64,000 nt of DNA, from contig WFMF01000328.1 of assembly GCA_011033025.1 (NCBI GenBank), positions 62,001 through 126,000 of the forward strand, given 5' to 3'. Each line of letters starts with the position of its first letter. The stretch's first letter is position 1. The notes under the pieces are model-generated. The model was given only the letters and a program-made list of their open reading frames with translations. It made no database searches and was not told where the DNA came from. Positions 1-64,000 of the stretch are shown here, in pieces. The translations under genes were made by a program, and so were the position numbers. Origin of the DNA: Beroe forskalii (taxonomy: Eukaryota; Ctenophora; Nuda; Beroida; Beroidae).

Positions 1-3000
1 ATTCGGATTAAATTAGTAAATCCCTCAAAAGGAGATACTTCTTCTGAATCCTTCCTAGATAATATGTTCTTTGCGATACGATGCGATTGATCGCGTTGAG
101 CCCTCATGGCTACCTGGTTATATCTGCTCCCTTGATTTGCAACCTTTGAATTATTCATGACTCATGATTCACGACACTTCAAACGTATCACCTAATCCGT
201 GACCCGCGTATCTTTTTCACACTCGGCGGCTGCCTCTGGTGTCTACTTCTCTAATTGTCACGTGACAAACAGGGGTAATTTCACGCCATTAACTAGAGGC
301 TAGATTCGCCAGGTTCTAGTGCCGCATGATGGTACTGTCAACTTGTGCTCTGGTTGGGACGTGACTGGTCAGCGGACAGTCCTTAGCTAGCACAGCAAGC
401 AGTTACCATTTACCAAGTACCAACCCTTTTATCTGTTACAAGCCAGTCACTGCCCTGAAATCGCTTAAAGCAGTCACTGCGCAATATCTGCATTCCGCAC
501 TGCACAGAGACTGCATTGCGCGAAATTAACTTCCACTGGGGTCTAAGGCGGAGCCCCTTGCAGGGGGTTAGGGGGTGCAGCCCCCGAATCAAATTTTTGA
601 AAAAATATTGTGCTCTGAATGTTTTCTGCAATGAAGAAATGAACGGGAGAGCAAAAATGGAGTCGTCAATATCAAAGCTTTAAAAAGGTGTCGGTACAAT
701 AAATTATATAAGAGAGCTTTATCAAACAGAATAAAATTTAACGCTAGTACTATTTCACCAATCCAAAGAGTTATGATAATTAGTCAAAATACTATTATTC
801 GAAATAAAGCACTTATTTTTTTAAAGTTTCCTATTTTTCCGGTGTGCAGGCCAAACCCCATTCTCTTCGGGACTGGCGCTGGATAGTGTAACAATGATTA
901 TCTCCACTCAAATGCATCTCGACCATTCAACGTCCGTTCATTTTAATCACCGCTAATTCTCCCCAATTCATTCCCCCTTATATACTCGAAATCCCCAAAT
1001 ACTATATAGTTCTTTCGGTTCTTTAACCTGCCATGCCAATTTCGCCTCTTTTCAATACTTCACTAATTGGATGAAGCAATCACTAACTAGTATCCGATTA
1101 GATAGTAACCAGATATACCGATCGCTACTAAGCACAGTTTAGATTTGCATTTTCCATGGTCTACCTATTACTTTTGATAAATGGGTCACTGAACTTCGAC
1201 TACCCGCTCCAACAACCAAATTGATGCATGCCGGGAATTTTGTTCTGTCGCGGAATTATTTGTCCTTGAATTTAGTCTGCCTCCAGTTAAATTCCGTCTG
1301 AATTGCGTTTCCAGCCGCGTCTGAGTGAGCCGGATATTGAACATTGAACCACGTTTCCTGAGTGAGCTGGATATTGAATATTCAACCACTAAGAGCATAT
1401 AATATTCCAACCACTGCGGATATATAATGTCAAATTATTGCCAATAGTATCGCCTCGGTTTTTGGGGATTCAGCTGAAAATCCCCGCGTTGCATAGCCTG
1501 GAAACTAAACGGTCAGTTAGCGGGTTAGGGATTGTCACCGTAATTCCGTGATAAGTTAGGCATGTCTCGCCGCGCCATTCATCGGCGATGCTGGATTGGT
1601 TCTTGAAAACTCGATAACGCACGAGCCGAATGCCTAATTGCGCAGACTTGATCAAGTTAACGACATCCAGAGGCATGGTGGGACCAGTTTAGTATGCTCA
1701 TATTATTTCGCTCGTTTGCGGCTGGTATTTGGTTAATCGTTATGATTCGGAACCTCCCACTTTGTAACCCTCTCCGATACTCAGTCAACCTTCGCCAGAC
1801 ATCGGACTTAACGTTGTACAAATATTGAGGATGTTTCGCCGAATTCCTCCTCCACAGAGGGCAAGCAGATGCTGGTCTAGGCGGATCTATTTAAGTCCGT
1901 GCAAACCTCCAATTTGACACCAGTCCAATCACAAACAAGAAGGCTATCCAATTGATAATTGTTAAGTCTCCTGAATTCATTACAGAATGCACCCCATCCC
2001 CAAAGATAAGCTACAGCGCCCCAACACTACCCCTGCAGGCCTGCACTGCCTCTGCCCTTAGGCTGCTCCACAGTGTGGTGTGTTTCCTGCTGTATGAGAT
2101 GCACATCAGACCAGACACACAAACCAACCAATCACATAAACAGACATTAAGTCACAAAAACAGACCTTCAGACAGACCTTCAGACAAACAAACCAACCCT
2201 CAATGACACGAACAGACTTTCAGACACCCATGCACATACACACAATATCCATACACAGACCCGGATCCGGAATCTGAATTAGATGAACCTACTAAATACA
2301 CACTCACACAGACCCGGATCCCCGGAATCTGAATCAGAAGAACCTACGATATACCTGGCTAGTGGCTACACACGCCGCGCAGTAACTCTGTCTTCACTGC
2401 TCCTGTGTAAACAATACAGGCCTCTTTCTGGGTACAACACTGGGAATTAGCAATTATAGTTCGGCACTCTCCATGTTTTCATATCCCTCTTGAATGGCCT
2501 ATTAGCGTGATATCTGGCATCAAATTGGCGGGATATCATCTGATTAACAAGTAAAAAGGCTATTGATTGTTCATTTCATATCCTGGAAATCCTCTTTGTC
2601 TGAGCACTGCGCACGATAGTTTGAGCTGATTTCCATGTTAGACACTACTCCAGCAACATTTCCTATTTTTGAGTAAATTCAAAGGATTACATCACGGTTT
2701 GTAATTGCTCTGAAGACTTGAAGAGGTCTCTTTCATCATAACTAACTATAGAATCAGGTGGTTAACCGGTGGTTTATTTTCAGCATAGATTCTGAAATCG
2801 GAAAGCTTTGTGAAAGACATGGCCTATTAATATGACAATTACAGTGAAACTCCTCAACGCCACAACGACCAATCCAATTCACGATAATAGCCGATCTACC
2901 CAATTAAGCTAATCTAATTAACTGATCAACGTATATTGCTTTTGACGTCTACTGGCGCACGGCGTTCGGTGTCGCAATGGCTGCCAAACAAAGCGTGAAA

Positions 3001-6000
3001 GTTGCGGTTGTCATGTGATAGTGGACACCTATACGCTGACGACACGTCCTGTCAGGTGGTCGGATCACGTGACATCACGTGACAGCATCACGTGATGTCT
3101 CACCGCTGAGAGTACACCTTGTTTTTCCCTCATCCCCTCTTCCCTTCCCGTTATCTGTGTAACATTTGAGTAGTTTCCTGCCTCAGTGTATATATGTCTG
3201 ATTAGGTCCCTCTGCTTTACATCGTGTGTCAATTTTCAGACGGCATTCTATGTTAATTAGGCAACTTTTCAGCATTAAAGCCTGATTTCCTGTTAATTTG
3301 GTTTCATGTCGATGTTCTATCGTTTGTGAAGTTGCTTTAAGTCTTAATTTTATTGAGCAAATTACTATTTTCCTTAGTTCTGTCCCATAAGTTCATATTT
3401 GCTACTCTGTACTGTTCTGGACATTGTTGCGTGACTGTATAATAATCCTTTGAGAAAGATTTCTTTATGATTTGAACAACTTTGAGAAAATCAATATAAT
3501 GAAGAATAGACAAAGTATGTTTAATGATTCGGTCTACTTTTTGTCAGTTTAATGGATATTAAATATTGGTAAATTAATAGTTGACCAGTTCAAATTATAA
3601 ATACACAAAACAATGAAACAATCAATGCTGCGGCATAGCGGTATTGTCAAGTCGCCGTTGTCAAATTTAATGTACTTTTGAAGGTAGATAGATAGTTGTA
3701 TCTGTATTAAAAATTTCTCGAGTCCTTTCTCGAATTCAAATTATTTATCTGCAAAAGCCGACAAAAGTCAAGATATAAATAACGCACATTTATAGTCAAA
3801 ATTCATTTTGTTTTGGAACATTTATTTGATATGGTACATGTAAGATCACTTTCGTTAGATGAACGCGATGGGTCATCGCATCCGGATGTGTTTGATTAAT
3901 TCTTCACCAAAAGTGTAAATAGCTGGGTATTTCGCAATTATTTTCAATTCAAATTACTTCCCTATCCCATGTATCTCTCAACTCACATACTGACCACTGA
4001 TAACAACAATTTTACCTTAAATGTCGCCCTCTCTCTCTCCAATGTCTGCGTTACTGCTGCCGATCTGTTGCACACACACATATGCTTTATTATTGTAACC
4101 TCGTCTCAAACAAAAACAGACGTCATTTACCTTGTTACGTTCCGCCCTGCAGTTGAAGCACCATCTCTCTGCTCACTAATTACACTGCGTTGTGATTGTA
4201 GTGGAGTTCTTTGATACGCGTCAGGGAGCCGAACACTCCGCTCTCGGGTTAGAGAATGTGTGTACCTTTGTGGCTGGTTTCACCTGCTAAGCGCTAGCGG
4301 GATGTTAGGGGTTGCAGGGACATGTTTATAAAGGTTCGAAGACGGGTTACAGGGGAGGGGTTGCAAGGACGGGTTCACATCTAGGTTCAAAGACAGGTTG
4401 CAGGGGAGGGGTTTTATTAAGGGACTTGCTCATCAAGGTTCAAGGAGAAAGGTTATGCTGGCTTAAAATTGCCTGGTTTCTTCGCTGATATGACTTTAGG
4501 AAAAAACTGATTACCACTGAGGTTCTGTCATTGGAAAGTTATTTCAAAATAAACAATTGACATTTCACATTGAAAAATAAGGGTATTAGAAAAAATTCAA
4601 AGGTTTTGAAGAAAGGAAAAATGGCAAATAGTTTCTCCTATTGATACCTATTTGCACGCATGATTTCATTGCTTGCCGAACTGTTTCATTGTTAACGCGT
4701 GAGGTTTTACAACAATTATAAAGCTGTTTATTTATGTTATTAGCAAAATCCTCTAACTTTTGAGACTCATCCGATTATAGATACCCTGGTATTTTTCGCA
4801 GCTGTTTAAAGACCATTTTAAGACTTGGTTTCAATCTTTCATGGGAAAATCTTACGTTTTATAACTTAAACTGTTTTTGTGTAACTTGAAGTTGCTTATT
4901 TACTTATCTACGTTTATCGACTTCAATGTTTTTGAAATCTTGTTTGTTGTTGCAATATTTAATTTATTTTTGCTGCATGGCTATACCAAGAACAAATTGT
5001 AATTCTGTCTGTCTGGTTTTTGTGGAAGCCGAGTTGTCTGTTCGCAAGCCTGTCTGTCTGTTTTCTCTGGTTTCATCGAACATGCAGGTACCAGGTACCT
5101 CTCTCAGTTACTTTTTCTTTGAAACTTTTGCGATGGCGCACATAATTACCGCCAAACAAACGCATAAACATAGACGCACAACCTTCTCACCTGAAAAACA
5201 CAGTGGACTCTCAAATCTACCAACCCAAAACGCACCATCCTCCACACGCATCAACCCAAAACTGAAAACGCACGATCACGCACCTCAAGCACTCACACAC
5301 ACCCAAAAAGGAAACAATCGCCGCACTTCAGCACTCGCTGCAGGGGGCGCGCACACAAACACACTTCCACCCTGGGCGGCACACATTAGCATGATTTGGC
5401 GGTGTCTAGCGGGCTGCACTCTGATGTTTTGCATATATCCTTGTGCTCATCATAGTGTCACGCTGTCAGTGTAGCCTTATAACGCTGAATAGCTTTCTAT
5501 CACGGCATCAGCTCTTAATTATTTCAGTCTTTCCGCATGTCCTGTTAATTGGATTTGAAATGCAGCTTTTTATGGCGCTTTCTTTGGTTAATACTGGGAT
5601 TTTGTCATCTGTTGATCATGTTTTTCCTCCCTTACCTACTGCTTTTTATTCTTCCTAATTTAAGTTCGCATCAACTGACCCATGGTTATGATAATAGAGG
5701 CAATGAGGCAGTTACTGAATAGCGTCTACATTTCTTTAAGTTTATTCTTCTTGTAGGCATGTAGTACACGTTGTGTTTGTGAACGAAGTTTCATCACTCT
5801 TTGATAATGATAATCCATTATAATAAGCCTTCTCCACCATTGTTATTGTTGTTCTCATATTGACGGCATCATTTGTGTAATAAATCAAAGACCTTACCCA
5901 CCGAATTCCGAGTAAGTCTCGGTCAATACTTATCAAGCTGCATAATTGTTCCATTTCAAGCAACTATGCGTTATTGCACGGTGCTGATCAACGTTCCTTG

Positions 6001-7649
6001 TTCTATGCTGTTTGCCTAGTTACCTAGTTGTTTGGTTCTTTTATCTTTGATAGATTATGGAACTGGATTCGAACTGGGTTGAAAATTTTGCATTGAAAAC
6101 AATATCGTTGGTTTATTTCTCCTAGAATTTCAAAGAAGGCTTGAATTCTAGGATTTGAGTTTTACAAATATGAATGGTCTTTCCAAATAAAAGTTTTTCG
6201 ATTTAATGATCATAAATATTATTTTGCGACGAAGATGTTTCTAGCAGAAGCTTTGATTATCATGGCTTGGAACAGTGTCCTGATGATGTTATCATCAGGC
6301 TTAGAAAAGTGTTCTGATTACATGAATCAGCCTTTATTTCTCTTGACTTGTTAATCGGTGACTCTCCCCGGACACTCGCCTTATCTTCTGAAGGAGAAGC
6401 AGGTACCTTTTTACCAGGTTAAGCAAGTACGTTGTTACCCTCCACAGACAGATACTAAATCCGCCCTTCCAACGCTCACAGAGATAAAGCTACCCTCCCG
6501 TACGCTCGCTACCCTCTCTTACGCTCGCTACCCTCTCTCTTACACGAGTATCGGTAAAGAATGCCGCGCGCGGCGCGGTTACCACTTTATGATTCCGCAC
6601 ACGAATCTGCACCAGTTGCCTAGCTGCTCCGCTTTTGAAGTCAGCTCCCACAAAGCGAGCACTTCCCATCCGAGATATAAAGACGACAGCTTTAGAGAGG
6701 CATTTCCAGACCTTCTCATTCAAATTCTGTTTGATTCGCGGATACTACTACTACTACATGTATGAAAGTAAAACAGGGCGCACAGCGCGATAGAGATCTA
6801 CCAGGCCGCACTTTGGCTGCCTTTGTTTGTCCTGTGTGTGCGTGTGTCGGTTTTTGTCGTTTTGAATATTTCGTCTGTTTGTGAGTGTAAGTTTTGTTTG
6901 TCGCAACTTCTGTGCTCTTATCTGATAATATGGTATGTTTTTGTTGTTGTCTCACACGATTATTTGGTATGTCATCTGATCTAAGTTATGTGATCCGCAG
7001 TAATATTAGCTCAACATGAGTCCTCATGGGGTCCTCTTATCTTTGTCAGAATTTACGATCTCAACATTTTTCTCACCCCAAAATTTGTCCGTGATTACTT
7101 GCGAAAATTCACCCCTTTATAAGACCGAGTGTTTGCATAATCGTGTTATCAGTTAATCCTTCAAACCGTTTTAACCATGCACCGTTCTGTCTATGGCGGT
7201 CTCATGGGATATCGCGTTAAATGGGTGATGTTGTTATTGTAACAAATCTGGTTTTAGCGGAAGTCTCTAACCTCAGGCACCATTCATTATCAGCGGGTCC
7301 GTATGTAAAGTTAGCAAGCATCGCTTCCTTTCAAACAATTTGGTGAACCACCAAAGCTCGCCAACTTTCGTCAATAACCGATTATTGCCTCAGTGACGGC
7401 TCCGTAAATTACCAAATTGCCCGGTAGTTTAAATTCTGGTGTTCTCTGATCTGTGATGTCTCGCGGCAGTATGTCCTTTTATCGCAAACTTCTAACTTTT
7501 GACTTTTGAATATTTTGTTCATCCCGTAAATAGTCTAGGAAATCTTTGGTATGTTTTCTTGGCTTGTAAACTTTATCGTAGTTTATCAAATCTGTTTAAA
7601 TCGCTTATGCCAATCCATCTTTTAATTCAATTCAAATCGACTTCATCTT
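1..7649. other. gene-free region, left flank
   Basis: I see no supportable exon on either strand. Open frames here are short, lack conserved motifs and have no credible splice sites. Small structures: a roughly 39-bp direct repeat at about 1321-1390 (units starting TGAGTGAGC), a pair of CCCGGATCC-containing repeats at about 2255-2345, and a degenerate G-rich repeat at about 4306-4445. A block resembling common G-rich interspersed repeats lies at 540-595. Confidence 0.6.
3065..3095. promoter_or_regulatory. cluster of three TCACGTGA E-boxes
   Basis: Three perfect palindromic TCACGTGA octamers start at 3065, 3075 and 3088, so they lie 10 and 13 bp apart, about one helical turn. This octamer is the classic site for bHLH-ZIP factors of the USF, MITF/TFE and Max type. 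No gene start is evident nearby, so the regulated target is unknown. Clustering by chance in AT-rich DNA is unlikely, but function is inference. Confidence 0.4.
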
Positions 7650-8188
7650 AACAATATTTCTAACTTGAGAGTCACAGAATTATCAGCGAGAAGCTGTGTA
7701 TGATGTACCAAAGCAGATAACGCACCGATGATACTAATTATAATTTATAATGAGATAATAGATATGGTGTTATCAAGATAAGAGCTTGTCGGAGTAGATA
7801 AGAAGTGTATCACTCAAGTTTTGGATGTGAAATTTAACGGCAATTGAAACCAATTTTATGTTATCAAATAAAGCAATCTAATTAAATTTTTAATTGGTTT
7901 CATAGTAGGTAGGAAATTGCGATCAGCCCAAACCTAGTGACCCACAAAATTAGATAACATAAAACGTTTTTCAATTGCAGTTTTACATCCAAAACTTGAG
8001 TGTAACACTTTTTATCTACTCCGACGACAGGCTCTTATCTCGATAACAACACCGATCTACTATCTCATAATAAATTATGATTAACTTATTGTCGGTGCAT
8101 CATATAATATATATGCCTTGGTCTAAAATGCCTCCTACACAGCTTCGCCCTGATAATTCTGTGATTCTCTTGTTTTAGAAATATTGTT
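7650..8188. mobile_element. long imperfect inverted repeat (foldback/MITE-like)
   Basis: The two ends are inverted copies of each other. The left arm begins AACAATATTTCTAA and contains CACAGAATTATCAG. The right arm contains the complements and ends near 8188. The arms stay alignable inward for roughly 200 bp each, including the motifs CTCAAGTTTTGGATGT and TCCAAAACTTGAGTG. No transposase frame lies inside. It fits a non-autonomous foldback element or MITE; no clear target duplication could be assigned. Confidence 0.6.
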
Positions 8189-8876
8189 CAGGTCAAATCA
8201 TAAAATTAATGATTAGCGATAAGTCGGTAATGCGGCCTCTAACTGTCGTATTAAAGCCCAGTACTAATAACTATTCTGGTTTAACATACCCGATTTACCA
8301 TACGCATGGCGTTTACCGATGGCTGTGAGAGATGGCACAGGATTATTATAATTATCATTTTATTCGTGCCTCTTTTGTACTTATTAGAATTATCAGTAAT
8401 TCGTGCAGCCTCTTTTGTACCTGTTTAATTAACCATCAGACGAAGGTGTTAGTTAATTGCTCTTTGAGTCCCAATATGCCTCTTTATTTTACAAAAAGGC
8501 AGCATTAGCAGAAATGTTGATTTGTGAGGATTGTGTGTTTATGTATCAGTACACGTGCAAAACCAAATTTAATCTTCGTTCATTCTTTGGCACACCTTTT
8601 TCGTTCAGTCTCCTGCCAGAATAGTGATGAAAATGTTTCTCCTGAATTTTACAATCAAAAGTGAACGAGCCCTATGTGCCATTTGACGAAAAGTCCCAAT
8701 GTGACAAACGGGTCCTTTTCAGTATTCTCAAATGCTATACTATATTGAAACGTCGCGATTGTTTCATAAAATTGATCGAATGGTGGAAATTTTAAATCTG
8801 TGATATTTTGATTGATTATGATATGTTGTTCTTTGTTTAATGGCTAATATGCGGCTTATTGAACGGATATCTATGA

Positions 8877-9114
8877 GGTTATGCTTAATTTTAATCTATT
8901 ATGTGATTGTTTTAGATTTAAATTGTAAGATTTGACTAAGATTTTGAACATATTCGTTCCTTAATTAATCGTGGTACTGAAATTTCACATACGACGTTAT
9001 GCTTAATTTTAATCTACTATGTGATTGTGTAAGATTTGAATTATAAATCTTGACTTTCATGTTGAACATATTCGTTCATTTATCAATCGTAGTTCTGAAA
9101 TATCACATACGCCA
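8877..9114. repeat. tandem duplication, two ~118-bp units
   Basis: Two adjacent copies both begin GTTATGCTTAATTTTAATCTA and end with a CACATACG block. They lie at about 8877-8996 and 8997-9114 and differ by scattered substitutions and small indels. No coding potential. Confidence 0.7.
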
Positions 9115-9125
9115 AATCTTGGCAG

Positions 9126-9311
9126 TCTGGAAGAACACCGACTTTCTTTAGGTGCACCTAGAGCGAAATTGCTTGATCGGACCTATGGAGATTGGACAGC
9201 CTAATCGGGGAAGAATTAGGGTTGGGAAGATGTTTAGTATTAGGGTGAGTGTGAGTCGTTTGGGTCATGGTTAAGGTGAGTCCGCTGAAGAAAAGTCGGT
9301 GTTCCTCCAGA
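9126..9311. repeat. short inverted repeat
   Basis: A segment near 9126 reading CTGGAAGAACACCGACTTTCT is matched in inverted form at about 9288-9311, enclosing about 140 bp. It could be a small foldback element. There is no target duplication and no coding sequence. Confidence 0.4.
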
Positions 9312-10259
9312 TTGGATTGATTACTGTAAAGTGATTCATGCCATTGCTGCTCAAATGGCGTTTGCAACGTACAATTGCGTAACCCTCACTTTAGTGGATT
9401 TTCCTTTTTATCCTAGGTGCATGGTGTTTTTGTCGGTTTCATTACCTCTCATGAAACTTTTGTTCCTTCTTCAAATCCATTGCCTTCTACGTCCATGAAG
9501 ATTGAAGGAAGTTCCTAATACAATGGGGACTTCCCAGAATTTTTATTAGATGGCCTCTATGCTACCAGCCTCTTTATGCTTCATCGAACCAGGTTGCTTC
9601 CAGAATCTCTGTCTATTGAGCAGCGATTCTTGTAGCAACCTTCCCTGCTCAATTCCCCGTTGTGTTATTGACCCTGCAAGTTAAATCGCGCTCGCTATTC
9701 CTCCTTCGAAACACATGGCTGCCCAAGCATTGCCGTTACACCCCATGGCATTAGCTTTTATTATATATTATAACCATTAGCTATGTGTTTCCATAAGCGT
9801 TATGTGACCATGAGAGCCTTGACAATGTAGTTGCAGAGCTATTATAACTGTGACAAATGTGGCGTATGACCTGCTCACAATATACAGGTGTTTTGCAAGG
9901 GATACTATGTAGACCTTGCTAATATTGGTGTGCGGTACAGGAAATCCAGATCATTTTGGTATAAAACGTAGCCAATAGACAATTATACACTATACAGTAG
10001 GCAATAATAGTGTAGAATAGTCATCTACAAAAAGTATAGCAATTAATGGACTTTCAGGAGATTCGGCATATTTTAGTTTCTCTGTAGGACAAATGCGTTT
10101 ATTATGCAATTCTTCGTGTGTTTTTGCTATTTCTGCACCAATTAATTTATCCCGGCCATTTCATTGATATTTCTGAGTTGATATATTCAAATCTATCGTA
10201 GAAGTTCTGGGGTTGATTAAATACTTCATAGTTTAGAACTACTAAACCAGCTAAACACC

Positions 10260-10925
10260 TGACAACCTGTCTCTACTGCCGGAATACTGTAGCCCTCCTG
10301 TAGTCGTAATATTAGATGATGGGGATATGATGCTCGAGGATATCACGACCCTCCTAATCTTTAGTAACAGTGTCATACATGACCCTCCTAATCTTTAGTA
10401 ACATTGTCACACACGACTGTCGACTTTCCTAATCGCTGATATCAGTGTCACACACTGCCTAAACATCTTCCTTATTCGCAATACTCTAAGAGGTACTCCT
10501 GGTACTCTTAGAGGTGCTCTTAGAGGTACCTATATCACCACCCAGATACTACCTAAACATATTCCTGATTCGCAACCTTATACTCTTAGAGGTACTCTTA
10601 GGTACTCTTAGAGGTACCTATATCACCACCCAGATACTACCTAAACATGTTCCTGGTTCGCAATACTCTTAGAAGTACTCTTAGGTACTCTTAGAGGTAC
10701 CTATATCACTGCTCAGACACTGCCTAAACATGTTCCTGGAATCACACACTGCCTGAACATATTCCTGGTTCGCAACCTTATACTCTTAGAGGTACTCTTA
10801 GGCACTCTTAGAGGTACCAATATCACTGCCAGACACTGCCTAAACTTATTCCCGGTTTGCAATACTCTGAGAAGTACTCTTAGAGGTACTCTAAGGTACT
10901 CTTAGAGGTACCTACAACACTGCCC
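10260..10925. repeat. complex tandem repeat with TACTCTTAGAGG core
   Basis: From about 10,490 a repeat of roughly 110-120 bp recurs several times. Each unit combines clustered TACTCTTAGAGG motifs with a segment containing CACTGCCTAAACAT and TTCCTGGTTCGCAA. Upstream, 10,340-10,460 carries a related repeat containing CCTCCTAATC. Units vary in length and are degenerate. No open frame spans them. Confidence 0.7.
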
Positions 10926-12239
10926 AGACACAGAAAGCACACCTTAGTCCCATGTAATACAGCTTCTAGTTTACACTAAATATCGCGGTATAAACTCTAT
11001 AGTTTACTGATTGTCCCCCCTTTAAACACCTCTCGGCTGCCAGGAATAGGTGCACTGTAAATATTATACGTGATTTGAGCGTATTTAGGGAGTTACCAGC
11101 AAAACTCCACAATAGTGTCCTCCTTATAGCTGGCGTGACGTCATCAACTGACCGTGTATAACTCCTGATAATGACGTCACTCGCACCTTCCGGCGCGGTT
11201 TGTGTGTAACCATTATTAGTACGTTCTCCTGTGGGCCGTGGGCGAGCAATAACCATTTTACTGTGACTATACAAATCATTTTATTATTATTATTACCACA
11301 CTAAGGGCATTCAGTTACTCCTTTCTCTTCAATATGCCGAACCTCTGAGCTTTGTGCTCCGCTAGTTAGTTAGCTGTGTTAATTTAAAAGTTAAAGGTTA
11401 TAATTTCTAATTTAAATTGAGGTGTTTATTGTGGATTTAAAGCAAGGCTTTCATTTCAATTTTAATTAAGGTTTGCTGTTATTGTTAGTTTAAAGTAATG
11501 CTTTGTTTTGATCATAGTAGTCCAATTACCTGTAGGAATTATATATTATAGCCCTTACTTTCAATTTAAAATACACTTTCTTTCTTTTCTTTAGTTGCTA
11601 CCTAGGCTGAAGAATACTTCAAACTTGTCACGCGTTGATTTGGATATCAAAACTTTCCTGTTCTGCTTAACCACTACAGTCAGATAACAAAACCATCAAA
11701 GCTTTTTAGCACTTCTAACACATCATAGCAGTCCAATATGTGCATAAATCATGACTCTAACAATGATCATAGCACATAATAAGATGTTTATTAAAGTATT
11801 GTTCCTAACCCCTTTCTTCCTTTTTCCGCACAGCTTTGCTCCTTTTTTCGCGCCCCGCTGGTACTCAAACAAAGCAAATAATACACTCAGTTACCGTATA
11901 AAAGCACCAGCACCATTCCTACTTCAACACCCCGTGAGGGGAGGTGTGTGTTTGCGTTTCAATTAGCTCGTTTTATTGTCCTAACTCGCACCGACAATCA
12001 GTGTTCCCTCCCTCCCGCCCCATTGGACACACTGGTCACGCTGCGCGCGCGGTGAATTATCGTTTAGGTTATTGGGGAGAGATTGTTTTACTATTATAGT
12101 ATTATATGTATGAACTTGTTTCTCTGTTGTAGTTTGGAGTGCACCCGTCGCCTCCTCCTCCCGCTGACCTTTGTCAACCCCCTCCCCCTCCTCTGCTTTG
12201 ATCTCCTCTACAATGTGTGCGTGTAGCACATCCCACCTA

Positions 12240-12900
12240 ATTACACACTTTTAATGGTCACATGACCCAGCGGCTGGCCAGTCAAAGGGGCGGTCCTCCT
12301 CAGATGACCTTCTCCAACCAATCACAAGGCGCCAACGGGCGCCCCACGTGCTCCGTTTAAACCAACACCATCTCCCCTCACATCTATCCCAGGATCTACC
12401 CAGCATCATCTCCCCTCTGAGGTCTGATCCTCTGGCCTGTGTTATAGTCCCCCGTCACAGAAGAGTGTTTCATCCACCCCACGTGGTGTAAGGCCCCGCG
12501 TCAAGTGAACGTCACGGGGTTCTCACACGACGCGCACGGGCCGGTCAGGTGACCGCGTGGTCGGCAAAATATCATAGAGAAAGTTATTAGGGGTAATTAA
12601 CGGCAGGACTTTGTTACTCTTACCGACTCGAGACTCCTCCTCACCGTCTTCCTGTTAGCCTTTGACTCCCTCCTCCCCCTCTGTGAGTGAGTGACAGAGA
12701 GAGAAAGAGCCCGGAAAGCTTTGATTGCGAGCATAATGTGTATCGCGGAGACCACGTGATTATCCCCCCTCACATCCCATTGGTTCTCGCACTTTGTCAC
12801 AGATTTTAATTGGGAGAGATTAAGATTTTCATCGTCTCTCGCTCTCTCCCCTCTCGCTGCCTCCCGCTCTCCCGCTCTCTAGGCCACGATTACTTGTTAC
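12240..12900. promoter_or_regulatory. CpG-rich, promoter-like region
   Basis: This stretch is richer in G, C and CpG than its surroundings. It holds promoter-type motifs: GGGGCGG, CCAATCA, CACGTG at about 12,347, 12,481 and 12,752, and an inverted CCAAT (ATTGG) near 12,780. It might be the promoter and first non-coding exon of the downstream plus-strand FLYWCH/GRAB gene, whose first coding exon begins just after a 3' splice site. It might equally serve a gene not recognised here. Confidence 0.3.
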
Positions 12901-14389
12901 TTTGCTGGGCAGAACGTCTGGAAGGAGGGTTGCTCGACCGTGTTACATATTGCTTTGATTTGGTTGCGCCGAAGTCATTAAAGCACCATCAATACATGTT
13001 GTCTGGGACCCTTGTTTCCATTCCGTGTGTACTTATGAGTTACATTGTACTTAGCAGTACGCAGTTGCTTAAATTCCTTAATCGAAGAATTTGGAGGTGT
13101 TCTTAATCGCTTGCTTTTCTCGCTTAAGTGTGACATGGATGAGCCCAGATGTTTAATTGTTGAAGAGCTGATGAAATTTGAGATCAGTCCACTTCCTGAG
13201 CAATCGAACGCTATTTACTATTTAACTTAAATCATAATGCGATGGGAGAATTTGCATAACTTATCACGCTCATTGTAAATTTATTTTTTTTATTATCTAT
13301 TTTCTTTATCTTTTTCATTTTTATTTCCGTTCTTTTGATTGTTTGAACTCGGTAGGCTTAGAGCCTTAAAAAGGGGGTTTATTTTCCTCCAGACATGTCC
13401 CAATAGCGTTAGAAAAATACGAAATCCATTATATCAAAACATTAATAAACCATGTTTATCAATGAAATAGTTCATTCAATTACCGCCATAAGAGAAACAT
13501 CTCGTATATTTATCTGTATACTTAAGTGCAAATGATCGAGTTTTTATTATATGATTTGTTACCCACTTCCTCAACCAATTTTTGATGCATGATTTCTCTT
13601 GTCAGAGGTTAATGCTCCGTGGGTTTGCGTTAATATACGATCCAACTGGGAAGTCTTGTTGGGACTCAACTATTCATGTCGATTATTATTATTTCTTTTG
13701 AGTAGTGGACTCTCTCAGTTCTACTTTCAGTTGCTTATATTATGCCGTAACATTTTATAGAACATTTGTTTTGTAACGCTGAGACATATTCGACTTTGTG
13801 GTAACTGCGATTGCAAAAATACTTATAATTCGACTGATTTTCTCTAAATCAATATCTTTGTCAAGGAAGGCTTGAACTTGATGCTTTTTATCTGTTAGGA
13901 GGGATTGATTCATTATTGGTTAGAATTCTATGATCAAAAGTCTTAAAGATGTCTTGTGTGGATTCCATTCTTTTCGAATTGCCCGATTAAAAATCATGGC
14001 GATTTAGGAAATTATTACTGATGTGACGAAGATTCCTAAAATATTGTTTTTTACAAAGATTTTGTTTCTGGATACATCGACTCATCACATCTTGATAGTT
14101 TAATCTCTTTCTTCATACGACGAAAACGATACATTTTGTTTTTCATTCAATTTAGCAGAAATCTAAATATTGCCGAAGTCGCTCTCATTTCAAATTCGCG
14201 TCCTTTCTTTCTTTTCAAACTTTACAACAGTCCAGTACTTTATGCAATCAAATTTGAGATAATGGGAGCCTCATTTTTGATTTTTGCATTGAAGTGGATG
14301 ATGGTTCGAAAGTATACTTTGCATTTCAATATCAGCTCGTGTATTTTATTTCAAAGTGTTTTGAAAGTCTGCAATTGACAGTGACTTGT

Positions 14390-14935
14390 CGGGGGGGGAT
14401 CAGGGACTAAGTGCAAGACACGAGGCCGGGGTGGGTGGTGTTTGGCCCTTGGCGAAATCACTTAGTCCAGTGTACTAACTGAGGTGGTCACCTTATGGGA
14501 AAATCAAAATCACTTCGTCCAAATGGCATATTTTTCCATATTTGGGCATTTTTTTGCCAGATGACGTCATAATTTTGGGGTGGGTCCCCACAAATTGTAT
14601 TAAATTTCAGTTAGTACACGGGACAAATTGCTCATCTTGGGGTGGGTCCCTACAAAACATGACAAATTTCAGTTAGTACATGGGACAATCTGCAGCGTTT
14701 TATGCTCATTTAGGGGTGGGTACCTTCAAATAGTGACAAATATCAGTTAATACAGGGGACAATCTGCCGCTTGGATAGGTTTTTATGCTAATTTTGGGGT
14801 GGGTCACTACAAATGGTGCCAAATATCACTTAGTTCATGGGATTATCTGAAGGGGTGGTGGGTGGTATTTCAAAATTGGGCAAAAAATCACTTAGTACCC
14901 CTCGTGTCTTGCACTTAATCCATGATCCCCCCCCG
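14390..14935. mobile_element. G-rich-ended TIR element, copy 1
   Basis: A 546-bp element is flanked by a perfect 7-bp duplication GACTTGT (14383-14389 and 14936-14942). The terminal inverted repeats begin CGGGGGGGGATCA and continue into a TAAGTGCAAGACACGAGG block. The interior holds four degenerate repeats with the motif GGGGTGGGTCC plus CAGTTAGTAC. It contains no transposase and is non-autonomous. A second copy lies at 50332-50885 in the opposite orientation. Confidence 0.9.
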
Positions 14936-15956
14936 GACTTGTTACTTCATTGATTTGAGCCATTATTTTTATTGGAGTAGGGCTTTATTTCCATATCTCA
15001 CTATTCCCCGAAATATTGTCTATCAACTAAAATTCATAATTCATTGTATTAATCGGTTCAATCAAAAATTCGGGCTTTGGCCTTATTGTTAATTTCACTG
15101 ATTAACGCCTTCACTTCGGACGATAAATCCTACATTCAAGTCTACCTGGCTCAAACTGCAAGCAGTTCCATCTCTCTTTCATAAGGACTTATTTTCAGGG
15201 CAAGTTAACGTGGTCGCATATTCTCTCTTCTCTTATAAGGCCCTGTTCGCATAAGTCTGATAATTGTCAGGCCTTTCCCGTTTCCAACTTTGGTGTTGAA
15301 ATTCTGTTGCAATACAGTGCGATAGGTTTGTGTTCACTCTTGTCTTGAAATTTTGTTGTTGGTTTCTTGATTTTTTTGTCAGCGAGTTCAAACTACTTCT
15401 TTAAGTTAATCAAATACGCTGAGTCAGCAAAATCCTCATCGTAAATAATTTTGATCGAACAGTTTTTTAGATTTGAAACCTCATTGTTCCAATTTCAATC
15501 TAAAGGTAACCAGTACTGCGTTTAGCTCATTCTGAATCAACCATGGATTATTGGATTGTTACAAACGTTTTCTTCAAAATTTTTAATTCAGATAAAATTT
15601 GTTGTTGAATATTTGTTGATGTTAAACGAAACGCTGAAATTGGTGGTTTTTGGTCGCCAAATCTTTTTTGTCATGATTATGGATTATCCTTAAATGTTCC
15701 TTCAAATAAGAGGCAGATTGAACATCAAAACAGATTGAACATCTTTACCGTTCCAGTTAAATTAATAGATTCCTTTGGTATGTTAAGGTGTTTAACTTTT
15801 ATTTGAATGACCTGAAATTCAAGCTATAACGCAATTAGAACTCGAACACCCTCTCATACCTGTAATATCTGGTGGAAACGATTTAACCCCATTCCTACAT
15901 AGAGCGATATAACAGAAACACATGTTATTAAATCTTACTATATATAATGCGTGTTG

Positions 15957-15980
15957 TTAATATATATATATATATATATA
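15957..15980. repeat. (AT)n microsatellite
   Basis: An uninterrupted run of alternating T and A of about 22 bases. Confidence 0.9.
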
Positions 15981-16083
15981 TGTGGTTGGCAGGCGTTAGC
16001 AATTTCAGGTAGGCAACGAAATTATGTTTTAGTCGTGTTGCAAAAACTTAGTAATAAATCAGAAAAATAATGAGAAATTTTTT

Positions 16084-16640
16084 CGGCCACCCTGAGGGGC
16101 GTGGGGGGCCACGCCCTTTTTTCGCAAAAATTAAACTTTCGAATTTTTCAAAAATTCTTTCGCCATTGAGTTGCTTATGATGAATAAAAATTTTGAGAAT
16201 TTTGTCCGAATTATTGGGTCACCCTGAGGGGCGTAGGAGGCCACGCCCTTTTTTCGCAAAATTAAACTTTCGAATTTTTTCAAAATTCTTTCTCCATTGA
16301 GTTGCTTATGACGAATAGAAATTTTGAGAATTTTGTCCGAATTATTCGGTCACCCTGAGGGGCGTGGTGGGCCACGCCCTTTTTTTCGCAAAAATTAAAC
16401 TTTCGAATTTTTTCAAAATTCCTTCGCCATCAAGTTGCTTATGATGAATAAAAGTTTTGAGAATTTTGTCCGAATTATTGGGTCACCCTAAGGGCCGTGG
16501 AGGCCACGCCCTTTTTCACAAAAATAGATTTTCAAATTTTTCAAAATTCCTTCGCTATGGAGTTGCTTATGATGAGTAAAGGTTTTGAGAATATTGTCGG
16601 CAATATTGGGTTACCGTTGGGGGCGTGGGAATCTTTTTTT
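16084..16640. repeat. tandem repeat, ~132-bp unit, four to five copies
   Basis: The landmark CACCCTGAGGGGCGT recurs at about 16088, 16220, 16351 and, mutated, 16484, with a decayed copy near 16611. Each unit continues with CCACGCCC, a TTTTTCGCAAAAATTAAAC segment and GAGTTGCTTATGA. The copies are clearly homologous and degrade toward the right. No protein-coding signal. Confidence 0.85.
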
Positions 16641-19600
16641 TCGCAGAAATTAAAGTTTCAATTTCCCTCAAACTCGCACGGTCAAATCACTGTCAAAGGG
16701 ACATGTGGCTGTTAGCTCATGCGGCTGCCATCATTCGCCGTCCGTAGGACGGGAACCGACTAGTGCAAATAATTCATGGAGGGAGCAAATGTGTATCTTT
16801 AAATCTTAATAAATATAATGGCTGGCACACTGAGTATCATAGAAATCTTTGTGATATAACAGTTTTATAAAATGTCAGATACTGCGTATAGAAGTAGGAT
16901 TATCAGCTGAAACAGCAAACACCGATCAGATTATTATCTACTGGATAAGAACATGATTAAAGCAGGATATAATATCTGATATATCTATTTCCTTTTATTA
17001 TTTCTTTGCCAAAGAGCCCTGAACTCTTCCCAACTTTCGCTTCTCCAACCCTCCCCAGTGTAGGTAGGGTTATGTAACGCACTTTTCATTGAAGGATAAT
17101 CTCCCATCTTTTGCCTGCTCTCCTCCTCTCCTCTCCTCCTCCTCCTCACAGTGTGGTACTAATCTCTTCCTCTCCTCGAGCGGTTGCGCCTGTTTAATGC
17201 TAATTTAATCTTCAGACGTCAAATTTGTCGGCAAATTTCAAAGCGAGTCAGTGTACAAGAACAGCCCAGACGCATATAATTTGACACTGTTTATGGCTAA
17301 TTTTATGATGTTTAGCGCTTGCCGCAACGTTTCGTTTTCAGTTTGAAAGTCCTGGTGTTTGTTCGGGTATGCGTTTGAGAGTTTGTTTAATGTCCGCAGC
17401 CTACGGAGGGTGACGTTTGACCGTTTGTGAAGGGTTGTTTGTGTCGGATAATTCCAGACGGCTACTTAAGCTTTTGCGAGGCTTCCCCATCAATTAAAGC
17501 ATTTAGCCAGACTTATCTGGCAATCTGGTTAAGCCGGTGGTTGATTGTTTCCCATGCCATGTTCTGCCTGTTTTGAGGCAAATGGTTCTGGCAACGAAAG
17601 AAAAAATAACCCTTGTCTTGTTTTATCATTCGATAATTGATCGTTTTCTCATCTGTTTCCATTTTATAATTAGCATATCTTAGTGAATATACATACTAAA
17701 AGAAACATTATCTTCGCTACGCTTCTGTGAACCCAGTACTTGTGAAGATCTTCTTTGTCAAAGCACCATGTGCCATGTCACTCAACAATGATCATAGTAG
17801 TAACCATAATAGGGCGACTTCGCTTTGTGGGCAAATTATCACCCTAAGCATTAGCTGCGCTTTTGGTGAGATGGTCTCAAAGGATATATAACAATATCGC
17901 AGAAAAATTTGCCCGATTTTCGTTTGAACAAATCAAAAGTTGTTGTCCTAGATACTTAGATAATAGAACTTCAAAGTCTGACACGTGCAAATTTCAGCCA
18001 AAGTTGTATTTTATTTAGCAATGCGATTATAAATCTGTCCGACATGCTATCAGCAAGGCAGATCCATCAATGGGATTCAGGGGTTATTTAAATGAACATG
18101 CACAAGTGATGGAAGACCGACATGATTTCCCCGAATTGATAGAAATTGAGAGGGAGAGAGCGCTAAATCACAACGACAATTTTGATGAACATACAAATAA
18201 TATTCACCCCTCGAAGTTGTATCAAATGGAATCTTTCAGCATTTCTTTGCCTCATGATATATTGACATTAGACATGTCTAAATAAATTGGGTGCTTTGAC
18301 CTTTATAACAGAGCTCATCCGAAAGAGTTGTTCAGGATCTTCAAACGCAGCAATGTGCTGGAACGCAGTTCCGACCGGTTCCCAGGCTTTACTCCGCTAT
18401 CCGAACTTTATTATATTCCGCTCATTGATTGGTGTTACTCTTGGTGTCAATTCTCTCATTGAGTTGTAATGAATCAATTTCGTTATATAATAACCTTGGG
18501 TTATACGGTTGTTAATATTTTATTAGTTGCATTATTTTGATATATATTAACTGATTCCCGACGGCGGCTGCACTTCTCTTACAGAGGTACTACTTGACTG
18601 CCCCACCCCCTTTACCACGATACTCTGCGTTATTTCAAAAATAATACTCAAACGGCTTGTGCTATCGCGACGGCGTCACATCATCTGAACGGGACCCCAC
18701 TCCCTCCCATGATGATTATTGAGCAATAAGCTTCGGCATTCCCATTTCATTCCGTTGCTGAGATTTGTGCGTGTTTTAAGTGCCTATATATTCCTGAGAT
18801 TGCTTCAAGTCGAACATTATTTGTTAAATGTGCGCTATACCTAATGGGAAGTCTAAGTAAATGCGCAGTTCTGACACTGACAGACTGCTTAAACATATTG
18901 AAACCAGAAAACCATCCCCTTAGGTACCTACCGACACACGCACGTGGGTGAGCGAGCGAGCATTCATTTCGTGGTTACTGGCCAATTCCAAACCCTGATT
19001 ATATTTTGCTGAGTCCCTACTGGGGATAACTATCTGACTTCATTCCTGTCCTCCTAATTATATAGCCCAGAAGTAGTTTGATTTTAATTATCTTGATCAA
19101 AATATCGTTTCAAATTGGATATTAACTCTGGAAATCGCGAATATAGGTGTTCTAAATGTCGATAGTCCGAATCCCCCTGCTGACTACTTAGCCTGATCTG
19201 CTGACCGCCTGCCTGCGCGTCCGTTTATCGCAGTTACCCCGTTATATTCACCTAGCCGCGTTTCATTTGACTTGGAAGCAATATAATATTGTGGACATGT
19301 ATTAATTAAGTAAGGTTAAATTTTAGAACCAGAAAGTTTGTTCCCTTAAATCCCTGAAATTTTCTAAATTATTTGTGTGTCGTGCGAGCTCGTCTGAAAG
19401 TCGTAGTAACGTTTAATTATAATTACAAGCGGAGTGTTTTTAATGGCTTTTTTCCTGAGCGGCGAGATCGTCTGATCTGATGATAATAATTCGGATGGGA
19501 ATTCATCATGTTATGTATACTACGCTGAGAATTTACTACTGCAGTGAGTTTTATAGGATCGGGTAATTGCAATCACCTGCGGGTTCTTTCACTGTCATGC

Positions 19601-20917
19601 TCGCTCCGCGGTCCAGCTGTTTTCAAAGCTTGGGACGGCTTGCAGCTCTCGTAATGTTCACTATTTCAAAACTTCGTGACATGTAATTTTCATGTTTTGG
19701 AGGAGATAATGAGGCATCATGGTTCCTTCCATTGTCCTCTCTCATTGATCACAGATAATTTCGACATAACCTATGACTGATTAAAAAAGATTTTTATGAT
19801 CCGACGATCATTTTCATTGAGAACATCCTATGAATTCCATTATTTTACTGAGAAATAACACTCCGTTTTTAAAACATAACGCCAAGAAACTGTTTTCTAC
19901 TCCTCATCTGTCTAGAAGCTGAGCTTCAAAGAGAGTAAGTGGCATCGGCACATGCCGATACACAACATAAGGGGATAGTTTCGCCCAACGAGGCGCGCTG
20001 GAAAGTGATAAAGGAGTCTGCTCTCGCTGATGGGGTTCGCATGTCTCATTACAGATTGTCGGGGTATTATAGCCTCTTTAGATCTCCACGAATGTCGCTA
20101 TGAACCGCCGTTACTCGGACCTTGGAACCCGGCATCACAGCTGTTTTAACGTCGCTACCGGACGCTTCGGCCAGTCGGAACACGTCGCTGTCTCTCCTTA
20201 ATTACATGTGTATGAGTCATTGCGTGTGTTTGTTTCTCAATCAACCTGTACACAACATTTCGCAATTCCTTTCGCAAGCCTGCTGCCTTTGAGAGGTGTC
20301 GGCATTATCATTATCTGTTAAATGTTTGTCGATCTGAAGTAGTGTAAGCAGCTTTATGTTCAACGTACATTATTAACATCAAAGAATATTTTAGACAAAT
20401 AGCGCTATGTGTATGTAATAACTCACGTATATTTATACTTTGTGTGTGATTCGTAAAGCTATAATAGTACTCAAGGAAAATGTTTCCTCGCGTTATCTTT
20501 TTTTCGGTTTTTCCGTTGTGTGATAGGCAGAAATCGCTGTGTTTTATAATTTTGAGATTTTCCAGTCTTTTGTTGAACATTTGATTGCTCAACGTCCCTC
20601 AATTTGGTCGAGTACACTCTGTAGTGAGTGTTGAGAGTTGAGACGCCTTTCTCAGTTTTCTTACTTCACCGTGTTTGATGTCACAGTTGCGATGTTAATT
20701 TTCCTGATTAGTGATTCTACTCAGTCTGTAATTTTTACATTCTGTATTTTTACTTCGTCATATTTTTGTTATTCCGTAAATTTCACCTTTGATCAGTTCA
20801 TCATTACGATATGGAAATATTTGTTGTTTGTAACTACTAGAAACTAGACAGTTGTTTCTCTTTATTGAATTGTAAGATTTATTTCGCCATGAAATCACCT
20901 CCTGTCTCCCCTTGTAG
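16641..20917. other. gene-free region upstream of the FLYWCH/GRAB gene
   Basis: I see no supportable exon. A polypyrimidine stretch (CTCCTCC-rich) lies at about 17,105-17,150. A CpG-richer stretch at about 20,090-20,200 could be regulatory. Open frames here are short and without recognisable motifs. Confidence 0.5.
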
Positions 20918-20931
20918 CTCTCAGTCAGCTC

Positions 20932-23900
20932 ATGATGGCTACAACACAGCACATCTTCGAGCTCCTCAACAAGCAGTCTCCTGACACCAAGCTCACTTCG
21001 GACCTGGTCAAGTACTTTGTGGACATCTTCGGCAGCCCCAAACCCCTGACTCCGGGACAGCTGGGGGCGGCAGCCTCCTGCACTCCCCTACCCCTGATGG
21101 GGCAAGTGGTGAAGGAGGAGGAGGTGGACGACGCTATCATGTCTTCCTCCTCCCCAGAAACCAGCCCTGCTCCTGCCAGGGAAGGAAGTCCCCGGTGTCT
21201 GGAGTTAGTCCCCCAAGAGTCAGTTCTCCCGGGGAGTCCCCCAAGGAGGAGTCTTCTCCCCATTCCTCATCCACCAACCACGGAACCAAGCAAGTGTTCG
21301 AGAAGCCGAGCATGGAGTGTGTGAAGTATGTGATGGGGAAGCGAGGCGGATGTCAGATTGTGTGGCAAGGACACCGCTACACTCGAGACAGGACCAGGAA
21401 CGACCAGACCTACTGGGCGTGTGTCCTGAAGAGGCCTCCCTACCGATGCAAAGGTCGCATTTCCACCAAGCGAAGCTTTGTGACGTCAGCAACGGCTCAC
21501 AACCACACCCACCAGACCTCCAAGAGCCAGACCGCCCGGCTGATCCACCAACTGAAGCAGAAAGTGAGGGGTTCCTGCACTGAGGCTGAGGCTCCTGATA
21601 TCGTCCTGAGCTGTCTGCAGGAGTTCAAGTTCAACGAGGCTTCTCTCAACGAGGAACTCCCCTCCTACGACACGCTGGTGAAGATGTGCAAGAGAATCGT
21701 GAAGAACAAGAAGAAGAGTGAAGACGAGATGTTAACTGGGGAGTCCTGTTCCCAGAGTCTACTGAATGGCTACTCTGCTACCCAGCTGGACTACCTGCTG
21801 AACCCTAACGCTGTGCTCCACATGGACTTTGACAACTGCGACACTTCCAGGAAGTCCCTGACAGAGATGGGGAACCCCATCCTCTCCCTGGCACACCTAC
21901 CTCACAAGATGGACACCAGTGAGGACCTGGTCAGACGGCACAGTCTCACAGCAGCAGGACTCGGAATGAGAAGTCCTCTGGTGCCAAGTCAGCTGAGTGT
22001 CCCTCCTGCTTCTGGCTTCCTCAACGGACTCCTCCCACCCAACCTCCCCTCAAGTCTGCCACCCATCTCCTCTAACCTGCCCCCCAACATACCTTCCAGC
22101 TCCAGTTTCTCTGACAGTTACACCATGGTTCCTATAACCAACCTGCTCTCCCAGACCAGTCCCTTCTCCACCCCGACCATCAGATCCAGTACTGGGAGTG
22201 CCTTCACCAGCACTACCTCTTCCACTCCTCTCCTCCCTACCACTCCCCTCCTTCCCACAACCTCCCTCCTCCCCACTTCCTCCTCCTCTCTCAAGATCCC
22301 ATCCTCCTCCACTGTGGGTGGGATGACTTCAGAAGAGAAGACCGTCTTCTCCACCCCCTCCGCTGGACTGACTCCCTCAAACGCAGCAGTCACCTCCCTG
22401 GCCCCCGGAGCCAGGCCACATCACGAGGCATTGCTGGAGAGGGGCGTCTCCTCCATATCAGAAGTCAGAGCCTATCTGGACGACATAGAGAATCTATACA
22501 GGGTAAGCAATCACAGGGCCACTTATTCAGAATTCTAGCTTTATTCTAGCTTTGTATTCACATTTCCCAATGGGACTTGCAAGACCCAAATGTCTTCAGT
22601 TTTGAAATGATACATAACGGGAGGTGCTTCCTGTCTCCATTATTCTAAATCTCTGCCGCTTGAGAAATAGATGATGTAACTGAAGTGCTCTCGCTATCCG
22701 AAATGGGAAACAGGCCGTTCATAACCCAAGCAGTCCTAATTTAGTAGTCTAGGACATTTCATCGTGGGGCAGGAAATCGAAAGAGATTCGTGATCAGACT
22801 GATTTAATTTCACCGTAAATTATCTCGAATGCTTAACTCTTCTTTCCCACACATTTCCTACTTGGAAAGTTAATTCCGGGGGGTAATACCGAATATATAA
22901 TTTCACTCGGCAGTATCTCACAAATATTAATTCCATAAGCACCTCACTATTATATAAACCATGTATTAAATCAAGCGCGTCTCACGTTCTCATCCGGAAC
23001 ACATATATTATAATCTCACTTCCGGCGTTTAATTCCCATGATATATATTGCTAGAACACTTCGTTCTGTGAACTGTCGCTACGGCGAGAGAATTATTCGA
23101 TCCAATTCACGAGATTAAACGGGTGAGCGCTGCTCAGCAAAGAGAATATATTATATTGGTTACCGAAACTTTCGTCTCTCCGAGTTCTCCATTTCATTCA
23201 CTGTTTAGCACATGTGTCGAATTGAAGCATTAATAGCCACCCCTGCGTAATATATACTTGACAAGTCAGACTTTTCGCTCCATCTAATGCTTGAGTCTCT
23301 CGTAAAATGGCTGGTTCAGCGTCACCAATCAATCCCCACTCTCTCACTGGTTTACCTTCGGAGAGTTAGCATTGCAGTTAACTAGGGGCATATTGGTCAG
23401 TACGAGGTACCGATTTAGCGAAACTAAGCTGGAAATTGGGTAATGCTAAATCGTTAGTTCAACTGTCAGAGGGGCTATAAGGAGTTTCAACTTTATCAAA
23501 TTCATTAAATACTCTGTTGAGAGCTGAACCAGAATGTTCACTTTCCCGGTAATCCGGTATCGTAATGTCGTGGAACAGGGAACTTGGTGAGAATCAGTTC
23601 ATCTAATATTGGCGAGACATAATCACTTCATTCGGAGTAGTTATTCCAGTCAAAGCAGGACTTCAATTTAATATTTCCCATGGCACCAATTTTACAGAGC
23701 CAATTGAAATTGAAATTTAAGTTTAATCATAGTACAGTAATGTATTCATTATGCGCTCGTTTCAGGCTAGGATATCAGAAATGAAGCTGATTGAAGAGGA
23801 TTTCAAGACTTGCAAAGATGACTCTAGGAGCAAGGATGATAGGATACAGTGTCTTCAACGCGAGGTAAGGATCTATCAATTGTTCAAAACTTGAATAAAT

Positions 23901-26900
23901 ACACATTAGCTTGTGTGTTATAATCATCTGAATCCGTCATTAATTGAATCTTATAAGTTGTTTTTCGTGTAAAATGTGTTTTCCGAGTAAAATGTTTCCC
24001 TGTAAGTTTTAAACGATATGACACCCACAATTTAGCGTATAATCTGGTTTTTGTTGAGACACACAACTTACATTCCCTGTAACGACATCCTACGATCCGT
24101 GACGCGTAAAATAGAGCCCCCTTGTACCTCGTTCCACTGCTGCTATATTTCGTTGTTTATTATTTTATAAGTATTATAATAATGCAGTTTGTACACCGAA
24201 AGTTACGTGTACGTCATGACGTCATTATCATGGTTTAGAATGGGGAATTGTCGCCCCGACCATCGACCGGAGTATACACAATGCACCAGCTGCCAGTTAC
24301 AAAGATCATGCCGCTTTTGCGAAACAAAACAACTCTCTCCGGGACCCTCGAATAGAGCTCGCTATTGATGAGTTACACAAGAATGAAGTGTCGTAGTAGC
24401 TTTCCCACGTACAACCAGGGTTACAAGTTGATTGGAGATTGTAAGGGTGATAAAGTGCTTTGTTTGGTGCCTGAAGGCTGCCTGACAGCCAAAATACTGT
24501 TCAAGTTCGGTAGAAATGTTATCAGTGGGACATAGCAAGGGTGTGAAGATAGACCAGTCTGTGTACTCAACAATAGCGAGTTTTTGTGGTTTCTGATGGC
24601 TTAACGGGGCTCTAAATCCAGCGTGAGATTGTGTGAACATCATCACTGCAGAATGTAAATTACATCCTTTATATATCCAATTACAACCTGTTGATTAGTA
24701 TACCCTGGAACCTTAATAACTCCTGGACCTCAATCAGGCATCTCTGGACTGTGATTACTTCGGATTTGAGTAGTAAACTATTATAATAATAATGATAAGC
24801 CGAGTTTCCCATGTCTGGATCTCTGCAATGTGACAATTGGTTATTGCCGAGTTGGTGTGGTGCGTTTCGACACTGAAGCCTTAATAGATGTGCCGATATT
24901 GAGCGTTTAATCGCCATGAGATAGGTATTCCACTGAAAGTGCGCTCTTATTGGCCACTGACGCGTCGAAAGCAGGATTTAAGGCAGCATTTGGTCCTCTT
25001 TCCACTTCACAATTCTCCTTCCTCCTCCCTTGTTAAAGAGTTAATTATCGTCTCCTACGCAAGTCTATTTCACATCTCATCATGACTCTCCTCCTCCACC
25101 ACTAGAGGTTATCATTTACATATATACCTCGTGTCCAGGTGTCCAAGTTGGATGTTGCTCTCAAGGTCGCGCAGGAGGGACTCCAGAAAGTTCGGTGCAC
25201 TTCGGAGGACAAAGTGGAGCGCTCCCTGATGAAGACGTTCTTCACCCAGTACATCACAGCTCCGGGTAACTCGATAATTGCACCCCAACAATATCATTAT
25301 TATTATTCTCTTCCCTATTATCAACTCATTCGCCTCATAATATGTTGCGTTGTAATAATATATTATGTTAATTATTAATTAAACCGAATGTCTTCGCTTA
25401 TTTATTAATGAATCCACTCTCCTCAAATGAATCCAGCCTTTGCTTGCATGTAAATTTCCTCCATCAAGTCCTAGCCCCCCGTCTCCAGCCCCCTGGCTTT
25501 GTGCTTTGTTCACTGCTCTCCGTTTAATCACGGGTAACGAGACGAAGCAAAAACCAAGAATAGTTAACAGTGTTTTATCGTGAGAAGGATGTTTTCAAAA
25601 AAGGGCGTTTTATTGTAGGAAGGATATTTTCAAAAAAAAGCAAGCCCACTTATGTGTTGAAGTTGTTCTTAAAAATATTCATCAATATATCGAAAAAGCT
25701 TGAACACTGCAGAATAATGATAGTAAAATTCGACCATTTCAAATTCTCATAATTCGACAACTTATTATTGTAAGCAATTTGTATTCATACTTCCATTGGC
25801 CGAAAAAATATAAAGTAAACATGAAGAAAACTTTAACAGACTGATCTCATTGCATGATAAAATCGTCGAATTTCTCATTAGAATTCATTAATATTTTATT
25901 AAAATAATCGAAACATTTTTCCAACCTTTGCAGAATTTCTGAATTTCTGCGTTTTCACTGAGAACTCGGCCTTCCTCAAAGACGATACTCTCTCTCCTGC
26001 CGATATCATCTGGCATAAACACTTCGCACAAGGGTGGTAAATCATGATAACCATCCTAAATTTCTTCCGTCAAAATTCACCATGCTATGCAAATCATGGT
26101 GATTTGCAAGTTGTACTAATTGCGAAACAGTTAATGCCAATTTGTCGAGGAAGGACAGCCTTTGAATGGCCGACCAGACAGCCTCGCGCTTTGTTTGCGC
26201 CTCTTTGTGTCTAGCGAGCTCGTGGGCTTTGAATTCGGCGTCGCATTAAAGCGGTGGATCCCGAGCCACTTACCCGCTTACCTGATTATAATGGCGTCTG
26301 GTACAGCAGGTGGTTCTCTTGCCTGCCTCCCTGGAAGAGGAGGAGGAGGTAGGAGGAGGGAAGGGTCCCGTGGTAGATAAACAGCTGGCCTTACACCACT
26401 ACCGCGCTCGGCTAGACAAATCGCTTTGTTTGTGTGTCCGCCTGAGAGTCTCTGTATGTCTGGAGGGAGTTTATCGTGGCACCTGGTCCCCCCAGGGATT
26501 CCCGAGTTTTTCTCACCTGTACAGACATATGATTTTGTTTCTCCTCAAACAACGCTCTAAACAAGGTTTTGAAGCACGGCTTTTGTAAACATGGTTCTTT
26601 CATCTCAACGTAAATAAAGGGTTATTCCCTTTTGAACTTTCAAATGTAAAGAAACATTCGAGAATTAACCTGAAGCCATCTGTTAGCTATTTTTGAAGGT
26701 AAACAATGAAATCAACATAAATTTTTTCCTGAATAAGGATTGTGATGTCAAGTTTTGTTAGCTTCATAGCCCCTCCTTAAGACCTAAGACGTCAGAGAAT
26801 AAATGAATCTTTAGAGAATGAGTCTTTCAAAACATTTATATTTGCCTATTTGACCACCAACTCTCAGTACAAACCCCTGTGTACCCTCTATTTGTAACTA

Positions 26901-29900
26901 TCTAGCTCCTTGCCCAATAAACAATTAACAAACAATAATTTCCCTCCCAACTTGCTCCTATTTCCCTCTCACTTGCCCATCCTACCCCCACTAATCCCTC
27001 CTTACCCCTTCCCACCTGCCCCCCTTACCCCTTCCCACTCCTCCCTTCTAACCCCTCCCCACTTTCCCTCCTAACCCCTTCCCACCTGTCCCTCCTAGCC
27101 CCTTCCCACTCCTCCCTCCTAACCCCTTCCCACCTGTCCCTCCTAACCCCTGCCCCTCCTAGCCCCTTCACACTTTCCCTCCTAACCCCTTCCCACCTGT
27201 CCCTCCTAGCCCTTCCCACCTACCCCTCCTAACCCCTTTCCACTCGAACCTCCTAACCCCTTCCCACCTGCCCCTCCTAACCGCTCGCTCCCTCCTAACC
27301 CCTCGCTCCCTCCTAACCCCTCTCCTCCTCAGACAACAGGAAGCCGGAAGTGCTACGTCTCATGACCTCCATCCTCAACTACTCTGATGAGGAAGTGGCA
27401 GCCCTCCACCGGACTCGGGATAAGAAGTGGCTGAACGGCATCTTCCCGCCCCCCGCTGCCGGGGGCGCCGCCCCCACTGCAGATCTAGCTACCGGACAGG
27501 TAAGAGAGTAGGGAGGTTTTATTATCCCGGATATTAACTATTCAAGTATAGGGAAGCATATTTCGTTTTAATTAAGAGTTAATATTCTAAGGGTAATGTC
27601 GATTATTGTTCGTTAATAAAGCTCACTAGGAATACTGGAATTACAAACAGGCCTTTGTGATTGGAGAGTTATTTAGGGCTCGAGAATTAACAACAGAGCC
27701 CTACTAATTATACCATTCAACTCATTCACCTGTGATTGAGTGGTGTATAGTAATAAATTATACCAAGCATATAATAGTAGAAGTCCTGAACTCCTTAAGT
27801 CGCAACTTGTCAAGAGTAATCAATCATTCCTATTGCTCTAATCTCCCCATCTAACACTCTAACAGTGGCTGGTAATTGGTTGTCATAAATAACAGCGTTC
27901 AAATGGGGGAGGGGCTCCCTGGTTCCCACAATGTGTCAGGCCCCTAATTGGTCAGTTTGTCCTGCGATACTATTGGTCCGAGTATTACGCCGAGTTTTAA
28001 AGAGCTAGGGATCTAATGAACGCCTGGGAAGAAATGAGTAAGGCTCATTGCTCCCTAATCTCTGAGTACCTTGGTATCTTTCATCCTAAGCTCAGTGGGA
28101 AAGGCAGGGAATCGAACCCGGGATTTTTCGATCACGAGCCAATTGCTGCCTAACCTCTGAGTACCACGAAGATCGTAAATGTTCACTAAAATAGTGGCTT
28201 CCAAATTTCCTCTCAAAAATTTAGCATTTGTCAAATCTGAAAAACTTTTACCTTTTTTTTCATTAATAGCATGACTCTAGCCATAAAACGATTCAGTAAA
28301 TTATTGATTCTCAGGTCTCATGAGTATTGAGTAAAGGTCTTTTTGATATAGCTCCTCCTTCTTTTTCCTGAGAAAGACAAGTGTGAAACAGACAATGTTT
28401 TTCGGCTTCTTATCTAGTACAAGAATTATCATGACCCGGTGGGTGGTATAAATTAAAGACTTATGAAAATTCTCGACAGCACCAGAACCGAATTTCAGGG
28501 AGCGGTACAGGGTTCCTTTCCAACTTGTAGCTCTTAATTTCAGAATTAAAAACTTTGCGATAAGATGATCCTTTCAGCATGACAATTTGAAATTTAATTG
28601 CAAATATTTAATTGCCTGAAAATGCCTCTACCGCTAGGAAGTGAGGGTTATTCTTTAGACTCTGACGGCCGTCTCGTACACAGAGTCGCTGCATTTCCAT
28701 TGAGATTCCCGAAGATTACATTCGAGTTTTTGCTGGACTCAGAGCACACACACCCTTTGATGAAATGTCGTCAGCAATCACATGTTTAATGACACAGCAC
28801 TTCAGTGAATTATTAATATTACGTATATATTGACCCCGTGTCCGCTCCTGATACATGTGCGCCAAAACTCATTGTTAATTCTAGTTGTTAGCGGCTGAGG
28901 TCTTTGAACTGTGAACGCAGTTCGGTCTGCTGTATAGTGATAGCGCGGCCATTGATTGTTCTCTCACACGCTCCTCTTAATGCAGCAGTTGCCGCGGTAC
29001 CGGTACTGGTGCATGACAGTAACCTCTCCCCGGGATCCCAGACTCACCAGGCTCCCAGACTCCCTATACACACCGCTTGTTGTAAACCCCCCTGTTTGAG
29101 GCGCATATCACTCAAACTTGTTATACCCCTTTATATTACCCTTTATATTACCAGACTCCCTCTACGCACCGATTGTTGTACCCCCCTGTTTGAGGAGGCA
29201 TATCACCCAAACTTGTAATATACCCCCTTTATACCAGAGGACGCGTTATAAAGGAATCCTCTGTAATTGTATCGGCAATTCACCGGGGAGCCTTAGAAAG
29301 TTTGTAGTTTTTTGGGGGGGTAATTGGCTCGATAATAAGTTCGGCTGTACTGATTGGATCTTTCAAGATTAATACCACTTTAATATGCCGTACCAGAGTT
29401 CAGAAATCATAGTTTTCCATCAATTGCACCCCCATCAACACTCAATGTAACGAGTAATGTAGTGTGTATTTTCTCTAACTCCCTTATCCCTCAGAGTTTC
29501 TCAGAGCTCTTCGTGTCCTTCCTGGAGACAGAAGCTAACCGTGGTTCGGTAATGGGGTCGCGCCCCCTCCCTTCACCGCCCCCTCTCCGACCGAGTGCAG
29601 GCAACCCCCCGCCCAGCTCTCACCAAAGGAGCCCCTCCGCCGCCTCCTTCCATCAGAGATCCCCCTCGTCCACCTCCACCGCTTCCACCCACTCACTACC
29701 AGGTCAGTTGGTTGCTCTTAGAGGGGTGGTAAACTAGAGTGTTAAACAAGTCTTAGTAGAGTGGTAAGCTAGCCTCAAAGCAGTGGTAAACTAGTCTTAG
29801 AAGGGCTGTACACTGGTCTTTTAGGGGCGGTAAGGTATTCATGTAGGAGTGGTAAACAAGTCTTAGGGGAGTGGTAAAATACCTTTGAAAAGTGGTCAAC

Positions 29901-32357
29901 TAGTCTTAGAGGAATGGTACCAGTCTTTGAGGAGCAGTAAGCTAGCGTTTGTGGAGTGGTAAGCTAGTCTCAAAGAAGAGGTAAAATAGTCTTAGAGAAG
30001 TTATTAGAGTCACAGAACAAGTTACAGTAAACTGATTCCCGGAAATTTATTTTTCTGTTGGGAAATTTAGTTTGTTTGGAAATGAATGTAATGGCTAAAT
30101 AGCATTATTCTAGTTCGTCTTGACGACTGCTCAAAATAACTTGAACTGTATTCAAAATAATTTGTATTTAAGTGTAAAGGTTGCGCTCCAATGACATCAG
30201 TTCTCAATAAATCGCTGAGTAATGCTTGATTCGTTGACAAAGCTTTGTTTAGATAAGGGCAAGGATTCTAGAAAAAGCTTCTTTAAAAACTAAGCGCACA
30301 AATTCCTGTCTCGGTGATGTAACAGTAATTTTTCTTCCCGCTCTTACACCCGAATAAAAATAATAATAGCCTTGCCACGTGTCACCATGATTTAGGGTAC
30401 AAATTTTCAGATTTTCACCCAGGACTTTGTTTCAACTCCTCGGTATTATAAAATAAGTTCTCATGTTTACAGTTCGTTAATTTTGTGTTCCACCAAATTA
30501 TTTCTCCATTACTTTGTCGCAATATGTTGCATCAGCGATATTTTCTACCAGACACTTGAACATTTGATGATAAGGTGCGAAAGCATGTTTATGTGTTTGT
30601 ATGCCGCCACCAGTTACAGATAAAAGTTGTTTGTATGCCGCCACAATTTACAGATAAAAATTAAAACATCTCAATCGCCATAATTAAGGGGTTTCTTATT
30701 TAAACCAATACAATTATTAGCTTTAAATTAAGGGTTTCATTACATGAATTAGTAACTAATTATTTTGTATGTTATACAAGATTCAAGGCCTGATTATTGA
30801 CTGAACTAAAGTATGTTCTCCACTTGTCGTATCATGTTTATCAATCACAATACTTATAAGCTCGTTCTGTTAGTGTTATCTTGACATGGCAAATCAATTT
30901 GCAAATTGCAATCGCGCCTTGAATTTCAAAGAGTGAGCTCATGGTTTTTAATTATACAAAGAACAAGCCCATTGAGCGAGTACCACTTTATGTCACCGGT
31001 TCGTTAAAGCGTGGTTATACTGCTCGGGAAGGAGTGACAAAAGATGGATAAAACATGATACTGCGATACCTTCATCTTAGGAACTCAATCTCAACTTTCG
31101 TTTGTTTGTCACACAAAATCAAAATTCTGCTAATCGCCAATTTTCCCTTCAAGGGGCCACCGCTTCTCCTACAAAGCACTTAGAAAGGACTCAAAGTCAA
31201 CATTGAAAGTTTAAAAACTCCATTGTTCTTGGCAACTATTCTCTCTCTCTCAATCTTTGACGTATGTTTAAAGAGTAGAAACTGTATAATATGATGACCG
31301 GTGGAGGGTTGTTAAGGTTTATATGCCGTCAAACAACTGTAACCCGGTGACGTGGTCTCTCTATTTGACGGCATCATTAACACACACACACCGCGGCATT
31401 GTTTACACATTGGTATTAACGTGGAGTTAGGGGTTACTAATCCTGACTGCTGGTACAGCCAATCTCTCAGCGTTCTAGCAACCACTGCGCAAGCATTTCA
31501 CCCTTTCTCAGCGTTCGTAGCAACCACTGCGCAAGCATTTCACCCTTTCTCAGCGCTGTAGCAACCACTGCGCAAGCATTTCACCCTTTCTCAGCGCTGT
31601 AGCAACCACTGCGCAAGCATTTCACCCTTTTAACCTTTAATCAATCCCCGGGAATTCCCCGTAAATTGACATTAAAATGGTTTCAGCCTCGCTGAACAAA
31701 GAGGGAAGCAGTAGTTCCAGCAGTGGGCAGCCGTCAGACATCGGCCCTCAACCGGACCCCTCCACACCGCTGCCAGGTATAGAGATGATTAGGTGAAGTG
31801 GTTCCCCACTCCGTGCCCCACTCCCCCTCTCCCCCTCTAGGTGTCACTAATTCATCAGCCCCCTCTTAACCGCTCCACTGAAACACCCGAATCATGTTAA
31901 TAAGTATATATATAAATTTGTATATATCAAATAATATATTATCAAACCGTCGGCTTCCCTTTGCTTCGAGACAAAGCTTTGAGTTCCAAGATAATAACTT
32001 TTGACAAAATATTGCGATATATTTACGGGATTGGTTTGTGTTTGTGAATTGCCGACACACACGGAATTTCATCGGTCCGTCCAATGGGATGCCGGGAGTG
32101 TGATCACGAGACCCGGGCAGCCAATCAGCGCACAGCTAGCAAATCACGAGGTGTCCACACAGGAGAGGACTGACCGTACACAAGCCGTGTGTCAGATTGG
32201 GTCGGTCTCCCTCTCTCTCTGTGTGAGCCCTGTGTGACTCAGCAAACAGCGCGGTTTACACTGATTCGTTTCAGGGGCTCCCGGCCTGCCTCTCCATGTC
32301 TCTCCGCTAGTGGTGCCTGCCTCCCTTGCAGACTTGCTGTCCAACAAGCCGCGGTGA
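20932..32357 (+). CDS. FLYWCH zinc-finger / GMAP-210-like GRAB-domain protein, seven coding exons
   Basis: Exons and phases fit together: 20932-22502, 23766-23864, 25139-25265, 27333-27499, 29495-29702, 31687-31776 and 32275-32357 (stop TGA). Each is bounded by AG and GT, giving about 780 residues. Exon 1 encodes a FLYWCH zinc finger: TYWAC, then YRCKGR, then AHNH supply the Cys-Cys-His-His ligands. A helical segment of the kind that follows FLYWCH in MULE-type transposase relatives comes next, then a long Ser/Pro/Thr-rich linker. Exons 2-3 look coiled coil. Exons 3-5 match the C-terminus of GMAP-210/TRIP11: PEVLRLMTSIL, then SFSELFVSFLETE, ending near ASLADLLSNKPR. In that golgin this region (GRAB) binds Arf1-GTP at cis-Golgi membranes. 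The usual TRIP11 N-terminus (lipid-sensing helix, very long coiled coil) is absent from the window. The start ATG at 20932 follows a 3' splice site at 20917, so a 5' UTR exon lies upstream. Exon 1 needs a frame change near 21,180 (separate entry). GRAB identity is firm by eye; the fusion is inferred from splice phase. Confidence 0.75.
21165..21195 (+). other. frame break inside exon 1
   Basis: The N-terminal frame starting at 20932 (MMATTQHIFELL) is open to 21,324. The zinc finger, however, lies in another frame that is open from about 20,985. The composition switches smoothly near 21,180: SPETSPAPA in the first frame is followed naturally by RKSPVSGVSPPR in the second. One missing base in the run of G at about 21,179-21,181 would join them. 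A consensus error is the simplest reading; a true mutation or an alternative downstream start is possible. The site does not fit a standard -1 slippery heptamer. Confidence 0.6.
26950..27330 (+). repeat. C-rich intronic minisatellite abutting a 3' splice site
   Basis: About 370 bp built from variants of CCTCCTAACCCCTTCCCACC run directly into the acceptor CTCCTCCTCAG at 27,332. The repeat therefore acts as a greatly extended polypyrimidine tract upstream of the exon encoding the GRAB core. C-runs of this density could also form i-motifs, or G-quadruplexes on the other strand. Confidence 0.8.
28040..28172 (-). mobile_element. tRNA-derived SINE fragment
   Basis: Read on the minus strand, 28,150-28,165 gives GGTACTCAGAGGTTAG, an RNA polymerase III A-box-like sequence. 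About 40 bp on comes GGGTTCGATTCC, a near-perfect B box. A second partial copy of the A-box segment follows at about 28,040-28,070. The arrangement fits a tRNA-derived SINE head rather than a functional tRNA, since no full cloverleaf with an acceptor stem is evident. It lies in an intron of the FLYWCH/GRAB gene. Confidence 0.5.
29703..30005 (+). repeat. degenerate intronic repeat with GTAAAC/GTAAGC cores
   Basis: Starting at the donor of exon 5, about ten degenerate 25-30-bp units share the pattern GTGGTAAACTAGTCTTAGAG. Each carries a GTAAAC, GTAAGC or similar 5'-splice-site-like core. It is intronic and has no coding potential. Confidence 0.65.
31455..31630 (+). repeat. ~40-bp minisatellite, four copies
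   Basis: Four near-identical tandem copies of a unit containing AGCAACCACTGCGCAAGC and TTTCACCCTTTCTCAGCG lie about 60 bp upstream of the acceptor of the exon at 31687. The pyrimidine-rich portion could influence splicing of that exon. Confidence 0.8.
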
Positions 32358-32408
32358 CGTGTCATGTGACGTGTCATGTGACGTCACGACGTGTCATGTG
32401 ACGTCACG
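32358..32408 (+). repeat. TGTCATGTGACG repeat directly after the stop codon
   Basis: Immediately downstream of the TGA, a short repeat alternates GACGTGTCATGT with GTGACGTCACG. It contains palindromic TGACGTCA (consensus CRE) and TCATGTGA (E-box-like) motifs. It would lie in the 3' UTR. Its role is unknown. Confidence 0.6.
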
Positions 32409-35400
32409 CAAGAGCGTGAGAATAGTACCAGAGAGACGAGAGGTTTTGCGCTGCACCTGTTCTCTTCCCCCCGAGAGAGAGAAGGAGGGAGTTAGTGACG
32501 GGACCAATGAGAAAGATTACAGACCGAATCATCGTCAAGTGGCCGGAACCACTTAGAACAATCAGACTTTGAGTGAGAGAACACACACATATATATACGC
32601 ACTAATTGCTATGTATAAAGTTTAACGAGTTGTCAACATTTTAGATCGTAGTATTATATATTATGGACTTGTAAAGATTTTAATTTGAAAATAATTTTAG
32701 AAAATTAAGGACATTGTACTTGAGTGGCAAGCTTTATTGATATTATATATGGCGACTGGCTTCACTTGATCAATATGTCAAGGGTTGTGTATTTCTTGAA
32801 GTTTGTCGTTATTTTTCTGGTTAAAATTTAGTGTTATGATTTTTCTTGTTACAATCATTCTAAGCTGTTGCTTTGTTTACCCTGTAAATCTTTAATTCTT
32901 CTCTTTACTGGGGTTGTTCCACATCAAGCATACGGGCATGGCTTGATCAGATTGCAGCACTACTGTACAGTGGTTTGTAGATAAAAATACAAATTAACTG
33001 TTACCTAAACATGCGATCATATTCATATTTTGCTAGATTTTACACTTAATATCTTTCAGCCAGCTTATACTATAAGCTGGCTGCAATGGAATGCAACTCA
33101 ATCTTTATAGTGCAATTCAGATCTAAACGATCGATTATGGATTAAGATAGTTTAGTGAATTTTAACCCATTACATCATGTGTGCAACTGCACATTTATCG
33201 AAGGGATTGACAGACGGCAGACGAACATTTTACTGTGCGGGCAATTTAAATTACTTGTCATTGAATTTCTGTCGGAATTACCGCATTTTATCGATCGATC
33301 CACGTGCACACATTGGTAAATTTAAAATTAAAGTGACCCAAATCTCAGAAAGCTGTGGAATCACCCTTGTAGTTGTACTGATCCGCTCTTTAATTTTACT
33401 TCCCAAATTATGGATTTTGCTGGAGATAACCTTTGATGTGATGTTAAAAGTTACAGTTTGAATTTTAACTGACCTTGTAAAGTTATCCATTTGTTTGACT
33501 TTGAGAATTAGATTTGGATGTCATGTTTTCTAATTAATGGAATAAATGTGCCGACTGTCACTGAAAGGGGATTGAAGTATCGGGGCTTTAGAAAAACAGG
33601 ACGTCTGGGGAAGGCTGAAATGGGAGTATTGGTACCTTTGCCAATGCCATAACCCTTTAGCGATGTCTGCTGGGGCTGATGACGACAAGGATCTTAAGCA
33701 AGATCTTTCTGTACCATAAACCAAGTCCTATTCCTTTTCGTGGCTCCAATCTTATTGACATTCCCCCAAGCGAACTTATTTAGGGAGGGGGGCCAACCCT
33801 TATTTTGGAAAACTTGAATTTGGAAAACATGAATTTGGAATAGGAGTTGGCCAGGATGGCCTGGGCGTGTGCCAACATTTTGACTGTGGTTTTGAGTCCC
33901 TGGGTAAAAACATTGTCCATTTGAGACCTCGGAGCAAAAATGGGGTGAAATATCAAAATTTAAACGGAAGGAGATAGATCTTCGCTTTCGATATCAATTC
34001 GTCTCGACGAGCTGATCATTTTTAGTGTATTTGTTTTTCAAAATTGGATGAAAAATTGCCAAGTTATGGCCTTGCGAAGCGCGCGCCGAGGTGGCAGTTG
34101 GCCTATTTTTGGCCCAAATGGGCCCAAAACTTTTTTGGGGGCCTAAATCAACAATCCGGTTTCTGCGGAATTTATACTTCCGGCCGGAGTTATTAGTTTA
34201 GACGTTGATGGTTGAGTGGAGGACACTTTGGAATTGGAAATATTCTAGAATTGGCCAATTTTGTGGTTTTTGGGAAGTTTTTATGGGCTAAAATGGCAAA
34301 ATGACGTCCAATTCACGTATAAATTGGTTTATCCATCAATTTTGACCTGAATGATGGGCAAAGGGGCCATCTATAATTAAGGACGTCCGCAATGAGGGTG
34401 TAGGGGAAGTCTGGCCAATTGGCCAACGTTTCCAAATATTTAACATAGGGGGAGGTGGTGTAATGGTGTTATGGAAATTTTGGTCCGGGGGAGGGCTTTC
34501 TGGAACACAAGGGGGCTGGCGGGAGAGAGGTCTAAAATGGCCGAAATATTGCGGACATCCTTTATGGTTGGCCCTTACTAAACACGCACACCAGTGCGGG
34601 CTTAGGAAGGATGGCCCCAAAGTATCTCCAAAAATATAATGGCCATCTTTAGGCCCGAAATAGGCCAACTTTGAATTTGGCACGCGTGCTTCGCAAGGCC
34701 ATAATTTAACCATTTTTAATCCAATTTTGAAAAAAAAGACTCAAATCATCAGGTCGTCGAAACGAATCGAATGCAATCAAAAGCTCAGCTCTATTTCCTT
34801 CGGTTTAAATTTCGATTCCTGTAAGCCCGTACGCCAGTTTTGTGGTAGAAAGGCCTTTCTACCACACCGATTTTGTCGTACGATGTATGACCCGCCGCTG
34901 ATTCTCACGAGGGTCTGTCAACGGCCGACAAATTTAGTTAGGATAGAAAGAGATTGATGTTTTATCTGTGACGTCACTCTGCACAGCCTTCGCCAGGCCC
35001 ATATCCTGGATCCGAGTCTGGGCGCACGACGCGAAGGGGCCAGGGAACGTTTGTGGTCTTGCAACAACAACCGACGGACGTTGCCCGTCTATTTCCTCTG
35101 ACATGGGAAGGCGCAAAGTGACGTCCAAATCTGGAACGGTGCGCCGACAAATATAAACGGCTCTGGCTCCCACTCACGCCTTCACGGATCGACTCAAAAC
35201 CTCAACCTTATTAGCCCAGAACCATAACCTTCGCCCTTACCCTAATGAACCTTGATCTTCATTCTGATCCTAAAATCCTGATCTTCGATCGGATCCTAAA
35301 ATCTTAGCCCTCAAAGAGCTTGTCGGCAACAAACCGATTGGTTCATGTATGTTTGAATTTCGGCCGTTCATATGCGCGCGCGCGTTACAAATTGGGTTAC

Positions 35401-36022
35401 ATAAAGCGCACAATAAAGTATCTGTTTATTCTTTTTGCAACGCGCCTTACGTCTTATACCATGAAATTGGGGCATTTGATATTGTCGCAAAACTTGGACG
35501 AAGTATTGACATATTGAAATGGCTGCCTTTCCCCTGGAAACATTCAAACGTGTACATTAGATGTCAATTAAACCAAGCTGAGTGATTATTTCATCAATTC
35601 AGATCGTTTTACAGTTATGCATGCTCATATGCCGTAAACTATACATCAAAAAGTACGTCGAAAGGACAGGTAGTAAGAAACGAGCACTGTCCCGTACTCC
35701 CATAGCTCTTAACGCACGAAAACAAGGTCATGTGTTAAAGATATTCCTTCAAATAAAATATTACAACAGTATTTACAGATCTAGAAAGAACGTTACATAA
35801 TTATTAATTACGTATCGATTGATAATTATCATTCAGACACTGATCTGTTGAAGTCAATAACAAATGATTGACCAGCAACATAACTTCAACTGAAAAACAA
35901 GAGATGTCTCGTGTTTGATCAAATAAAACTATGGATGCAGTGCCGAGCGACCCCTCAGTTTATATTTGACACCCCTGAATACCAAGATCTGAACTTCCCT
36001 CCACCCGTCACGTCAACAGAAT

Positions 36023-38215
36023 CTAATCGTCGAGTTCAGAGTCAGAACTGAACTCCTCTTGTCTCAGGTTTCTCTGGATTTTCACTGATTTCTTCTCCTC
36101 AACATGCTCCACAGGCGGTCTAGTGAGGTCACCTGCAAAGTGAGATGATCAGTTAACTGTGAGTGAAATAAATTTCATGTCCATAATGAAATAATCCGTA
36201 CAGTGTAACGTTCTATGCATCAGTTGACGAGTGATGACAAGCCCCCTCCTACTCCGACCACGCCTTCCTTGACGAGCAGCCCCTCCTACTCCTACCACAC
36301 CTTCCTTGACGACTGATGACCAGCCCCTCCTACCACGCCTTTCTTGACGAGTGATGACAAGACCCTCCTACTATGCCTTCCTTGACGAGTGATGACTAGC
36401 CCCTCCTACTCCCACCTCACCTTCCTTGACGAGTGATGACCAGCCCCTCCTAATCCTACCACGCCTTCCTTGACGAGTGATGACTAGCCCCTCCCACTCC
36501 TACCACGCCCCCCTACTTCACGCCTTCCCTGACAGTTCACGTACCCGAATAATTGATGATCTTGTTCTGAGCTATTCTCCATTCCAGCAGAGATGTTGGG
36601 AAGTTATCGGTACTTCCAAGATCATCAAATCCAACCACCCTGTCAATGACGGAATATCGTAACAGAATTAATATAAATGATTGGTATTTTGATATGACCA
36701 CAATCAAGAAGTCACTCTCCGCAGAAATTGGGGAAATACACACAAAAGGAGGCAACGGGCAAAATCGCGCACACTGCACAATTCGTGTTCTTTGTTATTT
36801 TATCGAAACACCCCTACGATGAAATCATACTTTTTTTATTTCGAAGTCTATTTTAAAATAAACTCCCCCTTTCGATTTTCGAACCCTGTGATGCATATAG
36901 CATACCTGTCAATAACGACGGAGTCTTTGCACATGAGAATAGTTGGCATAACTTTAATCTTAAGTCTTTCAGAAAGGAATGGCGCTTTCTCGGCATTCAG
37001 TCTGATAAACCGTGTCTCGTAGTGCTTGAGACACAGCTGACTGAGATGCTTGTCAACAATCTTACACCTGAAATGAAATGTAATGTAACATGGATATTAC
37101 ATGATAGAGACGAGCGTTCTCTAACGTATTTCTGATGCAGTACATGTACAATTGTACAATGCAAATTGTAGTGTTGTTCATGAAACGAATTTAAACAAAT
37201 CCTAATGGATTCAAATGGATCGTGAACATTGCATTGAAGGGATACAAATGCAATTGTCTATGTAAAAGAGGCAGACATCTCCACATTACCTGAAGCTAGT
37301 GTCTACGTAGAAGAGCCAGACAACCTTACTCAACCCCATCTTACCTGAAGCTAGTGTCTATGTGGAAGAAACAACAGCTCCATCTAACCTGAAGCTGGTG
37401 TCTATGTAGAAGAGGCAGACAGCTCCATCTTACCTGAAGCTAGTGTCTATGTAGAAGAGGCAGACAGCTCCATCTTACCTGAAGCTAGTGTCTATGTAGA
37501 AGAGACAGACAGCTCCATCTTACCTGAAGCTAGTGTCTATGTAGAAGAGACAGACAGCTCCATCTTACCTGAAGCTAGTGTCTATGTAGAAGAGACAGAC
37601 AACCCTGTCACTCTTCTTGCCGATCTCGAAGAACTCTTTTTCGTTGGTGATAGTGTCGTACGTTCCGTGACCCAGATTCTTATACTCCTGCTTCTGATCC
37701 TGGGAGAAGTATTGTCAGTCACGTACGAATTAAAGAAGTCACGTACGAATAATGATTGTGGAAAAGATGAGAAATCTGACTGATAATTGGGATAATATCC
37801 TAAACATGGTAACTTGAACATGAAGTATGGGCTTGCAACAAGCTGCAAAAACTGAACACTGGAAAGGTTCCACTAAGTTCATTAGTAAAGAGAGAAAGCT
37901 GCAGTTCTGACCTGGAGTTTCTGCATTTGTTTGATACGGCGCTCTCTAATGGCTTCTAAATCATCCTCGTCCATCTTCTCTAGCTTCTCCAGCTCCTGTA
38001 GATCAGATTCAAATATGGATATAATCATTTAAGTTTCAATATACATTTGATTGTGCAAATTTCAATATACAATGCACAATAATGTACAATGTACAATGTA
38101 CAATAAACCATGTACAATGCATACTTACAGCGTCAACTGTAGCCTCCATGGCCTCCACAGCCCCAGCCACCATCTTGTTTATCATTTCCTGCTGCATTGC
38201 ACCACCAGCGGCCAT
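36023..38215 (-). CDS. TXNDC9: thioredoxin domain-containing protein 9, copy 1 (intact)
   Basis: Six exons, all with correct phases: 38215-38129, 37995-37912, 37699-37569, 37067-36906, 36639-36545 and 36132-36023 (TAG), giving 222 residues; the human protein is about 226. TXNDC9 is a phosducin-like, thioredoxin-fold protein that acts with the CCT/TRiC chaperonin in actin and tubulin folding. Family marks seen: acidic N-terminal helix with MDEDDLEAIRERR, GHGTYDTI, FYIDTSFRCKIVDKHL with the single Cys in place of a CxxC pair, LNAEKAPFL, the cis-Pro strand KVMPTI, VVGFDDLGSTDNFPT, LEWRIAQ, and an acidic tail SSDSELDD. The start is the MAAGGAMQQEM methionine. Intron 3 holds a 45-bp splice-donor minisatellite and intron 5 a 44-bp minisatellite. 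The 3' end of the intron before exon 5 resembles the end of exon 4. The gene lies downstream of NUP93 on the same strand and convergent with the FLYWCH/GRAB gene. Confidence 0.92.
36215..36535. repeat. 44-bp minisatellite in TXNDC9 intron 5, unit 1
   Basis: Seven to eight degenerate copies of the repeat containing GACGAGTGATGACCAGCCCC and CTACCACGCCTTCCTT. The homologous intron in unit 2 (about 49,305-49,385) has only one to two copies. The array is therefore ancestral to the duplication and has changed copy number since. Confidence 0.85.
37285..37615 (-). repeat. 45-bp minisatellite made of an exon end plus its splice donor, unit 1
   Basis: On the minus strand the end of TXNDC9 exon 3 and its donor (CTAGCTTCAG|GTAAGATGG) is repeated about seven times with a 45-bp period. 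Examples of the TACCT landmark lie at 37,476 and 37,521. Each unit starts with GTAAGATGGAG, passes through a CTGTCTGTCTCTTCT pyrimidine tract and ends in CTTCAG, so every junction is a juxtaposed acceptor and donor. The exon-proximal copy gives the real exon end at 37,569. The leftmost copies are degenerate. Confidence 0.85.
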
Positions 38216-38863
38216 TTCTAGATCTACATACGAGGTGGGAAAATGAAAGGGGTAAATATCAACACGATATCTTATTCGTCATGGAAGACGCTTTAGAATT
38301 CTCTGTATTCACGAAATAAATATATAACTGCATCAGTGTAATTTTGATCTTGAAATTAGTTATTCAAAATACGAAATACGAATCGTACTTCACGTGGATG
38401 AGAGTAAAGATTATCAAACAAAAGAAGATAAGTCCAGACCATAGAAATTTATTAAATAAACAAAATAATTAGATTCGGGTAATTTGTGGATTAACTAATT
38501 CAAATAACATGAAATGTCATGAAATAGGTATTGTAATTGAAACTGGGACTAGGAATAGAATTCATTTTCAATCTCTTAAAATATTACATCAAGGGTAATA
38601 TATAACCACAATTAAAAATATCTTGTAAAGAAATTTGTTTAGAAATTCAATATTGAATGAAGTCATTTTGTTATCTAAAATTTAAAAAGTAGTAAGAACC
38701 TCCAACATAGTGTATGCCCAAATCATGATTCATTGCAATATAACGTGGGAAAAAGTAGCCGTTTTCAATATCAATAAGGCTCCATTTATTCTCTTTATGG
38801 GCATAGCAAACTCAACTTAAATAGGATATAAATATTTCAGGTGTATTCAATGAATGTCAATAT

Positions 38864-41224
38864 TCAATATCTCATAGGAGCATCGAGCATACTCAGCTGT
38901 GCATGCGTGTCTCCTGGCATGCTGTAAGGCAGCATCCCAGCAAACCGCATTACGACTTTAGCTTGGTCCCTGATTTTTTGGCTGTGCTTATTCTGAGCGC
39001 CATACAAATTGCTCCCAGCCTTACTTGCATTTTTGTAGAGTTTATTGAGTATCGACATAACCATGATAAGTAGATCTGGAATGCATCTTCGGAGCTCATC
39101 ACTGAATGACTTGAACGCATTAACTCGATGGTTTATGGTTTCTTGTTGAAGTGGAATTATCTGCAGTCTATTGATCACATCTAATGCTTCCTCCAACTTT
39201 TCATTTCCACTGTGATACAGAGCGTGGAATTGATAGAGGTCGAGAGAAGGAGGAATTGCTTTTCGAAGGTTTGCATTAGCATGTTGCAACCTTGTCTCCA
39301 CCCCTGATGCTATTTCATGTATATGCTCATGGGCTTTGTCATTGGGCATCAATTTCTGTGACAATTCTTCATTGAGAATCTCCAAAACCTTGTCATAATT
39401 GTGTGCCAGCTCATAAAGGGTGACAGCTTCTTCCCAACATCCTCGCTTTTCAGATGCTTCAGCCACTGTTGAAATAATCAATGAGTGATTCACATTGTAC
39501 CTATCAATGGCACCCTTTGTCTTCCGACCTGATGAGTCAAGTGTGCCGAGGAGTGTTTGGTATTCTTTGCTCTCTTGTATTAACTCTGAAATGCATACAG
39601 CAAACATGTCCTCCCCATCTTCATTCTGTATTCCATGGAGGATGTAGTAGTAATTCAGAGCACTTGAGGGGTTCGAACAAGCAAACTTTCTAGTGTATCC
39701 AATGACAATCCTGCAGAGATTGAGTCTTTTATGAGGGCTGGATCATCCCTGCATTCACTTAGAATTGGTTGGTGGGGAGTGACTGATAGATTTATCATGC
39801 CATTAGAATGCAAAGCCAAAGCCATGTGGATAGCATTAATTCGACTTTCTTCTCCTCTGTAAAGAACTTCAATGGCTGACCCATAGAGACCAGTGAGTAA
39901 CAAAACAAGGGGCATAAAGATATGGACTTTGCAGAGTTGAAATGGTTTTCACCATATTCCTGCAAAACATGTTCTTGAACCTCAAATAGTGTGACTTTAT
40001 CCTGTTTGATCTGGAAGTCTTTCCTGTTGAACTACTAGGTAAGAACATGTACCAGCTTTCAACTGAATATAATCTTGCACCAGTTGTCAAAATATCCCAT
40101 GCCTCCGCCTCAATATCACACCCACCCAGGATAGAAAATACTAGACGCTTGTAGGGGGTCATTGCAGCTGTTACACCTAAGACAAAGCATACTTTATCAC
40201 GAGCCCCAAATGTTGATTCTCCAGAATCAGCTCAATCCTCCTCATAACCATCATCTTGGAGAGCTTGCAAAGCAGCAGCAGGTGAACCACACCTAAGACA
40301 AACATACACAAGGCCCCAAACTGTTGATTCCTGAGTCCTCACAGAGAGATAACTTGAAGCAAGCTCCATGATGCCAGGAATTCCACCCAACTCTGCTTGT
40401 TCAAGATGCCCACTAATTGTTGTCTGGACAAACTGTTGGAATCCCCTCTCTAGATACTCAACAGACTTCTTAACCAAATCTAAAGTGTTGCTGTGTTTGA
40501 AACGAAGAGCTGGGTCATCAAAACAACTACTGTTAGCAAGCACTTCAACAAGTTCCCAGCAATCAAGGATAGCTTTGCTTTCTCCAAACTCATGAATTGT
40601 ATTCATGAATTCGTCAATCAGGGGATATCTGCGTCATAAGCCAACAGCATCATTCCTGCGACTGATAACTTCAGAAAATGATATCATCTTGAGTCATAAC
40701 AGAATCTTTACTCCAATAAGTGCTATTGACAGACAAAGGTTGTATATCAACTGGTACATGAAAATCTGTTCTGGTGGAACCAAGAAGAGCAGACAAGACC
40801 CTTTCCTTTTCTTCTTCCCATAAGTGCTGTAATGCTTGACTATGGCGTAGAGATGCTGACTTCATTGTGCTACTCTTGCTCTCTATGATTGCACCCAACA
40901 AGGCTTGTTCTCTTTCACCCTTCAGAAATCCTTGAATGTCAGTGACTGGAGATACTTCAGTTGGTTCAATGGTTGTAGACTTCAGGGGTTTCCATCTTTG
41001 GAGACATGGAGGGGACATCAAATCCACGGGATCCTAACAAAAATTGAAGCCTTAACATCAGCACTATCATCTGTTGCCATAGCTGCAGTCTTCATCCATA
41101 ATCGTTCACCTGCTTCAGCAATTTGGCCAAGGTTTCTATGGACCCTTGGCAGGGCTGTGACATTAGCAGTATCAGCATTTAGTTGCTCAGCACTTTGCAA
41201 TAATCCTGCAAAGCTCACAGACAT
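38864..41224 (-). pseudogene. NUP93: nucleoporin 93, copy 1 (frameshifted)
   Basis: The reading frame is homologous throughout to the intact copy at 52346-54730, but it is broken by at least five frame changes. Examples are an extra A in the run near 41,039, losses near 40,680 and 40,630, a rearranged stretch at about 40,150-40,240 that removes some 35 codons, and a dense cluster of 1-base indels at 39,890-40,110. The final 240 or so codons are open, with two compensating indels near 39,240-39,260. Most differences from copy 2 are single-base gains or losses in short homopolymers rather than substitutions. That pattern fits unpolished long-read sequence at least as well as decay. The start ATG is preceded by a good 3' splice site (CCCTTTTCAG), implying a 5' UTR intron. 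Confidence 0.85.
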
Positions 41225-41950
41225 CTGAAAAGGGTTAACTTGAAAGTAACAAAACATTTATTTTGAATGAAACAAATTATGTGAAATTCTGATGTTTGGG
41301 AAGTATTAAGCAATAAGTATATTATACAATCAAAATAAGCTTAACAACAATTACTAGTAACAATCAAATTTGAAGAAGGGGTGCTTATCACCAAATGGAG
41401 TTTTTTTCTGAAGACGAGATAATATATTCATTTTCAATGTTCTATTCTCGAAACTGGCAGTAAATCAGTACCTTAAAATTAGATCTGATTTGAATCATTA
41501 TTGCATTTTTAGTGGTTCACTATGGCCCCCCTCAGTCAATGCTATAAGCAATCAAGTTCAACATGTAAATATTTTTAATAATTTTCTAAATAAATTAATC
41601 TTTTGCCCATTATTGCAAGTCCAATGTAGATATATAATCTTCATCAAGTTCTCTTTAACAAGTTCCACTTATCCTCTTACATGTTTAAATGGAAAACCTC
41701 CACCTCTATATCAACAAATTTAGTAATATCAAAATAGGTAGTTGGTAACTTATTCTACGGATGATATTAAATTCACATTTTGGGCATCTTTTGTGCTCTC
41801 GCCTATTGACAGCCATCCAGTCAGAAGGAATAGACTAGGCAGTAACGTCTGTCGGCAACTTATTTACTCATCAATTGAAGAACGTCAGAAATTTGAACAT
41901 CTAGAAAAGCAAGTGCTGAATTTTCTGTCAACTGAAATAAAAGAATGCAA

Positions 41951-42927
41951 CCAGGTTCTGATGATTCGGGGCTACCGTTAAATCAGAACATCGGGTGAGA
42001 TTCCCCTGACGAGGAGCCGTTGCTGCTCCCGAGGCCGTAGTCTGTAGATTAGCTTGCTAATACTACAGCGATGGTGCTAATTAAGACCAAGCAACAAGTA
42101 GGCTGCCAACTTATGCTCTTGGAGTATAAGAACAATGTGCAACCCAGACTAAGCGCTGTATCAGCCATTAGTCTTTCCTCTTAAAGTCAATAGTTCTTTT
42201 GTGCTTTATCGGATGAGAACTAAAAAACTTCCAGATCTACCAGTGAGGTTCCGTCTCTTAAAGCTTTCAGCCATAGTGTACTTCTCTTAAATGCAAACTG
42301 ATCCAAACCCCTAGAGATCAGGAACTGTCCGAACGTTAACCGTGTATAGAGAGTTCACCCGGCCCTTCTTCCGAAAGGGAAAGGACCGTTAACCCAATAC
42401 CCTGATAATCCTTTTCAACCAATCATACAAAGTAACTAACAACAAAAGACGACGATAATCAAGTTTAATCAAGACAACATGGAAGGAGAGCAGGAGGGTC
42501 CTGACATTTTGATAATCTACCACTTAACATGAAACCCGTACCACTGTTTTTAATTACCTGATACCGAAGGCAACCCAGCTCATGCCATCAAAACTTCACT
42601 TACCTTTATGACTTTTGACTGACCCATGGCAATGTGGGACAGAGAGTAAATCTATTTTTCTGTGCTTTGGACAGAGATATATTGACTCAAACTGTAGTGT
42701 GCAGCAGTAAAGGCCTTGTCTGGCTAACACCTGACCCCCATTGCTCAGTGAAGTTCACCAAGCCAATGTCACTGAAATGCTGTTCCCTAAAAAGCCAGAG
42801 CACCCAGTGGGTGCCAGTGGCAACTTGCCGTCAGCTATAAGTGGTGTCCCGTGGCCCCAGTGCTGGCAGTGCCCTTAAGGGTACTGTCCCCTTAGCCGAG
42901 TTTAAACTCACAATACAATACACAATA
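41951..42927 (+). mobile_element. 977-bp insertion with 8-bp target duplication, unit 1 only
   Basis: GAATGCAA occurs on both sides (41,943-41,950 and 42,928-42,935). The allelic position in unit 2 (about 55,422) has GAATGCAA once, so this is a clean insertion. The right end is a simple tail, CAATACAATACACAATA, typical of LINE- or SINE-type 3' ends; there are no terminal inverted repeats. No reverse transcriptase frame is visible. It is probably a non-autonomous or 5'-truncated retroposon. Confidence 0.75.
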
Positions 42928-43707
42928 GAATGCAAACGAAAATAAATTGTTTAATAAAATTTAGAGCCAGACTGCTAGAATTTGCTTAAAGTGACACAAT
43001 CTTTAATTTCAATAATACATTTGACTACGTTGACAAGCTCAAATTATAATTTTGAATTCTGACAATTTATATAAACAATGAACCTCTGACAGTTGCTGTG
43101 ATAATTCTTTGGCCACTGTTTGTGCTTGCTAAATACGTATATCCCTGTGTGGCGTACACACACCTATGCGGGGCTTAGGAATGAATGTGCAAACACTGTA
43201 TTTAGTTTCACAAAGAAAATGCGTTGAACTTTGATAATAAGTTTTAATTCCGAATTTTCTAATTTTACTTCCCAAATTATGGATTTTGCTGGAGATAACC
43301 TTTGATGTGATGTTAAAAGTTACAGTTTGAATTTTAACTGACCTTGTAAAGTTATCCATTTGTTTGACTTTGAGAATTAGATTTGGATGTCATGTTTTCT
43401 AATTAATGGAATAAATGTGCCGAGTGTCACTGAAAGAGGATTGAAGTATCGGGGCTTTAGAATTAGAACCACAGGAAGTCTGGGGAAGGCTGAAATGGGA
43501 GTATCGGTACCTTTGCCATTGACCCTTTAGCAATGTCTCCTGGGGCTGATTGACGACAGGGATCTTAAGCAAGATCTTACTGTACCATAAACCAAGTCCT
43601 ATTCCTTTTCGTGGCTCCAATCTTATTGACATTCCTCCAAGCGAACTTATTTAGGGAGGGGGCCAACCCTTATTTTGGAAAACTTGAATTTGGAAAACAT
43701 GAATTTG

Positions 43708-43882
43708 AGGTATCCTGACACAAGCCACCTCGACATGTCTCGACCAAATCTCGACGGAATCTCGACCAAATCTTGAGCGAATCTCGACTGAAATCTCGAC
43801 CAAATCTTTAGCGAATCTCGACCAAATCTCGACTTATTCTCGACTGAATGTGAACGTCGAGGTGGCTTGTGTCAGGATACCT
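43708..43882. mobile_element. 175-bp TIR element with clustered TCTCGAC motifs
   Basis: The ends are inverted repeats of about 26 bp starting AGGTATCCTGACACAAGCC, flanked by AATTTG duplications (43,702-43,707 and 43,883-43,888). The interior is a run of CTCGACCAAATCT-type motifs. It is absent at the matching place in unit 1 (about 33,830), which confirms insertion. A related, decayed end (GTCGAAGTGGCTCTTGTAAG) lies at about 60,929-60,955. Confidence 0.85.
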
Positions 43883-44981
43883 AATTTGGGATAGGAATTG
43901 GCCAGGATGGCCTGGGCGTGTTTTGACGGTGGCTTAAAATTTGGCCCAAATGGGCTCAAAATTTTATGGAGGCCTAAATCAATAATCCGGATCCTTTAGT
44001 TTCTGCGGAATTTATCCTTCTTGCAGGAATAATAAGACGTTGAGTGGAGGACACTTTGGAATTGGAAATATCTGAAAAATGGCCACTTTTGTGGTTTTTG
44101 GAAAGTTGCCAAGTTAGTTAGTTTTTACGGGCTAAAATGGCCAAGTGAGGTCCAATTCACGTATAATCATCCATCAATTTTGACCTAAATGATGGGCAAA
44201 GGGGCCATCCATAATTAAGGACGTCCGCAATGAGGGTGTAGGGGTAGTCTGGCCAATTGGCCAATGTGGACGTTTCCAAACATTAAACATTGGGGGGGGG
44301 GGGTGTAATGGTGTTAAGGAAATTTTGGTCCGGGGGAGGGGTTTCTGGAACACAATACGGACAAGGGAGCTGGGTACGGAGAGAGGTCTAAAATGGCCGA
44401 GATATTGTTGGCCCTTACTATTAAAAAACACGCACACCTGTGCGGGCTTAGGAAGGATGGCCCCAAAGTATCTCTAAGAAGATGGCCATCTTTAGGCCCA
44501 AAATAGGCCAACTTTCACTTTGGCACGCGTGCTTTGTAAGGCCATAACTTGACCATTTTTAATCCAATTTTGAAAAAAAATCATCAGGTCGTCCGCGAAA
44601 CGAATTAAATGCAATCAAAAGCTCAGCTCTATCGTATCTCCTTCGTTTTAAATTTCGATTCCTGTAAGCCCGAACGCCAGTTTTGTGGTAGAAAGGCCTT
44701 TCTACCACACCGATTTGAAAAGGTTTAGTTTTGTCGTACGATGTATGACCCCCGCTGTTTCTCACGAGGGTCAGTCAACGGCCGACAAATTTAATAAGGA
44801 TAGAAAAAGATTGAGGTTTTGATCCGTGACGTCACTCTGTACTGCCTTTGCCAGGCCCAAATCTTAAATCCGAGTCTGGGCGCACGAAGGGGTCAGGGAA
44901 CGTCTGTGGTCAGACATCATCTGACTGAAGTCTGGCAACAACAGCCGACAAATATTAACGGCTCTGACTCTCACGCCTTTA

Positions 44982-45511
44982 GGGATCGTTCACATATTAC
45001 GTAATCACCTAGGGGGAGGGAGGGGGTTTCCAAATGATTACGTTACATGTTATTGTAACAAATACAACTACTGTAAACTTGATTACGAGGGGGGACTTAC
45101 TCCATGTTACGGAGCCTTATTTTGCGCGCGCAAGCGCGCCTCTTTTTACGAAAAGCGCGCGCAAGCGCGAACAAACAGGGACACGTAACATGTGGTAAGG
45201 GGGTATGTGTCCCATATAACGCCAGCTGAGTGACGTCACATATCTAAACGTCAATTTTTCTGTATCCTAAACCTAACCATGACCCTAACCAAAACCCTAA
45301 CCTTAATCCTTACCCTAACAAATCCTGATCCTAATCCTGACCCTAACTCTAATCCTTAAAGCGCTAGGTGCGCTTAAACGTAATTTTCTGAGTGACGTCA
45401 TTATCATAGATAATGAAGAGCTCAGCGTTATATGGGACACTAGCCGGTAAGGGGGGACTGGGGAGGGTTAAAATTGGCCAAAAATTGATTACGTTATATG
45501 TGAATGATCCC
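44982..45511. mobile_element. 530-bp TIR element with TA target, host of a nested element
   Basis: Inverted ends GGGATCGTTCACATATTACG and its complement are flanked by TA on both sides (44,980-44,981 and 45,512-45,513). The matching site in unit 1 (about 35,185) is empty. TA flanks fit the Tc1/mariner group. It is non-autonomous. It contains GCGCGCGCAAGCGCGC-type palindromes near 45,125-45,170. A related end starts at about 56,459. Confidence 0.8.
45207..45440. mobile_element. 234-bp TIR element nested inside another
   Basis: Ends GTGTCCCATATAACGC and the inverted complement bound the element, followed inside by GAGTGACGTCA on both arms. TA is found just outside or at the edge of each end. 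The interior contains degenerate CCCTAA-type repeats at about 45,275-45,360, resembling interstitial telomeric sequence. It inserted into the element at 44,982-45,511. Confidence 0.75.
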
Positions 45512-47214
45512 TAACGGATCGACTCAAAACCTCAACCTTTTTAGCCCACAACCATAACCTTCGCCCTTACCCTAATGAATCTTGATCTTCGGATCCTAAA
45601 ATCCTGATCTACGACCGGATCCTAAAATCGTGGCCCTCAAAGAGCCTGTCGGCAACAAACCGATTGGTTCATGTTTGAATTTTGGCCGTTCATATGCGCG
45701 CGCGCGTTACAAATTGGGTTACATAAAGCGCACAATAAAGTATCTGTTTATACTTTTTGCAAAGCGCCTTACGTCTTATACCATCAAAATGGGACATACA
45801 GTAGATGTTCTAGCCCAAAAATGTCATGATTTTACAGGAGTTGTACCTATTGATCCTCGACAGAGCATGCGGCGCGTTCCGTAGCTGGACACGAACAAGT
45901 TCCTACGAATTTCTAAGAATATCTGTAATCGATATCATGATACGGACATGGTTTCATTCAAGCTAGTAGACAATTGGGCGTAATCAAGCGTCCACTCTGC
46001 TCAATTAAAATTACGTCAGCCGAACCGCCTAAAACATAGAACGTGACATCGAGCAGACATATTGCAAGCCGCAAAGCCACAGGGAGCTCTTTGTTGATAC
46101 TTTAATTGACGGAAATTCCGTAAAATCCATGACAAGAATGGAGAGGAACCTCTTGTAAAATCCTGTAAAATCCTGACACTTTTATGACAAAAACGCTAGA
46201 ACACCTTCTCGGGACATATGATGTTGTCGCGAAAATTTGGACGAAATGTTGACATATTGAAACGGCTGCCTTACACCTGAAAACATTCGAAGGTGTAGAT
46301 TAGATGTCAATTAAACCAAGCTGAGTGATTACTTCATCAATTCAGATCGTTTTACAGCTATGTATGCTCATATGACGTAAACAACACATCAAAAAGTACG
46401 TCGAAAGGACAGGTACTAAGAACTGGGCTCTGTCCCGTACTCCCATAGCTCCTTTTTGGCAGTTTTTCTATAGAACAATCTCACCCTCGTTTCTCAACCA
46501 TGGGATATGTGGATAATCCTGTCAACCCTTATAACATGTCCATTCATCTTCTTTATTGGGAATGTTGCTGTCAACCTAGCTCACAGTAACAATTATACCG
46601 CGCAAATCAATATTCGTTATACGACTGGTGTCAACGTCATATGGTTGGAATGTGGTATGCGTACGAATCAAAATACGTCATAACATACTCTCCTTCTTCT
46701 TCTTCCTCTTCCTGCAGTCCCCCCTGTACCCTTCATCATTTCCTCATAGAACTCCTCTGCATTATTCACAGCTTCATCGGCTTCTTCTGGTGCTCCATTG
46801 CTGCCCCTGCATTGTGTCTTATCCCGTCATCTTGTCCGAGTCAGGAACTCTAAGAATCTGCACCCTTCAACAGCTTCAGTAGCTTCATCTAGCACTCCAA
46901 CGCTGCCCCTGCATTGTGTTCTGTGTCCTAACTCTGTTCGAGTCAGGGATTCCTTGCTTCTGCACCCTTCACTCATCAGTCATCAACCCTTCCCCCCACT
47001 TTTTTCAGTATTTTGCTCCTCCGTTTTTCGCTCCCCCTTGAGGCCGTACTGTTGGAAATCACACTGGTCCTGTCACTTGCTTCATCCCACTCCTGTATAT
47101 ATCATCTTATCACACGCTCATCATTATCACCACTTCATCCCCATTAACATACTGAGCCAGTGTGTGATATTTGTATAACAATGCCTTTGTTATAAATTAT
47201 ATTTGAAAATTCCT

Positions 47215-47485
47215 TGAAAATTCCTACGAATGGTGTCAACGTCATATGTATGGAATTTGGAATGCGCACGAATCAAAATACGACATACGTCATAACATAC
47301 GAATGGTGTCAACGTCATATGGTTGGAATGTGGTATGCGTACGAATCAAAATACGTCATACGTCATAGCATACGAATGGTGTCAAGGTCATATGGATGTG
47401 GTGTGGAATGCGCGCATTCGTCATGTTTGATTGGGTGTCAGCAGACACATATATAAAGCCCCCCATTGCGGGTGGAGTCATTATT
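47215..47485 (+). promoter_or_regulatory. promoter-like module upstream of minisatellite, copy A
   Basis: Three ~73-bp repeats carry GTGTCAACGTCATATGG and ATACGTCATACGTCA (CRE half-sites). They are followed by TATATAAA at 47,450-47,457 and an initiator-like GTCATTATT whose A, at 47,480, lies 30 nt from the first T of the TATA box. That is the standard RNA polymerase II spacing. The 44-bp minisatellite begins about 30 bp later. It is nearly identical to the module at 59,049-59,320. Confidence 0.6.
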
Positions 47486-47499
47486 TATTACATTTGTTG

Positions 47500-48065
47500 A
47501 CCACTCCTACTCCTACCACGCCTTCCTTGACGAGTAATGACCAGCCCCTCTTACTCCTACCACGCCTTCCTTGACGAGTGATGACCAGCCCCTCCTACTC
47601 CTACCACGCCCTTCTTGACGAGTGAAGACCAGCCTCTCCTACTCCTACCACACCTTCATTGACGAGTGATGACCAGCCCCTCCTACTCCTACCACACCTT
47701 CATTGACGAGTGATGGCCAGCCCATCCTACTCCTACTACGCCCTTCTTGACGAGTGATGACAAGCCCCTCCTACTCCTACCACACCTTCATTGACGAGTG
47801 ATGACCAGCCCCTCCTACTCCTACTACACCCTTCTTGACGAGTGATGACCAGCCTCTCGTACCCCTACCACGCCTTCCTTGACGAGTGATGACCAGCCCC
47901 TCCTACTCCTACCACGCCCTTCTTGACGAGTGATGACCAGCCCCTCCTACTCCTACCACGCCCTTCTTGACGAGTGATGACCAGCCCCTCCTACTCCTAC
48001 CACACCTTCATTGACGAGTGATGACAAGCCCCTCCTACTCCTAAAGTGTCTCCCCTGACGAGTGG
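47500..48065 (+). repeat. 44-bp minisatellite array, about 13 copies
   Basis: Tandem copies of a 44-bp unit containing GACGAGTGATGACCAGCCCC, TCCTACTCC and TACCACGCCTTCCTT, with variants CACACCTTCATT and CACGCCCTTCTT. It is the same family and orientation as the arrays at 36,215-36,535 and 59,335-60,420. No open frame is kept, since 44 is not a multiple of three. Confidence 0.9.
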
Positions 48066-48081
48066 TGCCCTTCAGACTATC

Positions 48082-48319
48082 AATTTAAAACACCTGTGAT
48101 GACTGATGCTGTATACGTTAGGAGGTGTATTTATAAAGGTTGTAATTTGGGGATTTTTCGGAAAAAATCCCCATATTTTTACCCACCATGACAGTTCAAA
48201 ATGACGTCATTATCATATGTTAACTAGAGCAATGACTTGGGAAAGATCCCCAAATTACAACCTTTATAAATACACCTCCTAACGTATACAGCATCAGTCA
48301 TCACAGATGATTTAAATTT
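48082..48319. mobile_element. long-armed foldback element
   Basis: Inverted arms of about 70 bp are nearly perfect: CTGTGATGACTGATGCTG, then TATACGTTAGGAGG, then TATTTATAAAGGTTGTAA, repeated in complement on the right. They surround a loop of about 95 bp that contains ATGACGTCAT. The sequence can fold into a very stable hairpin. There is no coding sequence. Confidence 0.85.
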
Positions 48320-49100
48320 CTTCCACTTTTGTTCCATATTGCGAAAACATCAACTCGTGGGACATTTCGGGACCATCCGTAAAGAGGGGGAAGGGGGTGT
48401 TTGGCCAAATGCGGACGTCCGCAGCTTACGGACATTTTGGTCGATTAGACGGCTATTTCAATAGAAAATAATAAAATTTCGTGTCTAAAATGGACGACTG
48501 AAGAGATTTTTAGGAAGAATGCGGACGTCCTGGGGTGAGGGAGGGATTTCGGAAATGAGGACGTTTGCTGACAAGGGAGGGGTCTACAATAGCCGAAATT
48601 TTGCGGACGCTCTTTGATATGGATCGCCCCTTCTCTTATATGGCATGGTCGTATGTTTGTGCTGGAAATGACCTTCACGGAGCATCAACCCAAATCTAAT
48701 ATTGCACTATTTGACTCTCCTCAGGGATTTGATAACATCTTCTCGTCTCATTCAACGCACGAAAACAAGATCATGTGTTAATAAAGATATTCCTTCAAAT
48801 AAAATATTACAACAGTATTTACAGATCTAGAAAATACGTTACATAATTATCAATTACGTTTCGATTGATAATTATCGATATCATTCAGACACTAATCTGT
48901 TGAAGTCAATATCAAATGATTGACCAGCAACACAACTTCAACTGAAAAACAAGATATGCCTCGTGTTTGATCAAATAGAACTATGGATGCAGTGCCAAGC
49001 GACCCCTAAGTTTATATTTGACAGTTTGACACCCCCGAATACCCTAGTACCAGGATCTGAACTCCCCTCCATCCACCAATTCCACCACGTACAACAGAAT

Positions 49101-51727
49101 CTAATCGTCGAGTTCAGAGTCAGAACTGAACTCCTCTTGTCTCAGGTTTCTCTGGATTTTCACTGATTTCTTCTCCTCAACATGCTCCACAGGCGGTCTA
49201 GTGAGGTCACCCGAATAATTAGAGATTCAGTTAATTGTGAATGAAATGAATTTAATGTCGATTATGAATTATGAGTCAACTATGACTCAGTTGACACCAA
49301 TCCTCAACGCCTTCCCTAACGAGTGATGACCAGCCCCTCCCACTCCTACCACGCCCTCCTACTTCAACCACGCCCTCCTTGACAGTTTACGTACCTGAGT
49401 AATTGATGATCTTGTTCTGAGCTATTCTCCATTCCAGCAGAGATGTTGGGAAGTTATCGGTACTTCCAAGATCATCAAATCCAACCACTCTGAAAACGTT
49501 TATAATAAAGTGATTATAGTATATTCATATATTTTTTAAATGTAAAGTACAATATAATATCACATATTTAAAAGCCCTTAGCGGTGCCTTCACGAGGGTT
49601 TTCAATCAATCGAAAAGGACGAAAACTTTCAATGGAAACAGAGTTACATGATTGGTACTTTGGTATGACCACAATCAAGAAGTCACTCCCTGCAGAAATT
49701 CGGGAAATACACACAAAAAGAGGCAACGGGCGAAATCGTGCGCAATTCGTGATCTTTGTTATTTCATCGAAACACACCTACGATGAAATGATACTTTTTT
49801 ATTTCAAAGTCTATTTTAAAGTGAACTACACCTTTGGAACCCTGTGCTAAATACCTGTCAATGACGACGGAGTCTTTGCACATGAGAATAGTTGGCATAA
49901 CTTTGATTTTGAGTCTTTCTGAAAGGAATGGCGCTTTCTCGGCATTCAGTCTGATAAACCGTGTCTCGTAGTGCTTGAGACACAGCTGACTGAGATGCTT
50001 GTCAACAATCTTACATCTGAAATGAAATGTAATGTAACATGGATATTACATGATAGAGAGATGAGCGTTCTCTAACGTATTTCTGATGCAGTATGTACAA
50101 TGTACAATGTAGATTGTACTGTTGTATATGCAACGAATTTAAACAAATCCCAATGGATTTGTTTTAATGGACCGTGTATATTGCATTGAAGGGATACAAA
50201 TACAAGGCTTGCATCAATAGGTGGAAACTGATTATGGTGCGGTTATTTACTTACTTATGCAAAATTCTTATTTATCAATCAACTAACACCAGTGTTTGCA
50301 TTGGTGGATTGAAAGCAAGACACATTCATACCGGGGGGGGATCATGGATTAAGTGCAAGACACGAGGGGTACTAAGTGATTTTTTGCCCAATTTTGAAAT
50401 ACCACCCACCACCCCTTCAGATAATCCCATTAACTAAGTGATATTTGGCACCATTTGTAGTGACCCACCCCAAAATTAGCATAAAAACCTATCCAAGCGG
50501 CAGATTGTCCCCTGTACTAACTGATATTTGTCACTATTTGAAGGTACCCACCCCTAAAGGAGCATAAAACGATGCAGATTGTCCCATCTTCCCATGTACT
50601 AACTGAAATTTGTCATGTTTTGTAGGGACCCACCCCAAAATGAGCAGTTTGTCCCGTGTACTAACTGAAATTTAATACAATTTGTGGGGACCCACCCCAA
50701 AATTATGACGTCATCTGGCAAAAAAGTGCCCAAATATGGAAAAATATGCCATTTGGACTAAGTGATTATGATTTTCCCATAAGGTGACCACCTCAGTTAG
50801 TACAGTGGACTAAGTGATTTCGCCAAGGGCCAAACACCACCCACCCCGGCCTCGTGTCTTGCACTTAGTCCCTGATCCCCCCCCGTTCATACTGAAGCTA
50901 GTGTCCAAGTAGAAGGGGCAGATAACTTCTCCTCAGCTCCATCTTACCTGAAGCTAGTGTCTATGTAGAAGAGACAGACAGCTCCATCTTACCTGAAGCT
51001 TGTGTCTATGTAGAAAAGACAGACAGCTCCATCTTACCTGAAGCTAGTGTCTATGTAGAAGAGACAGACAGCTCCATCTTACCTGAAGCTAGTGTCTATG
51101 TAGAAGAGACAGACAACCCTGTCACTCTTCTTGCCGATCTCGAAGAACTCCTTTTCGTTGGTGATAGTGTCGTACGTTCCGTGACCCAAGTTCTTATACT
51201 CCTGCTTCTGATCCTGGGATCAATCACGTACGGATTTAAAAAGTCACGTACCAATAATGATTGTAGAAATGATGGGAGATTTGACTGATAATTGTAATTA
51301 TATCTTAAGCATTTTAACATGAGGTATGGGCTTGCAAAATTGCAATAAGCTGTAAAAGCAGACTGCTGGAAAGGAACCCTAGGTAAGAAAGCGGCAGTTC
51401 TGACCTGTAGTTTCTGCATTTGTTTGATACGGCGCTCTCTAATGGCTTCCAGATCATCCTCGTCCATCTTCTCCAACTTTTCCAGTTCCTGTAGATCAGA
51501 TTCAAATAAGGTTATCCATAATGGATATCATTTCAGTTTCAATATACATTTGATTTAGCAAATTTCAATTTTACAATGTACAATAATAAACAATGTACAA
51601 TATACCCAATGGCAATATACAATTTACAATGCGTACTAACAGCGTCAACTGTAGCCTCCATGGCCTCCACAGCCCCAGCCACCATCTTGTTTATCATTTC
51701 CTGCTGCATTGCACCACCAGCGGCCAT
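49101..51727 (-). CDS. TXNDC9: thioredoxin domain-containing protein 9, copy 2 (last-exon acceptor lost)
   Basis: Exons 1-5 match copy 1 in length and phase: 51727-51641, 51488-51405, 51213-51083, 50016-49855 and 49489-49395. The thioredoxin-fold motifs are kept, including SFRCKIVDKHL and VVGFDDLGS. The exon 6 coding sequence (49210-49101) is also open. However, the bases before it read TCTAATTATTCGG, with no AG, and the nearest upstream AG on the minus strand is about 60 nt away and leads to a stop. In copy 1 this place is CTTTGCAG. Without the site, translation would stop shortly after INYSG, removing the acidic tail of about 36 residues. So this copy is probably truncated, though the chaperonin-binding core could remain. 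The exon 1 donor is GTTAGT here against GTAAGT in copy 1. Confidence 0.85.
50332..50885. mobile_element. G-rich-ended TIR element, copy 2
   Basis: This 554-bp element lies in inverse orientation relative to 14,390-14,935. It is flanked by a perfect TTCATAC duplication (50,325-50,331 and 50,886-50,892). It landed beside the splice-donor minisatellite in TXNDC9 intron 3 of unit 2 and is absent from unit 1. Ends CGGGGGGGGATCA and the internal GGTGGGTCC-type repeats match copy 1 closely. Confidence 0.9.
50893..51125 (-). repeat. 45-bp splice-donor minisatellite, unit 2
   Basis: Four good copies and one diverged copy of the same 45-bp unit as in unit 1, each with CTTCAG|GTAAGATGG on the minus strand. 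One copy has an A-to-T change (CAAGCTTCAG). Copy number differs from unit 1, so the array has changed since duplication. Confidence 0.85.
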
Positions 51728-52345
51728 TTCTAGATCTACATTCGAGGTAAATATCAACACGATATATCTTATTTGTCAATAAAGACGCTTTTAAGTTCAC
51801 TGTATTTACGAAATAGATTTTTAACTGCATCAGTAAATTTGATCTAGATTAGGTATTCAAAATACGATTCGTACTTACTTCACGTAGATGAGAGTAACTA
51901 TTGTCAAACAAAAGAAGATAAGTCTAGACCATAGAAATTTATTAAATAAACAAAATCATTAGATTCGGGTTATTAGTGGATTAACTAATTCTAATAACAT
52001 GAAATGTCATGAAATAGGTATTGGAATTGTATCTCGGACGAGGAATAGAATTCATTTTCAATCTCTTAAAATATTACATCAAGGGTAATATATAACCACA
52101 ATTAAAAATATCTTGTAAAGAAATTTGTTTAGAAATTCAATATTGAATGAAGTCATTTTGTTATCTAAAATTTAAACATGGGTTTATGTCGAAATCATGA
52201 TTCATTGCAATATAACGTGGGAAAAAGCAGCCGTTATAGGGAGTCTTCAATATCAATAAGGCTAAATTAATTCTCTATAAGGGGATATCACACTCAACTT
52301 AAATAGGATATAAATATTTCAAGTGAATTCAATAAATGTCAATAT

Positions 52346-54730
52346 TCAATATCTCATAGGAGCATCGAGCATACTCAGCTGTGCATGCGTGTCTCCTGGC
52401 ATGCTGTAAGGCAGCATCCCAGCAAACCGCATTACGACTTTAGCTTGGTCCCTGATTTTTTGGCTGTGCTTGTTCTGAGCTCCATACAAATTGCTCCCAG
52501 CCTTACTTGCATTTTTGTACAGTTTATTGAGTATCGACATAACCATGATAAGTAAATCTGGAATGCATCTTCGGAGCTCATCACTGAATGACTTGAACGC
52601 ATTAACTCGATGGTTTATGGTTTCTTGTTGAAGTGGAATTATCTGCAGTCTATTGATCACATCTAATGCTTCCTCCAACTTTTCATTACCACTGTGATAC
52701 AGAGCATGGAATTGATAGAGGTCGAGGAGAAGGAGGAATTGCTTTCGAAGGTTTGCATTAGCATGTTGCAACCTTGTCTCCACCCCTGATGCTATTTCAT
52801 GTATATGCTCATGAGCTTTGTCATTGGGCATCAATTTCTGTGACAATTCTTCATTGAGGATCTCCAAAACCTTGTCATAATTGTGTGCCAGCTCATAAAG
52901 CGTGACAGCTTCTTCCCAACATCCTCGCTTTTCCGATGCCTCAGCCACTGTTGAAATAATCAGTGAGTGATTCACATTGTACCTATCAATGGCACCCTTT
53001 GTCTTCCGACCTGATGAGTCAAGTGTGCCAAGTAGTGTTTGGTATTCTTTGCTCTCTTGTATTAACTCTGAAATACATACAGCAAACATGTCCTCTCCAT
53101 CTTCATTCTGTATTCCATGGAGGATGTAGTAGTAATTCAGAGCACTTGAGGGGTTCGAACAAGCAAACTTTCTAGTGTACCCAATGACAATCCTGCAGAG
53201 ATTAAGTCTTTTATGAGGGGCTGGATCATCCTCACATTCACTTAGAATTGGTTGGTGGGGAGTGACTGATAGATTTATCATGCCATTAGAATGCAAAGCC
53301 AAAGCCATGTGGATAGCATTAGCTCGACTTTCTTCTCCTCTGTAAAGAACTTCAATGGCTGACTCATATAGACCAGTGAGTAACAAAACAAGGGCATAAA
53401 GATATGGACTTTGCAGAGAGTTGAAATGGTTTTCACCATATTCCTGCAAAACATGTTCTTGAACCTCAAATAGTGTGACTTTATCCTTGTTTGATCTGAA
53501 GTCTTTTCCTGTTGAACTACTAGTAAGAACATGTACCAGCTTCAGCCAAATATAATCTTGCACAGTTGTCAAAATATCCCCATGCCTCCGCTCAATATCA
53601 CACCCACCCAGGATAGAAAATACTAGACGTTTGTAGGGGTCATTGCAGCTGTTAACACCCCCATAATAAAGCTGGCGAACTTTATCACGAGCAGCTGATG
53701 GAGCAGAGATGTTGGACCAATTTTCCAGAATCAACTCAATCTCTCCCTCATAACCATCATCTTGGAGAGCTTGCAAAGCAGCAGCAGGTGAACCACACCT
53801 CAAACAAACATACACAAGGCCCCAAACTGTTGATTCCTGAGTCCTTACAGAGAGATAACTTGAAGCAAGCTCCATGATGCCAGGGATTCCACCCAACTCT
53901 GCTTGTTCAAGATGCCCACTAATTGTTGTCTGGACAAACTGTTGGAATCCCCTCTCTAAATACTCAACAGACTTCTTAACCAAATCTAAGGTGTTGCTGT
54001 GTTTGAAACGGAGAGCTGGGTCATCAAAACAACTGCTGTTAGCGAGCACTTCAACAAGTTCCCAGCAATCAAGGATAGCTTTGCTTTCTCCAAACTCATG
54101 AATTGTATTCATAAATTCATCAATCAGGGGATATCTGCGGCCAGCAATAACAGCATCATTCCTGCGACTGATAACTTCAGAAAATGATATCTCATCTTGA
54201 GTCATAACAGAATCTTTACTCCAATAAGTGCTATTGACAGACAAAGGTTGTATATCAACTGGTACATGAAAATCTGTTCTGGTGGAACCAAGAAGAGCAG
54301 ACAAGACCCTTTCCTTTTCTTCTTCCCATAAGTGCTGTAATGCTTGACTATGGCGTAGAGATGCTGACTTCATTGTGCTACTCTTGCTCTCTATGATTGC
54401 ACCCAACAAGGCTTGTTCTCTTTCACCCTTCAGAAATCCTTGAATGTCAGTGACTGGAGATACTTCAGTTGGTTCAATGGTTGTAGACTTCAGGGTTTCC
54501 ATCTTTTGAGACATGGAGGGGACATCAAATCCACGGGATCCTAACAAAATTGAAGCCTTAACATCAGCACTATCATCTGTTGCCATAGCTGCAGTCTTCA
54601 TCCATAATCGTTCACCTGCTTCAGCAATTTGGCCAAGGTTTCTATGGACCCTTGGCAGGGCTGTGACATTAGCAGTATCAGCATTTAGCTGCTCAGCACT
54701 TTGCAATAACTCTGCAAAGCTCACAGACAT
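52346..54730 (-). CDS. NUP93: nucleoporin 93, copy 2 (intact, no introns)
   Basis: A single uninterrupted frame of 794 residues, close to the human length of about 819. NUP93 is the scaffold of the nuclear pore inner ring; it anchors the NUP62 channel complex through its N-terminus and binds NUP205/NUP188 and NUP35. Seen here: an N-terminal helix with FAELLQSAEQL and LPRVHRNLGQI, the conserved KASILLGSRGFDV, TDIQGFLKGEREQALLGAI, HLEQAELGGIPG, DPYKRLVFSILGGCD, the ACE1-type helical solenoid including EALDVINRLQIIPL and FKSFSDELRR, and the C-terminal FAGMLPYSMPGDTHAQL. The chosen start (MSVSFAELL) follows a plausible acceptor ending CTTTGAG; an in-frame ATG lies seven codons upstream. Animal NUP93 genes usually have many introns, so the intron-free frame may reflect retroposition before the segment duplicated. 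No poly(A) tract is visible after the stop. HYLS1 lies upstream and TXNDC9 downstream on the same strand. Confidence 0.95.
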   Translation of the reverse strand: MSVSFAELLQSAEQLNADTANVTALPRVHRNLGQIAEAGERLWMKTAAMATDDSADVKASILLGSRGFDVPSMSQKMETLKSTTIEPTEVSPVTDIQGFLKGEREQALLGAIIESKSSTMKSASLRHSQALQHLWEEEKERVLSALLGSTRTDFHVPVDIQPLSVNSTYWSKDSVMTQDEISFSEVISRRNDAVIAGRRYPLIDEFMNTIHEFGESKAILDCWELVEVLANSSCFDDPALRFKHSNTLDLVKKSVEYLERGFQQFVQTTISGHLEQAELGGIPGIMELASSYLSVRTQESTVWGLVYVCLRCGSPAAALQALQDDGYEGEIELILENWSNISAPSAARDKVRQLYYGGVNSCNDPYKRLVFSILGGCDIERRHGDILTTVQDYIWLKLVHVLTSSSTGKDFRSNKDKVTLFEVQEHVLQEYGENHFNSLQSPYLYALVLLLTGLYESAIEVLYRGEESRANAIHMALALHSNGMINLSVTPHQPILSECEDDPAPHKRLNLCRIVIGYTRKFACSNPSSALNYYYILHGIQNEDGEDMFAVCISELIQESKEYQTLLGTLDSSGRKTKGAIDRYNVNHSLIISTVAEASEKRGCWEEAVTLYELAHNYDKVLEILNEELSQKLMPNDKAHEHIHEIASGVETRLQHANANLRKQFLLLLDLYQFHALYHSGNEKLEEALDVINRLQIIPLQQETINHRVNAFKSFSDELRRCIPDLLIMVMSILNKLYKNASKAGSNLYGAQNKHSQKIRDQAKVVMRFAGMLPYSMPGDTHAQLSMLDAPMRY

Positions 54731-55626
54731 CCTCAAAGAGTAACAAAACATTTATTTTTGAATGAAACAAATTATCTGAATTGATTTTGGGAAGTATTAA
54801 GCAATAAGTATATTATACAATGTAAATAAGCTTAACAACACTACTAGTAACAATCAAATTTGAAGAAGGTGCTTATCACCAAATGGAGTTTTCTGAAGAC
54901 GAGAGATAATATATTCATTTTCAATGTTATATTCTCGAAACTGGCAGTAAATCAGTGCAGCAAATTAGATCTGATTTGAATCATTACTGCATTTTTAGTG
55001 GTTCACTATGGCCCCCCTCAGTCAATGCTATAAGCAATCAAGTTCAACATGTAAATATTTTGAATAATTTTCTAAATAAATTAATCTTTTTGCCCATTAT
55101 TGCAAGTCCAATGTAGATATATAATCTTCATCAAGTTCTCTTAACAAGTTCACTTATCCTCTTACATGTTTAAATGGGAAAACTCCTCCACCTCAATCAA
55201 CAAATTTAGTAATATCAAAATAGGTAGTTGCAACTTATTCGTAGGATGTTACGTTCCACATTTGGACGTCACTTTGTGCTCTCGCCCTATTGATAGCCAT
55301 CCAGTCAGAAGAAATAGACGGGCAACATCTGTCGACAACTTATTTACTCATAAATTGAAGAACGTCAGAAATTTGAACATCTAGGTGCTAAAGTGCTGAA
55401 TTTTCTGCCAACTGAAATAAGGAATGCAAACGAAAATAAATTGTTTAATAAAATTTAGAGCCAGACTGCTAGAATTTGCTTAAAGTGACACAATCTTTAA
55501 TTTCAATAATACATTTGACTACGTTGACAAGCTCAAATTATAATTTTGAATTCTGACAATTTATATAAACAATGGACCCTCTGACAGTTGCTGTGATAAT
55601 TCTTTGGCCACTGTTTGTGAATGTGC

Positions 55627-55912
55627 TTGCTAAATACGTATATCCCTGTGTGGCGCGTACACACACCTATGCGGGCCTAGGAATGAATGTGCAAACACTG
55701 TATTTGTTTCACAAAGAAAATGCGTTGAACTTTGATAATAAGTTTTTAATTCCGAATTTTCTATTTTTCTTGTCCTACGCTGTAGGACAAGTTTTGTGCT
55801 TGCCTTTTCCTAAGCCCGCATAGGTGTGTGTACGCGCGCGGCGCTTCCCTACGGGACACCGTTCAGGGGAAGCGCGCCGCGCAACACAGACAGGGATATA
55901 CGTGTTTAGCAA
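55627..55912. repeat. palindromic element spanning the duplication end
   Basis: TTGCTAAATACGTATATCCC at about 55,626 is matched in inverted form near 55,912, and ACACACCTATGCGGGCCTAGG near 55,661 is matched near 55,805. A second palindrome (GCGCTTCCC with GGGAAGCGC) and a TGTCCTACGCTGTAGGACA hairpin lie inside. The left arm also ends unit 1 (43,131-43,260), where the right arm is missing. Confidence 0.75.
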
Positions 55913-57690
55913 TTATAAATCAAAATGCAATGACAAATGAAATTTTTTTGTTCTTATTGATTTTTTCGGACGTTGCCTGACGCTGACGAGACTTTCAACG
56001 CACGGCGCTGAATTGTCTGATCACGAGTCGAGAGTGCGTCAACGTCCAACAACTTTGATAATGAAACATGGACTTTTATTTTGAGTATAATTGAAAAACT
56101 TTGAGTTTGATTGAAAAACTTTATATAATCATTGGAACAATCAATACTCATATCGTAATCGATGAATTATTTGAAGCATAATCGTTAAACTTTTAAATCA
56201 GCTGAGTATGTTGACAGGTGTCCATGTCCAGTTCGAACTGTACTTTGCACGTCTAGTCTTTGGTGTGTGCGGCGTACCAACGTCGAACATATAAATAACA
56301 TTGAACACGCCGCACAATACAATATGAATAACAAAAGCCGCGGAAACCGCAATTCAAACTGTCGCTGATAATTCAAAATAGCCACTGAAAAAAATAATTT
56401 CACGTTCATTTTTTGCTGTTTGGTCTTTTAAATCGTCACGTCACTACAAAATATAAGGGATCGTTCACAATCACATGTTACGTTATCAATTTTCAGTACT
56501 TACCCCAGGTCCCCCCATTATCACTTGTTTTCAGTAGCTGCGCTGCATTTGTATGAAAAACCGACCCTCCCCTGACTCAGACTGATAACGTTATCGGTAA
56601 TATTACAAATACAAAGACACCTGCCTGATTGGGTCCATAATCCATATTGTTTTGAACCTCGCCCTACGGGCTCAGGTCAAAACCGGAAGCATCCCTTGGG
56701 CTATACGCCCTCGGGAAGTATCACAAAATGAACACCATAGACCCGTATCAATGTATTTTTATCATAGCTTCATAGTGTAACTGATAACTTAAGATCAAAA
56801 ACGTATTCAGTGTGTGCGACCGAATAAAAACTTCAATTAAAGTTTAATAAAACTGAAAACATGCTATGGTAACCTTGACACTATACCTCATCGGCCCTTA
56901 TAGTAATTGGCGAATGCACTTTTGGTCGAAATTTTGGTCCAAAGGACTGGTTAAAATGGTTCATAAATAATTTCATTTTGATCCATGGGCCGGTCAAAAA
57001 GGGCCAATAAGGTATGCTCATTCAAATCCCTGTAATGATATTGATAAAATGGAAGACCGACATTACTGCTTTTGAATCGATATCTCATAGTATAACCTCT
57101 ATGCATTGTGTGCTCAGCAGTAAGAAAGCAACATGTCGAAGGGTCGAGTAGAAAGCTAATCCATAGCTTATGAAAGCTCTAACTCGATAAAAATGAAAAA
57201 CGAAAAACTGAGAACTGTCTGTAACCATTAACCAATTAGCCTTCACGCTACACCTGGATTTAGATCTTTTTATTAACCTCTCGACGAGTTGCCATTAACT
57301 GAAGCAATTATGAGCAAAAATTCGACCCGGGAGAGAATAAATTATTTCTAAAAAGTTCTTTACAAATCAGTAATAATCAGTAATATCTATATGAAGTCAG
57401 GATTCTGATTGAATAACAGAACTGTTGGAATAAATTGGGGTATTTACGGCGAATCTTGGTGAATTATTTAATGAAGTTATGAGTCTCTGACCTCGGTCTG
57501 TATAAGAGTAAGTTATTTGATCATGCAAGTTACAAGATCTCAACCCATCATTTCGTTTCTCACAGCCCACCGCAGTTTTTCTCTCTTCTTATCAGTTGGA
57601 ACCTGAGAAGGTTCGAGAAAATCATAGATAAAAAATAAAAATCAGGACATTTAATTACAATCAGTTCTCAAACATCCAGTACCACAGCAT
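55913..57690. other. gene-free spacer between HYLS1 and NUP93
   Basis: I see no exon. A TIR-like end GGGATCGTTCACAATC, related to the element at 44,982, starts at about 56,459. A segment at about 56,630-56,725 (with CCCTACGGGCTCAGGTCAAAA) has a diverged relative at about 63,105-63,190. The NUP93 promoter and 5' UTR exon may lie here or in 54,740-55,700, but no motif is decisive. Confidence 0.5.
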
Positions 57691-60600
57691 TTAATACTGT
57701 GGAAAGTAGCTTATCAAGGTAACTGATAAATCACGGCCCATACTGAGTGCAGGTACCTGGTATCTGTTGACGGAAACAGGTCGCTGCGGCGCCACAAACG
57801 GCGCCAGGTCACACTCCATCATTTGGCGGCGGATGGCGCTCCTCAACGCCGTGTGCCGCTTCTCTCCGGGCACTGGAAATATTTGAGGAATTATTCCTCG
57901 TTACCTATACTCGTATCCCTCGTTAATATGGGGCAATAACTCTGGGAACAATATTTCGTACCTTTTAAATGTTTCATAAGGTATTTTGGGGGATATCTTT
58001 ACATCTTCCTTAAATTACGTACTGATATGATGAAAGCCTTTTGTCAAGGATAACGTTGTAAATGATGAAAGAGTATCATCTGAATATGTTCTCCTACCTA
58101 ACCCTAACCCACCATCCTACCTACCATTGTGTTGGGACCAGGTGTTCTCGTACTGCTTGAACTTCTTGAGCGGGTCTGTCTTGTGGACGGGTGCTGGACG
58201 GGGGATGATGCAGGACGGCAGCTTTTCATTCTCGTCCCAGACACGACGTGGGAATGGTTTTAACAGGTGAAAATATGGCACTCTCCATGGAGGGTTACCA
58301 ACGCTCCTTAGCTCCTTACTCGGTGCATATTACACAAGAAATGTGCTTGTCTCGAATTAACAAATACACTACGAAATAGGGCAACCGGGCATGGTTTGAA
58401 TGATGTACAAAAAGCTTAAATTCGGCAACCTTCTGAAGTGAAACTTACGAATGGTTTATCCTCGTCGACAGTTGATATTGACACGGTTGAAATAGAATCA
58501 GATACGTCGAATGCAACTTCTCGCCGGTTTGACACGTCTACCACAGAATCGTTAAAACTAGGGGCCTCTCGGACAGAAACGTCGCCATTTCGGTGCCTGG
58601 AAAGATTAGTATGCTAATTCATCAGCGTTCATCATATCATATCACGAATAAATCGGGTGAAGATGTCAGAAATGTGCAGAATCACAAATTCAAAAAGAGA
58701 AACAAATTCAAAAAGATCGAAGTCAAGCGCGCGCGCCGCGCGATGGCCCACAAAGCAATGACGGTAAAAACTTATACACCAAAAAACGTGTTCGGCGTTC
58801 GCGCCCTCCGTCAATTCTACCTGTTTTTTCGATGAGAACATTTTTTTTGCAGACAAACCGTCAGATTCCACATAGCAACGAAATGCCATTCAAAGCATAC
58901 GATGTTTCATGTGTCATGTTTCATGTTTCATGCCCTTTCAATTGCCTTATTATATGGCATGTTGCCCACGACCTTAGAGATTACAGAAACAATGAAACCG
59001 TGATATGGAATGGTATGTGGAAGGAGCACAAATCAATATTCTTCATACGTCAGAAAACACGACTGGTGTCAACGTCATATGGCTGGAATGTGGAATGCGT
59101 ACGAATCAAAATACGTCATACGTCAGAAAACACGACTGGTGTCAACGTCATATGGCTGGAATGTGGAATGCGTACGAATCAAAATACGTCATACGTCATA
59201 GCATACAAATGGTGTCAACGTCATGAGGAATGGAATGTGGAATGCGCACATTCGTCATGTTTGATTGGGTGCCAGCAGACACATATATAAAGCCCCCCAC
59301 TGCGGGTGGAGTCATTATTCATTTCATCTGTTGACCACTCCTACTCCTACCACGCCTTCCTTGACGAGTGATGACCAGCCTCTCCTACTCTTACCACACC
59401 TTCCTGGACGAGCGATGACCAGCCTCTCCTACTCCTACCACGCCTTCCTTGACCAGCCCCTCCAAATTCTACCACGCCTTCCTTGACGAGTGATGACCAG
59501 CCCTCCTTCCACTACGCCTTCCTTGACGAGTGATGACCAACCCCTCCAACTCCTAAGTCCTACCACGCCTTCCTTGACAAGTGATGATCAGCCCCTCCTA
59601 CTCCTACCACGCCTTCCTTGACGAGTGATGACCAGCCCCTCCTACTCCTACCACGCCTTCCTTGACGAGTGATGACCAGCACCTCCTACTCCTACCACGC
59701 ATTCCTTGACGAGTGATGACCAGCCCCTTCTACTCCTACCACGCCTTCCTTGACGAGTGATGACCAGCCCCTCCTACTCCTACCACGCCTTCCTTGACGA
59801 GTGATGACCAGCCCCTCCTACTACTACTACGCATTCCTTGACGAGTGATGACCAGCCCCTCCTACTCCTACCACGCTTTCCTTGACGAGTGATGACCAGC
59901 CCCTCCTACTCCTACCACGCCTTCCTTGACGAGTGATGACCAGCACCTCCTACTCCTACCACGCATTCCTTCACGAGTGATGACCAGCCCCTTCTACTCC
60001 TACCACGCATTCCTTCACGAGTGATGACCAGCCCCTCCTACCTCTACCACGCATTCCTTCACGAGTGATGACCAGCCCCTCCTACTCCTACCACGCATTC
60101 CTTCACGAGTGATGACCAGCCCCTCCTTCCATGCCTTCATTGACGAGTGATGACCATTAACCAGCCCCTCCTACTCCTACCACGCATTTCTTCACGAGTG
60201 ATGACCAGCCCCTCCTACTCCTACCACGCATTCCTTCACGAGTGATGACCAGCCCCTCCTTCCACGCCTTCATTGACGAGTGATGACCATTAACCAGCCC
60301 CTCCTACTCCTACCACGCATTCCTTCACGAGTGATGACCAGCCCCTCCTTCCACGCCTTCATTGACGAGTGATGACCAGCCCCTCCTACTCCTACCATGC
60401 CTTCCTTTACCAGTGAATTTATGATCATATTTTCGTGTGTTGTGTTATTCGTGATCGGAAAGAGGTAAAAATATGACAGTTGCTGGCTAGGCTAGAAAAT
60501 TCTTGTGAAAGCTCTTATTAAAGATGCGTGTCAAAAACTTACTTGGAAATTATATGCTACAAAATGTAACCAGATTGGAAAGAATGGTTACTTAATGTAA

Positions 60601-63600
60601 ATTTTAAGTATCAATGGTCCATATCACCTAAAAAGTGAAAGCCAATTGTTATTTCTGACTAAAACCCTTGGTTAAATTTGATAACAATTTGTTCCACTTT
60701 TGAAATTTGAACAACGGTACTGGAGTACTCTGTCCGTAAATAGAAATGTTACAAATTGAACAAGGGTGCATGCCAAAACTATAAAACAGGCTCAATAACT
60801 AATAAATGAATATCGAAGGACTGAATAATTTAATTTTTTAAGAGTCCGCCGTGGAGTGTTGAACCTGCTTCGGGTATGCTGCGGACTAAAGTCGACATTT
60901 AGTTCAATTTTTCGGTTCGAGAAATGTCGAAGTGGCTCTTGTAAGGATACCTTATCACAGATACTAGCTCTTATTCAATACTTTGTGAGAAAATGATAAA
61001 TTGAAACTTGAAAGTGCCGCAACTATTAGAGATGGTTTTGGTCATAAAATTTCAAACACGATGGTGGCATCCAGGGATAAATGGAACAAGGAAAGCAATG
61101 TAATCAAGACGACATTGACTTTGAGTATGATTTCAATTGATAAAATAGACAAAACTTCATGGAACTAAAAAAAAGTTCGCCGACTTTTCTCGGGCGAAAA
61201 AAGAACATTTTAGCCTGAATTTGTCTGAATTGTAAGGTTTAGGGGTACAAAACATTTGGGATCTGGTGGTGTGTCCTGAGCGGACATGGGGACTCGATTA
61301 TTCCACATTGGAGGAGGCGGATCTGAGTCAACTTGGAGTCAGTCTAACTGTGGCAGCCTCAGACGGAGTCTGCTTCATCTATCAGGGTCTATTTGGAACT
61401 CTGCAGCAGACTAATCAAGTCAGCTGGCAAAAAACTACATGGATAGTGCCAATGACTAATGTGTGTGGAGCTTATACTAGTTAATTACTTAATTAATATA
61501 ATGCTAACATACCGAGTGATTCGTTTTCTTGTCCCGGTGTTAGTGACATCTCTCAGTCCTGAAATTAAGTCAGATTTAAAGTGAGTGGCTTCAGGGGGAA
61601 TTTATGTACCATCTTCATGGCTCATAAAAAGTATCCAGAGGGGTGGGGTGGTGAAAGGGGGGGGGGGGTTGATTTTGAAAAGCATCTGTACCGTACCCTC
61701 TGACAGTAAAACAAGAAAATTCAGTAAAACAAGAAAATTAATATTTGCGCCAATCTTTACAGGACAATTAAATAAATAACATAGCACGAAATATAGGCTA
61801 GTATGCCTGCACCATCTCAAAGAGCTGTGAACAGCTTAAGGGGCACAAGGGTACTCGTGCTGTTCGCTATTGTGTTCGCTATTGTGTAATATAATTTTTG
61901 AAAATCGAAAAAATGGATCCTATTGAAGAATCCAAGCATTGCTAAATTTTTCCTTGCAATACATAAGTAACGAATCAAAAGCCCTACAACCTAACCAGAT
62001 GAATGGTGGGTGCAGAAGGCAAGAAATTGCTCGTAACTCTCCATACACAACATCATGGCTAGCAAAGATTGTAATTTTAACGTTATTCCTGTGTCTTAGA
62101 CCTTACCACTTTAACCCAAATATTTCACTTTGAAAATTTTAAATAAGCAGAAAAACTCATCACACTAATTGAAAATATTGTTATTTAATTTGAAGTTGAA
62201 TGGAATGCATGTTTTTATTTATATAAAAATGTATTTATTATATCTAGTCTATTGAACAATTCACTGTTGTTATAACCAAGCAATATCGACAATATCATTT
62301 AATTGCTAAAAACAGTATTGGCTTGATTAAGAATTGTAAGTTATTACTCAGAATAAAGGATTTGGTATGAGATTTGATATAAGCTCAATGTATTAAAACA
62401 ACGACCCCAAAAAGTGCCTCGTTGCCTAATTGTCTATCTAAGTATTTAAAGTGAATTCCCATACTCAATCAGTTCCATGCAAACAATTGATCTCAGTTAA
62501 GCATGTGCTAAACTAAATTTCAAGTTTCAAAAATGACAAGGAATATAATTTTTAGAACAGCTTCACAGAGAACAATTTTCAGCATTACCACTCAAATCCT
62601 TTACCACCTGAGTTTTTTGGAATCATCTTTATCTTTGACAATTAATATTTATATTTATTTTGTTTGTGTAAAATAAATTTTCTTGTTTTCCTCAATTTTC
62701 TTGTTTTCCTCAGCTGTTCCACGTTTTAATTTTGTATAGCAACTTTTATTACTAGGTTTGATTGCTGTTGCTTAGGCAGGTACTTATCTTTGATGATGAT
62801 GCAGACTACTCCAGCATTGATTTTATGGTTCTATTTTGAGAAGCCTTTGGACTTGTTTGTAAAGAGGATCATTTTTTACTATTTTGTCTTTAATATTCTA
62901 TCAAATAAAATATAGCAAATCAATTTATTAATCAATCAACAAACAATAAATAATAAAATGGGCAACTATTAAAGATCAAAAATGAGATGAGGGCCAGTCA
63001 ACCTCGATACCTACCTAATACTATTGAGTTTCATTGGGTGTAGATTCATCATTCACATAAGAGAGCTACAGTCCAACGGGTCTACAATTATATACACATG
63101 CTTGATGGGATCCATATATTGGTTTAGAACCTTGCCCTACACTCTACAGGTTCGGGCCAAAACCAGATACATCCGTGGGAAGTATCCCAATAGGCTAGTA
63201 TCTATGGATGAGGGCTATGCAAGGGGAGGGACAAAATAAGGGGATGGAATATGGATGTAAATTCAAGGATGAATTTTCCAAAACAATCACCTGATGAGTT
63301 GATAGAACTGGCACTTGAACAACGGCTTACATCTGATGTTTCAACATACTGATTCAGATCTGAAACAATTCAATTCAATTCAAGCAGTCAATAACTCTAA
63401 ATAGAATGGATGGAATAGGAACACTAGGCACATGTTTTGTACAATTATATTGATTCATCAAGCAAGTTTTTTAGAATTGATGAAATATTTTGAAAATTAT
63501 TCATATCCTGTAGGATGTGAGTAACTTATGATATTGCATATAAAAGAATATTTGTTTTCAAATAAGTCATTATTGTTTTATCACCTTTAACAAATACATC

Positions 63601-63675
63601 AAGCAAATCTTCAGAAACATCATAGTACCCAAGATCAGCAAGATGCTTCCTTACATCGCTCCTTGACAGTGGCAT
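57691..63675 (-). CDS. HYLS1: hydrolethalus syndrome protein 1 homologue (exons recognised in part)
   Basis: HYLS1 is a core centriole protein needed for ciliogenesis and centriole stability. Exons recognised on the minus strand: 63675-63585 (MPLSRSDVRKHLADLGYYDV, then LLDVFVK, the conserved N-terminal HYLS1 box, donor GTGATA); 58596-58449 (acidic Ser/Asp-rich linker, donor GTAAGT); about 58314-58135 (PRRVWDENEK, SCIIPRPAPVHKTDPLKKF, acceptor uncertain); and 57872-57691 (VPGEKRHTALRSAIRRQM, stop at 57691). The C-terminal part resembles the end of vertebrate HYLS1, with a PxP motif, KxDPVxxF-type segment and PGExxxxLRxxxRxQM. The last three exons join in phase. Exons between 58,600 and 63,585 were not found; that gap includes a long minisatellite and AT-rich DNA. 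The gene is upstream of NUP93 on the same strand. Confidence 0.72.
59049..59320 (+). promoter_or_regulatory. promoter-like module upstream of minisatellite, copy B
   Basis: Two full ~73-bp repeats and one partial repeat carry GTGTCAACGTCATATGG and AATACGTCATACGTCA. Then come GCACATTCGTCATG, TATATAAA at 59,284-59,291 and an initiator-like GTCATTATT with its A at 59,314, 30 nt from the first TATA base. It is nearly identical to the module at 47,215-47,485 and is likewise followed by the 44-bp minisatellite. It lies within a HYLS1 intron on the opposite strand. Confidence 0.6.
59335..60420 (+). repeat. 44-bp minisatellite array, about 25 copies
   Basis: The longest array of the family. The GACGAGTGATGACC landmark recurs every 44 bp (for example at 59,664 and 59,708). 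Variants include GCATTCCTTCACGAG in a block from about 59,960, and longer units with an inserted CATTAACCAGCCC near 60,150 and 60,285, so higher-order units have been amplified. It lies in a HYLS1 intron. Confidence 0.92.
60421..63584. other. HYLS1 intron, AT-rich, no exon recognised
   Basis: An AT-rich stretch. A related end of the 175-bp TIR element lies at about 60,929-60,955. A direct repeat of CAGTAAAACAAGAAAATT occurs at about 61,704-61,740, and an inverted relative (ATTTTCTTGTTTTCCTCA, twice) lies at about 62,677-62,713. A G-run lies at about 61,657-61,668. The open frame at 61,266-61,484 has no recognisable family and no clear splice sites, so it is not called a gene. Confidence 0.5.
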
Positions 63676-64000
63676 TGCTAGGATATACAATGATAAGTTG
63701 AAATGAAAGTTTGAATATAATAAAACAACATATAAATTACAATTTACAGCAACATGATCAAACATGTTCAGACTCAAGAAAGGGGTGATTATAGCAGTGC
63801 ACAAGGTAACAATGTGATCAATTTTCTCTCGACAGAAGAACTGCTGCTGGTGATAATTGTGTTGGATAATGGATATGGGAAGACATGTGCATCCCGTGAG
63901 AGTGGCATTCAGCATTTGTGTTGCAGCAGCCAAGGCATAGAAAAATTTGAAGAATTTGCAACCATCAAATACAGCAGGGTGTCATCTCTCCCAGAACTAG

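Follow-up and report, generated by a model that had tools for sequence, protein, structure and literature searches.

In the ctenophore Beroe forskalii, a complete FLYWCH zinc finger and the exons of a GRAB domain lie on the same strand of contig WFMF01000328.1 (C390 in our genome searches). The GRAB exons most likely form the 3' end of a full-length GMAP-210/TRIP11 gene, and a putative 31.4-kb intron of that gene contains the FLYWCH unit. For the FLYWCH exon itself, a role as an alternative first exon is slightly favoured, from which a short FLYWCH-coiled-coil-GRAB isoform would be made beside the normal golgin. At most, the FLYWCH-GRAB architecture would represent a single isoform from an otherwise normal golgin gene, and such an isoform is plausible.

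The analysed window comprised 64,000 bases (C390:62001-126000); negative coordinates refer to the contig upstream of it. Domains, their order and strand, the strength and phase of splice sites and the copy number were read from the DNA itself. Splice sites were scored with rough matrices of our own, and coding potential with an equally home-made, rough codon model that was partly trained on these exons. The features are listed below, with a slash at exon-intron borders.

-7760..-7657 (C390:54240-54343), + strand: last detected coiled-coil exon; donor CAG/gtgggt, phase 0, score 4.5
20918..20931, + strand: putative 5' UTR with which the FLYWCH exon would begin, next to acceptor ccttgtag/CTC
20932..21123, + strand: putative N-terminal coding stretch MMATTQHIFELLNKQ..., frame 1; picked as an exon by the gene finder
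21180..22502, + strand: FLYWCH exon body with FLYWCH, subsequent helices, Ser/Pro-rich stretch and C-terminal helix; donor AGG/gtaagc, phase 0
21327..21506 (C390:83327-83506 in the genome search), + strand: FLYWCH zinc finger; Pfam match to residues 115-174 of the 20985 frame
23766-23864, + strand: coiled-coil exon that would serve as the common junction exon; phase 0 at both ends, acceptor 2.8, donor 4.9
25139-25265, + strand: end of the coiled coil and first GRAB half (KVERSLMKTFFTQYITAP); in-phase GT-AG exon, GRAB match
27333-27499, + strand: second GRAB half (NRKPEVLRLMTSIL...); in-phase GT-AG exon, GRAB match
29495-29702, + strand: SFSELFVSFLETE exon; in-phase GT-AG exon
31687-31776, + strand: Ser-rich linker exon (exon 6); in phase, weak acceptor of -2.4 by the rough matrix
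32275-32357, + strand: terminal coding exon ending in ...PLVVPASLADLLSNKPR and a stop; in-phase GT-AG exon with DLL end

Domain content and start of the FLYWCH exon

The initial annotation had assigned a FLYWCH finger with Cys-Cys-His-His ligands to the first exon, and this assignment held. A Pfam scan of the open frame 20985-22538 matched PF04500 over its full length (profile positions 1-62 of 62), with E 5.8e-11 and a score of 42.8 bits, well above the Pfam cut-off of 23.6. The four ligands were identified by eye. Helices were also predicted, at low confidence, in the segment 3' of FLYWCH that had been described as helical. The single-sequence AlphaFold model of the exon was poor overall (mean pLDDT 44), and its best-scored part was a C-terminal helix that reaches donor 22502 with a pLDDT of about 80. 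Throughout the exon body, the frame 0 coding score persisted up to this donor.

The start of the exon was less regular. Acceptor 20918 scored 2.7, the best value in 20600-20960. The putative N-terminal coding stretch contains ATGATGG, where A stands at -3 and G at +4 of the second ATG. ATG 20932 lies in frame 1 (open from 20893 to 21324), whereas FLYWCH lies in frame 0. Because the two frames differ, the passage from one to the other requires an additional intron or an indel in the assembly, unless translation begins only at ATG 21309, which is in frame with FLYWCH and sits just 5' of it. The candidate for an extra intron, chosen by the gene finder, was 21124-21179, with a weak donor of 0.7 and an acceptor of 4.3. 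In the codon-model window scan, the lead was mostly with frame 1 from 20901 onward and with frame 0 from 21201 onward. In the windows lying between, both frames scored positive, with frame 0 slightly ahead at 21021. The earlier statement that all seven exons join in phase held for donor 22502 and the six downstream exons; with ATG 20932 as the start, it calls for the extra intron or the indel.

The GRAB exons and a probable golgin gene upstream

Each of the six downstream exons is bordered by GT-AG introns, and all of them join in phase, with coordinates slightly corrected from those first proposed. The joined tail matched Pfam GRAB with E 1.6e-5 and 25.0 bits, just below the curated cut-off of 26, a near-threshold match in line with the GRAB assignment previously made for these exons. 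The match scored 25.4 bits in the golgin join and 22.5 bits with FLYWCH joined on, against the same cut-off. The peptide SFSELFVSFLETE resembles what we take to be an SFSELF-type motif following GRAB in GMAP-210, and the DLL end is presumably GMAP-210-like as well. A solved-structure search with the tail gave six weak matches, none of them meaningful (best E 0.28).

A coiled-coil scan, run without a shuffled control, covered the 60 kb upstream on the contig and yielded 26 entries on the + strand, some of them overlapping, between -26570 and -7743. Six minus-strand entries were found in the same span, and no + strand entry was found in window positions 1-20900. By eye, the N-terminus MSESGGYSGWLGGYAKSVAGSVSAFTQDILEE at about -26615 precedes the coiled-coil series on the same strand. 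It resembles the GMAP-210 N-terminus as judged by eye, with the tryptophan at residue 10 and not at the extreme N-terminus. The donor of this N-terminal exon was not found, and Pfam assigned no family to it. One source describes the GMAP-210 N-terminus as carrying the conserved motif M-S-W-L/F together with an ALPS segment (PMC5267433), and another reports that no ALPS-type helix was found in non-vertebrate GMAP210 (PMC5840792).

The direct join of -7657 to 23766 is in phase and reads ...ATEAEITKLQ/ARISEMKLIEEDF.... A rough gene finder linked the upstream coiled-coil exons and the GRAB exons in one chain, which includes doubtful exons, such as those from -25313 to -24243 and those at 2039 and 6448 in the window. 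A long coiled coil before GRAB is present in the upstream series; the FLYWCH isoform itself would keep only about 80 residues of it. In protein searches of the genome, all six matches to the six tail exons lay at this locus, and both matches to the last two coiled-coil exons lay on this contig, with C390:54240-54343 among them. The upstream coiled-coil series, the phase-0 join and a tail for which no second copy was found indicate that the GRAB exons are most likely part of a full-length GMAP-210-like gene. A separate full-length TRIP11 had been proposed as a check. The tail search revealed no second copy, and the GMAP-210-like series emerged upstream on the contig itself. The stretch is therefore probably not a self-contained seven-exon gene, since the GMAP-210-like gene would start on the same strand some 47 kb before the FLYWCH exon and end in the GRAB exons.

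A profile search for GRAB across the genome was a weak test for a second GRAB gene because it also missed the GRAB domain of the window, presumably owing to the intron that interrupts it. Its one weak hit, on contig C691, was rejected. It scored 20.5 bits, below the cut-off, and contained one internal stop, and one of 14 control genomes also matched below the cut-off. It was treated as a chance match because, by eye, it lies inside retroelement-like sequence on the other strand.

Relatives and origin of the FLYWCH unit

A Pfam-family search of the genome (216 Mb, 1134 contigs) located FLYWCH in at least 65 places, including that of the window. A protein search found 22 other places at E 0.01 or better, all inside residues 9-141 of 408 and with 27-40% identity. 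Comparison with 47 of the 64 other loci gave matches at E <0.001 for 17, only in FLYWCH and the subsequent helical part. At the DNA level, the FLYWCH exon was present as one copy, and the preceding 2 kb were likewise single. Repeats of at least 16 bases, inverted ones included, were absent from 19500-24500, and no transposon ends were seen there. Given the single copy and the lack of such repeats, the FLYWCH unit does not look like a recent transposon, and the suggestion that a transposon-derived exon was captured found no support as a recent event. Pfam detected no transposase family in the FLYWCH frame. A solved-structure search with FLYWCH and the helices gave two weak matches without meaning, the better one to 2rpr with E 0.43. 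Among viral contigs, 119 pattern matches included no relatives. Descent of FLYWCH from Mutator transposases and an expansion of FLYWCH in ctenophores are reported in PMC10027918.

Some other FLYWCH loci of the genome were inspected by eye. Four (L002, L003, L007 and L008) carry FLYWCH in transposase-like frames, those of L002, L003 and L007 being nearly alike, and were regarded as signs of FLYWCH elements in the genome. A second FLYWCH finger, within a short Ser/Pro-rich frame, is located on the minus strand of the same contig (L004, C390:163552-166761).

Further features of the window

Two Nup93/Nic96 copies were detected on the minus strand at 38761-41033 and 52243-54751, about 13.5 kb apart. 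One copy is read without interruption as an 801-aa open frame (PF04097, 3.7e-134) and the other is broken across several frames, with one piece of 292 aa (1.6e-66). One 300-base stretch of the two copies was aligned and showed 95% identity. The peptide SILPEASVYVEETDS, followed by a hydrophobic stretch, is repeated at 37388-37783 and 50926-51288, in each case next to a Nup93 copy and on the strand opposite to it; a Pfam scan of 50926-51285 gave no match. Four tandem copies of a 41-base unit with 96% matches occupy 31465-31630, directly 5' of exon 6. None of the six listed open frames of at least 100 aa before 20758 had a Pfam match at E 0.01, and Rfam gave no match in the window at gathering thresholds.

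The junction from 22502 to 23766 and competing explanations

Donor 22502 has phase 0 and a score of 3.8 and is the sole donor reaching this value in 21180-22540; 14 donors in 61.5 kb did so, true sites included. Acceptor 23766, also in phase 0 and in phase with this donor, is the only one above 1.5 in 22503-23800. The mean codon score was 0.23 in the 17 codons before the donor and -0.09 in the 11 codons from the donor to the stop, compared with -0.11 (SD 0.17) in intron windows and 0.28 (SD 0.16) in exon windows. The best heptad register is common to the final 20 residues encoded by the FLYWCH exon, to the 23766 exon and to the beginning of the exon after it, and the direct golgin junction (-7657/23766) has no shared register. 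Such sharing was equalled by 4.5% of 20,000 shuffles and by 16 of 378 windows. As strong evidence for the FLYWCH-GRAB junction, it was dropped on calibration: a register was common to both sides at only 10 of 28 neighbouring junctions of the same model, in which several exons are doubtful, counted after removal of the gene-finder exons between window positions 0 and 20000. With so few junctions sharing a register, the match adds little.

Since acceptor 23766 has the golgin coiled-coil exon as an in-phase partner, its existence is accounted for without FLYWCH. With this other partner available to the GRAB exons, FLYWCH would be no more than the start of one particular isoform. The frame that encodes FLYWCH ends 11 codons past the donor, at TAG 22536-22538, and a standalone protein is therefore possible. 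The FLYWCH unit would then be a nested gene of its own, with its protein ending at this TAG or in an undetected private exon and the GRAB exons used by GMAP-210 only. This nested arrangement, the main rival and in our view less likely than the alternative first exon, would be in line with the phase-0 partner that GMAP-210 offers to 23766 and with the gap from -7657 to 23766. At 31,422 bases, this putative intron far exceeds the other gaps of the exon list picked by eye (125-3,879), as expected had a unit settled inside. However, the nested gene leaves a strong phase-0 donor very near the stop, a coding score that drops at this donor, and no other good acceptor before 23766. A signal for a private last exon was not obtained either, as no window from 22521 to 23330 exceeded 0.07 in any + strand frame of the codon-model scan. 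AATAAA is absent from 22538-23765, which is weak evidence in 1.2 kb, and ATTAAA occurs at 22965, 23114 and 23504.

Inclusion of the FLYWCH exon in the golgin mRNA would place FLYWCH between the coiled coil and GRAB, giving either a long coiled-coil-FLYWCH-GRAB protein or a truncated golgin. Both borders of the exon might be usable, and a join of acceptor 20929 to the coiled-coil exon ending at -7657 keeps the phase. However, this acceptor scores only 0.2, and a further frame change would be required before FLYWCH. Of the higher-scoring acceptors, 20918 (2.7) runs into a stop after 5 codons and 20925 (0.8) after 19. As a cassette, the exon would mostly introduce a stop, so its inclusion is unlikely, and a golgin protein built in this way is quite improbable. 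Because joining acceptor 20918 to the golgin coiled coil gives a stop, the FLYWCH exon fits better as a first exon than as a cassette. Of the three options raised in the initial annotation, the alternative 5' exon of TRIP11 was the best supported. An assembly artefact or a misjoined contig that put FLYWCH beside GRAB is the least probable explanation and very hard to credit. The frame change within the FLYWCH exon may be a sign of an indel or of some local error, but coiled coil, FLYWCH and GRAB are ordered on one strand of a 199-kb contig, the window is free of N, and the FLYWCH exon with its preceding 2 kb occurs once.

Discussion

For the favoured alternative first exon, we infer promoter use, transcripts and function as follows. 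Transcripts from the golgin promoter would skip the FLYWCH exon and splice -7657 to 23766. Putative transcripts starting near 20.9 kb would splice 22502 to 23766 and encode a protein of FLYWCH, a Ser/Pro-rich stretch, a coiled coil and GRAB. The coiled coil would dimerise, and the protein would be recruited to the cis-Golgi in dependence on Arf1-GTP. A DNA-binding factor could in this way be kept outside the nucleus until Arf1 is inactivated. The normal Golgi tether and a short, Golgi-anchored zinc-finger protein may both come from one locus.

The locus resembles GMAP-210/TRIP11 (yeast Rud3) in its near-threshold GRAB match, the coiled coil before it, the SFSELF-type motif and DLL end, the upstream coiled-coil series and a putative WLGG-containing N-terminus on the same strand. 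It differs in the FLYWCH unit within the pre-GRAB intron and in a possible alternative N-terminus without the vesicle-capturing end. The products of CUX1/CASP have 5' coiled-coil exons in common. The two are reported to share a locus (title of Gillingham 2002). For the C. elegans counterpart ceh-44/cone-1, a Golgi protein and a DNA-binding homeodomain protein are described as products of one locus, made by alternative splicing (PMC11789633). The present locus would likewise give a Golgi protein and a putative DNA-binding protein. In CUX1/CASP the DNA-binding part is the other 3' end, whereas in the present locus it would lie at an alternative 5' end, and the exons in common would be those for the coiled coil and GRAB at the 3' side. 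Both the golgin and the DNA-binding domain differ.

A transposase-derived unit in a host intron that forms a fusion protein by alternative splicing is described for CSB-PGBD3 (PMC3459987). In that fusion the transposase is preceded by 5' exons of the host; the FLYWCH unit, which shows no transposon ends, would instead be followed by 3' exons of its host. With FLYWCH1 (2rpr, a weak match) and Mutator-type transposase relatives the unit shares a complete FLYWCH finger and a helical segment. Unlike the transposase relatives, it has no transposase family and a single copy, with only the FLYWCH end shared by the 22 other places. No paper in the literature collection searched mentions FLYWCH together with 'GRAB domain'. 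Judged by title, FLYWCH and golgin were co-mentioned only in mouse expression data, and none of the titles found for ctenophore and golgin concerned a FLYWCH-golgin pairing.

The chance is a little below even that a single-copy FLYWCH unit came to lie in the GMAP-210 intron ahead of GRAB and took over the last exons of that gene. The outcome would be a Golgi-anchored, Arf1-regulated DNA-binding protein and a mirror image of CUX1/CASP in which both the golgin and the DNA-binding domain are different. Provided that the junction is used, the locus would be a second, independently built golgin/DNA-binding locus that shares 3' and not 5' exons. It would then be testable whether a transcription factor can be retained at the Golgi by an Arf1-binding anchor, and in what way a domain of transposase origin captures the 3' exons of its host.
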